A stretch of 64,000 nucleotides of DNA from Sinohyriopsis cumingii. Lineage: Eukaryota; Mollusca; Bivalvia; Unionida; Unionidae. The stretch covers positions 26,260,590 through 26,324,589 of the forward strand of contig CM068842.1 in assembly GCA_028554795.2 (NCBI GenBank), read 5' to 3'. The position numbers and the translations under genes were made by a program. The notes under the pieces are model-generated. The model ran no database searches, was not told the origin of the DNA, and saw nothing but the letters and a program-made list of their open reading frames with translations. Shown here piece by piece: positions 1 to 64,000 of this stretch; the first letter of the stretch is position 1, and each line of letters begins with the position of its first letter.

Positions 1-62
1 ACATCTAACCTGCTGTATTTTCTCATATTTAATGCATCTCTCTCTCTCTCTCTCTTTCTCTT

Positions 63-1465
63 TCAACATATTCATTCTGATCAAATTATTGCAGGATGAT
101 GGTAGAGTTAGGGTTATTAATAAATCAAAATGACAGGTGTTTACAGGTTATATTCTGTGTGAATTACTGCTTTAGTTTTAATCCTAATTCTTTCAACACC
201 CCTCCGATTAGTATGCACTGTGCCTGACCTTCTTGAGGTGAAAATACACTTGTGTGCTGTGTAGGATAAGTGGGACAAGGGTGGAGCTTTGCTCTACTTT
301 GACTTCCAAAATCTGGAACTTTAAGAACAGTGTTTATGCTCCACCTATCGAATTATTCTAACTCAATTTATTTAAAAGCATCACACTAAAAGGAAAAATG
401 TCATATACATGTATTTGGTACACAGGCATGTATGCTGGTTGATCAAGAAAGCATTCTTGTGGGCTATTATTGTCTGCCCTGAACTGTCCAACAATTTTAC
501 ACAATGTATTGAATAGAAACACCAAGAAGAACCCTAAGCTATATTACTGAATGTTTAATCCATGTAGACTCAGAATAATGAGATTTTCTTACAGCTGGCA
601 TCCTTTACAAATAAGCTAACAAAAATAAGAGAAAGGAACGAATCTTGACATTTACCCAGGGGTTGAAATCTAAATGCTAATCTGCATCACTAAAACCCAG
701 TCATCATCAATCCGCTGGAGCAGTGAAAATTATTACCAGTCCTCATAACAGTTACAATGTGTCAGATTATCAAAGTAGAGCACCAGTCAGCATTTCCTTT
801 AATGGTAATTGATCTATTTATTGTGTTAACTGATTACCTACCAACACTGTGCACTTAACAAGGCACATTAAATGCTTGCAACACAAATGAACTGGTATTA
901 AACCATTCAGCCAAGTAAATTAGTGTGATTGTTGTCAACACACTCTTCATGCATGCAGAACTAGTCTGGTGTACTGCCCCCAAGCATTGATTTCATTACC
1001 AATGAAAATAAAGGTAGAGGGTCTCAGGCTTAAGTGGTGACCAATTTAAAACGTCTTGTTCTCCAACTCAATGAATAATCCAGAACTATGCCAAACCATG
1101 TTTTAATGTTTATATAATTTCTGATAAACATTCAATGCATTTATAATGTAGTGACAATTGCAAAGATATGAAATTATTTACAAGGTTTATAGCTGCCACA
1201 GAAACAACACAAATTAGATGATGACAAGAGACAGCAAATTTATAATTACGATCAAGAGAAGAAACAAAGAAAGTTCCATAAATGCTGGAAAAATGAACAC
1301 AATGACTGAAACATAACCCAGGATGTCGCATACTTTCTGCACCAAGTATTCAGAGTGATACAAAATAAAAATTAAGTGTGCAGGATGATTCATTCCTTAA
1401 TGGGTCTCAAAGCTTTCTACATTGTTCCTTAAATAAAACAATTTAAGCACCCTACACATAATGGC
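63..1465. other. no feature seen
   Basis: AT-rich sequence after a short (TC)n run at 43-62. Only short chance frames; no recognisable exon or element. Confidence 0.5.
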
Positions 1466-1496
1466 AGAGAGAGAGAGTGTGTGTGTGTGTGTGCGA

Positions 1497-1813
1497 GATT
1501 TGGATTTTTAATGCAGTTTTAACAATTTTTCAGTCATATTGCTATGATGTCTGCAGTGTGGCAGTCTACAGTGATGTCTAGCACTGGAAAAATGAACACA
1601 TCATGCTGCAGATATGTAGCATCATGTCCCACCCAGTCTCATTTTCCTGACACCAGGCCAACCAGTCCTAACACTAACCTCTTAATGCTGAGTGCATAGC
1701 GACGCAGCTGCTAGTACCATTTTTATAAGTCTTTATTATGACTCGGCCAGGGTTCAAACCCGTGACCTCCTGCATCAGAGGCAGACACTCTAAACACTAG
1801 GCCACCACAGCGG
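1497..1813 (-). mobile_element. SINE family B (Glu-tRNA-like)
   Basis: On the - strand: CCGCTGTGGTGGCCTAGTG head, B box GGGTTTGAACCC, ending in CAAATC plus a (CA)n tail (GT run 1478-1493 on +). Possible imperfect duplication AATGRCAGAG on both sides. Confidence 0.75.
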
Positions 1814-2469
1814 TTTACAATGACAGAGGGATGCGTGAAATAAAGTGGATTCACAAAAGATGAGCAAAATGTGTATCAGATACAGAAAACAAAATATAGT
1901 TGTACTTGTTGAATTAAAAACTGAGCTAGATTTTGAAGCATCAGTGAAATTAGGAAGGATCAGTAAAGATTTATTTTGATGAATCAGAGGGTTAGTGAAA
2001 AACATCCGAATTTCAAACATTCACAAACAGAAACATTTAGCATCTTTATTTATCATCAAGAATAAAACACATGACACCCAAAATCAGACTTTCATTACTC
2101 TGGTAATAAAACCTTGGACTAATTAAAAAATCAGCTAGGATATGTTATTGAAGAGGTTGTTCATGTTCTGGAGCAATGTTATGGTTGCTATATCCGAATC
2201 CTGTTATAACAAATGTATATCAGTAATACAGCATATCCCCTAGGGTTGCAAGACTGAAAGTCAAAAATACCGTTGGTGTCAAGACTGGGGGGGAGGGGGT
2301 AAGACCAAGTAAAAACCAAATTTAGTATAAAAACTGGGTGATCAAATGAAAGATTTGGGGATCTCTAAGGCATAAATGAGGATAATGGGATAAACAATAA
2401 TAATAATGTTTATTTAAAGAGGTTTTTAATTAGTTAAATACATGTTCAACTAATCTCCTTGAAGCCCTC

Positions 2470-2472
<3 letters not shown>

Positions 2473-2557
<85 letters not shown>
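2473..2557. repeat. (AT)n microsatellite
   Basis: An uninterrupted TA run of about 85 bases. Confidence 0.95.
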
Positions 2558-2561
<4 letters not shown>

Positions 2562-2899
2562 GCACATATACATATATATATCTTCATTTGTCTCTTATGA
2601 AAATAACTATTTACAGGTAAACACATGTGCAATTATACATACTAAAATACATTATGACAGTAGGACTTAACTGTATAGATACGTTTTTGTTTCATCTCTC
2701 CAAAACCTATGTTTTGAAAATGACTTCAGCAAGAATGTCATGTATACACAGCAGATAATGATCACGTCTGCTTACATATACCTTAGGCAATCCTGCAAAA
2801 TTGTGGATTTTATCCTTTGTAATACAGCAACATTAGGCACAAAAGTAGAGATGTACATACACTGAATTTACATATACAAGATATTTTTACATACTTTTA

Positions 2900-3860
2900 T
2901 AAATGTGCTAATATAAAAGATGCATATCAAGCAAGTGATAAATTTGAAGAGTAACACTGCAATAAATCCCAGAATTCAAATATATATTTTTCCAGTTTGT
3001 GTGTTTAATAATAAAAAGGACTGAAACACTGCATGTAAAGGATTTAACCGAATCTGCAGATTGAATGTGAGCCCGAAGTGAGTTCCATATTTTGCCCCTT
3101 GAATACTGTTGACTTCCTTTGAATTGTTCCATGCAAAGTTTTGGTAATTCTAAAGTGTTGTTAAATTTGATCTTAGTTTATAGGGAGAAGATATTTTGTA
3201 AAATATCTTAGTCATGTACTCTGGAAAATATCCTATGATATATATAAAAACCAGAACTGCTTTCAGAAAACACATCTCTCATCTATCTAAAACATTTTAA
3301 TTGTGAACATGTCTGATGATGATGAATCAATGGGGACGTAACAAATCAGGAAAGCTGCTTGTTTTTGAAGCTTGTGAATTCTTACTAGTTGGGAACTAGT
3401 ATGATTTCTCCAAATTGTTGAAAAATAGTCAATCATTCCAGGTATATAAGCAAGATAGTAAAGAATTCTGGAATTCTTTGTCAGGTACATTTTTATTCTA
3501 AAAAACAATGAAATTGTAGATGTGAAGGACATACAGACATTGTCTACTTGTTCGTCCCATTTAAGACGTCTGCCAATGATTACTCCTAAGAACTTCTCAT
3601 CATTTACATTTTCAAGTACCTTATTATTAATGTAAGGTGATATATCTTTCCTCTCCAACTTCGAAAATGATTTTTTTTATGTTCACAAAGCATGCATTTT
3701 GTCTGAGATTCATTTATTACCATCTTATTTTGTTTTGACCACTCCTCAATTAATTTACACATGTAATAATGCAACAATACACCTATAGTATACAAGGTAC
3801 TTGTATTCTACAAATACTGAATATCCTGTGACTTGTCTTATTTTAAAATTACCTTTACAC
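2900..3860 (-). pseudogene. non-LTR retrotransposon relic (reverse transcriptase C-terminal part)
   Basis: The - strand reads SKQNKMVINESQTKCML, then FLGVIIGRRLKWDEQVDNVC, IKMYLTKNSRILYYLAYIPG and HKLQKQAAFLI, then further on SRGKIWNSLR. This is the order of the RT thumb and the 3' region in CR1/Jockey-like elements. Fragments are in two frames, with no catalytic YxDD left. Confidence 0.8.
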
Positions 3861-4371
3861 AAGTACTCATATCATAATTTCTTTTCATTTAAATCTTTTT
3901 ATTTATTTTTTATGAATTCTGCAATTGCCACACTTGGTCAAAAAAGAATGGAATGATATGCATACAGATCAGAGGCCCTACTGTTTGTAATCTGGTTAAA
4001 ATAAGATCTACAGTCTTATGTGGAGATCTGACAGACACCAACAACAGTTGGAATTCTCAATCTCAATATTTTTAGCAGCACATCAGATAAAGTGTTGCAT
4101 TTTGTGTTAAAGTTATAGCAACATGTTCAGAATGAGCAATTTAAAAAATCTGAAAGCTGTGATTTGATTGGCAAACAAAAAAGCTTTACAGAACAAAAGT
4201 TCTTATTGGTGTCCATTGGAACTCCATGTAGGACTGCAGAGATCTGCTTTCAATCCAAATGCTATTGTGTACTCTGTGTTCAAAATCATACGGTCAATAA
4301 CATGATAGACCCAGATGTGATAATACAAAACTAGCATAGCTAATTACAAAGGTTGCCTTGACAACAGTATA

Positions 4372-4583
4372 GTATATACTCACTTATCAGTTAAATAAAA
4401 CTGCAAACAACAAAGATCCTGATCTGCCATAGCATAATGTGCCTCAAGATCTGGGTCTATCTTGTTTGTTCTACTCATTACAATTAACAAACAGACCCAG
4501 ATATGCCAGCGTATTATGTGACGGCAGATTTGGGGATGTGCAGTTTGCAGTTGGACTCAATTTATAAGTGAGCATATATGGTG
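4372..4583. mobile_element. palindromic MITE, copy 1
   Basis: Outer arms TATACTCACTTAT... and ...ATAAGTGAGCATATAT; inner arms with AACTGCAAAC, GATCTGCCAT and their complements GGCAGAT, GTTTGCAGTT. The whole is a diverged inverted repeat of about 210 bp. The same core occurs near 4843-4950, 20082-20178 and 62640-62805. Confidence 0.6.
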
Positions 4584-4842
4584 TATATCATGTAGATACA
4601 CACCAGTAAATAGCTAATGACAATGGAAACCAAATCATGTACAATATAATAGTATCATAAGCATGGTATTGTGCCTATTAAGATTCACACAGTGTATGTA
4701 GATTGAAAGAGGGCATATACAGTAGTATACAAAGACACCACACTGACCAGAATTTAGATTATTAGATACTTTTGGGATCATTGCTGTAACTACATTATAC
4801 AAGCTCTTCCAAAAAGGTCTTTATGTGCTGTTTCTAAATACA

Positions 4843-4950
4843 AATATATACTCGCTTATAAAATCAGTCCAACTGCAAACTGCACAGATCCACATGTCAG
4901 GATCTATACTCTTTGCATTTGCACTCAAAGTAGGAGTATATACGGTATCG
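4843..4950. mobile_element. palindromic MITE, partial copy
   Basis: Contains TATATACTCGCTTATAAAAT, CCAACTGCAAACTGCACAGA and a terminal GGAGTATATAC. Overlapping open frames occur here on both strands and are by-products of the element. Confidence 0.45.
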
Positions 4951-5464
4951 TCATACTTAAAGTCGATATTGGCCTTTAATGATATGGTGTTTATAGCACC
5001 ATTATTCACAAACAATGTGAGCCAATACACCGAATCTTCCTTCAATAAAACTGGAGGTGTGAATAACATTTATAACTTATAATTTTTTTTTAAAACAGGC
5101 ATTTACTTCCGCTAGAATTTGCAAAAATAACATAAAAGTATCTGCAAGAGTTACCATCCACATGTAAAGCTTAGTCTTTGTATAGATGAAGTGATAATCA
5201 TAAGAAGTTATAATTTATATATTAAAAAAAAAAAACAGGTATTTAGTTCCTCAGTATCAGGGACACACAATGAGGTCATTATATAATGTGGTCATGTACA
5301 ATATTATCAAAACCAGTACAAGGGTTATTCCACATGAATAGCTTTATACACTCATAAGCATGTTGTCAAATAATTATCTTATTATATAATGTAATACACT
5401 GTAAAGTACACACACAGCAGGTTTGAGATAAAGACAATACAAACGCCAGTAGTCTGGATGAGGA

Positions 5465-5709
5465 TTGTTGTTGTTGTTGTAGGGTTTAACGCCATTTTTC
5501 AGCACATGATAGGCTATACATGGCGGCCAGTATTATTGGTGGAGGAAATCCCCAGAAAAAAACCCAGAAAGAACCACCAACCCATGAGAAGCTACTGGCA
5601 AGCTTTCTCACATACCCACATTGGCTGAATCCGAGACTCGAACCCACACAGACAGAGGTGAGATGGCAGTGATCTGTAACGGAGAGCGCTTTAGACCACT
5701 TGGGGCCCC
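5465..5709 (-). mobile_element. SINE family A (Leu/Ser-tRNA type), 12-bp TSD
   Basis: On the - strand: GGGGCCCC start, an A-box-like stretch, B box GGTTCGAGTCTC, and a tail of (ACA) repeats. TCTGGATGAGGA flanks both sides (5453-5464, 5710-5721), a perfect target duplication. About 245 bp. Confidence 0.85.
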
Positions 5710-5721
5710 TCTGGATGAGGA

Positions 5722-7095
5722 CTAATTATCTTAAAGTATAACTGTGTGCTTTTCCCATTTCTAGTTTGTCCTCCACCCAAAGTCCAATCCTCTTTTGGGT
5801 ACATGCAGGTCCTTGGGTCATGTCAGTTTAGTAGAAATATTTCCAAAGCAACAATCAAACAAGAGTCCCTTGAAAGGGACTGTTTAGGCTCTACTGGCTT
5901 ATCTTTCATTTTGTTGACAAATGTATCCTAAATTAGAGGCCTACAAAAGGTCTGCACTAATTGCTGCAAGGAATCAGTTGTAGTGTAATCATTATTTATT
6001 CTCAATTCTCTGTATACAGTATTTTTTATGGGAGCTGGGATGAATAGACCATGCCACATTCCCTCTGGAGATGTAAGAGTTCGTCTCCTGTAATAGGTCT
6101 GACATCAGCTGGGAAAAAATGATCTACCCTTAGACTTGATTTCTGCAAATATGTTAATTTTATATTTTTATAGAAGTTTTTATTCAGTGAAAATATAACC
6201 AAATTCTTGCATATATTTGTGAACTTCTAATTTTTGGGGGACACGCTGAAAGAACACCACCTTGAGTAACACACTGTTTTCCCAAATGATCACTCACCTC
6301 ATAAAGAATGTTTTAATTAGGGTAACATTTTATATATAACATATATATAATTTTTATATCATAGTTTAAACAATATTGCACAATAAAGAATAAGTGCTGA
6401 TAACCACAGTGTGACAACTGTTTCTATCTAGCAGCTGGTACTGATAACCACAGTGTGACAACTGTTTCTATCTAGCAGCTGGTATAGATAATCTACTCTT
6501 ATTATTCTTTTTCTAATATTACTAACAGTGGTGACGAATCACACAAGCTGCAGCTTAATGATGAATACCCGGTAGTCTGCATGGGTGTTTAAAAGCAACT
6601 GAATAACCGATTCTGAGGATTACTGATTAAAAACAAGTGTTTCGCATACCTTTCCAGCAAACTGAAAGCTAAGAACAAAACCAAATCGTATCAATATTCA
6701 TGAAATTCTGCATCAGTAAACATGTCTGTGGTTTTCTATACTCCAACAAATTAGCAAATGCTGTCTGAAGCCAAAACCAAATTAAATACTACTTTTATCA
6801 AGCATGACAATGTATGTGATCTCATCTGTGATCTTTTGAATATGGAAAAAAATCAAACTATTAAATTACTCTCACACACCTGAAATTTAACAAATATTGT
6901 TGAGACCCATACTTGTAATATCAAAGACTGCTCACCTCCCCAATAATATATTGTTGCTACGAACAATCCACAATTCTTTTTGTCATAGCATAAATCTTGA
7001 ATGTGGCACAAGTGGCTGGCAACACAACACTAAAAGAATGTTATGTTTCAAAACTTACATTCAAAAGTTACAAATAGTTTGATGGTGTTGGTAAA
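5722..7095. other. no gene seen apart from the 44-bp duplication
   Basis: AT-rich spacer with short chance frames only. It could hold an intron of the - strand gene that starts at 10465. Confidence 0.4.
6397..6484. repeat. perfect 44-bp tandem duplication
   Basis: CTGATAACCACAGTGTGACA... is repeated exactly at 6397-6440 and 6441-6484, so the duplication is recent. Confidence 0.95.
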
Positions 7096-7099
7096 ATAC

Positions 7100-8400
7100 C
7101 AGGTCATTGATATGTTTTATGATACTGATGATAAATATTGGACACACAAAAGGTTACTATTGGAGGTCATTGATAATTATGCTCCACAAAAAAAATATGC
7201 TCCACACATGCATGAACTGTGAACTTGGAAAGGTCATACAAAATGCATATGGCTCATAACCAATTTTAAAAATATAAAACTATTATGTAATTTTTGGAAA
7301 TTTACAAAAGACAGAAACGTTGTCACCCAGATCAAAAGACAGTCTATCAGACTTTATTTCTTTGAAAGGTGCAGTGGTCCCCCAAATCAAAGGACTTTTG
7401 CCTGACTATTAAACCTTTCTTATCAACCAAAATTAAAAGCTCATACTGTAATATTGTGATGCCCTGATTACTGAGTGAACTGAAGTCTTTGAAAATGTTA
7501 ATGAGAAAATGAGTACTACATTAACAATAGGGTTAAAAGAACAAAAATGTAATGTTACTATCAACCTCAGTTATTCATGACAATCAACCACCAGAAAAAT
7601 TTCCAACTCTCAAACTGAAACCTGTACTGCCAGAAAAAAAGTTTTCAAAATCATGAAAAGACTTGATACACAGAAATCTACATGAATTGATAACACACCT
7701 AAAATTCTCATATGGCATACACCAGTATTATACTCAGCATCCTTTTTAATATTTGCACTGACAAAGGAATGTTTCCAGAAATCCATTTAAAGAATTACAT
7801 GTAAGCCCAATTTACATAAAATCTGATCCAATTAATAGACCAGATAGCATCTGACCTTGCTCTTCCAACAATGACGAAAACTTCATCAAAATAATTTCAA
7901 CTTATTTGCATATCAAAAACAATGCATCAGACTGTGATCTTCATATAGTACATGCAACTGGAATACAACAGCCAAATGACTAATGTAAGGCCTTATTAAT
8001 ACAGTACTAGGACCTCTCATATATAATCTCTTTTTAGATGACAGCTTCACAAACCATAAAAAAACACCTTATGACAACAACATATCTTACATCTAAGAAG
8101 ATCCAAATAATCTGATACCTGTTAAACAAACTGAAAGCATGAGATCAAGACTGACTGGTTTGCAGCCAATGGTATGCAAGCAAAAAATGCAAAATTTAGC
8201 CAATTTCATAACAGAAGACCATACAATACCCTATAAGGACTGTGTGAAACTCCTTAGAGTAGATCTTCATTCTCAACTAAATTTTAACAACAATATACCT
8301 AAGATCTATAAAAATAACAGCAAGACAATTAAATATTTTACGATATCTCAACCACTACTTGTCCACTACTATTAAGCTATTGATCTACAAATGCTTAATT
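7100..8400 (+). pseudogene. non-LTR retrotransposon relic (reverse transcriptase)
   Basis: Over several frames: VIDNYAPQK, MN.EL.KVI, KPFLSTKIK, VLGPLIYNLFLDD (RT motif block), DWFAANGMQA and VKLLRVDLHSQLNFNNNI. The arrangement is that of an RT domain of a CR1/Jockey-like element. Numerous stops and frameshifts make it dead. It is a different copy, in opposite orientation, from the relic at 2.9-3.9 kb. Confidence 0.75.
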
Positions 8401-9030
8401 AGGTCAAAAATCAGGTAATGTTCCCTAATTTACCATTTCGGTAGCTGTGATGTATAAGTAATTTAATTATTTGTTTGTCTTAATTTTTTTTATTCCATTA
8501 CATGCTATTATAAGGTAACTTTGTCTACTGGATCCGATTTTTTAAAATAGAAATTCAGTTCAGTTCTGTTTGACCTGTTTTAATAAAGAAACACTGTATC
8601 TAATGCTGACCCAGTTCCTGACCTTGATTCAGAACCAGTAAAGGTTCTGGTAAACAAGTTTTTTAAAAATATATTATTCTTTCCCAGAGTAAGAACCATT
8701 GATATCAGCTAAGGCCAAACCAGTAGTATGTGACGTTAGGCATGTAAAAAACTTATATTACAGAATATGTAAAATGGTGTTTGATGATTTTAACAGCTTA
8801 TATAACTCTTTGCTAAGAAAAGCAACCTTTCTACTATATGCATTAGTAAACTGAGATATATTGCAAATGATGTATACTGTATAAGGTAATTCATTTTAAA
8901 AACCTACCCAATTACTTGAGCAATCTGGTCATGTTCAAAAACAGCAACTAAAATCTTACACATGAAAAATCTGGAAATAGTGTCAAATTTGATGCCCTCT
9001 AAGTCTAAAAATTCTAAGGAAAGCACTGCA

Positions 9031-9270
9031 TTGGACACCTGAGGAATGATGGAAGCAGGGGAGGCCTATATTGGACACCTGAGGGATGATGGAAACAGGG
9101 GAGGCCTATATTGGAGACCTGAGGAATGATGGAAGCAGGGGAGGCCTACATTGGACACCTGAGGGATGATGGAAGCAGGGGAGGCCTACATTGGAGACCT
9201 GAGGAATGATGGAAGCAGGGGAGGCCTACATTGGACACCTGAGGGATGATGGAAGCAGGGGAGGCCTACA
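9031..9270. repeat. 40-bp minisatellite, 6 units, dimeric
   Basis: Six 40-bp units TTGGACACCTGAGG(A/G)ATG... ending GGGGAGGCCTA(C/T)A. GACACC and GAGACC versions alternate from the second unit on, making an 80-bp higher-order period. Confidence 0.95.
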
Positions 9271-9707
9271 TCATTTACATGATATCATACTGTTGAGACT
9301 GAGATAAAGACTCTTCACCACAGCTGGAAAACACTAGAAAAAAAGGCCAAAGACAGACAAAAGTTGAAGAGCTTCGTTGCTGCCCTACAAGTTAAGGAGG
9401 CCTAATGGGCAGTAAGTAAGCTAGTCTGAAACGGTGTGTCCAATAAACTGAGATTAATCGCTCATTTCAAAGAATTCAGCAGGTTGATACAGACAGGGTC
9501 CAGGCTTCACTGTAAATGTGTTTTATGTCAAACAGTCAACAGCAATTCAGTTTCAAGGTAACCAACTTCACCAAGAGCCTCCTTAAATCCTACATTCATC
9601 TTCTTAGAATCGTATATATACATTTTTTTTGAGTATCAATTAAAACCTGAAGCATTCTCTTTACATTATATTTTTTATATATCTAATGTACATATTTTTG
9701 TGGTGTG

Positions 9708-9709
<2 letters not shown>

Positions 9710-9777
<68 letters not shown>
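9710..9777. repeat. (AT)n microsatellite
   Basis: A TA run of about 68 bases. Confidence 0.95.
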
Positions 9778-9780
<3 letters not shown>

Positions 9781-10277
9781 AATGTATATATACTAAAAAT
9801 ATATATTTCATACAATTGTCTTCTCTATTAATCTGCTGATATTTTTGGTACTGTACGTGCTTTTAATAATAAAACTCATATTTCTTACCTGATTTTTCAA
9901 TGTACTTCTTTGTGATATTTTATAAATATTCATACATATATACTAACAAAAATGCATGTATTCATTTCATATTCCGTTGTATTGTCTTTTAATCTGCTGT
10001 TACCGTTGGCATTGTGTAGTATTTTATGCACTGTTTTTTTTTTTTTAAATTATGAAATACTTTTGTTATGTCGGTTAAATAGTCAGTCCATTGTTTTGTG
10101 TATAGATGCCCAAACCGCCGACGTTAATTAAAATTGACTGTGCATGGTATTAGTGAAAATGTATGCAAAAGAATTTGGGTTCACATTATTTGTGTGTAAT
10201 CCCTCAACTTCCCCTGCATGTAAACCTTCACGTACCTAACTTAGTCTAGTCCCCCTCTCCCTGACATGTAAACGTAC

Positions 10278-10465
10278 CTAGCAGCGAGATACTGTAAGCA
10301 CCAATCAAGGCATTCTCCCTCCAGTTCCCCCTCCGTCAGGTTAGTGTTGACCAACCGGACTGGAACACTGTCCTCCTCCTCTGACTTTTCTTTCAACTGT
10401 TCACAAATATCCTCCAGGAATCGGTGAAAATCAGCAGAATCATTCCCGTAGCCTGACTTCTCCAT
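10278..10465 (-). CDS. first coding exon of an unrecognised gene
   Basis: It begins ATG at 10465 and reads MEKSGYGNDSADFHRFLED for about 62 residues to a textbook donor, AG/GTACGT, at 10278/10277. It is acidic (EKSEEED) with WCLQYLAAR at the end, and much more GC-rich and coding-like than its surroundings. I do not recognise the protein. Later exons should lie to the left; none could be identified with confidence in 1-10277. It is transcribed away from RAD51C, so the two genes are divergent. The open frame continues past the donor only to a stop at 10241. Confidence 0.6.
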
Positions 10466-10938
10466 AACTGTTTATTGCCATAAGTTCGTCTTAGCGTAGG
10501 TGGTTGTGCGCATATTTTGATGACGTATCCATTCCGTGTATGGCGCGAAACTTGATAAGTGTCGGGTTTGTGATCTTGAGGATAACACAATTAGCAAGCC
10601 AGTTATGAGATTTTCATTACATAATTGGCTTTTGAAACAATTTAGGTAGAGTTGGTTCTTTTGTCCATTCGACAGAGTGTATAAAAATTGTCATTAACTG
10701 TAATTTGGATAAAACTGCTCAACGACCCGGAAGTAAACATTTTCGTGCAGCTACTATGAATGGCAATTCCATTCATCAACATCAGGCCTAGGGATGATTT
10801 ATTTTTTTCTTCAGAATTATAGTGGCAGCACGAAATACCCCAAACTAACCCAAAACTCTGGGAAATCCCGAGAAAGTTGGAATCGAGAGCGAGCAAGCAA
10901 ACGTGTATCATTTATCTTGAATATTGGTCGAGAAATCC

Positions 10939-11040
10939 CTAGACCAGCAAGTTGTTCTACACCTTTTTTTTTTTTTGTTTGACTGGCGGCAGTCAAAAAA
11001 AAAAAAAAAAAAAAAGGCGGAGAACAACTTGCTGGTCTAG
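10939..11040. repeat. 102-bp foldback hairpin with poly(T)/poly(A) arms
   Basis: CTAGACCAGCAAGTTGTTCT at 10939-10958 is exactly complementary to 11021-11040. Inside are T13 and A-run arms and a GACTG/CAGTC stem around a GCGG loop. It lies between the divergent gene starts. Confidence 0.9.
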
Positions 11041-11699
11041 AGAACCCCCTACTATAAAACTTCGAGCTTTGGTGAATTTTTCTGCATTAGGGAGCACCAT
11101 ACCCTTGACTGCATTATTTAAAAGTTTGAAAATCTACTCTTTAATGTTGGTTTGTCCCAAAAATAATGTTTCATCGTCTCGATCTTTCAGACGAGTGACT
11201 ATTTTCAAAAATTGAACTGAGCGGGATACAAAAATAGTTAATCAATAATGAATATAAAATCAATGGTTTCAGATATTTATCTTCGATACATTAAGCATGT
11301 ATTTTGCATGTTTAAATCAAAATACATCACTAATCAAAATTCCATCTCACGAACCGAGTAAAACGTATTATGTACAACAGCATACTTCGAAACAGTAACT
11401 GTTACAATTTTGTTTTATATTTTCAATTCAAAAGTAACTTAAAATTAATAAGATATGACTATGTCTAAAGCAGAAATGCTTATGAAATTAATTTTCTTTT
11501 ACATCAGTCTCAGCACTAATATAGTGTTCTTGTTTCATATGATCTAGCTATTAATCCCAGGATTTACATATTGTATAATTGTTGGTTTTGAGATCTAGAT
11601 GTTGGTAACATCACAGTTGTTTGGGCTATATTTTAATAGTTTGGGGTATTTGTGTATTGCCCATATTATACAATATATCAAAATGAATGTTTTCATACA

Positions 11700-12115
11700 C
11701 ATGCACTGTCCACCATTTGTTATATTGGTCTTTGGTCACATTTTCAGATTCTTTACCTGTTATTTGAAGCTGAAATGTACAATTGACTATATCAGGGTTT
11801 ATTCTAATGTTTTCTAAACATTCATCTTTAAGAATAAATTAACTTTTCATGTTCCAGGTATTTCTGAGGCCTTTCTGTGCTTTTTTTTTTTTTTTACAAG
11901 TGTGCACCCCACCCCACATGCACCATCTGCCATTTTTGTTATTGGTCTTTGATCACTTTTTCAAATTCTAGATCTGACATGTTATTCATGCTGAAATTGA
12001 CATATTTCTTACTTATGGTGTTAAAGAAATGCCTTATGAACATTCAGTTTTAGGAATAAATTGACTTTTTCTATGTTCCTTGTTCTTCAAATGCCTTTCT
12101 CAGGCTTTAGTAAGC
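11700..12115. repeat. diverged tandem duplication, about 220 bp
   Basis: CATTTGTTATATTGGTCTTT ... GAATAAATT ... GCCTTTCT recurs as CATTTTTGTTATTGGTCTTT ... GAATAAATTGA ... GCCTTTCTC. An old duplication with a T-run between the copies. Confidence 0.55.
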
Positions 12116-13248
12116 ACCCTTAACATTTTTTGCATGAAATAACATTCTTGAGTCATACACAGTTTGAAATTTTATGTAACTCTTAAACCAATAGTGCACA
12201 TTCATTAGTGTTCTTGTACACTTCTCACATAGTTGGTATACTTTGCCTATAATGTGTGCAGTTTAATATTTTTGATATTATTACATGTAAACATATAACT
12301 TTGTGATTCTGATTGGCCCAAATAAGCCAATGAAATTATTGTGCAGTATTCTTTTTACTGGTTGGCTGGAACTTTGGGAAAACATTTTAAAACCCTCCTT
12401 CTGGAATTTGTACTTTCAATGAATATTTTTCTATTCAAGTCACGAAAGGAATTGGGGAAAAAATGGTACGGTCTGTCTGAATGTGGCCAGTTTACTACCA
12501 TATGGGGTTGTTATGTCATGTATAACATCAAAACATGCAAAATGTCTAAAACCCCAATCATAGCTAGAGCGCATACTGATAGAGAGCAAGTTGCAAGTTT
12601 GGACCTAACAGCCATTTTGAAAACCCTTCAGCAAAATACTTTGTTTAACCTAACTGATTTACAGCTTATGTTATTTGTCTGAACTTTTTAAGTAACATTT
12701 TATGCTGGACATCATTTTAATGTATTTGTATCTAAGGTACAGAGATTACCTAAAAGATACCAGGAGGGAATTACGCAAATAATGCCAGAATGATATTGTT
12801 TTATTTGATACAAAATTTCCAGTTTGTATGGTTACATTCTATTATGTTTGCTGCAAGGCACTAAAGTATGGATTGTATGCCAGAAGACAATTATGATATG
12901 GATGAAACAAGTGTGCCTACACGTCTTTTAAAATATACATAATTAATGACTGGTATCTAGATTCTCCAATTTTTCAGACAAGTTTCCCAGTATTGTCTGG
13001 TTAACTGATGTTTAACCTTATTTTCATTTTTTTTGATCTATTTGAGCAAGTGTGGGCAGTAAAGATTATAAACTATCAGAAATACAAATAAAGATTAAAA
13101 TGGCACAATTTTAATAAAAATTTTGCACTGAATTTTTACCCATTTTAAGTGTGAAATAATAACCAGTTTTATCAAAGAGTAGTCTCATTATTTAGATTTC
13201 CAATGACACGTGATCTCATTTAAGATAAAAATTCTTCTGTTTCAGGTG

Positions 13249-13375
13249 ATGATGGATGGGCAGAGGGAATTGTGCACATTTCCCCTGGCTGCAAACCACA
13301 AGCTGAAACTCTCTGCAGCTGGTTTCCTGACCATCCAGGATCTGAAGGGAATAGAACCGGCTGAACTTTGCAAAG
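13249..13375 (+). CDS. RAD51C: RAD51C coding exon 1
   Basis: It starts ATGATG and aligns by eye with the human N-terminus (FPL, KL.SAGF). The donor is AAAG/GTTACA and the exon ends after one base of a codon. An acceptor-like ttctgtttcag ends at 13245, and no in-frame stop lies between 13207 and the ATG. The 5' UTR may therefore be spliced from a non-coding exon further left. Confidence 0.9.
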
Positions 13376-16300
13376 GTTACAGCTGAATTTTAATGTACAT
13401 TTTGCATGGAAAATTCATATTTTACAGTAATGCACGTCCTAAGGAAAAGTGCTAAACTCCGCACAAATTACAGATAAATTATAATGTATTGTGCAGTGGT
13501 TGTACAGCTTTGGTGTTGAGCTACTGAAACCACCCCACCATCCCTTCACACTCTGGTTTTGAAGAAATTGATGCTTCAGATATCAGTTGCATTTGAGAGA
13601 AAGAATCCACTTGCCACTTATTGTTATGAATTGTGAACACTGATGTAATTCTTTGCTAGCTTGTCAATAACAGTCATGCATCATGTGCCAGTGGCCAATG
13701 CATTATTCCCATAACCAATTTATAGCATCACTGCCAAAGGTGTTTAGTATCAAGTGAGCTTGTGAGCATGCCTACAAACTTGCCTTGTTTATTTATGTTT
13801 CCAAGTGTCAAAAACTTTCTTCTATGTGTGTGAGAGATATGTTCTTTCTCTCAATTCTGCATTTTTCACTCACTCATTCTTTTTGAAAACCAAATTGAAT
13901 GCAGCTTTTGACTCATGCAGTGTCTGTAACATATTAAAAACTTAAATGTTTCTCCAGATTACGAATATAACTTTCTCTCACATCAATGATGTTCTCAATT
14001 ATATATCAATGTAGTCATGTAGGCACCTTTAAATTTAATTGCTGTTCTAAAATTTAATCTTAAAGAAGTTATACCAAAGTTTATTCTTTCCTGATTATTG
14101 AGTAATCTGCACATTTGTTGTTATTACAAAACTTTCAAATGAAAATTATTGATTGTTAACTTTTGGCAGTGGCAGCCTGGCACTAAATTGAGTCAAGAAC
14201 TGAGGATATCATGTATAATTATTACTAATAAAAGGGGTAATTCAATTTTTTTTCACAATGCATGATTTTCAGAATGGATCCTACCTCATTATTGGGGCCC
14301 CAAGTGGCAGAGTGGTCTAAAGTGCTCACTGTTACGGATCACTGCCATCTCACTTCTCTCTGCGTGTGTTCGAGTCTTGGTTCAGCCAATGTAGGTATGT
14401 GAGAAAGCTTGCCAGTAGCTTCTGGTGGGTTGGTGGTGCTTTTCCGGGTTCTTCCTCTACCATTTATACTGGCCACCATGTATAGCCTATCTTGTGCTGA
14501 AAAATGGCACTAAACTCTACAACAACAACAACAACTACCTCATTACTGTCTTTTGAGTAAAAAAAATTGTCAGCATATATTAAAAGAAAAATTTTAACGT
14601 ATTTTTCAGGGTGTTTATATAATAATCTTCCAAGGTGTATAGATCGACAAGCAGATGTCTACTAGACCTGTGTGACTTATACTTTAAACTTAAGCATTCA
14701 TTCTATAAATACCTCAACAAGTGTTTTAAATAGGTTAAGGGAAAAGGATTGACATCTTTCACTCGATGTATGACTGCTGGTTACCGCTCTGCAGGAAAGA
14801 AAGGACAAAGATTATAACAATAAGTGCCAACTGAATCAATCAGTAAATACAGTTGAAATCTGTAGTATAATTCTTTTCAAGCCCTGATGTTTGCCTATGT
14901 GTATGAAATAAAAACAATTGTCACCACTATCACCTTGTTTTTTGCTACTAGTCATGGATAGCTTTTTTTCAGGCATTCCACCCCTAATGTACCTATTTGA
15001 ACAATTACTTTTCAGATATCATGACTTTCTCACTGTTTTCATAACTTCTTGCTCTGAGGACAATACACATTAGGATAACCCAACAGTTCTGTAACTGGAT
15101 CATGACATTTTTGATAACGGAAAGTTATTAAAACAGCTGACAGCAGACACAGAGGGAAAATCAGCAAAGCACATTTTACAGTGAACATAGATAATTTACA
15201 ATTGTATCAAGTCCCAATACCTTTGATTCATATGGTTGTCACAAAACTGTGTATATTTTATATTTATATACTATATCCAAGAGAAAATGTACATAGGTTT
15301 AGTTTCTGTATACAGGGTTACCCAGGAGTGGTTTATTTGCATCATACATTACATAAAATTAATATTGCTTAACCATGCCAACATGCTTTAACATCTTGTT
15401 CACTCCTGAGTCCTATGCATGACCTTGAATTGTATTCTTTTTTATTTATACTTGTGCAAAATCATATACATTAACCACACTATTTTAGCTCCTATTTGTT
15501 TTTTTTTAAAAAAAGCAGATCTTTTTCTGTTTTACAGATACTGGCCTGAGTCTTGAGGACTCAGAAGGAGTATTAAACACAGTTAATATTGCAGAAAAAA
15601 TGCATTGGAAATCAGGAGGTAGATGTGGGTTATCTGCTCTTGACCTGCTGCAGGAGGAACAGAGTTTGCCTGGAATCATTACATTTTCAGAGAGAGTGGA
15701 TCAAATGCTGGGGGTTGGAGTGCCACTGTGCAAAGTGACTGAACTGTGCGGGGAACCAGGTGTGGGAAAGACTCAGTTTTGGTGAGGAATACCATTTTAC
15801 TTTAAGAGAGCATATTGATTCAGTCTTGTTGTTTGGGGGAAGATGGGTTACATGCATCCCCTAATTGTTAAAATTGAGGGTACATATATGTATTAGTGGG
15901 CATGGTGGTTTGTAACCAAATCTGTGCTAAACAGTAGTGTAATATGTGCCAGCTGTCTTGTAATATATATGTAATTCATCACACAGAATATATTCATAAC
16001 ATCATCTGAAGGTCAGATGTTTTTGTTTTAATTGTAAATTTTTAACCCTGACTGTAATCAAGATTAAACAAAAAAAATTGGATGATTAATCAGACACCTT
16101 AAAATATTCACATTATGTAATATACCCCCAAAAAAATAACCTGTGTGTTCTATTTATTTTCTCTTATTTTTGGGTAGTAATTTCCAATTTTATTTCAGTC
16201 ATGATTTTAGTGTCAAATTTATTTCAGTCATTTATTTAGTATTATGTGTATTCGTGCTTGTCAGTAGCAGATGATCTTGAATGCACAATCTGCATAAACA

Positions 16301-19300
16301 AATGACAAGACATTAGATATATATGCCTATCATGGCCTCCCTAGGTAACAAGCATAACAATTGAATAACAATATGCTCAGCAACCAGTGGATGTTGATGT
16401 TACATTGACAGCAGAGTATCTTGGTCTGCAAGCTACATGATAGGTAGTCTAATGTTACAGACAAGTAGCTGGTTGTTCATGATCACAAATTTGCATCACA
16501 TATGGGGTCAACTTTGTAAACTTGTGCAAGTAAAATGTCATTCTTCAGGGTTCTCACTAAGGTTTTAAAACTAGGAGCCCCAAACTCCTAATATAGATAC
16601 GGTTTAAGTGCCAGCTCATAATATAGGACTGATAAATATTCCAGTTAGTATTGTAATGTTCCTGACATATCATGCTCTTAAACAAAGGAAAATAATACAT
16701 AAATTCAAATTATTTAGATTATTAAAGACTGCAGAACTAACTGTTGCACCTAGGAACATGTAGTACTAAACAGGTTTGTATGATTAGTAAATTTTTAATA
16801 TTTCAGGGTATGGATAAGTTAGGGCCTTTAATTTGATTTAAAGTTCGAATTGGAGGTACCAGGATGTCTTTGCCATTCTAACATCACAAAATATAAAATA
16901 TCGTCAACTGGCAATTCTTCATCAACTAAACACAGACGAAAGTGAAGTGTTTCAAATCATCAAATTCTTTTTCAAGAGAGTGTTAATGATCAAATTTGCT
17001 TAGTAAAATTAAGTTCCCTTTGTAGGCATGCCTTTTAGTTAAACAGGGTTTTCTTCTGAACTAGACACATCAGTATTAAAGACCTTTATTTGTTGGATGT
17101 TCTTAGCTACTCGTATATCAATATATTTAGATGTATGTTAAAAGAAGAAAAGATAAAGTAGATCCAAGTCATATTAAGGAGAGAGAGAAAGTAGTAATGG
17201 ACTGAAGGATACATAGTTACATATAAAAGTGAACTTCATTATTTTGACATTACCATGACTGGAAAAAATGTCAAATTAAGCTGTAAGAATAACAAAGACA
17301 AGATTGAAACAACTAGCAAATGAGAATGATTAATGTATGGTGCAAAATGAGTGAATGCATGCAGTCTTATTGTTAAAAAAATAGAATATCAGAAGTTGTC
17401 TATTTAATTTTCAGGTAAAAGTCAAATGAAAATACAGTTTACCTAATTCTCATATTCCTTGGAGAGAGAGAGAGAGAGAGCTATACAGAACAAAGATGAG
17501 AGAGAGAGATATAGCAACAACAAATAATATAAAACTGCTGGATGCGTGGTCTAGTGTCTCCTCCCAGGAAATTGCTATGTTCTCATGTTATTAATTTGAG
17601 AAATAAATGTAACTCAATATTTATGGACAAATATAAACCATCAAAGTTAATCTTTAAATTGCTAGGTTACAATTGGGTCTGTTAAATATGACCGCCCAAG
17701 TCAGATGGCTACATGTAGTGATACCTTTGTGAAATGGAATCTGATTTTATCACATGTCAATTGTTAAATTATCAGACTTCTGCTCCTAATTAATTGTTCA
17801 CCTACCATTGCGGTTAGCTACTATGTGCCATGTTAGATGGCTTCATGTATTATGAATGACACCTGGAATATTCAAGACTCTTGAAATGATCAGGTTTTTC
17901 ATCCAGGTATGTAATCAACATAAAGATGATTTATTTTGTATATGGCTATTGCTGTCATGCAAAATATTTACACACCTTTGTTAAGAAAATTATTCAGAAG
18001 CACATATGGTGTCCTTTTTGTGGTGATTCTTGCAAAGTTTTGATGTCCAAGTCAGTGCTAAACATAAACAGAGGCAAATTATTTTAATGAAACAGAGGTA
18101 GTCAACCATACTTAATGGAAATATATGCATCATTTAAACACTGATGGACAACAAATGAATGTTTTACTGGTATTAGTGTTGACTGTCTGATATGCCATGA
18201 TGCTATCCTACTTGGGTTCTGCTTGTTACTTCACAGACTCACTCATATGTATGAAGTTGTTTACAAAAAATTGCTTGGCTGTTTACATGGAGGTCGCATT
18301 TTAGTGGCATGTAGTTTATTTCCTAATCCTGTGAATTAATGTGTCAAGTCTTTCTAGTGCATCTGAATATTTAATAAATTAGAATTCCGCTTTTAGGTCT
18401 GCCTATAATTCAGTGTGGTAGAAGCTGCATGTGTACTGTACATGGGTTGAAATCTGTGCTTATTAACATATGAGAATTTACTGTTCTCTCTGTAACTGCA
18501 GAATGTACACTGATGCATGGGAGACAACTCAAACAGGGTTAATTGTATGAACTTGAAAACAGTAATAAAGTGGATAGTTCTAAATTTCATTTAGTGTGGA
18601 AACAAACAAACAAAAGCACCATGAATAGAACATGTGACAGATTTTAAATATTCGTTGTTGTATAACAGTGCCTTCCATTTGATTTAAAGTTGGAGTTTGA
18701 GTTGCCAAAGTAGGTGAGGGGGTTTGAGGGCATCCCCAATGGTGATACTTTTTTTTAAGTAGCTGGGCATAAAGTAAAAGTAGCCAGGTAAATCAACATG
18801 GTTCCTGGCTGATAAGGAAACCTCTGCATAACTTTTGGATTATTTATATAATTTCAGGGTTATTTATATTTTTAATGTGTTTGTGTGGATATGATACAAA
18901 CATGTGTGCCAAATATTTTCATATATGTCAGTTCAGTTTTGCCCGTCACTCCTACCAGGGTATAGGCCGACCACAAAAGATCGCCAGAGGCTTCTGTCCT
19001 GTGCCATCCCCTCAAGCTGACTCCAGGTGTGACCCATCTTTTAACGATGTCCGCCTCAAGGTTGCATCGCCAAGTGTTTCTTGGTCATCCCTTCACTTGC
19101 CTTGAGGGTTCCATTTCAATGCCTGTCTGGTAATGTTGGTTGGCGGCTTACGTAGGGTGTGTCCTATCCAACCCCACCTTCTCTTCTTGATCTCGTCCTC
19201 TACCAGAAGCTGGGAGGTTCTCTGCCACAGGTTGGCGTTGCTGATGGTGTCTGGCCAGCAGATCTGGAGAATTCTTCTTAGGCAGCTGTTGATGAAGGCC

Positions 19301-22300
19301 TGAATTCTCTTTACGGTCGACTTGGTGGTTCTCCAGGTCTTGCCAGATGACATGTCTGCCAAAAACTTTCTTCACAGATCTTGCCAGATGTTTGTCTGCC
19401 AAAAACATGCCAATTTGGGAAGTATTACTGTGATTAGCTCCACGTCTCTTTCACAGAGTCAATTTGACTTACATCGGAAAGACTTGAGGATGTTCCGAAT
19501 GATTTGGGAGTTAGACAAGGGCACCTTCTGCTCTGTCACAACCCATCACAGCTTATTAATTCAGTGCTGGCTAAGGTGACATTATGGTCCCTGATACTCT
19601 ATACAATTATGAAACTCTTTTGCCTTGAGGAAGACAATTTAAAGATTAAAACATGAATTAGATAAGACGATGTTGCTGGATTGACATCTATTTTAATTCT
19701 TGCTGCATTTTTTGAAGTTTGATTATATGATGAACATTATTTTGACTGCATAAACCTGTGCAGTGAATCCGTAGGTAATACATAAGTTGAACAGAACGAT
19801 TTCCTTGCATGAGGTGATTGCTTTCATCTTTGTCACAATGCTAGTTTGGAAGCTATCTTGTAAAGACATGATTTATATGGTTGTTCCAAAATAATATATC
19901 ATCAAGTACACACTCCCATAAGTTACGATATTCAACAGTAGTTATGTATTTCTCATTTAAAGACAAATATGCATTTTGCATGAATTATGTTCGATGTTCA
20001 TAGTAGTATTGCAGTAGTCTTTTTGCTATTTATATACATTCCATTACCTTTAAATGTTGTTTATTCTAATGATTGCTCCTAACAAACTGCACAGACACAG
20101 ATCTGCCACACATTATGCGATGGCAGATCTGGGTCTGTGCAGTTTTGCAGTTGGACTTCTCTTATAAGCAAGTATATATGGTATTGTAAAGTATAGTATT
20201 AAATGCTGCCCTATAATTGAGACTTGCACCCCAATTGAAGAGCAATATGTGGTCCACCTGCCAATCTTCCAGATAGTGGTGGGTTGGGTTTTGATATTCA
20301 AAGGTTTTTGTTGTCTCAGAAGGGTATCAGTATGTAAGATCCAAATAAATAAGCAACCTTAAGAGTGGAAAGTAAATTATCTAGCAATATAAGCCTTTAG
20401 TAAATTACTGGAAATTAAAATCTGATTAAAGAAAATAGTGTGTTTTCTTTGAAGAATTTAAAACAGTTCTGAAAGAAAGTTTGTAAATGTATCATTTTCG
20501 TATTTGATCACCACTCATACGATCACAATTACAATTATATAGACATTAAATGTACAGTGGAGCCTTGTTAATCCGGACTCTGTTTATCCGGAAACCTCAC
20601 TATCCGGACATAATTCAACGGGAACAGAATTCCTAAACGTTAATTTGCTCCGTTAATCAAAATTGGGGACCAAAGTGTTAAATTACATTAAAACTTGTCT
20701 CAATAATCCGGAAATAATCTGTCCAAAAATAAGAAAATTTGAAAAATCACATGTGAAAATACAATCAGAAGAATAATACATAAAACACAGTAGTGAAGCC
20801 CTTGAGAATCTATGGCCACTATCAATAACTAAGTAGCGTGACCATATTGTAACCAGTGATTGTATAAACAATGTCTGTTTTAGCTAGTCGCTGACGGGGG
20901 TGTTAATAATTAAATAAACACACTGGGATCAAATCGTCCATGCTTTTTGACATAACATATGGTAAATAAATTAAAAGTGTCATTAAGCCTCTTTGTTGTT
21001 TACCAATTGTATGTAACAATCACAGTTTATTGTTTGCTATGCAAATACAGTTGACATTTTTAAGCTGTGGACAGTATAGGGCTTCAAAGAATCCAGGCAA
21101 ACAAAGGTTACAGACTTCTTCAGGAAATTGACATAATAAATGTATGTACAGTACATACATGTACATGAATGTAGTGTGATGTGTTCGATGTGTTAATTGT
21201 CTAAACTTCTATTTACTGTATATGTACGTACAAGCACATGTTATAATAATGTGAAATAAACACAAATTAATAGATGTATTCATTAATTTATTTCAACCAT
21301 TATTGAATATACAGTACATTACATTTAAAGCTAGCATATACATGTACACATATATGGTGTGATGATATCATAAAATAAAAAATGTGCATGATTCAATTAT
21401 CCGGAAAACTCGTTAATCCGGACATATTCGCTGGGAACGAATGTGTCCGGATTAACGAGGCTCCACTGTAATATAAATATGTTCATCATGCACAGATGCC
21501 CCACCACAATATATGAAATGACCTAAACCCAAAATGTGAACCAAAATGGCTTACAGACTAACAAGGTTAGCACTGTTTGTATCTATAGATGTCATGGTGA
21601 GGTGCTCATATATGCAAAATTTCTGTCTTTAAAATCCACTCAAATAAAAGTAGAATTTGGTTTACACCCACTTTGCATCATTTATGTTTTAACTATGAAT
21701 TTATTTTAATTATCATTATTAATTAGACAGTGGCATTAAACATTAACTTTGGGATGTAGTGCTGGCTCTTCAGTTGTTCATTAAAGGTGATACTAGCTTC
21801 ATTAGTGTTCATCTTCATACCTGTCAGAGAGATGGTACTGTTGTTCAAACTTCCCTGAAAATCTTGTGAAATTTTTCTCAGTATTGGGACTGATCATTCT
21901 GCATCTATATTGTTGAGGGAATGTCAAACATACAATGGCCACACCAGTTATCAAGTCATATCTTGGCATTTATGAAGGTAGATGACATTTTGAAATTTTG
22001 GCATCAAATAAGAACAACACCTCCATATTGTTCCCATCATTAACATTCCAGCTACTGAAATAAGTATGCTTTGCTTTTTCATGGTTACTTGTATGTATGT
22101 AAACCATCTTCAAAGAAGCTTTGCTGCTGGTCACAAAAAAAGTCAATATCTGTAATAAAGTTGGATATGATATCTGATTAAAGGCAATGAAATGTAACAT
22201 CTGTTGTTTCTTCAATATGATTTATTTAATTTTCAATGAATTGGGTTGTTCTGTTTTATGTTCTGTATGCAAGTTAGCCTAATGGACTTGTCTGATCTAA

Positions 22301-25300
22301 TTTCCAGTGAATTGGATTGTTGTACTTCTTATTCTGTATGCAGATTAAACTAATGGACACGTCTGATTTGTTTAATTTCCAATGAATTGGGTTGTTCTTT
22401 ATGAACTGTATGTAAATTAGTCTAATGGACTCTCCACAGCAGTTCTCAAAAGGACTATGTAGATTAGCCTAATGGACTCTCCACAGCAGTTCTCAAAAGG
22501 ACTCTCCACAACTGTTCTCAAAAGGACTTTCAGCACAAATCATCCTGGCTATTGTTGATCAGCTAAGTGATCTGTAGAATGGTGGTTGTTTTTAATGCAC
22601 CAGCTCTACCTTTCTGTTGTATAAATTGCCAAGGACTCGTAGTACTCAATGAGTGTTAAGCATGAAGCCATGTGAGTCATGAATATTAACTGTTTATATG
22701 GACGGGCTAAAGGTTAATGCTGTGTATCATTGTCCATAAGGTCTGTCTCTAATTAAATTTATTGGAATCATCCTTGTATCAACAGATATAATGCTGGGAC
22801 ATTTGACAGTCAGAAATCTCTCTTTAATTAATTTATTGGAAATCGTGTTTATATAAACTTGATCATGTTAATGGATAGTCCAACATTATGTTTTTCATGT
22901 GACATAGTGGATATGAGGTTGTCAGATTCCTATATTTACATGCATTATAACATATACCTTAAGATTATTTTATGCCTATCTCAGCTTGCAGTTGGCAGTG
23001 GACGTCCAGATCCCTGAGGTGTTTGGTGGTCTTCATGGGGAAGCTGTCTATATTGATACTGAGGGCAGTTTCATCACAGAGAGGCTGGTGGACATTATTG
23101 CGGCATCAGTTAGACACTGTGAACATATATCTCAGAAGGAACCCAATGAAGGTTTGATATTTAGAATCTGGTCATTTAGGTACCAAATATTGATTTTACC
23201 ATAAAAACCCATCTTTAATGTAGATTCATGGGATCGAACACATTTATCCATTTTAGAGAGGTGTCCTTTTTACAGAGGGTTAGTACTTTTATGCAACTTT
23301 ATGACTGGGTCTGTGCAGTTTACAACTGACTTGTCTGGCTCTGTGGTGCCCCTTTTTGAGTCCACTCGACCAAGGTACAATTATTTCAATGCCAGTGACA
23401 GGAATTACTCTGGAGAAACCCAACGAGAGAGGATGAAAAGAACAGATGCCTTTACATATAGTTGGGTGGGGGGGCTACTTGCTGCTAGACTTTGATATGG
23501 TCAGTGGAAAATGACGACCAAGGGAACACTTTAACATTGTAGAAATGAAACTTATCATAAACACTTTTCAGCTCTTGAAGGACTGACTCTGTAAATAAGT
23601 CAGTCCTGATTATGTCAGACAACTTGGTAATGTTGACTTGTCTCCTCAAACAGTCTGGCACCAAATTGCACAACCTATGTGTGCTGGTTTAGAAAATTTT
23701 TCATTCATGTTACTTCAGATTTACATGCATATCAAACACATTGCCAGCATACTCAATGTTCTATTCAGACAAGGTCAGGTTATTCACATGGAATGGTCAG
23801 TTCAGTTTTTGGTTTTTCATCTGATTTGTACTTTTTGGGGTTGTCAGAAGATCAACCTCTTTGAGACAAGGTAGAACCACAAGTTGCCTTGCTTTGTCTC
23901 ACTGGTCCTGGAGCCAGACGTTTGGACCGTGGATCTCTGTCAATCAGTTGGGGGGTAGTTATAGGTCTTTGCTTACACACCCCCAATCTTTGTACTGAAA
24001 TTAATGCAGAAAATGTGAGGTCTTAATTGTAAGATAATTCTAATACCCCTCTCAGACAGGACAAGACCATGGTGAATGATTTACTGGAACTAGTGAATAA
24101 ACTACCCAGAAAGAATAAGCCCAAACCAAATTTTAAAAAAACCATGGTTGCAAGTGTCTTATGCCTGCCCAGTCAATCTCCTTCATCCTTGACTCTTGTC
24201 GGGACAGCCTTGCGATACCAAAAATTCAGACCTTCAGTTGTGGAGAGAATCTTGAGAGCAAAAAGGCCTCCATTCTGAAGGCTTATGAGCAAATATGGGG
24301 CGTTTTCAGGGATTTGTATGGCGTTGATACCATTGTCCCTTTGAGTGCCTTGATCCCTCAACTGGCCAACGTTTTACTCTGGCTCCACAAGGAGAAAAGG
24401 CTGGTACCAGTTACCATCAAAGACTACCGCTCCATGATGTCTGAGACACTCAGGCACCTAGGCAAGGATCATGATAAAGGTCTATCAGACCTACTTGCCG
24501 ATATATGATTAATCATAAACAGGTTTTTAGTTGCTTCTGTGAAACATAGCTTGAAAAGAAGGAGCACAGAGATTGGCTTTGAAAAAGTGACAATCGTGCT
24601 AACACAGCATATTGCTTTCTGTGTAAAAAGCACATTGATATTTCAGCGAGTCTGCATTGACCAACATAATACATACCTCGTTTGTAAAGGATTTGTCACT
24701 ATAAAACTATCAATATTTATACAAATGTGCAGTATGTGTGTGTGTGTGTGTGTGATTTGGATTTTTAATATAGCTTTAACAATTTTTCAGTCATACCACT
24801 ATGATGTCTGCAGTGTGGCAGTTTACAGTGATGTCTAGCACTTGAGCATCATGCCGCAGGCATGTAGCATGATGTCCCACCCAGTCACATTATCCTGACA
24901 CCAGGCCGACCTGTCCTAACACTAACCTCTTAATGCTGAGTGCCATGCGAGGCATCTGTTAGTACCATTTTTGTAAGTCTTTGGTATGACTCAGCCAGGG
25001 ATTGGACTTATGACCTCCTCCATCCGAGGCGGATGCTCTAACCACTAGGCCACCAGCAAATGTGGAGTAGACCAACCTTTACCTTATTTGAATAGTATTC
25101 CCTCACTATAGAGTCATTCATCGGGGCCATAAAAGTGCACTGTCTTAATAGGTGAAGTCATCTTGAATATATTTTTATACTTGATATTACTATTAACAAT
25201 ACCCAACTTTTAAAACGGACCACCTTAAATTGAGGTATATTGTAGTGTGGCAGTATATGTTTAAAACATTCGTCTGCAAACATTAAAGACCCATGTCTGT

Positions 25301-28300
25301 TATGACATAATGCACCATCAGATGAAGGTCTATGTTGCTTGCTTGAAATCATTAGCAGTACAGATACCATACACTGTAATCTACAGACACCATACACTGT
25401 AATCTACAGACACCATTCACTGTAATCTACAGACACCACACACTGTAATCTATCATCTCATAATGTGACAGCTTGGTTCCTTTTTTGACAGTTAGGTATT
25501 CACACACACACACACACACACACATACAAACACAGAGAGATTCTATTTTTAATACTTTGTACACTACTTTAATAAATTCTCAAGTTCCAATTGGCTGACA
25601 GCATCAAGGATATTTTTTATTCCTTGGTTAATATTGGATATATATCATCATGTGATACAAGAAAACATCATATTGTAACAACTGGTAAAGCCATGTGTTA
25701 AGAAATATAACATTTTTGTTGAACAAGATGCAATATATCTAGTATTTAAAAAGGAAAAGAATAAAATTTAATATTGTATACAAAACTTTCTCCTAAATCG
25801 AAGCTGAGAAGATTAAACTTGTTCTTTAACCCCATTTAGTATAGTTTAAATGAGTTTTCCATTGGCTGATTGTAAAAAGATCAGTAATTTAATGAGGCCA
25901 GTAGGTTTATGAGGATCTAATCTATCGCAGTAAAGTATCCGTTTTTTGACATTTTCTTAACTATTTTACTATACCCGACAACAAAGCATGTCCAGTCAAG
26001 CAATGCAGCACACCAGGTTTTTAACATTCTTAATGAGGTAGTACAGGGGACATGACTTTGTATAGAAGTAAACAACTCTTCAGCAAAAATATAAATTCCT
26101 TTGCCTGAAAGGCAATGCAGTTTTCACTTTTTACTATAGCTTGCAAAGTGATCTTTTTATTTCTTGCTGCAAGCATATAACTTCTATAGGTCAAACATCA
26201 CATGGCATGATAGAAAATCTTGTATTTTCAAATATTGCACATTAAAGTACATAATAAAGGAATCTAATTTTGGATTGTATGCATTTCCACTTAACTCTGG
26301 GATGCTATAACCTGAATGCAGGAATTATACCTGCTCCAGTAGGTGCTATTGCATTATATGATGTCACATTTGTCATGTGATATACTAAATCTACTATTGC
26401 TTTCTCCCATTGGAACTGTTCTACATCAACTTGGGCACCATATCCTACCAAACAACAATTGAGAACAGTTCTCTTAGGAGAAGGTAGCAATATAATTGTT
26501 GAAAGAAAGGTGCCAATAGATTTGTAGACTGTCCAATGTATAGTGTATTTATGGGGCAGCCTATTTGTATTTGGGCATCTGATAATATTGATGGTATTTT
26601 CACTGTTGCATAGAAGTTTTATGAGCAACATATTCTTGGAACTCTACAATTGGTATTTGCGAAAATGACGGTAAAAACATAACATCTTTCATTTATCAAT
26701 TACATGATTGTTATGTCCTTTCAAACACACCTTTACCGCTCCAGTGGTCTAGTGGTTAGAGCATCTGCCTCAGATGCAGGAGGTCATGGGTTCGAACCCC
26801 AGTTGAGTCATACCAAAGACTTTTAAAAATGGTACGAACAGTTGCCTTGCTAGATGCTCAGCATTAAGAGGTTAGTGTTAGGACTGGTCGGACTGGTGTC
26901 AGGATAATATGACTGGGTGGGACATCATGCTACATGTCTGCAGCATGATGACTGACCAAGTGCTGACACCATTGCGATATGCCTGAAAAATTGTTAAAGC
27001 TTTGTTAAAAATCCAAATCACACAAACATACAAACACACGTTAAGAAAATTAGCTCAGAAATTTTTCAAAATGATTTTTTTTTGAGGCTACCATAATAAG
27101 CGTCATAATGTTGCTATAAAATCGATATTCTAGACAGTTGATTTTCTGCTGAAAAATTTGATTTTCAGTTAATTCAATAGTGTCTTGGATCTTAAATTAA
27201 TTCAATAGTGTATTGCATTGGAGACGTGTTATATTTGACATTAACTGTTGCAGAGTTGATGGAGCATCTGAAGAGTTTGACAGTGCAGCACCTGTTGACA
27301 GGTATCCACTACCATAGGTGTCATGATTATGTACAACTACTGGCCATTGTCCACCTTTTGCCTACCTTTCTTAAGAATCATCCTAAGGTATGTGGGAAGA
27401 TAACCTTAACACTTAATACAATTTATCCCATAATAATTTTATATGACCAGCCTATTAATTTTTTAGAAAAGGGTGGAGGGAACTTATTATCAGATATAGC
27501 TATCATAGCTGCCAAAGTGTCCTGCTTTTCTGGTATTTGTCCCATAGTTTGGATCTGATTACGGGTGTACACTTTTCATGTTAAAATCCATAAAATAAAA
27601 AAAATTGAATTAAAAAATTCCTTGCAATTTTCTGTTTAGAATGGGCACCCAGTTCCATTCTGAGAGTAAAAGTATCACATATATATAGGGATATAGAGAC
27701 CTAAAATATGATTGGTTCATTTGAAATTGAGGTTACCATGCCAGTCTTTAACCACCATATTGGAATGCGTAAACAGTTGCTGTTATCACCATATCTCATC
27801 TTCGTAATATTCAGCTTTGTGAAACCATTTAGTAAAGGAGAAAATTTAGTGTTTTGCAAATTTTATAATTGTGAATTTGCAATTAAACATCAGCTTGCTG
27901 CATCATCATCAACAACACAGGCTGAACTTCAACATTTATAAATACCAAAGAGAACCTTGATGTAATTCGATCAGAAGTTCATTTTACTAAATTTCTTTTA
28001 AAAATGAACCTTCTTCTTTCAGTTGCTGGTGTTTGTTGCTGGTGATTTATTTTACTCACTTTTTCCAGACAGTAAAATCACAAAAAATCACTTGTGTGCT
28101 AGAATGAAAACAGTTTAGTAAAAAAACAAAAATAGCAAAGAATTCAGATCATCAATGAAAGATGGTACATTGGAGCCGATAATGATTGAAACGACAAGGC
28201 GTGGAAAAGGCTCCCATAAATAGCCTGTGCCTGAGCATGAGTTTATTGCAGTCTTGCACCTTCTGAATGGGAAATGGTGCCTGTTCAGAATGTGCTAGAG

Positions 28301-31300
28301 CAGGGGTCGGCAACCTTTTGATAATAGTGTGCCAAAGTAGGATTTCTAATTCCTTCAGTGTGCCAACAACCTATATTCCTATAAGTCTACCTGCTCTACC
28401 ATATTTTTATATATTATATAAGTACTTGTATATATGAAACTACTATTAAAACAAATAAATTTGATCTTGAATTTATTATATTAATGTTTAATTAAAGAAA
28501 TTGAAAATAAAAACTTCAATTGAATGTAATTAATCTGTATCTCAATTAATGTGAGCCTTGTCCTTGCACACTCTTGGTTAATTGTTCAATATGAGGTACA
28601 TATTTGGTCACTTTCAGCTTCACACAGGCTTCTGAGTGTTCAGGTGTTAGGCGACTTCTTTGTGGACTTAAAACAGCTTTCATGTGAGAGAAAATCTTTT
28701 CACAAGTATAAATTGAACCAAATACTGAAAGTAGAGCAAATGCAACTTTCTTCAAACAGATGAATGCTTCAGGGAGGGATGTCCAGCAGTTGAGAATAGC
28801 AACTGATTTTTCTAAGCAGTTTCCTTCCAGAGATTTCTGCAATTCGGCAAATTTTGATGTCCATAATTCTGATGTCTTAAATTCAACATGCTGCATTTCA
28901 AAATCGTCAATACCCATCCACCTAAAAAGATCCAGATCTGATTGGGTAGTAGTCAGATCAAGCAAGTCAGGCTTGATGAGGTATGAAAATATGGGTTCAT
29001 GAATTTGAAAGTCTTGACTTCGTTTAGCAAACTCCACTTCGAGTGCTTCAATGTACTTCTGAAGCTCATCTATATTCACTGTAAATCGATCTGAATGAGT
29101 CTTCACATTTGGGAAGTACTTGAATGTTTTGGATTTGTTATCATGGCAAAATATGTCCAGTTTCAACGCAAATCCTTTCCAGTAGCCAAAAAGTTCAAGT
29201 ACTGTTTGACCCTGTCCTTGTAAATGCAAGTTCAACTCATTTAAATGTGTCGTTATGTCTGTCAGAAACATCAGCTTCAACAGCCAGTCCTCATCATTCA
29301 ATTCCGGAAAATGTTGTTCTTTTTCATCAAGAAACACCTTAATTGCTTCCAGACAAGAAACGAATCTATTCAAGACTTTACCTCGACTAAGCCAGCGAAC
29401 ATTGCTGTTCAACAGGAGATCTGCATATTCACTCTCAATTTCTTGTAGAAGAGACTTGAATTGCCTGTGAATCAATGAAGAGCGGGAAACTATAAAGTTG
29501 ACTATTTTAACAACAGTTGCCATCACAGAATGCAAGTCCAATGATGAGATATTTGCACACAAACTCTTCTGGTGTATAATGCAATGGAAGTTTAATAGTC
29601 GACGTCCAACGTGATTCTCAAGAAGTGTGACAAATCCTTTCTTTTTGCCAACCATTGCAGCAGCACCATCAGTTGTTACACAGAATAATTTATTCAACTC
29701 GATGTTCTGATTTTTTAAATAGCTTACAAATGCAGTCAGAATGTCCTCTGCTTTGGTTGTATCATGAAGAGCTAACAAGCAACACAGCTCTTCATAAATA
29801 CGATTATTTTCACAATATCGTATGACTACAGCTAGGCGTGACAAGTCATTCAAGTCAACGCTTTCATCAAAAGCGACACTAAATACAATAGCTTGATTTA
29901 ATCCAGTCATTTGTTTAACTGTTAAATTTTCAGCAAAATCAGTTATGCGCCTCTCAATTGATCTTGCAGAAGCTGGTAGTTCTTGAATCCAAGACAGTAT
30001 AGTTTCTTTATTTGGTAAATCACTGAACAGAATTTCAGCACTGCTCAAAAAAGTTTCTTTGATGTACTCTCCATCTGTAAAAGGTTTGCCTTTTAAAGCC
30101 ACACACTGAGCAATTGTGTAACTACATTCAGTAGCTTTATTCTTCATTCCAACTGCTTGACTCAAAATACCAGTTTCTTTCTTGAAACCAGAAATAGCCC
30201 TTTTGATGGCTTCACTTTTCTCTTCAGAGGTTTCAGACTTGGTTTGATGTTTGGTTTCATAGTGTCTTTGTACACTAGACGTATGACACACAACACTTTC
30301 ACAACAGAAAGCACAAACAGCACGATCCTTTGGTTGTATAAATCCATATTCTTTTGTCCAATTTTCTTGAAATGGGCGTTGATCAAGTTTTTGCCTTTTT
30401 TCAGCCATTTTATGGGTACTGTATTTTAATACAAGAACATAAGAAATAGCAATAAAACTATAAACATTTAACACGTTGGCCGCGTCCCTCAGTAGCGGCA
30501 GCATGCAGTGATTGGTGATCCACACTAATATATCCTGCTGCTGGCCAGTGAAAGTGGACATGTGGCGACACCTAGCTAAGACAAGAAATATTAAGAAAAT
30601 GATATGGCGCCATCCAGTGCACGCAGCAGCCATTATGCTGACGTACATTGTTTGGACTTGCATTGAAAAAAATCTTTTTTTTCCACTTATTACCTTTTTG
30701 GGGGGTCTTCTGCGTGCCACTGAAAATCGCTCTGCGTGCCATAGGTTGACGACCTCTGTGCTAGAGTGCAACATATGCCTCTTGGACATTAAATAAATAA
30801 GTTATTGTCCTACTTTATTGATTTTTGTAGATGTTGTAAATAGTTACATATGTATTAAAATTTTAAAAATCAGTGTTTGTTCCTGAAAATTAGTAATTTT
30901 GTCATAAGCAGTAAGTATTTTTGTACTACTCTGGGGTTGGCAGCTATGACCTTAACGCTTAATACAATACATCCCATAATAACTCAATGTGATCAACCTA
31001 AATAAAAAAAAAATTGGGGCGGAGGGCTTATTATCAGCTATGAGCTATATGTATTAAATATCCTTTGTAAATAATTGTCAAACTTTCTACCAAACAATAT
31101 TGTATATGATTAGCCTCTTTTTTAGATTAAGTTTGATAAATATGTTAATATCATTAGGATGCTGGATGATGAGCCTTGTTGGTTGTTATGGTTTGACGAC
31201 ATTTTTCAGCACACAATAGGCTATACATGGCAGCCAGTATAACTGGTGGAGGAAGAACCTGGGAAAAGCCCAGGAGGAACCACAGACCCACATGAAGCTA

Positions 31301-34300
31301 CTGGAAAGTTTTCCCACATACCCAAATTGACCAAGTCCAAGATTCTGACAAATTCATTAGGATATATTTGAGATATCAACAATATGTAATCGGGGCCCGT
31401 GGTGAGCCTGTGATGTATGATCATGTCTATGGTTTATTGTAACACAGCCATTTCATTACTGTTTGAAATAGATAGCTTAAATTCAAAAGGGTGAGGCTAG
31501 ATCAGTGCAAAAATGTGATAAAAATATTACAGTCTTGTAAAAATAGAAGCTTGAATTTAACATGATGAGGCTAGGTCAGTGCAAGAATGTAATAAAAATA
31601 TTATTGTCTTGTAAAAATAGAAGCTTAAATTCAAAAGGATGAGGCTGGGTCAATGCAATAATGTAATAAAAAATATTACAGTCATGTAAAAATAAAAGCT
31701 TAAATTAAGAATGACGAGGCCGAGTCAGTGCAAGAATGTAATAAAAATATTACTGTCTTGTAAAGATAGATGGCTTAAATTCAAAAGGACAAGGCTGGGT
31801 TGATGCAAGAATGTAATACAAAATATTACAGTCTTGTGAAAATAAATGGCTTCAGTTAAAAAGGACAAGGCAGGGTCAATGCAAGAATGTTGTTTTGTGG
31901 TCTAGCACTGTTTCTTAGTGCAAGATAGGTTATATATGGTGGCCAGTATAACTGGTGGAGGAAGAAGCTAGGAAAACTCTAGTGAGAACCACCAATCTGC
32001 AGGAAGCTACTGGAAAGCTTTCTCACAAATCCAGATTGACTGAGCCAAAAACTCAAACCAGATGATGGCTGAGATGTCAAAGATTGGTAAAGGTGAGCAC
32101 TTTAAACTACTCATCCACCCATGGCCCCAGTTCAAGAATGTAAAAAAATATATTAGTCTTGCAGGGATGGTCCTGGCTTTTAAAAAGCTGTCGCCAAAAA
32201 AATCGCCAACCTCAATATTTTGTCGCCAATTTTCAAAAAGTGTCGCCAGAACAAGTAGTGTACATTTTTCCAAGTGTTAATTTAGTCTATTAATGTAACA
32301 GGCAATGAAAATTACAAAAGATGGGTTACTTAATTCTTTAATTACAACAAGCATTAACAAAATGTTACAAAGGGTTACATGAAGATCCGTCGCAATTTTA
32401 GGGCTGCCCACTTGTTGAATGCAGTTTCAAAGTCTAATTTTTCACATCTGTACATGCTGATTCTCATGAAATTCTCGAGAGATGAGATGCAGAGTTTATT
32501 TCTGATGTCAGTTTTTATGAGGTTCATCTTACTGAATCCACGTTCACAGTCCACAGCACTGACAGGTGACACCAGTAGTCTATCAGCAGCCCCCCCCCCC
32601 ATGGCTAGCTTAACAAAGCTTGTAGTGAATTGCTTCCTAAATCCCAAGAATGATCACTGAATGCTGTATAAATTTTCTCGACAAACAAAATAGGATCTAC
32701 ATTCCCACGAATGAAACTTACACGAATCAACACCTGGCAATATTGGACCGTATATATAAGCATAAATTCACACCCAATTTAGAGATTCTTTCACTCTTGT
32801 ATTTTGAGAAATAAATAATTATTATTAATTATGCAAAACTGGTTGTTGTTTTTGTTTTGTGCTATTTCTTGTTTCGGAGTTTAAGTCTCAGCAGCCATAA
32901 CACGGATTGATGGCAAAAGGAAAAGATCAATGAGTAAAATGCTGCACTGGCGACAGACATAATTGTGATTGAGATTTTTCCATTTGCTTTATATTTATAC
33001 ACAGTAGTCGGTACTTCAAAGGTTATCAGTTTTCTATGAAGGTTCAGCAAAACTATTGTACTGGTATATGTAAAAAAAAAAAAAAAAAAACCAACAGAAG
33101 ATTTAGCCATTCAATTAATTGTATCTGTTCTATTCGCGTCTTCAGAAGTCGGTCAGTTGTAGGTATAGTTCGGTAGCATGATTGACTGTATCACAGCATA
33201 CTCAGCCCAGATGGCAGCATAAGCAGATTATGATGTAACAATGCACTGTAAAGATGGGGTTGTCAATATGAACAAAGGATTGTTTGTGTAACAGACTGAT
33301 TCCAATGCATTGCTTAGTCAAGTTTGTGGCTTCCTTTCGTTCTCCCTTTTAATTTATCCAGTCCAAATCTATGATTGTATGTACAAATTAAATAACCAAA
33401 AAGTCTGTCGCCAAAAAAATCGCCAGATGGGATATTTTTGTCGCCAATAAGGAAAAAAAATCGCAATTTGCGACATTGGCGAAGCCCAGGACGATCCCTG
33501 GTCTTGTAAAAATTTATAGTTTAAATTCAAAAGAAGAAGGCTGGGTTAGTGAAGGATGTAATTTAAAACTTATTATAATCTTTTAAAATTAGAAGCTTAA
33601 ATTCAAAAGGTCAAGGCTTGGTCAGTGCAAGAATATAATAAGAAATACTAGTCTTGTAAATAAATAGATGGCTTCAGTTCAAAAGGACATGGATAGGTCA
33701 GTGCAAGAATGTAAAAAACTATTACAGTATTGTATAAATAGATGCCTACAATGTTGCAGTTGTAAAGGCTTTTAAGCTGACTGCTGGTTCCTAATAAGAA
33801 GAATATGTACAAATATTAATTTTTTGTGTCATTTATGATTTTCTTTCACACAAATTACGGGGGAGGGGAATACAATGATTAAGTATGTGACTTGAACTGG
33901 TGCTGTATTTATTTTGTAAAATATCCTTCATTATCAGTGTTTGTAATGGACTGGAACTGAACTTTTTCATGGTGCCATTGATGTTTATAAAAGATTGATT
34001 CTCAAACTCTTATTTCAAATACAGTGTCAAATTGTAGTGCTGAAACAAATACCTTATTTTACTATGTGAATATTCCTAGCCTGTAATCAATTTGTATGTG
34101 AATATTCCTAGCCTGTGATCAATTTGTATGTGAATATTCCTAGCCTATAATCAATTTGTATGTGAATATTCCTAGCCTCTCACCAGTGCTAGATAACACT
34201 ATAAACTGCAGACATAATTTTTCTCCGTTTTAAAGTGGAATTCCGCTTTTCTCCTGACATGAATTTAATTTTTCTTGATGTAGTCCATTTTTTATATCAT

Positions 34301-37300
34301 CTCCGATCCGGTTTTGTAAAAACGGTCTGTCCGTTCCCATTGCAACTACCCAAATTATTCGTTCCATATATTAGTTAGCACACAACTCTCATAAAGAGTA
34401 TTCTGATTGGTCAGAGGTTTAAATTCATCCAGTGAATCTTCGTGTAGTGGAAACTGATGGCTATGGAAAGAAGATGCATGCTTGCAAAACATGGTGTCCC
34501 GAGTTGTTGAGAGAGATCATGACACGAAAAATTTTGATAAAGGTTTAAAAAACATATGGAAATGGGAATGGCTTGAGCGAAAGTTGATGGAAATTTAGTA
34601 TGTCAGTTTATATGAAAACTGAACACTAGAGGACTGGCCGTGATTACCCTAATGCAGATCTTTCTTGAAGATTTTGTGACCTCTGCAAGAAAGATCTGCA
34701 TTACGGTAATAATAGTTGGAAGAGTTTTAAACAGCACCTACAAAAGAAGCTGCATATGGAAAAAATTTAAGTTCAGAAGGCATCTGTAAAAAGTGCAGTT
34801 AATTACTATAAGAAGAAAGATTTCTTGCATAGAGAACAGATATAGCCCTCTGTCAGAATATGCGCACTGCATGTTGCAAATACAAGCACCAGCTTGAAAG
34901 AATAAAGGTTCTCATTGAGATAGATAAGAAACGATTGCACATTGAGCCAAAAATGTTAGTGGTGACAAAAAGGAAGGTTAAAGAAATCTTTACCAAAGCC
35001 ACAAAAAGAGCTCGACTGGCATATCAACAGGTTGTGTCCATCGGAGAAAAAGACAAGTGAATGTATGGGATTATTTGTATATAGTTGATGTACTTGGTTG
35101 TTTATTTTACAGATTTGTTATGAAAAGAGAGAAGTGTAATATATTTGCTGCAAAAATTGACAAATTCTTGTGACTTAATTACGATGTGAACACTGACATG
35201 CACATGAAATAACTTCAGCATCAATAGTATTGGAGAACAAATTCATGTGACTATAAATGTTGTGAAATTATTGAAAGTCAAGTTGAACATTTTTGGTAAG
35301 TTTATTAGTTTTTTCAATTGATTTTTTTGGTTTATTTTATGATGATAAGTTGCACCAGGACTAGTTTTTTATGAGTGTAAAATGCGTTTTTGGCAGTGGG
35401 CCCTCAACCCCTGGATCGAGGGCACTGCCCCTCGAGACCCCTTTGGTGAAGGACCCCCAAATCCACCTTAAATTTTTTTCAGTTTTTTTTTATGGAAGAC
35501 CAAAATCATATATGAAACTGCCTCACTGCAGACATAGCATTATTTTGAAAAATTGTTAAAGCTATGTTAAAAATGTAAATCACATGCACACACTGATTTA
35601 AGAACATACACATTTGTTTAACTTAAATTTATATATCTCTATAATGCTTAATAACCAGCAAATATAAGGACACTCATCTGAAAAGTTGGTTCTTTACAGA
35701 ATTTTTGTTGTAATTTACAAATGACAGCTGATCACAAATTGAATTAAGCACATTTCAAGGTTGAGAAGATTCATGCAGACTGGACCTGATTCAATGAACT
35801 TTTAAAATTCAGGTATGTTTATCCATTACAGTCTTGATTGCTCAGAATTTGGATTTTTAATGTAGCTTTAATAATTTTTCAGTCATATCGCTACAATCTC
35901 TGCAGTGTGACAGTTTAAAGTAATGTCTAGCACTGGGGTATCATGCCACAGACATGTAGCATGATGTCCCACCCAGTCACATTATCCTGACACCAGGCTG
36001 ACCAGTTCTAACACTAACCTCTTAATTCTGAATGCCAAGCGAGGTAGCTGTTAGTACCATTTTTGTACGTCTTTGATATGACTCTGCCGGGTAACAAACC
36101 CACGACCTCCGGCATTTGAGGTGGACGGTCTAACCACTAGGCCACTGGAGCGGTCTCAGAATTTGTGTTAATAATGTAATTAAAAAATAAATAAACAATG
36201 TGAATGCAATTTTACAATTTTGCTAGTCTTCATGCTAATTCTAAAAGAAAAATTTATAATGAACAAAAGTATAACTCAGACTGGATACAGCATTTATTTC
36301 TCAAAACCAAGTTTTAAAAAAATTGAACTTTAACTTATTTTCATAAAGAAGTATTTTGGAAAACAAAACCATCACAATAAATGTTTCTAAAACCAAAGTT
36401 TCTTTAAACTGTAAAAGTTTCAAACAATTAATGAAATTCTGATTTCATCCCAAGATGTTAGGTCTTGCAATGACCGTAATGTGTCAGTGGCAGCTATCAC
36501 TGCTATTGATTTACAGAGTTTTCATTGTTTCTTTCTTCTCTTTCCTGAGAACACAATTTATAATATTCCCACACATTGCTGCATAACTTGTCCATGGCTG
36601 TTGTCAGACTGCCAGCTTCATAAAACTTCAACTGGTACACATATATATTGGTCACAAAGTGAAACTACATATCGCAGGGGTCATCTCAAAGTTGATAAAC
36701 TCTCAAGGTGCATTAAAAGTGGACCTGTTCTAATGTAAATGATACAACAAATATTGAAATACCAATTTTTTGAATTGAATATTCACCAAAAAGTATTTTT
36801 TGGGAACATTCCTTTAACTTAGTAAAGTGTTGGACTCTTAACAACTTCTCCTCATTTAAGTGAAATGTTATTTGTGCAGGATGCGATTGACATACATTGG
36901 TCCTACTTTCTGATATCAGAGTTGATTTTATGTTTTCCAGAACTGATGATTCTGCATGTCTGCCTAGATATGTATTACCACTGCATGTCTGCCTAGATAT
37001 GTATTACCACTGCATGTCTGCCTAGACATGTATTACCACTGCATGTCTGCCTAGACATGTATTACCACTGCATGTCTGCCTAGACATGTATTACCACTGC
37101 ATGTCTGCCTAGACATGTATTACCACTGCATGTCTGCCTAGATATGTATTACCACTGCATGTCTGCCTAGATATGTATTACCACTGCATGTCTGCCTAGA
37201 TATGTATTACCATTTCACATTAAGTTTTTGGATATTATGCTTTGTTCAGCAGACCTTTTTAGTCTGACTATTTAGGATGTTCATGTAACATCAGGGGTCA

Positions 37301-37422
37301 AGCTAGACTTGAATTTTTGGGAGAAGTGACTTCTCCTTTTGGACAGAACAGGAAGTGAAAGCTCAACAGGGAGAAGTGGATGCAAAGCAAGAAACGCAAT
37401 ATTTGTGTGTGTGTGTGTGTGT

Positions 37423-37507
<85 letters not shown>

Positions 37508-37685
37508 CTGTGTTCTCTTCAATACTTTATTTTCAAGTAGAAACTTTTCTTAGTTATTCTGGTCATATGACTTTAAAAGTGTATAATAGAAACTACATTG
37601 TAACGAATTAACTGAGTAACCAGCTTACATTATTGTAATTGCAGGTTAGTAAAGATGCTTAATTGATTACCCTGAATCAATTTTA

Positions 37686-37751
<66 letters not shown>

Positions 37752-40700
37752 ATACTTTCTAAAAGTTCACAATTATGGCACTTTTAAAAAAAGGTTTCTA
37801 AACTCGTTTGAAATAACCTCTGTACCATGTACATGAGGGCAAATGCATGTGTCTTTAGATCCTACTGTTCGTTCTAATTTCTTTGTTGTGAGTAAAACAT
37901 TACTGTAACTATTCATACATAACACTAAAATGCATAAAATTACAAATGCTGTTCTGTTATAGTCGCTATGTGAACAAAACCCTTTCCAACCAAATCAACA
38001 TAGACTTGTGAGTGCATCTATTTTTAGGAGGGATTTTTATAATGTAACCACTCACTTCATTACAACAGTCCATTGATAGGATCGCAAACTTATGGTTTAT
38101 TTATTTGTCTACATACTTTTAGTAATTTTAGGCAATGATTAAATAGTATCTGCTTCACTGCTTTTTTGCATATTTTAAAAAATACGAGTTGGGTCAGAAA
38201 AAAACTTCTTGCGAATTCCACAAAATAGCATTGTCCCATACGTTTCTTACCAACATAATTGCATTTTAAAGTTAAAGCTTATATAAGATAATACCTAGGC
38301 TTTGCTTTCTATGAATTGTATTTTTTATGAATATATTTACCCATTGATTTAGGAAACAGACAATCTAATAAACTGGTATTTTTATTCCAGACACAGCGAT
38401 GTCCGCCATTATTTTTCTGTTATTGGTTCACTTATCGTTTCAAACTAATTTTATGGCAAAATAGTGTACAAGAGGCAGTTAAAATATCTAGATCATCAAT
38501 TGTTTTTAAAACAAATTGCTATTTACATACTATTGTTAAAGTTTCGAAACACAAGTTTGTATGTTTTTATCATCAAAGGATAACATGCAGAAATTGGGCA
38601 GTGATATTTTCTAACTTACTTTGGAAAGGATTAATAATCAATCAGCTATCAAAACACAAGCCTGTGAAAGTGCAAGAGGTTGTCAGTGTAAATGATATCA
38701 AAACTAGGCCTAACTACTGATGGCATTTCACTACAACACAACACTAGAAATAACCTGGCTAAGGTGAGGGGGGCATCTAAAAATGTATGGTCAGTCAATG
38801 TACCTCTAAAAATAATCACAGGGCGAAGTCGTTTTCACTTTCCTAACAGATGAAGGCGAAATTTATATTTTTTTAATCTACTTAGTCGCCCACTTCACCT
38901 GGTACTGTGACCTCTGTAACACACACCTTTTTTAATATTAGTGAAATCACAGATCAATGTAAACCAGTATATAAAAGAAAAAATTTTCTTATCCAGGTAA
39001 AATTAGTTATAATTGACAGCCTGACAGCCCCCTTCTACCATGATTTTGAAGATTTTTCCTTGCGAACCAGAATTCTCACATCTGTGGCACAGAGTCTGGT
39101 CAAAATGGCAGTTGAATTCAAGATCAGTGTGAGTTCTTTTACTTGCTGTTCAGATATTTTTTTGCTTAGAATAGATTTTGATGTACTACTGATGTAAAAA
39201 AATATTTTAAAAATATACCTTGCATATAGTATCAACTTTATACGAAAATCTCACTATTCCTACAGTTAACTCCAGATATAATAGAGCCAAGCAACCCAAT
39301 AAATAATTTTATATCAGTAATATATCAAGTTTCGCTATTGTCTATCTTGCTTTTCTGGGATGGATTTACCCTTATTTGTATAATAAAATTTCACTCTCAT
39401 AAATGATCTGGAAAGTTTTAGACAAGAAGAACACAGACCCAGTCTATTCCCCATGTGCAGTAGTCATCATATTTTTTTAGGACTGCCATTTATATAGGTT
39501 CAGTTCAGAAAGGTCTTCAGAAATTGTGCCTTCACTCATATCCACCATGCAAATATGGTTTCTTACATTCCTAGAGCTCTTTTGAGAGTTTCTAGGCATT
39601 TGTTATTTCATTATCAGCAGTGCCCTTCTAACATTACTCTTTTCCTTAATGGTCAGGTATTCCATATTGTTCATTTGTTATATTTGTTATTATTCCAAAC
39701 TCTTTGATAGTAAGTAATGTCTTCCAATCATTGTCAAAAGTTACTGTGACCCCTATTTACTCTTTTGTAATTAGTGAATATCTGGTTTTATAATCCACTG
39801 ATTAATGTTTCATGTTGATCTTAGAATCATGAAAGTGGGTCACACACCAGCATTATATTTTGTTTGCATGTTCAGATGGTTACACATCATTCTTTTTCTA
39901 ATATATTGAGTTGGGATATGCACTCCACTACTTTTAACATTGTTATTATATTACATTTGACTGATTCCACTACTTTTATCGTTATTATATTACATTTGAC
40001 TGATTTCACTACTTTTATCATTGTTATTATATTACATTTGACTGATTCCACTACTTTTATCATTGTTATTGTATTACATTTGACTGATTTCACTACTTTT
40101 ATCATTGTTATTATATTACAATTGACTGATTCCACTACTTTTATCATTGTTATTGTATTACATTTGACTGATTTCACTACTTTTATCATTGTTATTATAT
40201 TACAATTGACTGATTCCACTACTTTTATCATTGTTATTGTATTACATTTGACTGATTCCACTACTTTTATCATTGTTATTATATTACATTTGACTGATTC
40301 CACTACTTTTATCATTGTTATTATATTACATTTGACTGATTCCACTACTTTTATCATTGTTATTATATTACATTTGACTGATTTCACTACATTCATTGTC
40401 ATCAGTACTCAGCATTCAAAGCATTCTTGGTGTTTCTCTTTCATTAATACCTTATGAGGTAGGTCAAGTTTTATACTGCATTGACTTTTAGGTCTTGGTC
40501 AATTTAAAACCATTATAATCATTATTTTTTACTGTTCTTTGTTTTCTGAGATTTCTTTTGCAGCAGTATGTCACAGAGTGAGAGGAAATGTGAAAATAAA
40601 AAGGCCCCATGAGATACACACCCAGCCTGCCCTGTAAAAATTGCATACGGACCATATGGGATTCAATTTCTTCAAAGACATATATGGGATATTGATCCCT

Positions 40701-43700
40701 GATGGTTATTTCAACCCCGTCAGAGCCTTTTAGGGTCAGGTCTAGGTAATTCCCCGGGCTGAAAATTACAGTGCAGAGAGCAAGTTGTGCCACTCTGACC
40801 ACACTCCCACCTCCATGATAAAGGAGCTGCACCTCTCCAAGCCCAGAAATGAGAGTTGCACCAGTTGTGATTGACAAGCAGCACCCTCTCAGAGCCCATA
40901 GCTTGCTGATGGCAACAAGGCAAATCAAGCACCCTGGTAGGGGAGAGCTCGAATCTAGTCACCTGACCAGTCACCATCAGTGGTGGGTCACTTGTCAGTG
41001 TTCACTGGGCACCAGTCTGCAAGTGCCAGTCACCTGTCATTTGAAACTGTTTGGTTCAGGGATTGGATTGAGACTTTCCCTTTCTCCAGGGTACCAGTTA
41101 ATCCAGTTGGGGACTGTTGGAAGTTGGCATACATGTGCCAGACTAGGAAAGGGGATCAGCTCGGCACCCCTTCCCCCTTTTCTATAGATCCACATAATCC
41201 CTATGGCAGACATGATTTTTATCTGTTTAAAGTGGAATTCCACTTTTCTCCTGACATGAAAAAGACTTTTCTTGATATAGTCTGTTTTTTATATCATCTC
41301 CAACCTGGTTTTAAAACGATCTGTCTGGTTCCATTCCGCAACAACCCTTGTAAATTATTTCCATATATTAATTAGCACACGACTCTCGTAAAGAGTATTC
41401 TGATTGGTCAAAGGTTTAAATTCATCCAGTGAATCTTTGTGTAATGGAAACTGATGGCAATGAAAAGAAGAAGAATGCTTGCAAAACATGGTGTCCCGAG
41501 TTGTTGAGAGAGACCATGACACTGAAAGTTTACATAAAGGTTTAAAAAACATGGAAATAGGAATGGTTGGAGCAAAAAGTTGATGGAAATTTTGTTGGTC
41601 AGTTTATAAGAAAACTGAACGCTAGAGGACTGGCATTTTGTGACTTCTGCAAGAAAGATCTGAATTACGGTAATCGCGGTTGGAAGAGTTTGGAAAAGCA
41701 CCTACAAAAGAAGCTGCATATGGAAAAATTGAGCTCAGAAGGCATCTGTAAAAAGTGCAGTTAATTACTATAAGAAGAAAGATTTCTTGCATAGAGAACA
41801 GATGTAGCCCTCTGTCAGAATATGCGCACTGCAAGTCGCCAATACAAGCACCAGCTTGAAAGGATAAAGGCTCTCATTGTGAAGGAAATGAAACAGTTGC
41901 ACATTGAGCCAAAAAAGTCAGTGGTATCAAAAAGGAAGGCTAAAGAAATTTTTGCCAATGTTGCAAAAAGAGCCCAACCGGCATATCAACAGGTTGTGTC
42001 CATTGGAGAAAAAGACAAGTAAATGTATGGGATTATTTATATATAGTTGATGTACTTGGGTGTTTATTTTACAGATTTGTTATGAAAAGAGAAGTATAAT
42101 ATATTTACTGCAAAAATTGACAAATTCTTGTGACCTAATTATGATGTGAACACTAACATGCACATGAAATAACTTCAGCATCAATAGCATTGGAGAAAAA
42201 ATTCATGTGACAATAAATAGTGAAATTATTGAAGTTAAGTTGAACATTTTTGGTAGTTTATTAGTTTTTCAAATGATTGTTTTGGTTTATTTTATGATCA
42301 GCAGGAGCAGTTTTTTTATGGGTGTAAATGCATTTTTGGCCGGGTTGAAGGCACTGCCCCTCGAGACCCCATTGGGAGAGGACTGCCAAACGTCCCCCCC
42401 CCCCTAAAATGTTTTCAGCTTTTTTTTATGGAAGATCAAAATCATGTCTGCTATGGGTTATGGGAACATCCATTCCAAGGAAATGAATGGTCCTCCACAT
42501 TTACGCAGATATGGACTCCATACACTTTACATTGTAGCATCATCTGCTTATAAAGTAGAGTCAAGAAGAAAGAAGGTAGGCTGTGAGTATGGTCAAGAAA
42601 CTTTCCACTGTATAAGAGAGACATGCGGTTGTCTCCCTAGAGTGAAAGTATGATGTCAGTTTTAATTGACTTGAATGGGGTCGAGGCAGTACAGGCCAAG
42701 ATATTGCTTTCTCTGGTCCACTGCTTCCTCCTGACCACCAACTCAGGTGGTTAAGGAAAATAAGATTTGATCTTTTGACAAGGCAGTAAATGAAGCTTAT
42801 GATCTTTTACCCTAAGAGTTGTGTCCTGATCTCTCAGGCTCAGAGGATAGAAAATTAGTTCAGAGAGACCCTCAGGGTCTACCTTATGAACAGATCTCCT
42901 TTCAATCCCAACATGTTCATGGTCAGGTAGCTTTCTCCACATTTTGCAAGGGCCAGGGGTTTGCTAGGCAGTATAAGGTGTGGTCAGTTCATTCTACACT
43001 GTAACCTCTGGTCTTTGTGGCTAGTTATAGGGTAAACTCCCCTGCCTGCCTGCCTGCCAATCTTATCTTGGAGGGTGTTAAACAACCAGTCTCTGGTGTT
43101 CTACCACAAGATTTTCCTGGTATCCAAATAGGCAGAAAATTTGTACTGTCAACTTTTCCACCTTAAACAGGTTTTTTAAGGAGGAACATCTCACAGCTTC
43201 AGTCATGAATGTCACAAGACCTGGCAACTGGGCAGTCTCCATCAATCTCTAGCAATGTGTTGCTTCACATCTGTTTTTTTCTCCTCAAAGGAAGCACCTT
43301 TGGGTTTTGCCTGGACTGGGAGGTTTTCCGATTTTCACTGACATTAGGCCTAGCGTCCATATTTCACTGTCTGGGGCCTTGCCTCCATATCTATAGTTTT
43401 TATCAGAAAAACGGGAGTTGTTGCCACCCACTGTGGATCCCTTTCCTACAGTGTTTTGATGACTTGTTGATCTATAATTGCTCTTAGACTCACTCAAACA
43501 TATCTGTTTTGCTGCTAGTCCATATTGACCCTGCTGGGCCTTTCATGCAACCAAGAAATTAGAGGTAGTTGCATCTCACAATTTCATATCCATGAGGATG
43601 AATTTCTTCACATACAGGGCTAAAGTACATGTCCCATGGGACACAGTAGACAGAATCAGTGGTCCTGTTGAAGGTGCTGAGACCCAGGACTTTTTGTTGG

Positions 43701-46700
43701 CATGCCTCTATCTGTCCCTTGTGGGAACCTCTATCTCCATGACAGACTTGCTTCCCCTGGAAAGACTGCACTTGTGCTCCTTCAGTTTCTCGTTGTTGCG
43801 AACTGCAGAGGGATGCCCTGGCTGATCAGATTGCTCAAGGATGACTTTAACCACCACTCAAGTTGGTTGGAAAAAACCAGGACCAATTTCTGACAAGTGT
43901 CCCCATGTATGCCCCAGAACACCAACCCTGTCTAGGGTGATGACTTTGAACTAGATGGACTAGTTCTTCACAATTCAAGGTCCTGGATGAATCTGCATAA
44001 ACAACTTGGTATTTAGGGTGGTAGTTCTAGTCCTGCATGGGTGTGTCAACAAATTAAGTTGTCTCTGTATGACGTCTCCAACAACAATAGGTTTAAATAA
44101 TATACAACATATAACTTTAAAACCTTATAAATGACTTTCTTTTATCATTCTTATATAGTATATAGACTAGTCAGAGCCCAGGCTTTGCTATCCAAAAATT
44201 AATATTATGTTGCTAATGTTTCTTTTATTGTACATTTATTTTCTAACCATGAGCATGTGACATTAAGCAGTTACTCAGTATAGCAAATCTGATATATCAG
44301 ACAACCCCCAGTCCTTCTGTTGAGTATATTGGTTACAAAAAGACTTATTTCACTTTGTACAAAGTATAAAGAATTGACTACCATAAGTAGTACTTATGTC
44401 TGCTCTGCAGTTGATACAGTTTGTTCTCAAAGACCGTGCTTATTTCAGGTGGTACTTACTAATAAGATGACAACCAAACTGAACGGCAGTGGGGACAGTG
44501 GTGCACATCTTGTTCCTGCACTAGGGGAAAGTTGGGGCCATGCCTGCACAATACGAGTCATTCTGTGCTGGGAGGGAGACCAACGCAGGGCATGGCTGTA
44601 CAAATCACCTTCCCAAACAGAAACCACAGTTCCCTACCAGATAACTGTGAGAAAATTTTCATCATGTAGTGTTAAGCTTCATTTAGAATTACTTCCTCTG
44701 CAAAAAGATATCATATCTTTCATTTTTACCTTCTATGGCATTGTTATTGATGAGAATGTTTATTTTTCTCATACATTCCAAACCAGACAACATGAAATTC
44801 AGGGCACTAAGAAAAACTATTTTGTATTATCCAGGTTTAATGATAAAAGGGTATTCTTATTTGTGAGATAGAAAACATTTAAGTCAGACATTATTTTCTT
44901 TAAAGATAACATATTAATGTCAGACCTCTAGAAATTTAAAAACTTTCACCAAAATTTAAGATACATTTTTCATCACTTTAGAAATATAAATCACCAAATA
45001 ACAAATTACATGTAAAATAAAAATATTGATATAGCAGTTTCTAAAAATTCTATTAATATTATCATCACAGACAATAATCATAGTGCATAAAACACATAAA
45101 ATTTACTTTCTTTTCAGAATAAACTCAACCATACAACATACTTCTTTTTCAGTATAATGTATTCTGCTGAATAGGAACAACTAAAATGTGAGAATAAGTG
45201 AGGGGAGTGGATTTATTTTTTTACCCAAATAGCTAATTATTTATGATCTAAATAACTAAAAAATTCCATGTCCTATATGAGTGATCTGCAGGTGTATTAA
45301 CAACTGTTAGCTGTGTCCCCCACCCTCCAAATCTGGGAGAAACACCATTTTAGAGGGACAAATGGAAATAATACTAATAGTACATAATGCCTTAATTAAA
45401 ATGAGATAATCATGTTTGCTTCAAAAGATTTGTCACCTTAACTTTGTGGTCTGCACTCTGCTATCATATTTTCATTGAACACTTACATTAGTGCAATACA
45501 AGTTTTATTATGTGCTCAAGGAATTTATGAAAACACCATGGAATGTTTTTTCCAGATCAGGCTCTCTCATTTAAATTATTATCTACTAGCATTTATTATA
45601 ACAAATACCTGTGTTTTCTAAATTACTTTTCTTTCCGACAAAAAAATCATTAGTTAAATGACAAATTGTTTATCTGCATAAATGTAGTCTCTTTTTTCAT
45701 TCACAAAAAAAATGGTCTTTTTTGTCATTAGGGTGACTTTAACTTCGAAAATATGTTACACTAATGGCTGTCAAACACTTTACATAGGAACTCAAATGAT
45801 CATCAGAAACTTAATGTTTTCAGATAACTTATTTTAAAAAGATGTTCATTGTCATCTTACAGTTTTATCACCTTTTGTGATTTTGGACATTGCTAGCACT
45901 AAACATGTGCAGACTTGCACCCATGACGAGTTGTAGACGTTAAAAAAATTCTGATGAAAAGCATGCTCAAGAGTGTGCACAAGGTCAAGATCTGGTGGAC
46001 ATAGGATGAAAAATTGCCCATGTTGAGTGTGCAACACTGCAGCTGATGACATGGTCTATTCCTAGACAAAACAGTAACATCACTATCTCAGAAAACTAAC
46101 TATAGCATGTGCTGATGTTCTTTTGACCAAATAAACTTATTTATATTTGAGTGTTATTGCAAATGGCCAAGGGCTAACCTACAAGGTTATGTTTCATTTT
46201 GAATTTCACTGTCCTTGAATATCAAATACTGGCCATCATTGTGTATAATTTGGGATTAATTATACCAAATGTGATTAAGAGTTTTCATTCAACAGTAACA
46301 GTTTAGTCACACCTTTTCACGCCAAATTTGTCAAGTCGTTACTCTGACTCTAATTGTACATTTACCACTTGATCATGTTTATAATATCAGCTGAGAACTA
46401 CTTCCACCATGCATCAACAAAGTCATTCTAGTTTTCCAGTTTGATTAGATCAATATCGGATATTGATCTGGCATGCGTAAATTTATGTATTGAGTTCTAG
46501 ACCCTGTGTAACTCTGAACAAAACTGGCAAACAAAACAGAAGAGAAAAAGTGGCTTGGGACACCTGCTTGTTAACTCAATAATTACTGATCTGATAGGTG
46601 AAAATGTTATTATCATACTGTTGAAATAAGGTCTGAAAACCAATGGTTGCTCAGTCATGTGTCTGGCATTGTGTGCTATTTTACATAACTGCTCTCAATT

Positions 46701-48431
46701 AATTACTGCTTATCAGTGATTGTGTCCACTGCTGACCAATCATATTACAAGTCATGTGTGAATTACCTGGACATGTCTCTTGTCACAACTATTTTTCACT
46801 ATTTCTTAAAACAACAAATCAGAGTAAAGAAAGCAGTGGTAACTTGACAGTAAATCATGTGAAAATGAGACCAAACCTCAGTGTGGATCTGTCTTACTAT
46901 TTAAGAGTATCTAGTCTTTTCTGTCTTTGGTCATGAAAAAAATATTTTTGTATACATTGATGAAAATTTGTCCTTAGGGTGAGGGACATTTTCTTTAGCA
47001 CAAAAACAAAGGCCACACAACAAAAGCCAGATTATGATATTGGTCTAATTCCCATGCAGTCTGCTGTCAAAGTAAGATAGATTTTCATTGTTGGCTACTG
47101 GTCATATGTGAATCTCAGCTGTTTACTAATGTTGCTAGTTTTTATGAATCACTATGTGAAATGAAAATCTTGTCTCTGCTTGAATTTGATAAAACCATTC
47201 AAAAAATTGTATACAAGCATGAAGGTCACCTAATATATTTGTTCCTGGAAAAGTTTAATTTAGAAATTGTACTTGAAAATTAGAAATATGATTAGAAATT
47301 AAAGATTTTGCATTATGAAATATATTTAATTTTATTTTTAATAATGCTTTAACATTGACCCATTTTTGGTATACCTTTGCACATATATGGGATATATAAA
47401 CTTAAAATTAGAAAACTGTCAATGCAACATTAAAAATAGGTCATACTTACGTTTTTTGAAAGACTGGATGTATATTTTTTTAGGATGCATTCATATACGA
47501 GATACTGTACAGACACAAATTTATAGCAATCTTGATAAAATTGTGACCCCTTACAGTATATAATCTCGTGCAAGTCATGTCTAACTGCAAACTGAATAAA
47601 CCATAATCTGCAATCATATTAAATGGTGGCAGGATAGAGTCAATATTGTTTGTTGGACTCCACTTATAACCAGCAGAGACGACTGAAATTTTCCATCCAC
47701 TAATTTTTAAGTAGCCTCTCAGACACAGCACTGCATTTTGTGTATGGGAGAGTTATTATTAACAGCAATATGTCCCAAATGGTGTCTTGTACTTTCAGAA
47801 ATATCAAAGCTGTAATTTTGATGAATCAAAATGTCAACAGAACATGGCCTTATATGGTTGCCCTTTATTTGAATCAGATTGTAAATTTACAAAAACATGC
47901 ATAACAACATCAAATGCTGTAATGTTAAACAGTTGAAAATATAACATGTTCACTTGTACTTTTGTAAGTATCACTTAATTACTTGGATTCACTCTAAACT
48001 TATTCTAGTTAAAATGCAACTTTACCTATCAGAATTTCTTCTGTCCTTTTTGGCATGTAATGTTCTTGATTTCTCATTAGCATATGGTACTTTGACATGT
48101 AATGTTCTTGATTTCTCATTAGCATATGGTACTTTGACATGTAATGTTCTTGATTTCTCATTAGCATATGGTACTTTGACATGTAATGTTCTTGATTTCT
48201 CGTTAGCATATGGTACTTTGACTCTATGGGTTAACACAGTAGTTTGCTGTTGAACATCTTTTTTAATTAGTAGCATTCATCAATTCAGCTGGATCGATAT
48301 ATCTTTACACATGCCGATATTTATTATTTATTTGACAGACTGGTGGTATCAGAGATATTATCACGGAAGAAAGAAATCGGGCACAGAATGATGAAGATGA
48401 GAATCCTGTCAAAAAGCAGAAACTTTCATAG
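13249..48431 (+). CDS. RAD51C: RAD51C, DNA repair recombinase paralogue (7 coding exons, 364 aa)
   Basis: RecA/RAD51-family ATPase. In animals RAD51C acts in the nucleus in the BCDX2 and CX3 complexes, in homologous recombination and crosslink repair. Coding exons: 13249-13375, 15538-15781, 22985-23151, 27254-27387, 38997-39128, 44449-44646, 48339-48431; every junction is AG/GT and the phases match, giving 1095 nt including TAG. Visible motifs: N-terminal FPL...KLSAAGF (about residues 10-25), Walker A GEPGVGKT (114-121), FIDTEGSF-like YIDTEGSF in exon 3, Walker B LVIID (227-231), LTNKMTTK (271-278), [12 protein letters not shown] in exon 6, KSPSQ, and a basic C-terminal tail KKQK (359-362). 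Human RAD51C has 376 residues and also ends in a basic nuclear signal. The first ATG follows an AG preceded by a pyrimidine tract, so a non-coding upstream exon is possible. Introns total about 34 kb and are loaded with transposons. Identification is firm. Confidence 0.96.
14292..14534 (+). mobile_element. SINE family A, full length, 11-bp TSD
   Basis: Begins TTGGGGCCCCAAG, with A box TGGCAGAGTGG and B box GTTCGAGTC, and ends in (ACA)n. CTACCTCATTA is repeated at 14281-14291 and 14535-14545. In RAD51C intron 1, sense orientation. Confidence 0.85.
15538..15781 (+). CDS. RAD51C: RAD51C coding exon 2 (Walker A)
   Basis: Acceptor ttttacag, donor TG/GTGAGG. It encodes the linker ([19 protein letters not shown]) and the P-loop [10 protein letters not shown]. 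The phase continues from exon 1 and leaves two bases completed by exon 3. Confidence 0.95.
17461..17509. repeat. (GA)n microsatellite
   Basis: Two GA runs separated by CTATACAGAACAAAGAT. Confidence 0.85.
18945..19410 (-). pseudogene. RTE-like non-LTR retrotransposon, 3' end
   Basis: The - strand frame contains [31 protein letters not shown] and [20 protein letters not shown], the C-terminal signature of an abundant animal non-LTR family. Downstream, in broken frame, it reads [14 protein letters not shown]. 5'-truncated, as usual for such insertions. In RAD51C intron 2, antisense. Confidence 0.75.
20082..20178. mobile_element. palindromic MITE core copy
   Basis: AACTGCACAGACACAGATCT ... AGATCTGGGTCTGTGCAGTT form a near-perfect hairpin around ATTATGCG, followed by GCAGTTGGACTT and ATAAGCAAGTATATA. 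This is the best-preserved core in the window. Confidence 0.6.
20555..21468. mobile_element. pogo/Tigger-like MITE with TA target duplication
   Basis: The ends are inverted repeats starting CAGTGGAGCCTTGTTAATCC (left) and CAGTGGAGCCTCGTTAATCC (right, on -), flanked by TA on both sides. ATCCGGA is repeated inside each end, as in pogo-family Tc1/mariner elements. The 914-bp body has no transposase frame, so it is non-autonomous. It lies in RAD51C intron 2. Confidence 0.85.
22215..22525. repeat. short tandem repeat units of about 73 bp and 40 bp
   Basis: Three diverged units with AATTTTCAATGAATTGG and CTAATGGACTTG, followed by repeats of CTAATGGACTCTCCACAGCA and GTTCTCAAAAGGACT. In RAD51C intron 2, shortly before exon 3. 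Confidence 0.7.
22985..23151 (+). CDS. RAD51C: RAD51C coding exon 3
   Basis: Acceptor ctatctcag, donor G/GTTTGA. It encodes [15 protein letters not shown] and [12 protein letters not shown], which match the human protein almost residue for residue, then the less conserved helix ending KEPNE. Confidence 0.95.
24060..24508 (+). pseudogene. tyrosine-recombinase N-terminal domain relic (DIRS/Ngaro-like)
   Basis: Frame 24161-24508 reads [33 protein letters not shown] and [20 protein letters not shown]. This is the SAM-like DNA-binding domain of phage-type integrases as carried by DIRS-like retrotransposons. The catalytic R-H-R-Y half is missing. In RAD51C intron 3, sense. It is not a RAD51C exon: the splice phases exclude it. 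Confidence 0.65.
24735..25056 (-). mobile_element. SINE family B, 13-bp near-perfect TSD
   Basis: Same body as the 1.5-kb and 26.7-kb copies, with a (CA)n tail. CAAATGTGCAGTA (24722-24734) and CAAATGTGGAGTA (25057-25069) flank it. In RAD51C intron 3. Confidence 0.8.
25361..25452. repeat. 23-bp minisatellite, 4 units
   Basis: CAGACACCATACACTGTAAT + CTA repeated four times with single-base changes. In RAD51C intron 3. Confidence 0.95.
25500..25524. repeat. (CA)n microsatellite
   Basis: A CA run in RAD51C intron 3. Confidence 0.9.
26735..27030 (+). mobile_element. SINE family B, sense copy with clear A and B boxes
   Basis: Starts CCGCTCCAGTGG. A box TGGTCTAGTGG and B box GGTTCGAACCC are perfect RNA polymerase III promoter motifs. 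Ends AATCCAAATCACACAAAC. CAAACACAC is repeated at 26722-26730 and 27031-27039. In RAD51C intron 3. Confidence 0.85.
27254..27387 (+). CDS. RAD51C: RAD51C coding exon 4
   Basis: Acceptor ctgttgcag, donor AAG/GTATGT. It encodes the [19 protein letters not shown] stretch (human SHIYYFRCRDYTELLA) and [11 protein letters not shown]. The exon ends in phase 0, at the same place as the human boundary before VRLVIVD. Confidence 0.93.
28301..30758 (-). mobile_element. intact hAT DNA transposon (2458 bp) with 8-bp TSD
   Basis: Terminal inverted repeats begin CAGGGGTCGGCAACCT (left, 28301) and CAGAGGTCGTCAACCT (right, read on -, from 30758). Both flanks carry the identical 8-bp TGCTAGAG (28293-28300 and 30759-30766), the hallmark of hAT insertion. 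Inside is one uninterrupted transposase frame (30408-28546). GTGCC motifs occur just inside both ends. It sits in RAD51C intron 4, antisense to the gene. Perfect target duplication and an unbroken frame suggest recent insertion. Confidence 0.93.
28546..30408 (-). CDS. hAT-family transposase, 620 aa, apparently intact
   Basis: Cut-and-paste transposase of the hAT superfamily, similar in style to the domesticated GTF2IRD2/ZBED5/FAM200 proteins. Start chosen at 30408 ([13 protein letters not shown]); the frame is open further up to 30789, but that runs through the terminal repeat into flanking DNA. A BED-type finger has C32, C35, H49 and H54. The RNase-H-like core has FDES (D181), TTDGAAAM (D247) and a C-terminal CEKIFS (E570), the expected D-D-E triad. 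Also present are HCIIH (275-279), NVRWLSRG (about 337-343) and the hAT C-terminal dimerisation segment [17 protein letters not shown]. No stop or frameshift interrupts it. Nuclear action on its own terminal repeats is inferred from the family. Confidence 0.93.
   Translation of the reverse strand: MAEKRQKLDQRPFQENWTKEYGFIQPKDRAVCAFCCESVVCHTSSVQRHYETKHQTKSETSEEKSEAIKRAISGFKKETGILSQAVGMKNKATECSYTIAQCVALKGKPFTDGEYIKETFLSSAEILFSDLPNKETILSWIQELPASARSIERRITDFAENLTVKQMTGLNQAIVFSVAFDESVDLNDLSRLAVVIRYCENNRIYEELCCLLALHDTTKAEDILTAFVSYLKNQNIELNKLFCVTTDGAAAMVGKKKGFVTLLENHVGRRLLNFHCIIHQKSLCANISSLDLHSVMATVVKIVNFIVSRSSLIHRQFKSLLQEIESEYADLLLNSNVRWLSRGKVLNRFVSCLEAIKVFLDEKEQHFPELNDEDWLLKLMFLTDITTHLNELNLHLQGQGQTVLELFGYWKGFALKLDIFCHDNKSKTFKYFPNVKTHSDRFTVNIDELQKYIEALEVEFAKRSQDFQIHEPIFSYLIKPDLLDLTTTQSDLDLFRWMGIDDFEMQHVEFKTSELWTSKFAELQKSLEGNCLEKSVAILNCWTSLPEAFICLKKVAFALLSVFGSIYTCEKIFSHMKAVLSPQRSRLTPEHSEACVKLKVTKYVPHIEQLTKSVQGQGSH
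31161..31353 (-). mobile_element. SINE family A, 5'-truncated
   Basis: Shares the body of the other copies (ACATTTTTCAGCACACAATA, GGCTATACATGGC) but lacks the tRNA-like head. TCATTAGGAT occurs at 31151-31160 and 31354-31363 and may be its target duplication. Confidence 0.65.
31891..32132 (-). mobile_element. SINE family A inserted in minisatellite, 9-bp TSD
   Basis: Full-length but diverged copy. CAAGAATGT, which belongs to the host minisatellite unit, is present at 31882-31890 and 32133-32141. The insertion therefore post-dates the array. Confidence 0.8.
32162..33500 (-). mobile_element. deleted hAT-like element with 6-bp TSD (1339 bp)
   Basis: The ends are CAGGGATGGTCCTGG (left) and CAGGGATCGTCCTGGG (right, on -). 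The flanks carry GTCTTG at 32156-32161 and 33501-33506. Several GTCGCCAA motifs lie just inside both ends. Inside, only the C-terminal part of a transposase remains (32647-32375). It inserted into a tandem 75-bp repeat array, which resumes on the other side, so both boundaries are well defined. Confidence 0.85.
32375..32647 (-). pseudogene. hAT transposase C-terminal fragment
   Basis: It reads [20 protein letters not shown] followed by IRNKL and [12 protein letters not shown]. This is the hAT C-terminal dimerisation block as seen in ZNF862/KIAA1586-type transposases, with the conserved CERGFS glutamate. The N-terminal zinc finger and most of the catalytic core are missing, so it cannot be functional alone. 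It is a different hAT lineage from the intact element at 28.3-30.8 kb. Confidence 0.8.
34063..34180. repeat. 32-bp minisatellite, 3.7 units
   Basis: TATGTGAATATTCCTAGCCT + GTAATCAATTTG repeated at 34063, 34095, 34127 and partly at 34159. It ends just before the hAT-like element copy 1. Confidence 0.95.
34209..35514 (+). mobile_element. hAT-like element copy 1, CAGACAT ends, 6-bp TSD
   Basis: 1306 bp closely similar to 41217-42450. The left end is CAGACATAATTTT and the right end (on -) CATATATGATTTT. AAACTG flanks both sides (34203-34208 and 35515-35520). It carries remnants of a zinc-finger protein (WKWEWLERK...) interrupted by stops, and a 66-codon open frame at 34860-35060. A local inverted duplication at 34643-34710 is absent from the other copy. 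It lies in RAD51C intron 4. Confidence 0.75.
34860..35060 (+). other. 66-codon frame in element copy 1
   Basis: Counterpart of 41822-42022: same start MRTA, same end SIGEKDK, with conservative and non-conservative differences between. Function unknown. Confidence 0.4.
35521..35600 (+). mobile_element. SINE family B, 3' fragment
   Basis: GAAAAATTGTTAAAGCTATG and a CACATGCACACAC tail match the 3' end of the family B copies. It abuts the right end of the hAT-like element copy 1. Confidence 0.5.
35852..36154 (-). mobile_element. SINE family B, perfect 11-bp TSD
   Basis: Complete - strand copy with B box region GGGTTTGTTACCC-like. CTCAGAATTTG is repeated exactly at 35841-35851 and 36155-36165. 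In RAD51C intron 4. Confidence 0.8.
36953..37213. repeat. 29-bp minisatellite, 9 units
   Basis: Nine units of TGCATGTCTGCCTAGA(T/C)ATG + TATTACCAC. Units 1-2 and 7-9 have GATATG; units 3-6 have GACATG. In RAD51C intron 4. Confidence 0.95.
37404..37505. repeat. (GT)n(AT)n compound microsatellite
   Basis: GT run then a long AT run. Short frames on both strands here encode only Ile/Tyr repeats and are artefacts. Confidence 0.95.
37689..37743. repeat. (AT)n microsatellite
   Basis: A TA run of about 55 bases ending in TATGTATGTATA. Confidence 0.95.
38997..39128 (+). CDS. RAD51C: RAD51C coding exon 5 (Walker B)
   Basis: Acceptor cttatccag, donor AGT/GTGAGT. It encodes [13 protein letters not shown] and the conserved [12 protein letters not shown]. 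It is 44 codons, phase 0 at both ends, so skipping it would keep the frame but remove Walker B. Confidence 0.95.
39921..40392. repeat. 42-bp minisatellite, about 11 units
   Basis: Units of ATTGTTATTATATTACATTT + GACTGATTCCACTACTTTTATC, 42 bp with a 3-bp deletion in one unit. The period is a multiple of three, so long frames stay open on both strands (197 and 171 codons). They are not genes. In RAD51C intron 5. Confidence 0.95.
40488..41210. other. GC-richer unassigned segment with a 146-codon - frame
   Basis: Base composition is higher in GC than its surroundings and open frames exist on both strands (the longest on - from 40928 to 40488). I do not recognise any domain. It lies between a minisatellite and hAT-like copy 2, and may be part of an old retroelement. 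Confidence 0.3.
41567..41764 (+). pseudogene. BED-like zinc-finger N-terminal transposase remnant
   Basis: The reading [19 protein letters not shown] is followed by [20 protein letters not shown] and KHLQKKLH: a C-x2-C pair and an H-x5-H pair typical of BED-type fingers at the N-terminus of hAT transposases. Immediately upstream the frame is broken by a stop in a WKWEWLE-like stretch, and there is no upstream ATG. The matching region of copy 1 (about 34560-34790) is more degenerate. Confidence 0.6.
41822..42022 (+). other. 66-codon frame shared by both element copies
   Basis: [19 protein letters not shown] continues as a Lys/Arg-rich, probably helical peptide ending SIGEKDK. The same frame is open at the same length in copy 1 (34860-35060) with a number of substitutions. 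I do not recognise it. It may be a remnant of the parental element's protein. Two copies of one element do not prove coding selection. Confidence 0.4.
43060..43960 (+). pseudogene. DIRS-like reverse transcriptase / RNase H relic
   Basis: Through frame shifts the + strand gives [50 protein letters not shown] (RT catalytic block, altered from Y.DD) and [11 protein letters not shown] followed by [19 protein letters not shown]. The last matches the DIRS-type RT/RNase H connection. Heavily degraded. It lies directly right of hAT-like copy 2 in RAD51C intron 5; the left limit is uncertain. Confidence 0.55.
44449..44646 (+). CDS. RAD51C: RAD51C coding exon 6
   Basis: Acceptor cttatttcag, donor ACT/GTGAGA. 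It encodes [27 protein letters not shown] and LYKSPSQ, the conserved C-terminal part of the ATPase core. In human this region is split over several exons; here it is one 198-bp exon. An open frame continues past the donor to about 44871, but it loses homology there. Confidence 0.95.
44647..48338 (+). other. RAD51C intron 6 (3.7 kb)
   Basis: AT-rich. No element recognised except the 42-bp minisatellite at 48054-48221. Confidence 0.8.
48054..48221. repeat. 42-bp minisatellite, 4 units
   Basis: CATGTAATGTTCTTGATTTC + TCATTAGCATATGGTACTTTGA, four nearly identical units. Open frames on both strands follow from the 42-bp period. In RAD51C intron 6, about 120 bp before the last exon. Confidence 0.95.
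48339..48431 (+). CDS. RAD51C: RAD51C coding exon 7 (terminal)
   Basis: Acceptor tatttgacag. It encodes [16 protein letters not shown] followed by an acidic stretch, PVKKQKLS and TAG. The GIRD start parallels human GFRD after the same splice point, and the basic tail parallels the human C-terminal nuclear localisation signal. Confidence 0.9.
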   Translation, partial: TGGIRDIITEERNRAQNDEDENPVKKQKLS

Positions 48432-48516
48432 CTGGGCTCCTATTTATTTTTAAAAAATATCTTTTTGTTAAATAAGTTATTTATTATTGTTTTGTTGAAT
48501 ACATCTTTATTTGTGC

Positions 48517-48553
48517 AATAAACTCCATAATTTGTGTATAATTGATTAATAAA
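48517..48553 (+). terminator. RAD51C poly(A) signals (two AATAAA)
   Basis: AATAAA at 48517-48522 and again at 48548-48553, 86 and 117 bases after the stop codon. An (AT)n run begins about 30 bases later. These are the expected cleavage signals, giving a very short 3' UTR. Confidence 0.75.
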
Positions 48554-48582
48554 GAAAACTTCTGAAGGGCACTATTTTAGAG

Positions 48583-48583
<1 letters not shown>

Positions 48584-48634
<51 letters not shown>
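48584..48634. repeat. (AT)n microsatellite between convergent 3' ends
   Basis: A TA run of about 50 bases starting 31 bases after the second RAD51C AATAAA. Confidence 0.95.
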
Positions 48635-48637
<3 letters not shown>

Positions 48638-49001
48638 CCATTAAATAATATAGGTGGGGATCATTTCTCTTAGCATACCAGTTCTACCATCACTGGGCTA
48701 ATATGTCATGCGAAGATGCAAATTTTTACTCACTGACATGTAAGTACTATGGCAACCACAGGTACACAATGATATAAGTTCCTTAGCCTGTAATTCTCAA
48801 GCTCACTTGCACCTGGTTATTTTTGCTCACAGGGATAAAAAATAAAATCTTTGTTAATTCAGACTCAAAGTAAAGTGTTTAATATTTTTTTAAACACAAA
48901 TGTGTGAGATTTTTCTTCATAAACAGCAACAAAATCAAATATTCTTGTACAATATATAAGGATGGTTAATTTTAAAGTTAACACTTTGCTATTGTGTCAG
49001 T

Positions 49002-49007
49002 TTTATT
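49002..49007 (-). terminator. candidate poly(A) signal of the CFAP119-like gene
   Basis: AATAAA on the - strand, 493 bases past the stop codon at 49500. It is the clearest hexamer in that stretch. Confidence 0.4.
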
Positions 49008-49499
49008 TCCACAGTTAACAAGACGATAGGAGAGCAGATCACATTAATGTAAAAGTAGTTTACCTCATTAACATCAACATCAACCCTCGGTCAGAAAATG
49101 TTTTTTAAAAAATGCTTCAGGTATTTATATTCCTAAAACTATATTTCATCATCCTCTTTCTTAGTGTAAAATTGTTCCATCACGGTCATATACTTCTATA
49201 CAGTTAGTTGAATACCTAAACATATTTACAAGCAGAAGTCCAGTGTATTTGTAAGTATTCAGCATAAAGCTGAATTTTGTCTCAGAAATAGTTACATAAA
49301 AATCTTCCATTAAGGATTTCATGGTTTCCCAGCAAGCTGGAAAGTAAATTATCTCAACTTCTCTCTCCAACAGGATTTAAATACAATGAAAATAAAGAAG
49401 GTGGGTACAATATTATTATACGAATGAATATTTACACTGAAATATGATTATGAAGATCAAGACATAACAATCATGGGACGACATTTGAATAACTCCAAG

Positions 49500-49696
49500 C
49501 TACTTCTTCTTCCCTTTGGCTGATCCCCGCCCACCTTTTTGGGAAGATGCTCCACCCTCAGCAATATCTAACTTTTTATTCAATAAGTCTTCAGTACTTT
49601 TCAAATGGCTGTCTACAGATGCCTTGATTTTCTTGACTTCCTCTGTGAGATAAGTTTGGATCATTGTCCTCAGCTCTTTTCTCTCTGGAGACTCCT
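49500..49696 (-). CDS. CFAP119-like terminal exon
   Basis: Acceptor gattttgcag. It encodes EESPERKELRTMIQTYL, a helical Lys/Glu-rich segment and a Gly/Lys tail, and ends TAG at 49502-49500. Its base composition is clearly coding compared with the flanks. A - strand AATAAA (TTTATT on +) at 49002-49007 could be the poly(A) signal. Confidence 0.85.
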
Positions 49697-52600
49697 CTGC
49701 AAAATCACAGACACAGATAATGCTAATGACAGCATCAGTTATAATGCTCCTATGGTTTATAAATAGTATATGAATACTTTGTAGTTGAAACTAATGGTAC
49801 CATCTTTCTTTTATTTCTCTTTTTCTGCAAATATATTGGCTCTCTCTCTCTCTCAAACGTTTGGTGACGTGATGTGTTGTCCAATAAGTAACTTTTCTGC
49901 CAGTGTCCCAATGAATGTGTATAGTAAAATTATCTTTTTTTTCTTGGAACTAATAAAGGCATCAATAAAATCTTATTTTAATTAGATTAAGAAAGGTGTG
50001 CGCCTAAAAAAAAGTACATCCGGGTCTTCTTGAAGGTACATGCTCTAAACTGATCACTGACCATTCTTGGATAAGTAATGAACACGGCACTTAAGTAGAG
50101 TTAATTGAATGTTTATCCTTACATGATCTAGACAGGATAATTTAAAACTTTGCTGCTAGATAATACTCAATTTAGATCAACTACACTATATATGCCAGAG
50201 TTTTCAAATGTTGATTAAGTCATGTTAACAGAGAATATGGTTTTGTTTGGGGTACCAAACTCGAGGTTCATTGTACTGAATTTAGTGATGAAGAATAGAA
50301 ATGGCAAAAAATAAATTATAAAAATTAATGACCCTAAATATTAATAACCAGTTTAGATTGGCAGTTGCTAAAATACAATCAGCCAGAATTAAAATTCCAA
50401 GGTTTTAAACAAAACTGCAAAATTTTACATCTGAAAAATCCCATTTTGACAATAATTTATCAGCACAAAATATGTCATCACTTGTACAAGTTTGTTGTTT
50501 TTTACTACATTAGTTTCAAGTGTTGTTTTCTATTCACTCTATTTAAAGTGGACTGTTCATTTGTCAGTTTATCAAACGTATGCAGTGATGTCTGTGTATT
50601 ATACCTGGCTCTGTGGGCCTTTCTGGTGCTACCGCTTGAGTCTCATTGTCCCCAGTTACCTCCCCTTGTTCTGCTTCCAGCCCTGCATCTGGTTCATCAG
50701 CTGCAATGAGGTCAAAGGTCATTTACATTTACATGGACCTAGTCACTCTTATTCCTTAAGTGTTATGAGAGCCTATCAAACCATCTTAAAGATGTGTTCT
50801 TCATTCTCAAAGCTTTAATTTGAATTGTTCCCCTGCCTCCAAGAAAGAAATCTGTTGACGCAGATTCCTTCTTCTACCTGATTAAAGAAGTTTATGAAAC
50901 CATTTCTTATTTTTGCTTACATACTGTATGGTGGAAAGTTTTAGCAGTTCAAAAATTCTATCAATTTAGTAGTCTCAGAGTGAGACTGCAAAATTGAATC
51001 TCATTTAAATTATCCATCTCAGATAAGTGAGTATATATGTAAGGTATGGTAAAAGTAAACATTAATGGACAAAGTCAGATCTCACAAAACATGCTAAAAT
51101 CTCACAATATTTTGTAAAACAATAGTATGGTAATCAGAAAATATCAGTATTTCACAGATTTTATTTAACTGCTTCCTGTTTATGCTATCCTCCTTGTAGC
51201 AACTGTTCTGATATACAAGTAAGATGTGAAAGTGTTATTGAGTCATATTTTGATTATGTTGAATAATAATCAAGTTGTATTTGTAACATAAGTGTAAATT
51301 AAATGAAAGTAAAGAACGTACTTCGATAGCAACACCAATGAAATTTTTTTACAAAGTTGTGAGAAAAAAAATCAAATCAAGAAAAAAAAATTTATCATAA
51401 CTTTGCCTCATGAAACAACCACCAGTATGGAATACTTTCTCTCCTATTTAAATAAATAAATGGTATTAAAAAAGGATCTATGCTAGAAACGGTAAGCTGA
51501 GTTTAAACAGCAGTTAAAATCATTAGCTAACGGTCTGCACGCAAGCAGAAATAGCATGAACCATAATGAAGCTAAAACAGCATGACACATTGGTATGTTC
51601 TGCATTACATCAGCTACCTGAAAATCTTTAATTAAAAAAATTATATATCTAGAAAAAATTAAAAACATTTGATCAATGAGTTTTGTCGTATGCTGGAAAT
51701 TTCTTAATTTCAAGTAGTTTACGTCTAAAACCTGCCACTTGTTATTTTTTTTTTCATAAATCTTTTTGAAGTTTCTTCGTGATTTCCAGCAGTTATGTCA
51801 CTTAATATTAAACATTTATCTGGGTTTAGTGGAGAAATTGGCTGTATTAGGTATGAAATTGATATACATTTTTCAATATTTTTTTATAACTCTATATTTC
51901 TACTGTATAGCAACCAAATTATCACATGATGAATTTTGAGCATATTTGATGAAACACTAAAAAGGTCATTTTAATTTTGTACAGACATGAATCTGGAGGT
52001 TGTACCCCTATCTTATTTTGTAATTTATGCATATTTCACATGTGTTGATGGAATGTGGGGTACAGTGAATGAAAAGTACAGATGATAATGGCATCAAATT
52101 TACACTGTACAAATCCATATTTACCCAAGATATATTGCCATATCGATTTGCAATTTATTAAAAAGTGTGAAGTTTGATCTCTCACGAACATTAATTAATT
52201 AAAAGGAGACTTGTTAAATGTACTTGTTCACATATTTTTATTTAATTGAATTACAAGTATACTTAACAAGTTATTGGGACTTGAGTCAGACATGACACAG
52301 ATGGAGTGAGACTGCCTACATTTCTGAGATTTGCCTTTGTGTCAGATATAACGGTGCAGTCATTGCTGTGCTATAAGTAGCACTGTGTTAGTAATGGTTT
52401 GATTTTGATGTGAAATTGATTCTGAATAGCTGTAATGTGTTACATTTATAAGGTACAAGTGTAAAAAATAGACTTAAAAGCAGAAAGGTACTAAGGATGC
52501 AATACTATAGTGTGTGCATAAAAATGACAGCTTGAACTGAATTACACAGGGTGACTACAAGACATTCATTTTGAAAAAATTTTCAAACTTTCATTGAAGA

Positions 52601-55600
52601 AATCTGCAAAATTGCAAAGTCAAACAGCTCCAAAACTTAGCTATGTGCAAAATCCATTTTTTGTTTTAAGGACAAGTATGAAAGCCAGAGTCCAATTCTC
52701 TCAAAACTTCACTTGTAATATATCTGTATGACTTTGTACTTTAATAATACAATCTACTTACAATTCCTATCTAACCACAATATATTAATTTTTCAAATTT
52801 ATTGACCAAACATGTTCAGAAAATTCCATAAAATGTAAATATATTCCAAAAGTTTGAAAATGCAGAGAAAAATGTGCAAATCTGATAAGTTTAAAAAGTC
52901 AACAATTTGTGGAAAAATTGGCAGGTGTGGTGACCCTGGTAGCAACAGCAACTAAAGAAATGAAATGCTGAGATAGATCACATGATTCTAAAAGCTAACT
53001 GACCTTCTTCACTTGGTAGTTCAACTGAAAACATTGCAACAGTATGTTAACTTGTATTAAAGTGAAATAAAGTAATTTATAATTCATATATTTCAAACCT
53101 GCACAATTTACAAAAAAAAACTAGCAATGTGTTTGTGGAACACAGTATGCTCTACCAACATGCCTAAAAACTAAGAGTCAAAGTTTAACTAAATGGATGA
53201 ATGGATTGAGAAGGATAATACTTTATGACCAACAACTTTCACTACAAGGAACAAAGTATACCTGGTCTCATTGTGGTAAAAACCAACAGCTGAATACTTC
53301 AATGGATAAATGCAGAAAATATAGTAGAAAATGAAAGGAGAAATTCAATTAACGATAGAAGAATATTATTTGAAATTCTTTAAAAATTTCTTGTTTATAA
53401 TTATTATGCATATACATTTTATTACAAATCTGGTAAATTTTATTAAGCCCAATTATGAACAGCACAGATAGTGATCTGCTCTCACATAATTCAATGGCCA
53501 GTCAGATTCTACTTGGTTTTATCTATTATTTCAAGCAAACAACACAGATCCTGATCTGCCATCACATTATTCACCAGCCAATCTGATTCTACTCCATTCA
53601 ATCTGACTTTAAGTAAATAGTGCATATCCTGGCATGACTTCACAATTAAACCACTGATGAGATTCTGTAATATCTATGATTTCAAGCAAGAAGCATCGAT
53701 TTTAATCTGCCATCACACAATTCACTAGCAGACCTGATTATACCATTCTGTATGATTTAAAGGAAAAAGCACAGATCCTGATTTGCCATCACATAAGTAA
53801 CAGATCTGATTCTACTCTTCTATATGATTTCAAGTAAACAAAACAGATCCTGATCTGCCATCACACAATTCACTGACAGATCTTAATCTGCTGTTCATTT
53901 ATTTCAAGCAAACAGCAAAGATCCTGATCTGCCATCACATAAGTGACAGATCATGTGCTCTATAATTGAAAACAAATGGTACAGATGTTGATCTGTCATC
54001 AGATAATTCACTTAAAGTTCTGGTTCTACTCTGTTGTATCTACAATTTCAAGCAAACAACACAGATCCTGATCTGCAATCACATTACACTGACATCTTAT
54101 TCACTATTCTGCCATCACATAAATCACTGACAGATCTTGTTTTGTTCTGATTTCAAGCAAACAACACAGATCCTGATCTGCCATCGCATAAATCACTGAC
54201 AGATCTTGTTTTGTTCTATGATTTCAAGCAAACAGTACAGATCTTGATTTGCTATTACATAATTCATTGATAGATCAGATTCTACTCAAAGTGTCACAGA
54301 TCCACATCATTCCTTGGCATATGAAGCTAGCCAAACAGTGTTTTGAACTAGTGCCATCTTTGCAAATGAAAGAGTTGCTTCACATTGCAATCAAAATCAA
54401 ATGACCAAGTTTGCTACATTATCTATTACGTGTTCAATATAGTGACTTTGCTGATGTCCACATGCACTGACTCAAAATGAAAATGCATGTGAATGCTTGA
54501 AAAATGAGAAATCTGCATGCAGCATATATCATTGTCTACCAAAGCTGCTATGATTATTTCAAACCATCTTAGTAGGTAACTGCAATCAACGATATGATTG
54601 GATCTGTTTCATTCAGCTGCATCAGCAGAGTGGTAGACATTGTTTCAGCTATTTACACTGTCAAGAGTTGATGTGGAACTAACTGACCCTTGGCTAGCAA
54701 AGGTGTATCAATATGTATCCACAAACATTAGTCAAGTAAAAATTTAATTTCAACATTAGCAAACACACAATACTGTAAATCCAGAAATTTATACAGTGAA
54801 TGTTATTTTCAAAAATGTAATAAGTACCAGATGTCAGAGCATGATCATTTCTTCATAAAATAAATATGATGTACATTGCTTAAATAAACTATGAAAGAAC
54901 ATTACAGAATAAATTTATATATAGACACATACTTCTTAACAATAACCAAAAGATTTTTATTTTTTTTAAAATGGAATATTAGAGATAAGATGTCAAATCT
55001 ATTGTCTGAATTTGACTCCAATACTAATCTACTAGTATTTAAAAATTTACTATAGACCCTTTAAATTAAATTAACAATCCCATAGTGAATTAAGTCACTG
55101 CCATAAATATGTCACAAATAAACCACATCATGATGAATTTACAAATTCAGTTCTGACTACTTTCATATAAAACAAGAAATTTCTCAATTAAAACAAATTA
55201 TAACTTTCACACTTATGGCTTCAACAGAAATTAATAAAATTAGTGTCTTTTTGAAACAAATGGACAGTAGCTAGTATATGTAATAAGAAAAAATAAGTAA
55301 AGAAATAACTGATTGAAATATCAAATTATGTAATTTCTTTGTTGCTACTACTTTTGTTGTTTTTCAAATGTATGTAATAAATAAAAAGAAAACTATCCAT
55401 TATTTAAATATTGAACACTGTCAGAATTAAGCAAAAGTATGAGTCTGGAGTAAATCATAATTAGATGATGAAGAAGATATTGACACTTTTCAGATTATCA
55501 GCGAAGATGTACAAATAGTACCTTAGCAGAACTCTGGGTTTTTCAATGCTAAAAAATTGAATAATAATAATATAAGATTTGGGTCATTTGACAAGAAAAT

Positions 55601-58600
55601 GATGCTTTATGGTATAAGAACTGTCATACATGGCCAAATGGCGGGACTTAGCATTGATCATTTTATGTCTTAGTGACATACTATGTACTTGTATTTCTTT
55701 CCAATCTCTTGTAAAGAAAAGTTTAGGATATGTCAGTATGTGTCCATATAGATAAGAGCAACTCTTTTATGCCTAACCTATATATGCCATCCATTACGCT
55801 TTTGGCATAATCATTATGCTTTTATTCACCAAATTGTGCGTTACTGTATTAAGAATTATGCGTTTTAGATATATCCCCCTCCAAACAAATTAATAATTTG
55901 TTTTCTCATTTTTACTAACATCCCATTAATCCCACAGACCGTATTCTAGAAAAGACAGCTTCTATGTAACTACAACATAAGAGTATGCTTGTCTGAAGAC
56001 TTGCATGCACTTTACTAACAGTATTATGTTCTATTTATAGCATTTGCCCTACTTCAAGAAACATGCTGGTTTCTACTTTCAACTTTTGAACTCGGCTTCT
56101 ATTTATAGCAGCTGTATGGCTTAGGAGAGAATATACTGGTTTTCTAACTTTTAATCTTTGCTCACAGATTCTTTGTTTTAATTCAGAACAGAACCAGTCT
56201 GTAGTTATTTGGCGCTAAAAGTCAAGTCATTTATTTTAGTCAATGCATGTTAGAGCAAAAATATTTTCAAATAATTTCACAGATGGATTAGGAATAAACG
56301 AAAAACTGATTCAGAGATGAATACATGAATTACACAATATAGCGTTCTATTCTAGGGATCTTCATGCCCCTTGCAGGCTGCATGGAAAGGATTTTAATAT
56401 TGGTTATGGTGGTAAAACAAGAAACCTTGAATTAGCTCATTTACTAACTCCAGTACTGAGGTAACTTCTTTTTATGCAGCAGAACTAAATTGTGGACACA
56501 AATTTTATAAATGCAGATGCGTCATCTACAGAGTTCTTAACAAAACACAGACAACCTCCAGCAGTAGAACACTACATTGGTCCTTTGTTCAGACAGATGT
56601 TTCCTGATTCCAAAATTGTAGAAAATATGCATGTGCAAGAACAAAATCATCTAATATTGTTAGGTATTTAGCAGAAGATACTTCACTTAAAATTGCAGAA
56701 GCCATAAAAATTGGGCCGTTTAGTACTGCAACAGACAGGAGTAGTGATTGTGACAACAAGTTGTACCAGTCTGTGTAAGAGACTTTGACAACGAAAACGG
56801 CAAAGTCAGAGTGCTCTTCTTTCATTATCAGAATTAACAGTAGATTCCACTGGAGAAAATATTTTATTTATTTGCTTGATAATACTTTGAATAAACTTAA
56901 CTTGGCATAATTGTATGGGGTTTTAAGCTGATACTGCATCAGTCATGACTGGAATTCATAAATGAGTTGCATTCTATATTTTGGAAAATGTCTTAATCAT
57001 TGTACATATCAGGTTGTCTCTGTCATATGATGCACCATGTTGCAGGAGAAGCTGCTGATAAATTAGAACTCCTGAAGTATCAAGTTGGTACTCCACTCTA
57101 CCTGACAATGTACTTCATACGGACAGAGTTGATTTTTTCATCTCATTTCCCAGGTAAAAGACCCAATAACTGTAAGATATAAATTTCCTCTTCTTTGTCA
57201 GATTATGATAGGAATATTGGTTCTTTACCATTCTAATCCTGACTGAGAGATTGTTCAGTATTTTTCACAAAAATAAAACTGAATTCAGATCCAGGCTCTC
57301 TAACCCAGCACTTAGTGCTTTACTGGTGTGCAAAACATTCATAATCTCAGCTGGTACAAAGTGTTTTGAAATGTAATATGAGTTGGCTGCTTTTTAAAGC
57401 TCAAAGTGTTCAATATGAAAACTTGAAGCAGTAATTGATGTTAAAATTCCAGAGGGATAAATAAATCATTTTGTACAAATGCTCATTGAATTTTTATTAT
57501 GTTATATGCGGATTACTCTTTTTGTCCACTTGGATTACACTTTTTCCTCGCCAAAAAGGTTGGCATGTAAGCTAACCACTTTTATACACAATAATGATTC
57601 TTAAATCTGTTTTATAACGATGTGAAATATCTTTCTCACTACATGTAATCATGTTTTAGTTAATTCTTTTAAATCAGAAATAAAAGAGAATAAAAAATAA
57701 AAGATTATGATATCATAATTTATATTATAACATGTAAACGAAGAAAAAAAAAGAAAATATTCACTTGAAAAGTGCTAAATGGAAACAGAAAAAGTTAAGT
57801 ATACAAAGACCATATACTCTAGAAATATTTAACCTCACAATCCAATGTGCTACAAAAAAAAGATCTGAAATCCCACTAGTACAACTTACAAAATCCCACC
57901 ACACATGATTAAAAGCAGAGTTTAAAGAAAATGACAAGCTTGGAATTCCCATCACATGTGCTAGATTAAAAAAAGAAAATATGACAAAATCCTCGCTTTT
58001 GTGCTTATTATCACCTAGATCATCCCATAAATCGTCAGTGTCATCCAAGTGATCACCCAATGGATCTCCAGCATGTGTTGGTCTTGTAGTTTTTTTTGCT
58101 ATAGCATAATGACAATAAACATTACTATGTAATAATCATATATTCACGTACTAATGAAATACATGGTGGCAGTAAACTTTCATGACTATTTTAAAGATGG
58201 TAAGTAATAAAGGATTAATATATTTATTTGTATTACTTTAGTACCATTAGTACTTTGATTTATATCATTAGTGCTTCAAAAATGACTCCTCTGCTTTTAT
58301 AAAACTTCAACATGAGAATGTACTCAACTCAAACTTCTGCCTATTTGTAACATTGTAATTAAGCTAAATTTAATGTCAGTATCTTAATTTGAAGCCTCAA
58401 AATAACCAGCTTTTTTTTCAACAGATTAGTCTAATGCATTTATCCTAATGCGGTTTACAAATAATCAACATGCATAATTATGGCTGAGATTTACTCCAAA
58501 TTGAGAGACTTTATGAAAGTGCAATCTGGCATTTCTATCATTCATTACTATAATTTAACCAATAAAACTGTTAGACTTATTGACATTGAAAGTGCAATCT

Positions 58601-61600
58601 GGCATTTCTATCATTCATTACTATAAATTAACCAATAAAAACTGTCAGACTTATTGAAATTTTTCTTCACATGTGCAAAATCACTAACACTGTTAGTTCT
58701 CTTAATGCAACTGTAGCACTATTTTAATTCTCTCAACCAATAAGTCAATAGCTTTCAACATTATGGTCCCTATAAAAAAAAAAAAAAAACAGTCATTGCT
58801 GCATCAACTGAGATTTTGTTCTCAGAGTAGCATTTCATAACATGAGAATCATCTGGAAATGACGTATCCCATATGGTTGTTCAACATCTGAATGTCAATA
58901 AACTGCAATGTTTTCTCTGTTACAGTATATCACAATACAGACTGAAGATAATGATGGAGGTTGACAATTTATCACAATACAGACTGAAACTATAGATACA
59001 GGTTCACAGTGTATCACAATACAAATGGAAACTACTAATACAGGTTGACGTATCACATTACAGACTGGAGCTACTGATATGGTTGTCAGTATATCACAAT
59101 ACAGACTGGAGCTACTGATAAGCTTGTCAGTGTATCACAATACAGACTGGAGCTACTGATAAGGTTGTCAGTATATCACAATACAGACTGGAGCTACTGA
59201 TAAGCTTGTCAGTGTATCACAATACAGACTGGAGCTACTGATAAGGTTGTCAGTATATCACAATACAGACTGGAGCTACTGATAAGCTTGTCAGTGTATC
59301 ACAATACAGACTGGAGCTACTGATAAGGTTGTCAGTATATCACAATACAGACTGGAGCTACTGATAAGCTTGTCAGTGTATCACAATATAGACTGAAACC
59401 ACAGATACAGGTTGACAGTGTATCACAATATAGACTGAAACCACAGATACAGGTTGACAGTATATCACAGTACAGACAAACTATTGACAGGTTGACAGTT
59501 TATTACAATGAAGACTAATATAAGTGATACAGATTCACAGTGTATCAATACAAATACAGATGTTCAAAACAGTTTTTGCATATGATTGCTAAGGAAATTA
59601 CATTGTTGCTAGGGAAGCCACCCCAAACAGTTTTGATAGAACATGCCCTAACAAACATTTCTAACAAGCTTGATGTAAACTGGCTGAGCTATTTTGTAGA
59701 CGAAGTTGAAATTTTGTTCCAAATGATTGTTATTGGAATCCACACTGTTACTTGGGATATTTTATAGAGCATGTCCTAACAAACATTTGTGCTAAGATTG
59801 ACCACAAATGGCTCACAGTTGTTCTGAAGAGGAAGTAAAGAACAGACCATAAGGTAGATATGGAAGCCAGATGAAATCAAGGGGAACCATAGTGAGAATT
59901 ATTTTGGTACAGCATGTTGAATGGAATGATCGTGCTAAATCTGATTCAAATTGGCCCAGGATTTTTTTAAGAAGTCAAAAATAGCAAATGTGGATGGAAA
60001 CAGGGTCATGCCATAAGCTCACCTTGCTTAAAGTGAGCTAAAAGCTGTTGCCTTGTATCTTCTATATTTATTTCAGTAACTGCAATGCACAAACTCTTTT
60101 TAAATTCCACTAAATGAAAAGTTTTAGTCTATTTTTATTTAGTTTATTTTCAGGTCTGAAAGTATGTTTCAAAGAATAGTGGATGTACATATACTTAAAT
60201 TCATTCTGGTAAATGGTTCATTTCTCCCCACTGGATAGTTTGCTTTTTCATGCTTACCCCATATAGATATTTTTAATAAAACTTCCCTAAAAGTGCATAA
60301 ATTTTATTTTTAAATCATTAAGTGTATCACCATAAAGTAACACAGAAATGAAAGTAAATTTTGTTTTGATTCATTCATTTAAATTCAATAACTTTACAAT
60401 AGATTTCTGCAGGGATACAAGTAATGTTGCAAGTGAAGTATCCAGATGGGTGGTATCCCAAAAAGTTATTTTAAGGTGTAATATATTTCTCAACTTTCTT
60501 TTCTTTGCTTTGATCTTAATATTATCTCTGTGATTCAGATCCTCTCTTTATGCGTTCTTTTTTTAATAAGTAAAACCATACCATTCCTTAGAAGGTTTTA
60601 ATACTTTCCTTAAAATAATAATCCAATCCAAATTCTCATTTTTCATTACTCTGTCTTTATTAACCCTGACCTTTGTTATTGCATACTTCCCTGCAGCGAC
60701 CATGCAAAAAAGACAACTGACAGAGTTTACGGTTTTTTCTTCTTCTCTTTTATGTGATATTGACAGTTTTGTTTTCACATGTAACATTGTGATTGCCACC
60801 AAATACCAAAACCTACATTTCTGTCATTGTACAATCTTGCCAAGCGCAGTTAATAAAATGCTTTTAATAATTAGATAATCAATGAAAGCATCTCATTGCT
60901 CCTTCAATAAAATGTAACTTTTAAGTGCTTCATTATGGCAGTTGATATTGAGATCAGGCAGATCGAGCTATTTAATATTACTTATGGTTACTGGTTTCAC
61001 TAGGCTTAAAGAAAATCATTTGCATGTGATTTTCAAATACTTGCTTACTTTAAAGGTGGGGGTTGTTAAATTTATTTGGGATTCAGTAATTTATGTCCTA
61101 CAGTCAACACTGTATGTGTGTGTGTTGTTCATGATGAGTATAGTACACGTGTAATCACCAATTAGACTGCTTTTTTCATATAACCCAATTCATCTACTTG
61201 TTCAGTTTGCTGAGATTCCAATATAAAAATGCCTAGTTAATTATGCCCCAAAAGGCAAACCATACTTTTATCAGGGTATAATTATGCTAAACCTTTATAA
61301 TGAAAAATTAACTATTGATGTACAGGCAAAATATGCTGTCTCCTAACAAGCTCTTGTTTTGCATTTTACACCCTATCTGGAATATAAAATATCCTATACT
61401 TCCAGTTCCATTCCTACCATTTTGGTCTCTCCCCTGGTTATGCCTAATGAGGTTATGCCCTTTGGTATATCAATAGCTAATCTCAGGAACTGATAACATG
61501 TTTCTTAAATTAAAGTTCTTGTTTTTAACTTATAGCAAATTTAGATTCATGGCTTCTGATAACTTTTTATTGTGTGAAACTGTTTTCATGCATAGATGGG

Positions 61601-63302
61601 AAACAATTAATGAAGAGCAGCATTTCAATATAATGTATAACCTTTACCTCATGCATAAGGGGAAACAAAACGAAGTACATACAAAATATTTAAAAAATGT
61701 AAAAATATTTACCCTCTGAAGGGGGAGGTGTTTCAGGGATGCCAACATAACTTAAAGTCAGATCCAACCGCACCTGCAAAGTATACATTTGTTATTATTT
61801 ACATGTATTTAGATATCTGGAAATATTTTACCTATTTCATTTTCTGTAAGACCCCAGTAAAGTACAGAGCATTTTAATTAATTTACCTTAATATAATTAA
61901 GTTTATTATAGTCAATCTCTTTTTCTTCATCTTGTAATTATTATAATCAAACAGTTTTATGTCAGAGTTAATTCTGCACATTAACTATTGTTAGAAAATG
62001 TAAACCCTTCTGCAATGAAGAATCTCAGAGACACAAAGATATACACTTGTGTCATTTTTCGATCCATATAAGTATTTTGTCAAATTTGTACTTTTTCCTC
62101 CATTAACTTGCTTTGGAAGTTAATTGTATCAACTTTCCTATAACCATTTTTAAGCCACTCAAGATGATCTGTTTTTTACAATTTATGGATACCTAAAGAA
62201 ACAAGTTATACTTTCCAAACACTCAATCCTAATTTATAATCACAATCTTATTTTAACATTATTTTAAAAAGAGATATTTTACACATATTGTTCCTTCTGG
62301 CCCCCCATCCTGTGGACCCCAAATCCACCACCCAAAATCAAAAACAACTGCACAGAAATGCAGGAGATGAAGACACTTTTGAAGCCTAAAAATGAGGTAT
62401 GGGGCTGACATAACACAGGGGCAGCAGAATGAGAAAAAAAGTATAAGTACAATCAACAGAACCCAATTTCTCTAAATACTTAAACAAATTTCTTTCTCAA
62501 ACTGAAATGTTTTAACAGTTTTACTGCTTGGCTGGAAACAATGAAATGTTCACTTAATGTATAGCTGGCATAAATGAATGAAACACAATCATTACAGTTT
62601 GGATTTTCCTGAAAACTTACAAGTCGAGTCAAGTGTGAACTGTTCAGAACCAGATCTGCCATCGCATAATGTGTTGGCAGATCTGGGTCCATGCAGTTTG
62701 TTAGGAGTAATTAATATAAACAGGCCCTTATCTCCCAGCACATTATGTGACAGTTGATCACGGTTTATGCTTGCAGCTGGACTTATAAGTGAATATAGAT
62801 CAGGTATTGTTTTATCATTGAAGTAAATTGGATAACTTTTTCAAATCTGACAAATTCCTCAACTTTTTTTTGTCAAGAACAAAAATTTCTAAGTGTATAA
62901 TTTTACTTATTTATCCTTTCTATCTTGTTCTTTTGGACAGCAATTTCCAATCTGTTGAAGTATTGTAAGCAAGGCAATATTAAATCTCAATGTGACGAGT
63001 CGAAAAGTGTGCGAAACAAGGGCTTATTATTCTAACAATTAAGTTTGACATTTTTTGCTAGAGTTTTCATCTATTGAATATGAACTGGATGGAGGAAGTC
63101 AGTAGTGGTATTTAATTAGATAAGAAAACAATTAAATTTTTAGAAATGATTTGAATCATTTCTTGATTTATTTTTAAGCACCTACCAGTGGTGTAAAGGC
63201 ATACTTGTACATTTTAAAATGGCGGAAGTAGGTATTAACTGTGTACTCTTTAATCATTCGCACATGGTCTGCTGTGAACAGCTCAATACTGTGAGGTGGC
63301 CG
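49500..63302 (-). CDS. CFAP119/CCDC189-like ciliary protein, last six exons (partial)
   Basis: The 3' part of a - strand gene. Exons in transcript order: 63302-63186, 61773-61713, 58098-58015, 53024-53004, 50700-50605, 49696-49500. All splice sites are AG/GT, phases match, and the joined 576 nt end in TAG (191 residues). The first two exons read RPPHSIELFTADHVRMIKEY, NTYFRHFKMYKYAFTPL and VRLDLTLSYVGIPETPPP, which resembles the C1a-32/CLAMP family (CFAP119, also CCDC189), proteins of the ciliary central-pair apparatus. This assignment is from memory of family style. The rest is an acidic low-complexity linker (HLDDTDDLWDDL), a predicted helical stretch (ELRTMIQTYLTEEVKKIKAS) and a basic GRGSAKGKKK tail. 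The 5' exons lie beyond the right edge. Exon structure is firmer than the name. Confidence 0.8.
50605..50700 (-). CDS. CFAP119-like exon (Glu/Pro-rich)
   Basis: Acceptor tcattgcag, donor CCAG/GTATAA. 96 nt encoding ADEPDAGLEAEQGEV and APERPTEP, low-complexity acidic sequence. Because its length is divisible by three, it could be skipped without a frame shift. Confidence 0.75.
53004..53024 (-). CDS. CFAP119-like 21-nt micro-exon
   Basis: Acceptor atgttttcag, donor GAAG/GTCAGT. The 21 nt add VELPSEE-type residues and keep the frame between the flanking exons (1 base in, 1 base out). Supported by phase and splice sites only. Confidence 0.65.
53440..54290. repeat. tandem array derived from the palindromic MITE
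   Basis: About eleven diverged units of roughly 75-100 bp, each with a version of AACACAGATCCTGATCTGCC followed by ATCACAT and often a second CTGACAGATCT. The unit matches one arm of the palindromic MITE. It sits in the CFAP119-like intron between the micro-exon and the 58-kb exon. Confidence 0.7.
54300..56329. other. no feature seen in CFAP119-like intron
   Basis: AT-rich intronic sequence without frames, tandem repeats or recognisable transposon ends. Confidence 0.5.
56330..57250 (+). pseudogene. degenerate hAT-type transposase relic
   Basis: With frame changes and stops, the + strand reads CARTKSSNIVRYLAED, IKIGPFSTATDRSSD, then DNKLYQSVVRDFDNENGKV, and further on SLYISGCLCHMMHHVAGEAA. 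This order (GPFS.ATD.S.D first catalytic Asp region, then CxCHxxH) is that of ZNF862-like hAT transposases. At least several in-frame stops make it dead. It lies in an intron of the CFAP119-like gene, antisense to it. No terminal repeats were found. Confidence 0.65.
58015..58098 (-). CDS. CFAP119-like exon (acidic linker)
   Basis: The acceptor is TATAG before CAAAAAAAACTAC, chosen because it is the only nearby AG that keeps the phase; donor CTAG/GTGATA. It encodes KKTTRPTHAGDPLG then an Asp-rich stretch. Confidence 0.75.
   Translation of the reverse strand, partial: QKKLQDQHMLEIHWVITWMTLTIYGMI
58515..58660. repeat. 73-bp tandem duplication
   Basis: GAAAGTGCAATCTGGCATTT... at 58515-58587 recurs at 58588-58660 with a few changes. 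Confidence 0.9.
58925..59545. repeat. 41-bp minisatellite, about 15 units, dimeric centre
   Basis: GTATATCACAATACAGACTG + GAGCTACTGATAAGGTTGTCA. In the central units AGGTTGTCAGTATA and AGCTTGTCAGTGTA alternate, an 82-bp period, while the edge units are diverged. In an intron of the CFAP119-like gene. Confidence 0.95.
59560..60050 (+). repeat. mollusc-type dispersed repeat
   Basis: Contains two diverged copies of AACATGCCCTAACAAACATT, GATTCAAATTGGCCCAGG, and the terminal GCTCACCTTGC...GTGAGCTAAAAG motif. That ending is familiar from bivalve genomic repeats; recognised by memory only. Confidence 0.5.
60051..61712. other. no feature seen in CFAP119-like intron
   Basis: AT-rich intronic sequence. 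Short frames of 60-79 codons have no coding signature. Confidence 0.5.
61713..61773 (-). CDS. CFAP119-like exon (VRLDLTLSYVG)
   Basis: Acceptor actttgcag, donor AGAGG/GTAAAT. 61 nt, leaving one base that pairs with CA of the next exon to make an alanine codon. Confidence 0.85.
62640..62805. mobile_element. palindromic MITE copy in CFAP119-like intron
   Basis: CAGATCTGCCATCGCATAAT and GGCAGATCTGGGTCCATGCA form the core palindrome. A second half-copy follows (CAGCACATTATGTGACAGTT), then GCAGCTGGACTTATAAGTGA. Confidence 0.5.
63186..63302 (-). CDS. CFAP119-like exon (YFRH motif)
   Basis: Acceptor tttattttccag, donor CTG/GTAGGT. 39 codons, phase 0 out. It contains NTYFRHFKMYKYAFTPL, the most recognisable conserved segment of this gene. 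No earlier exon was found between 63303 and 64000. Confidence 0.85.
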
Positions 63303-64000
63303 CTGGAAAATAAATGAACAAGTTGCTCCAGTTATTCTTAAGTCCATCTTAAGTAACTTCTAGAACCTTAGGAAACAGGACACTTCAGATCATGAACATC
63401 GCAAACAAACTGTGTGACAACTATACATCACTTGAAGGATAACTTGTCCCATGCAATATTATTTTAGACAACTCGGAGCCATTTGACTCTAAAAAAAAAT
63501 CATAAATATTACTTTGCATTTGTTTTTTTCTGTTTGATTTAAAATGTCAAAATATAGTTAAGTAAGACTTGTGTTCAATGTAAAACAGTTGAAATAATTT
63601 TTCAAGAAGGTATACACAGGTTTCCTCACTGAAAAATAGAGCTTGACTAGGCATAAAATGGTTGCAAAACACATCAAAATAGTAATCACGGACTTAAATG
63701 GTAGGTAGGTCTGAGAGTGTATGTTGATGTTGTTACATTGATTTCTGTGATAATAAAAGACTATTTTTTGCTGTTATCCATTGGATAAAGTAGCTTTAAT
63801 ATAAAGTAATGTATTTTCCTATTAACACATTAACCCCTGGTGACAAGTTTACGTGGCAGGAGGTAGTAGCCTACTGCCAAGCTCTGTAGCGTCAAGGTCA
63901 TGTATGATACACTAAAGTTGGTTGTATTATAGAAAGGTAGCCAGATGTAGCTGTACAATGATACAAAAAATCGGGAAGTTCTAGTTGCACTACAAAATAC
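63303..64000. other. right edge, no exon recognised
   Basis: Upstream intron of the CFAP119-like gene. No further exon with matching phase was found before the window ends. Confidence 0.5.

Follow-up and report, generated by a model that had tools for sequence, protein, structure and literature searches.

hAT transposases have an RNase H-like fold with an insertion domain. The Buster family of hAT elements (Buster1, Buster2, TcBuster, SPIN and Mar) is described as sharing an 8-bp target site duplication with a central TA, subterminal repeats and a hAT-type transposase, all of which have counterparts at the locus reported here. The consensus of the Buster duplication is given as nnnTAnnn (PMC3517528, PMC3499496), PMC4298943 reports that Buster elements carry short subterminal repeats, and TcBuster, which comes from a beetle, is described as active (PMC3499496). 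For Hermes, the target pattern is given as nTnnnnAn, and its short subterminal repeats are described as being bound by the zinc-finger BED domains of the transposase (PMC10368747). The hAT-6_XT and GTF2IRD2-like (Charlie8-like) hATs of vertebrates are said to be often misannotated as GTF2IRD2-like genes (PMC11008031, PMC10641963), and PMC11008031 describes recent hATs with the same features as ours, some of which reached turtles, fishes and a frog by horizontal transfer. Among molluscs, hAT elements are reported in all of the genomes analysed in PMC10294476.

Here we describe a hAT element in DNA of the freshwater mussel Sinohyriopsis cumingii. The element occupies positions 28301-30758 (2458 bp) of the window, by which we mean the whole 64,000-nucleotide stretch that was analysed, and it is flanked by an 8-bp direct duplication. 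We consider it highly probable that this is a complete hAT transposon, apparently an autonomous one and most likely a member of the Buster group, that inserted fairly recently, and in antisense orientation, into an intron of RAD51C. It is an ordinary, apparently new member of a well-known group of cut-and-paste transposons. Family membership, copy number and age are all judged here from one sequence.

Anatomy of the element

The two copies of the target site duplication, at 28293-28300 and 30759-30766, both read TGCTAGAG and match perfectly, with the pattern nnnTAnnn. Immediately inside them lie the terminal inverted repeats (TIRs), which read inward are CAGGGGTCGGCAACCT on the left (28301-28316, plus strand) and CAGAGGTCGTCAACCT on the right (30743-30758, minus strand); these repeats are imperfect, being identical at 14 of 16 positions. 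An earlier note on this DNA had given the coordinates, a perfect 8-bp duplication and terminal repeats, and each of these details proved exact.

Close to the TIRs, the hexamer GTGCCA occurs twice at the left end (28329-28365, with starts at 28329 and 28360) and twice at the right end (30714-30741, with starts at 30714 and 30736), always on the plus strand. Four occurrences compare with 0.28 expected from base composition; all four share a single orientation and fall within about 65 bp of one end of the element or the other, and the hexamer is found nowhere else in the element. By analogy with Hermes, these hexamers are candidate binding repeats for the transposase. If the element works as known hATs do, its transposase would attach to the terminal and subterminal repeats through its finger and catalytic core and would excise the element with its DDE residues; insertion into an 8-bp target with a central TA would then leave the duplication behind.

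Within the window, blastn found no second copy of the element (non-self matches had E of at least 0.011 and spanned at most 52 bp), and the joined flanks, with 600 bp taken from each side, had no match across the junction that would mark an empty site in the window (E ≤ 1e-3). A TIR-like 16-mer at 18093, with two mismatches, was considered as a second hAT end and rejected as a chance resemblance because a scan downstream as far as position 22000, in one orientation, showed no partner that shared 6 or more of the 8 duplication bases and 9 or more of the 16 TIR bases.

The transposase

The minus strand of the element carries an unbroken frame from 30408 down to 28546 (28546-30408) that encodes 620 amino acids followed by a stop, just as the earlier note had it. 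The element contains a run of 736 codons without a stop, whereas no stop-free run in 500 mononucleotide shuffles was longer than 165 codons; the frame is therefore not a product of chance. Elsewhere in the window, stop-free frames reach at most 210 aa, in a tandem repeat, followed by one of 192 aa that includes a RAD51C exon.

Where does this frame begin? Measured from stop to stop it is 751 codons long and extends past the right TIR into flanking DNA. The leader between the ATG and the right TIR (30409-30742, minus strand; 334 nt, or 350 nt with the TIR) is stop-free and in frame with the transposase, and the open frame upstream of the ATG as a whole spans 30409-30801 (minus strand), through the right TIR and into host DNA. 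A leader open in the transposase frame arose in 6 of 4000 dinucleotide shuffles, and one open in any of the three frames in 25 of 4000, so that the open leader could be chance or could be an N-terminal extension. We have kept the ATG at 30408 because the 131 residues upstream of it have no Pfam match at E ≤ 0.1 and because the frame runs on into host DNA. With A at -3 and G at +4, this ATG stands in a favourable start context. At the other end of the gene, a polyadenylation-like AATAAA lies at 28472-28477 on the minus strand, some 70 nt beyond the stop codon of the transposase; seven further AATAAA or ATTAAA hexamers occur on the same strand within the element.

The protein contains the hAT dimerisation domain Dimer_Tnp_hAT (PF05699), which Pfam places at residues 524-596 with 33.8 bits against a cut-off of 21.4 (E = 2.9e-8). 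The catalytic-triad residues D181, D247 and E570, which the earlier note had named, are all present as assigned by motif, as are C276-x2-H279 (the CxxH motif) and R338-W339 (the RW motif). Near the N-terminus, C32, C35, H49 and H54 are the likely zinc ligands of a CCHH finger. These DDE, RW, CxxH and finger positions were set by the hAT family motifs, not by an alignment to Hermes. In the arrangement of its other domains and in the spacing of its catalytic residues, the protein presumably resembles Hermes. The earlier note had called the finger a BED finger, and this description holds in part: the CCHH residues are there, but the Pfam zf-BED model does not match, and the sole finger match is to the Spin-doc zinc finger (PF18658, residues 14-69), at 20.3 bits under a cut-off of 27.3. 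The N-terminus as a whole, we presume, resembles that of the GTF2IRD2-like group of hATs.

The remaining comparisons of the protein yielded less. A DUF4371 match at residues 172-256 is under the Pfam cut-off, and matches to PAS_6, GcvP2_C and MIS13, all weak, unrelated and below cut-off, were read as chance. No sequence relative of the transposase was found in the PDB at E ≤ 1, and a single-sequence AlphaFold model has a mean pLDDT of 39.8, too poor for fold comparison. The whole transposase gave 15 pattern matches in genome_contigs and 0 in viral_contigs, and a 108-aa core gave 144 and 12, with no relatives among them in either case; this absence says little, because the two collections consist of prokaryote and virus DNA.

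Relationship to Buster, Hermes and GTF2IRD2-like elements

Membership of the hAT superfamily follows from the 8-bp duplication, the short TIRs, the dimerisation domain and the DDE and RW residues, all of which are present. Within the superfamily, the duplicated sequence, TGC-TA-GAG, agrees with the nnnTAnnn of Buster elements, though this is one site, and a central TA is expected by chance in about 1 in 9 cases by our own arithmetic for 8-bp sites of local base composition. The same TGCTAGAG misses the nTnnnnAn of Hermes and the Ac group, since its second base is G. The ends tell a similar story: the published Buster2 end is CAGGGGTGGCCAACCT (PMC4298943), to which, by eye, the left TIR matches at 14 of 16 positions and the right TIR at 13 of 16, and the inverted repeats of Buster1, Buster2 and Mar are described as beginning with CAG, as do those of our element. 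Additionally, the length given for Buster1_SM from Schmidtea, 2,463 bp (PMC4298943), is near the 2458 bp found here. The subterminal motif differs, being GTGCCA in our element where the same source gives TGGGTCGCG for Buster1 and TGCGGCTC for Buster2. Judging by a single target site and a single pair of TIRs, we infer that the element likely belongs to the Buster group.

Two other groups offer partial likenesses. Hermes, a member of the Ac family, has an N-terminal zinc-binding BED domain and a similar length, 612 aa, and its zinc ligands are given as CCHC, in contrast to the apparent CCHH of our transposase (PMC10368747). The hAT-6_XT/GTF2IRD2-like (Charlie8-like) elements share the DDE and RW residues, TIRs and 8-bp duplications (PMC11008031, PMC10641963); they are described from turtles, other reptiles, fishes and frogs in these sources, in contrast to the invertebrate host here, and the likeness to them is one of description only.

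The host gene

With human RAD51C as query, tblastn gave seven matches with E ≤ 2.6e-6 that follow one another in order along the plus strand from 13191 to 44676. Identity to the human protein is 37-58% over the six matches of at least 38 residues. Independently of that query, the four best PDB hits of the joined exon peptides are all RAD51C chains, the best of them being 8gj8_A (353.6 bits), which we take to be an annelid protein; 8faz_C, presumably the human RAD51C chain, scored 315.1 bits. The modest identity to the human protein, this order of hits and the SINE-like family described below all suggest an invertebrate host, perhaps a mollusc. The ordered matches and the PDB hits together bear out the placement of the insertion within a RAD51C intron that had been proposed earlier. 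The exon match upstream of the insertion lies at 27262-27390 on the plus strand and corresponds to human residues 191-236, and the next matched exon downstream lies at 38997-39131, also on the plus strand (its start is approximate, and the match itself begins at 38928). The element thus sits about 0.9 kb past the exon match that ends at 27390 and about 8 kb ahead of the next one, with its transposase antisense to RAD51C. RAD51C is a gene of DNA repair and recombination, and any effect of the intronic insertion on it would be hypothetical.

Age and activity of the insertion

The 1860 bases of the transposase frame contain no stop and no frameshift, which places neutral divergence since insertion below 0.9-4.1% at the 5% level; the limit varies with the mutation bias and with the rate of indels (0 to 0.15 per substitution), and it assumes no selection on the frame. 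The CpG content points weakly the same way. The observed/expected ratio is 0.468 for the element; in 284 overlapping control stretches of equal length, taken from outside the element, it averages 0.251 (sd 0.11), and 17 of these 284 reach the value of the element, which is therefore above average and not extreme. The ratio also varies along the element, from 0.747 over the rightmost 350 nt through 0.406 over the frame to 0.241 at the left end. Taken together, the unbroken frame, the perfect duplication and the somewhat raised CpG content suggest that the insertion is likely young. The earlier impression of youth thus has indirect support, with the qualification that the CpG excess is modest and is lacking in the left end.

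Is the copy still active? The anatomy that supports the description of the element as apparently intact, namely the ends, the duplication, the open frame, the motifs and the domain, is also compatible with a recent intronic insertion that is already dead, either because the family has been silenced or because the transposase carries inactivating missense changes. We regard the chances of this as evenly balanced; it rivals our reading on activity alone. In favour of a dead copy, an intact frame in one sequence is no proof of activity, and decay is evident in the other dispersed repeats that were compared within the window; against it, all of the motifs that were checked are present and the frame shows neither a stop nor a frameshift.

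A second alternative, that the frame belongs to a domesticated transposase gene and owes its intactness to purifying selection by the host and not to youth, seems to us very improbable. The frame is indeed unbroken, and the human Buster genes are described as domesticated Buster-type transposases (PMC3499496), but the element retains both TIRs and a perfect duplication, whereas domesticated Buster genes are described in PMC3517528 as having lost theirs. An old insertion whose frame has stayed intact by luck is just as improbable: the modest CpG excess, missing from the left end, would suit it, and beyond this nothing here dates the insertion apart from the frame and the 8-bp duplication, yet at 5% neutral divergence the probability of an unbroken frame is at most 0.025 in all 12 settings and below 0.001 in the nine that count indels.

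If our preferred reading of a complete and fairly recent hAT is extended to present-day mobility, the element would add one more natural active animal hAT, and hence a tool for transgenesis, and it would serve as a marker of a recent transposon invasion. A bolder version, in which a Buster-type hAT is currently mobile in an invertebrate lineage, possibly after recent horizontal transfer, and the transposase works as isolated, strikes us as unlikely; if true, the transposase could serve for gene delivery, as TcBuster does. On a more practical level, the element is the kind of sequence that, in vertebrates, may be wrongly called a GTF2IRD2-like gene by annotation pipelines (PMC10641963).

Other repeats in the window

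The earlier note had described the other transposons in the window as decayed, and this is broadly right. Dispersed repeat pairs of at least 100 bp, with tandem arrays excluded, are about 70-86% identical as read from the list of pairs. Among the repeats is a SINE-like family of four copies, 76-86% alike, at 1478-1807, 24735-25055, 26735-27039 (minus strand) and 35847-36154. The only other trace of a hAT found in the window is a 92-aa fragment at 32378-32653 (minus strand) that resembles the C-terminus of a different, decayed transposase; its match to Dimer_Tnp_hAT, with E = 0.044, is below the Pfam cut-off.

Several smaller features were also seen. One of the SINE-like copies contains a tRNA-Leu-like stretch at 26738-26810, recognized by both Rfam and ARAGORN. 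Two short frames on the minus strand, 3290-3676 and 19096-19371, look to us like pieces of a LINE reverse transcriptase, a resemblance that we assume from their appearance, and neither has a Pfam match at E ≤ 0.1. A dispersed repeat pair of 1.3 kb, at 34208-35509 and 41206-42445, is 84% identical. Finally, tandem arrays lie at 9026-9271, 36952-37212, 39924-40402, 48049-48222 and 58922-59555, and the offsets between matching copies put their units at about 29-42 bp; the copies are about 90-100% alike in the first four arrays and about 76-86% alike in the array at 58922-59555.
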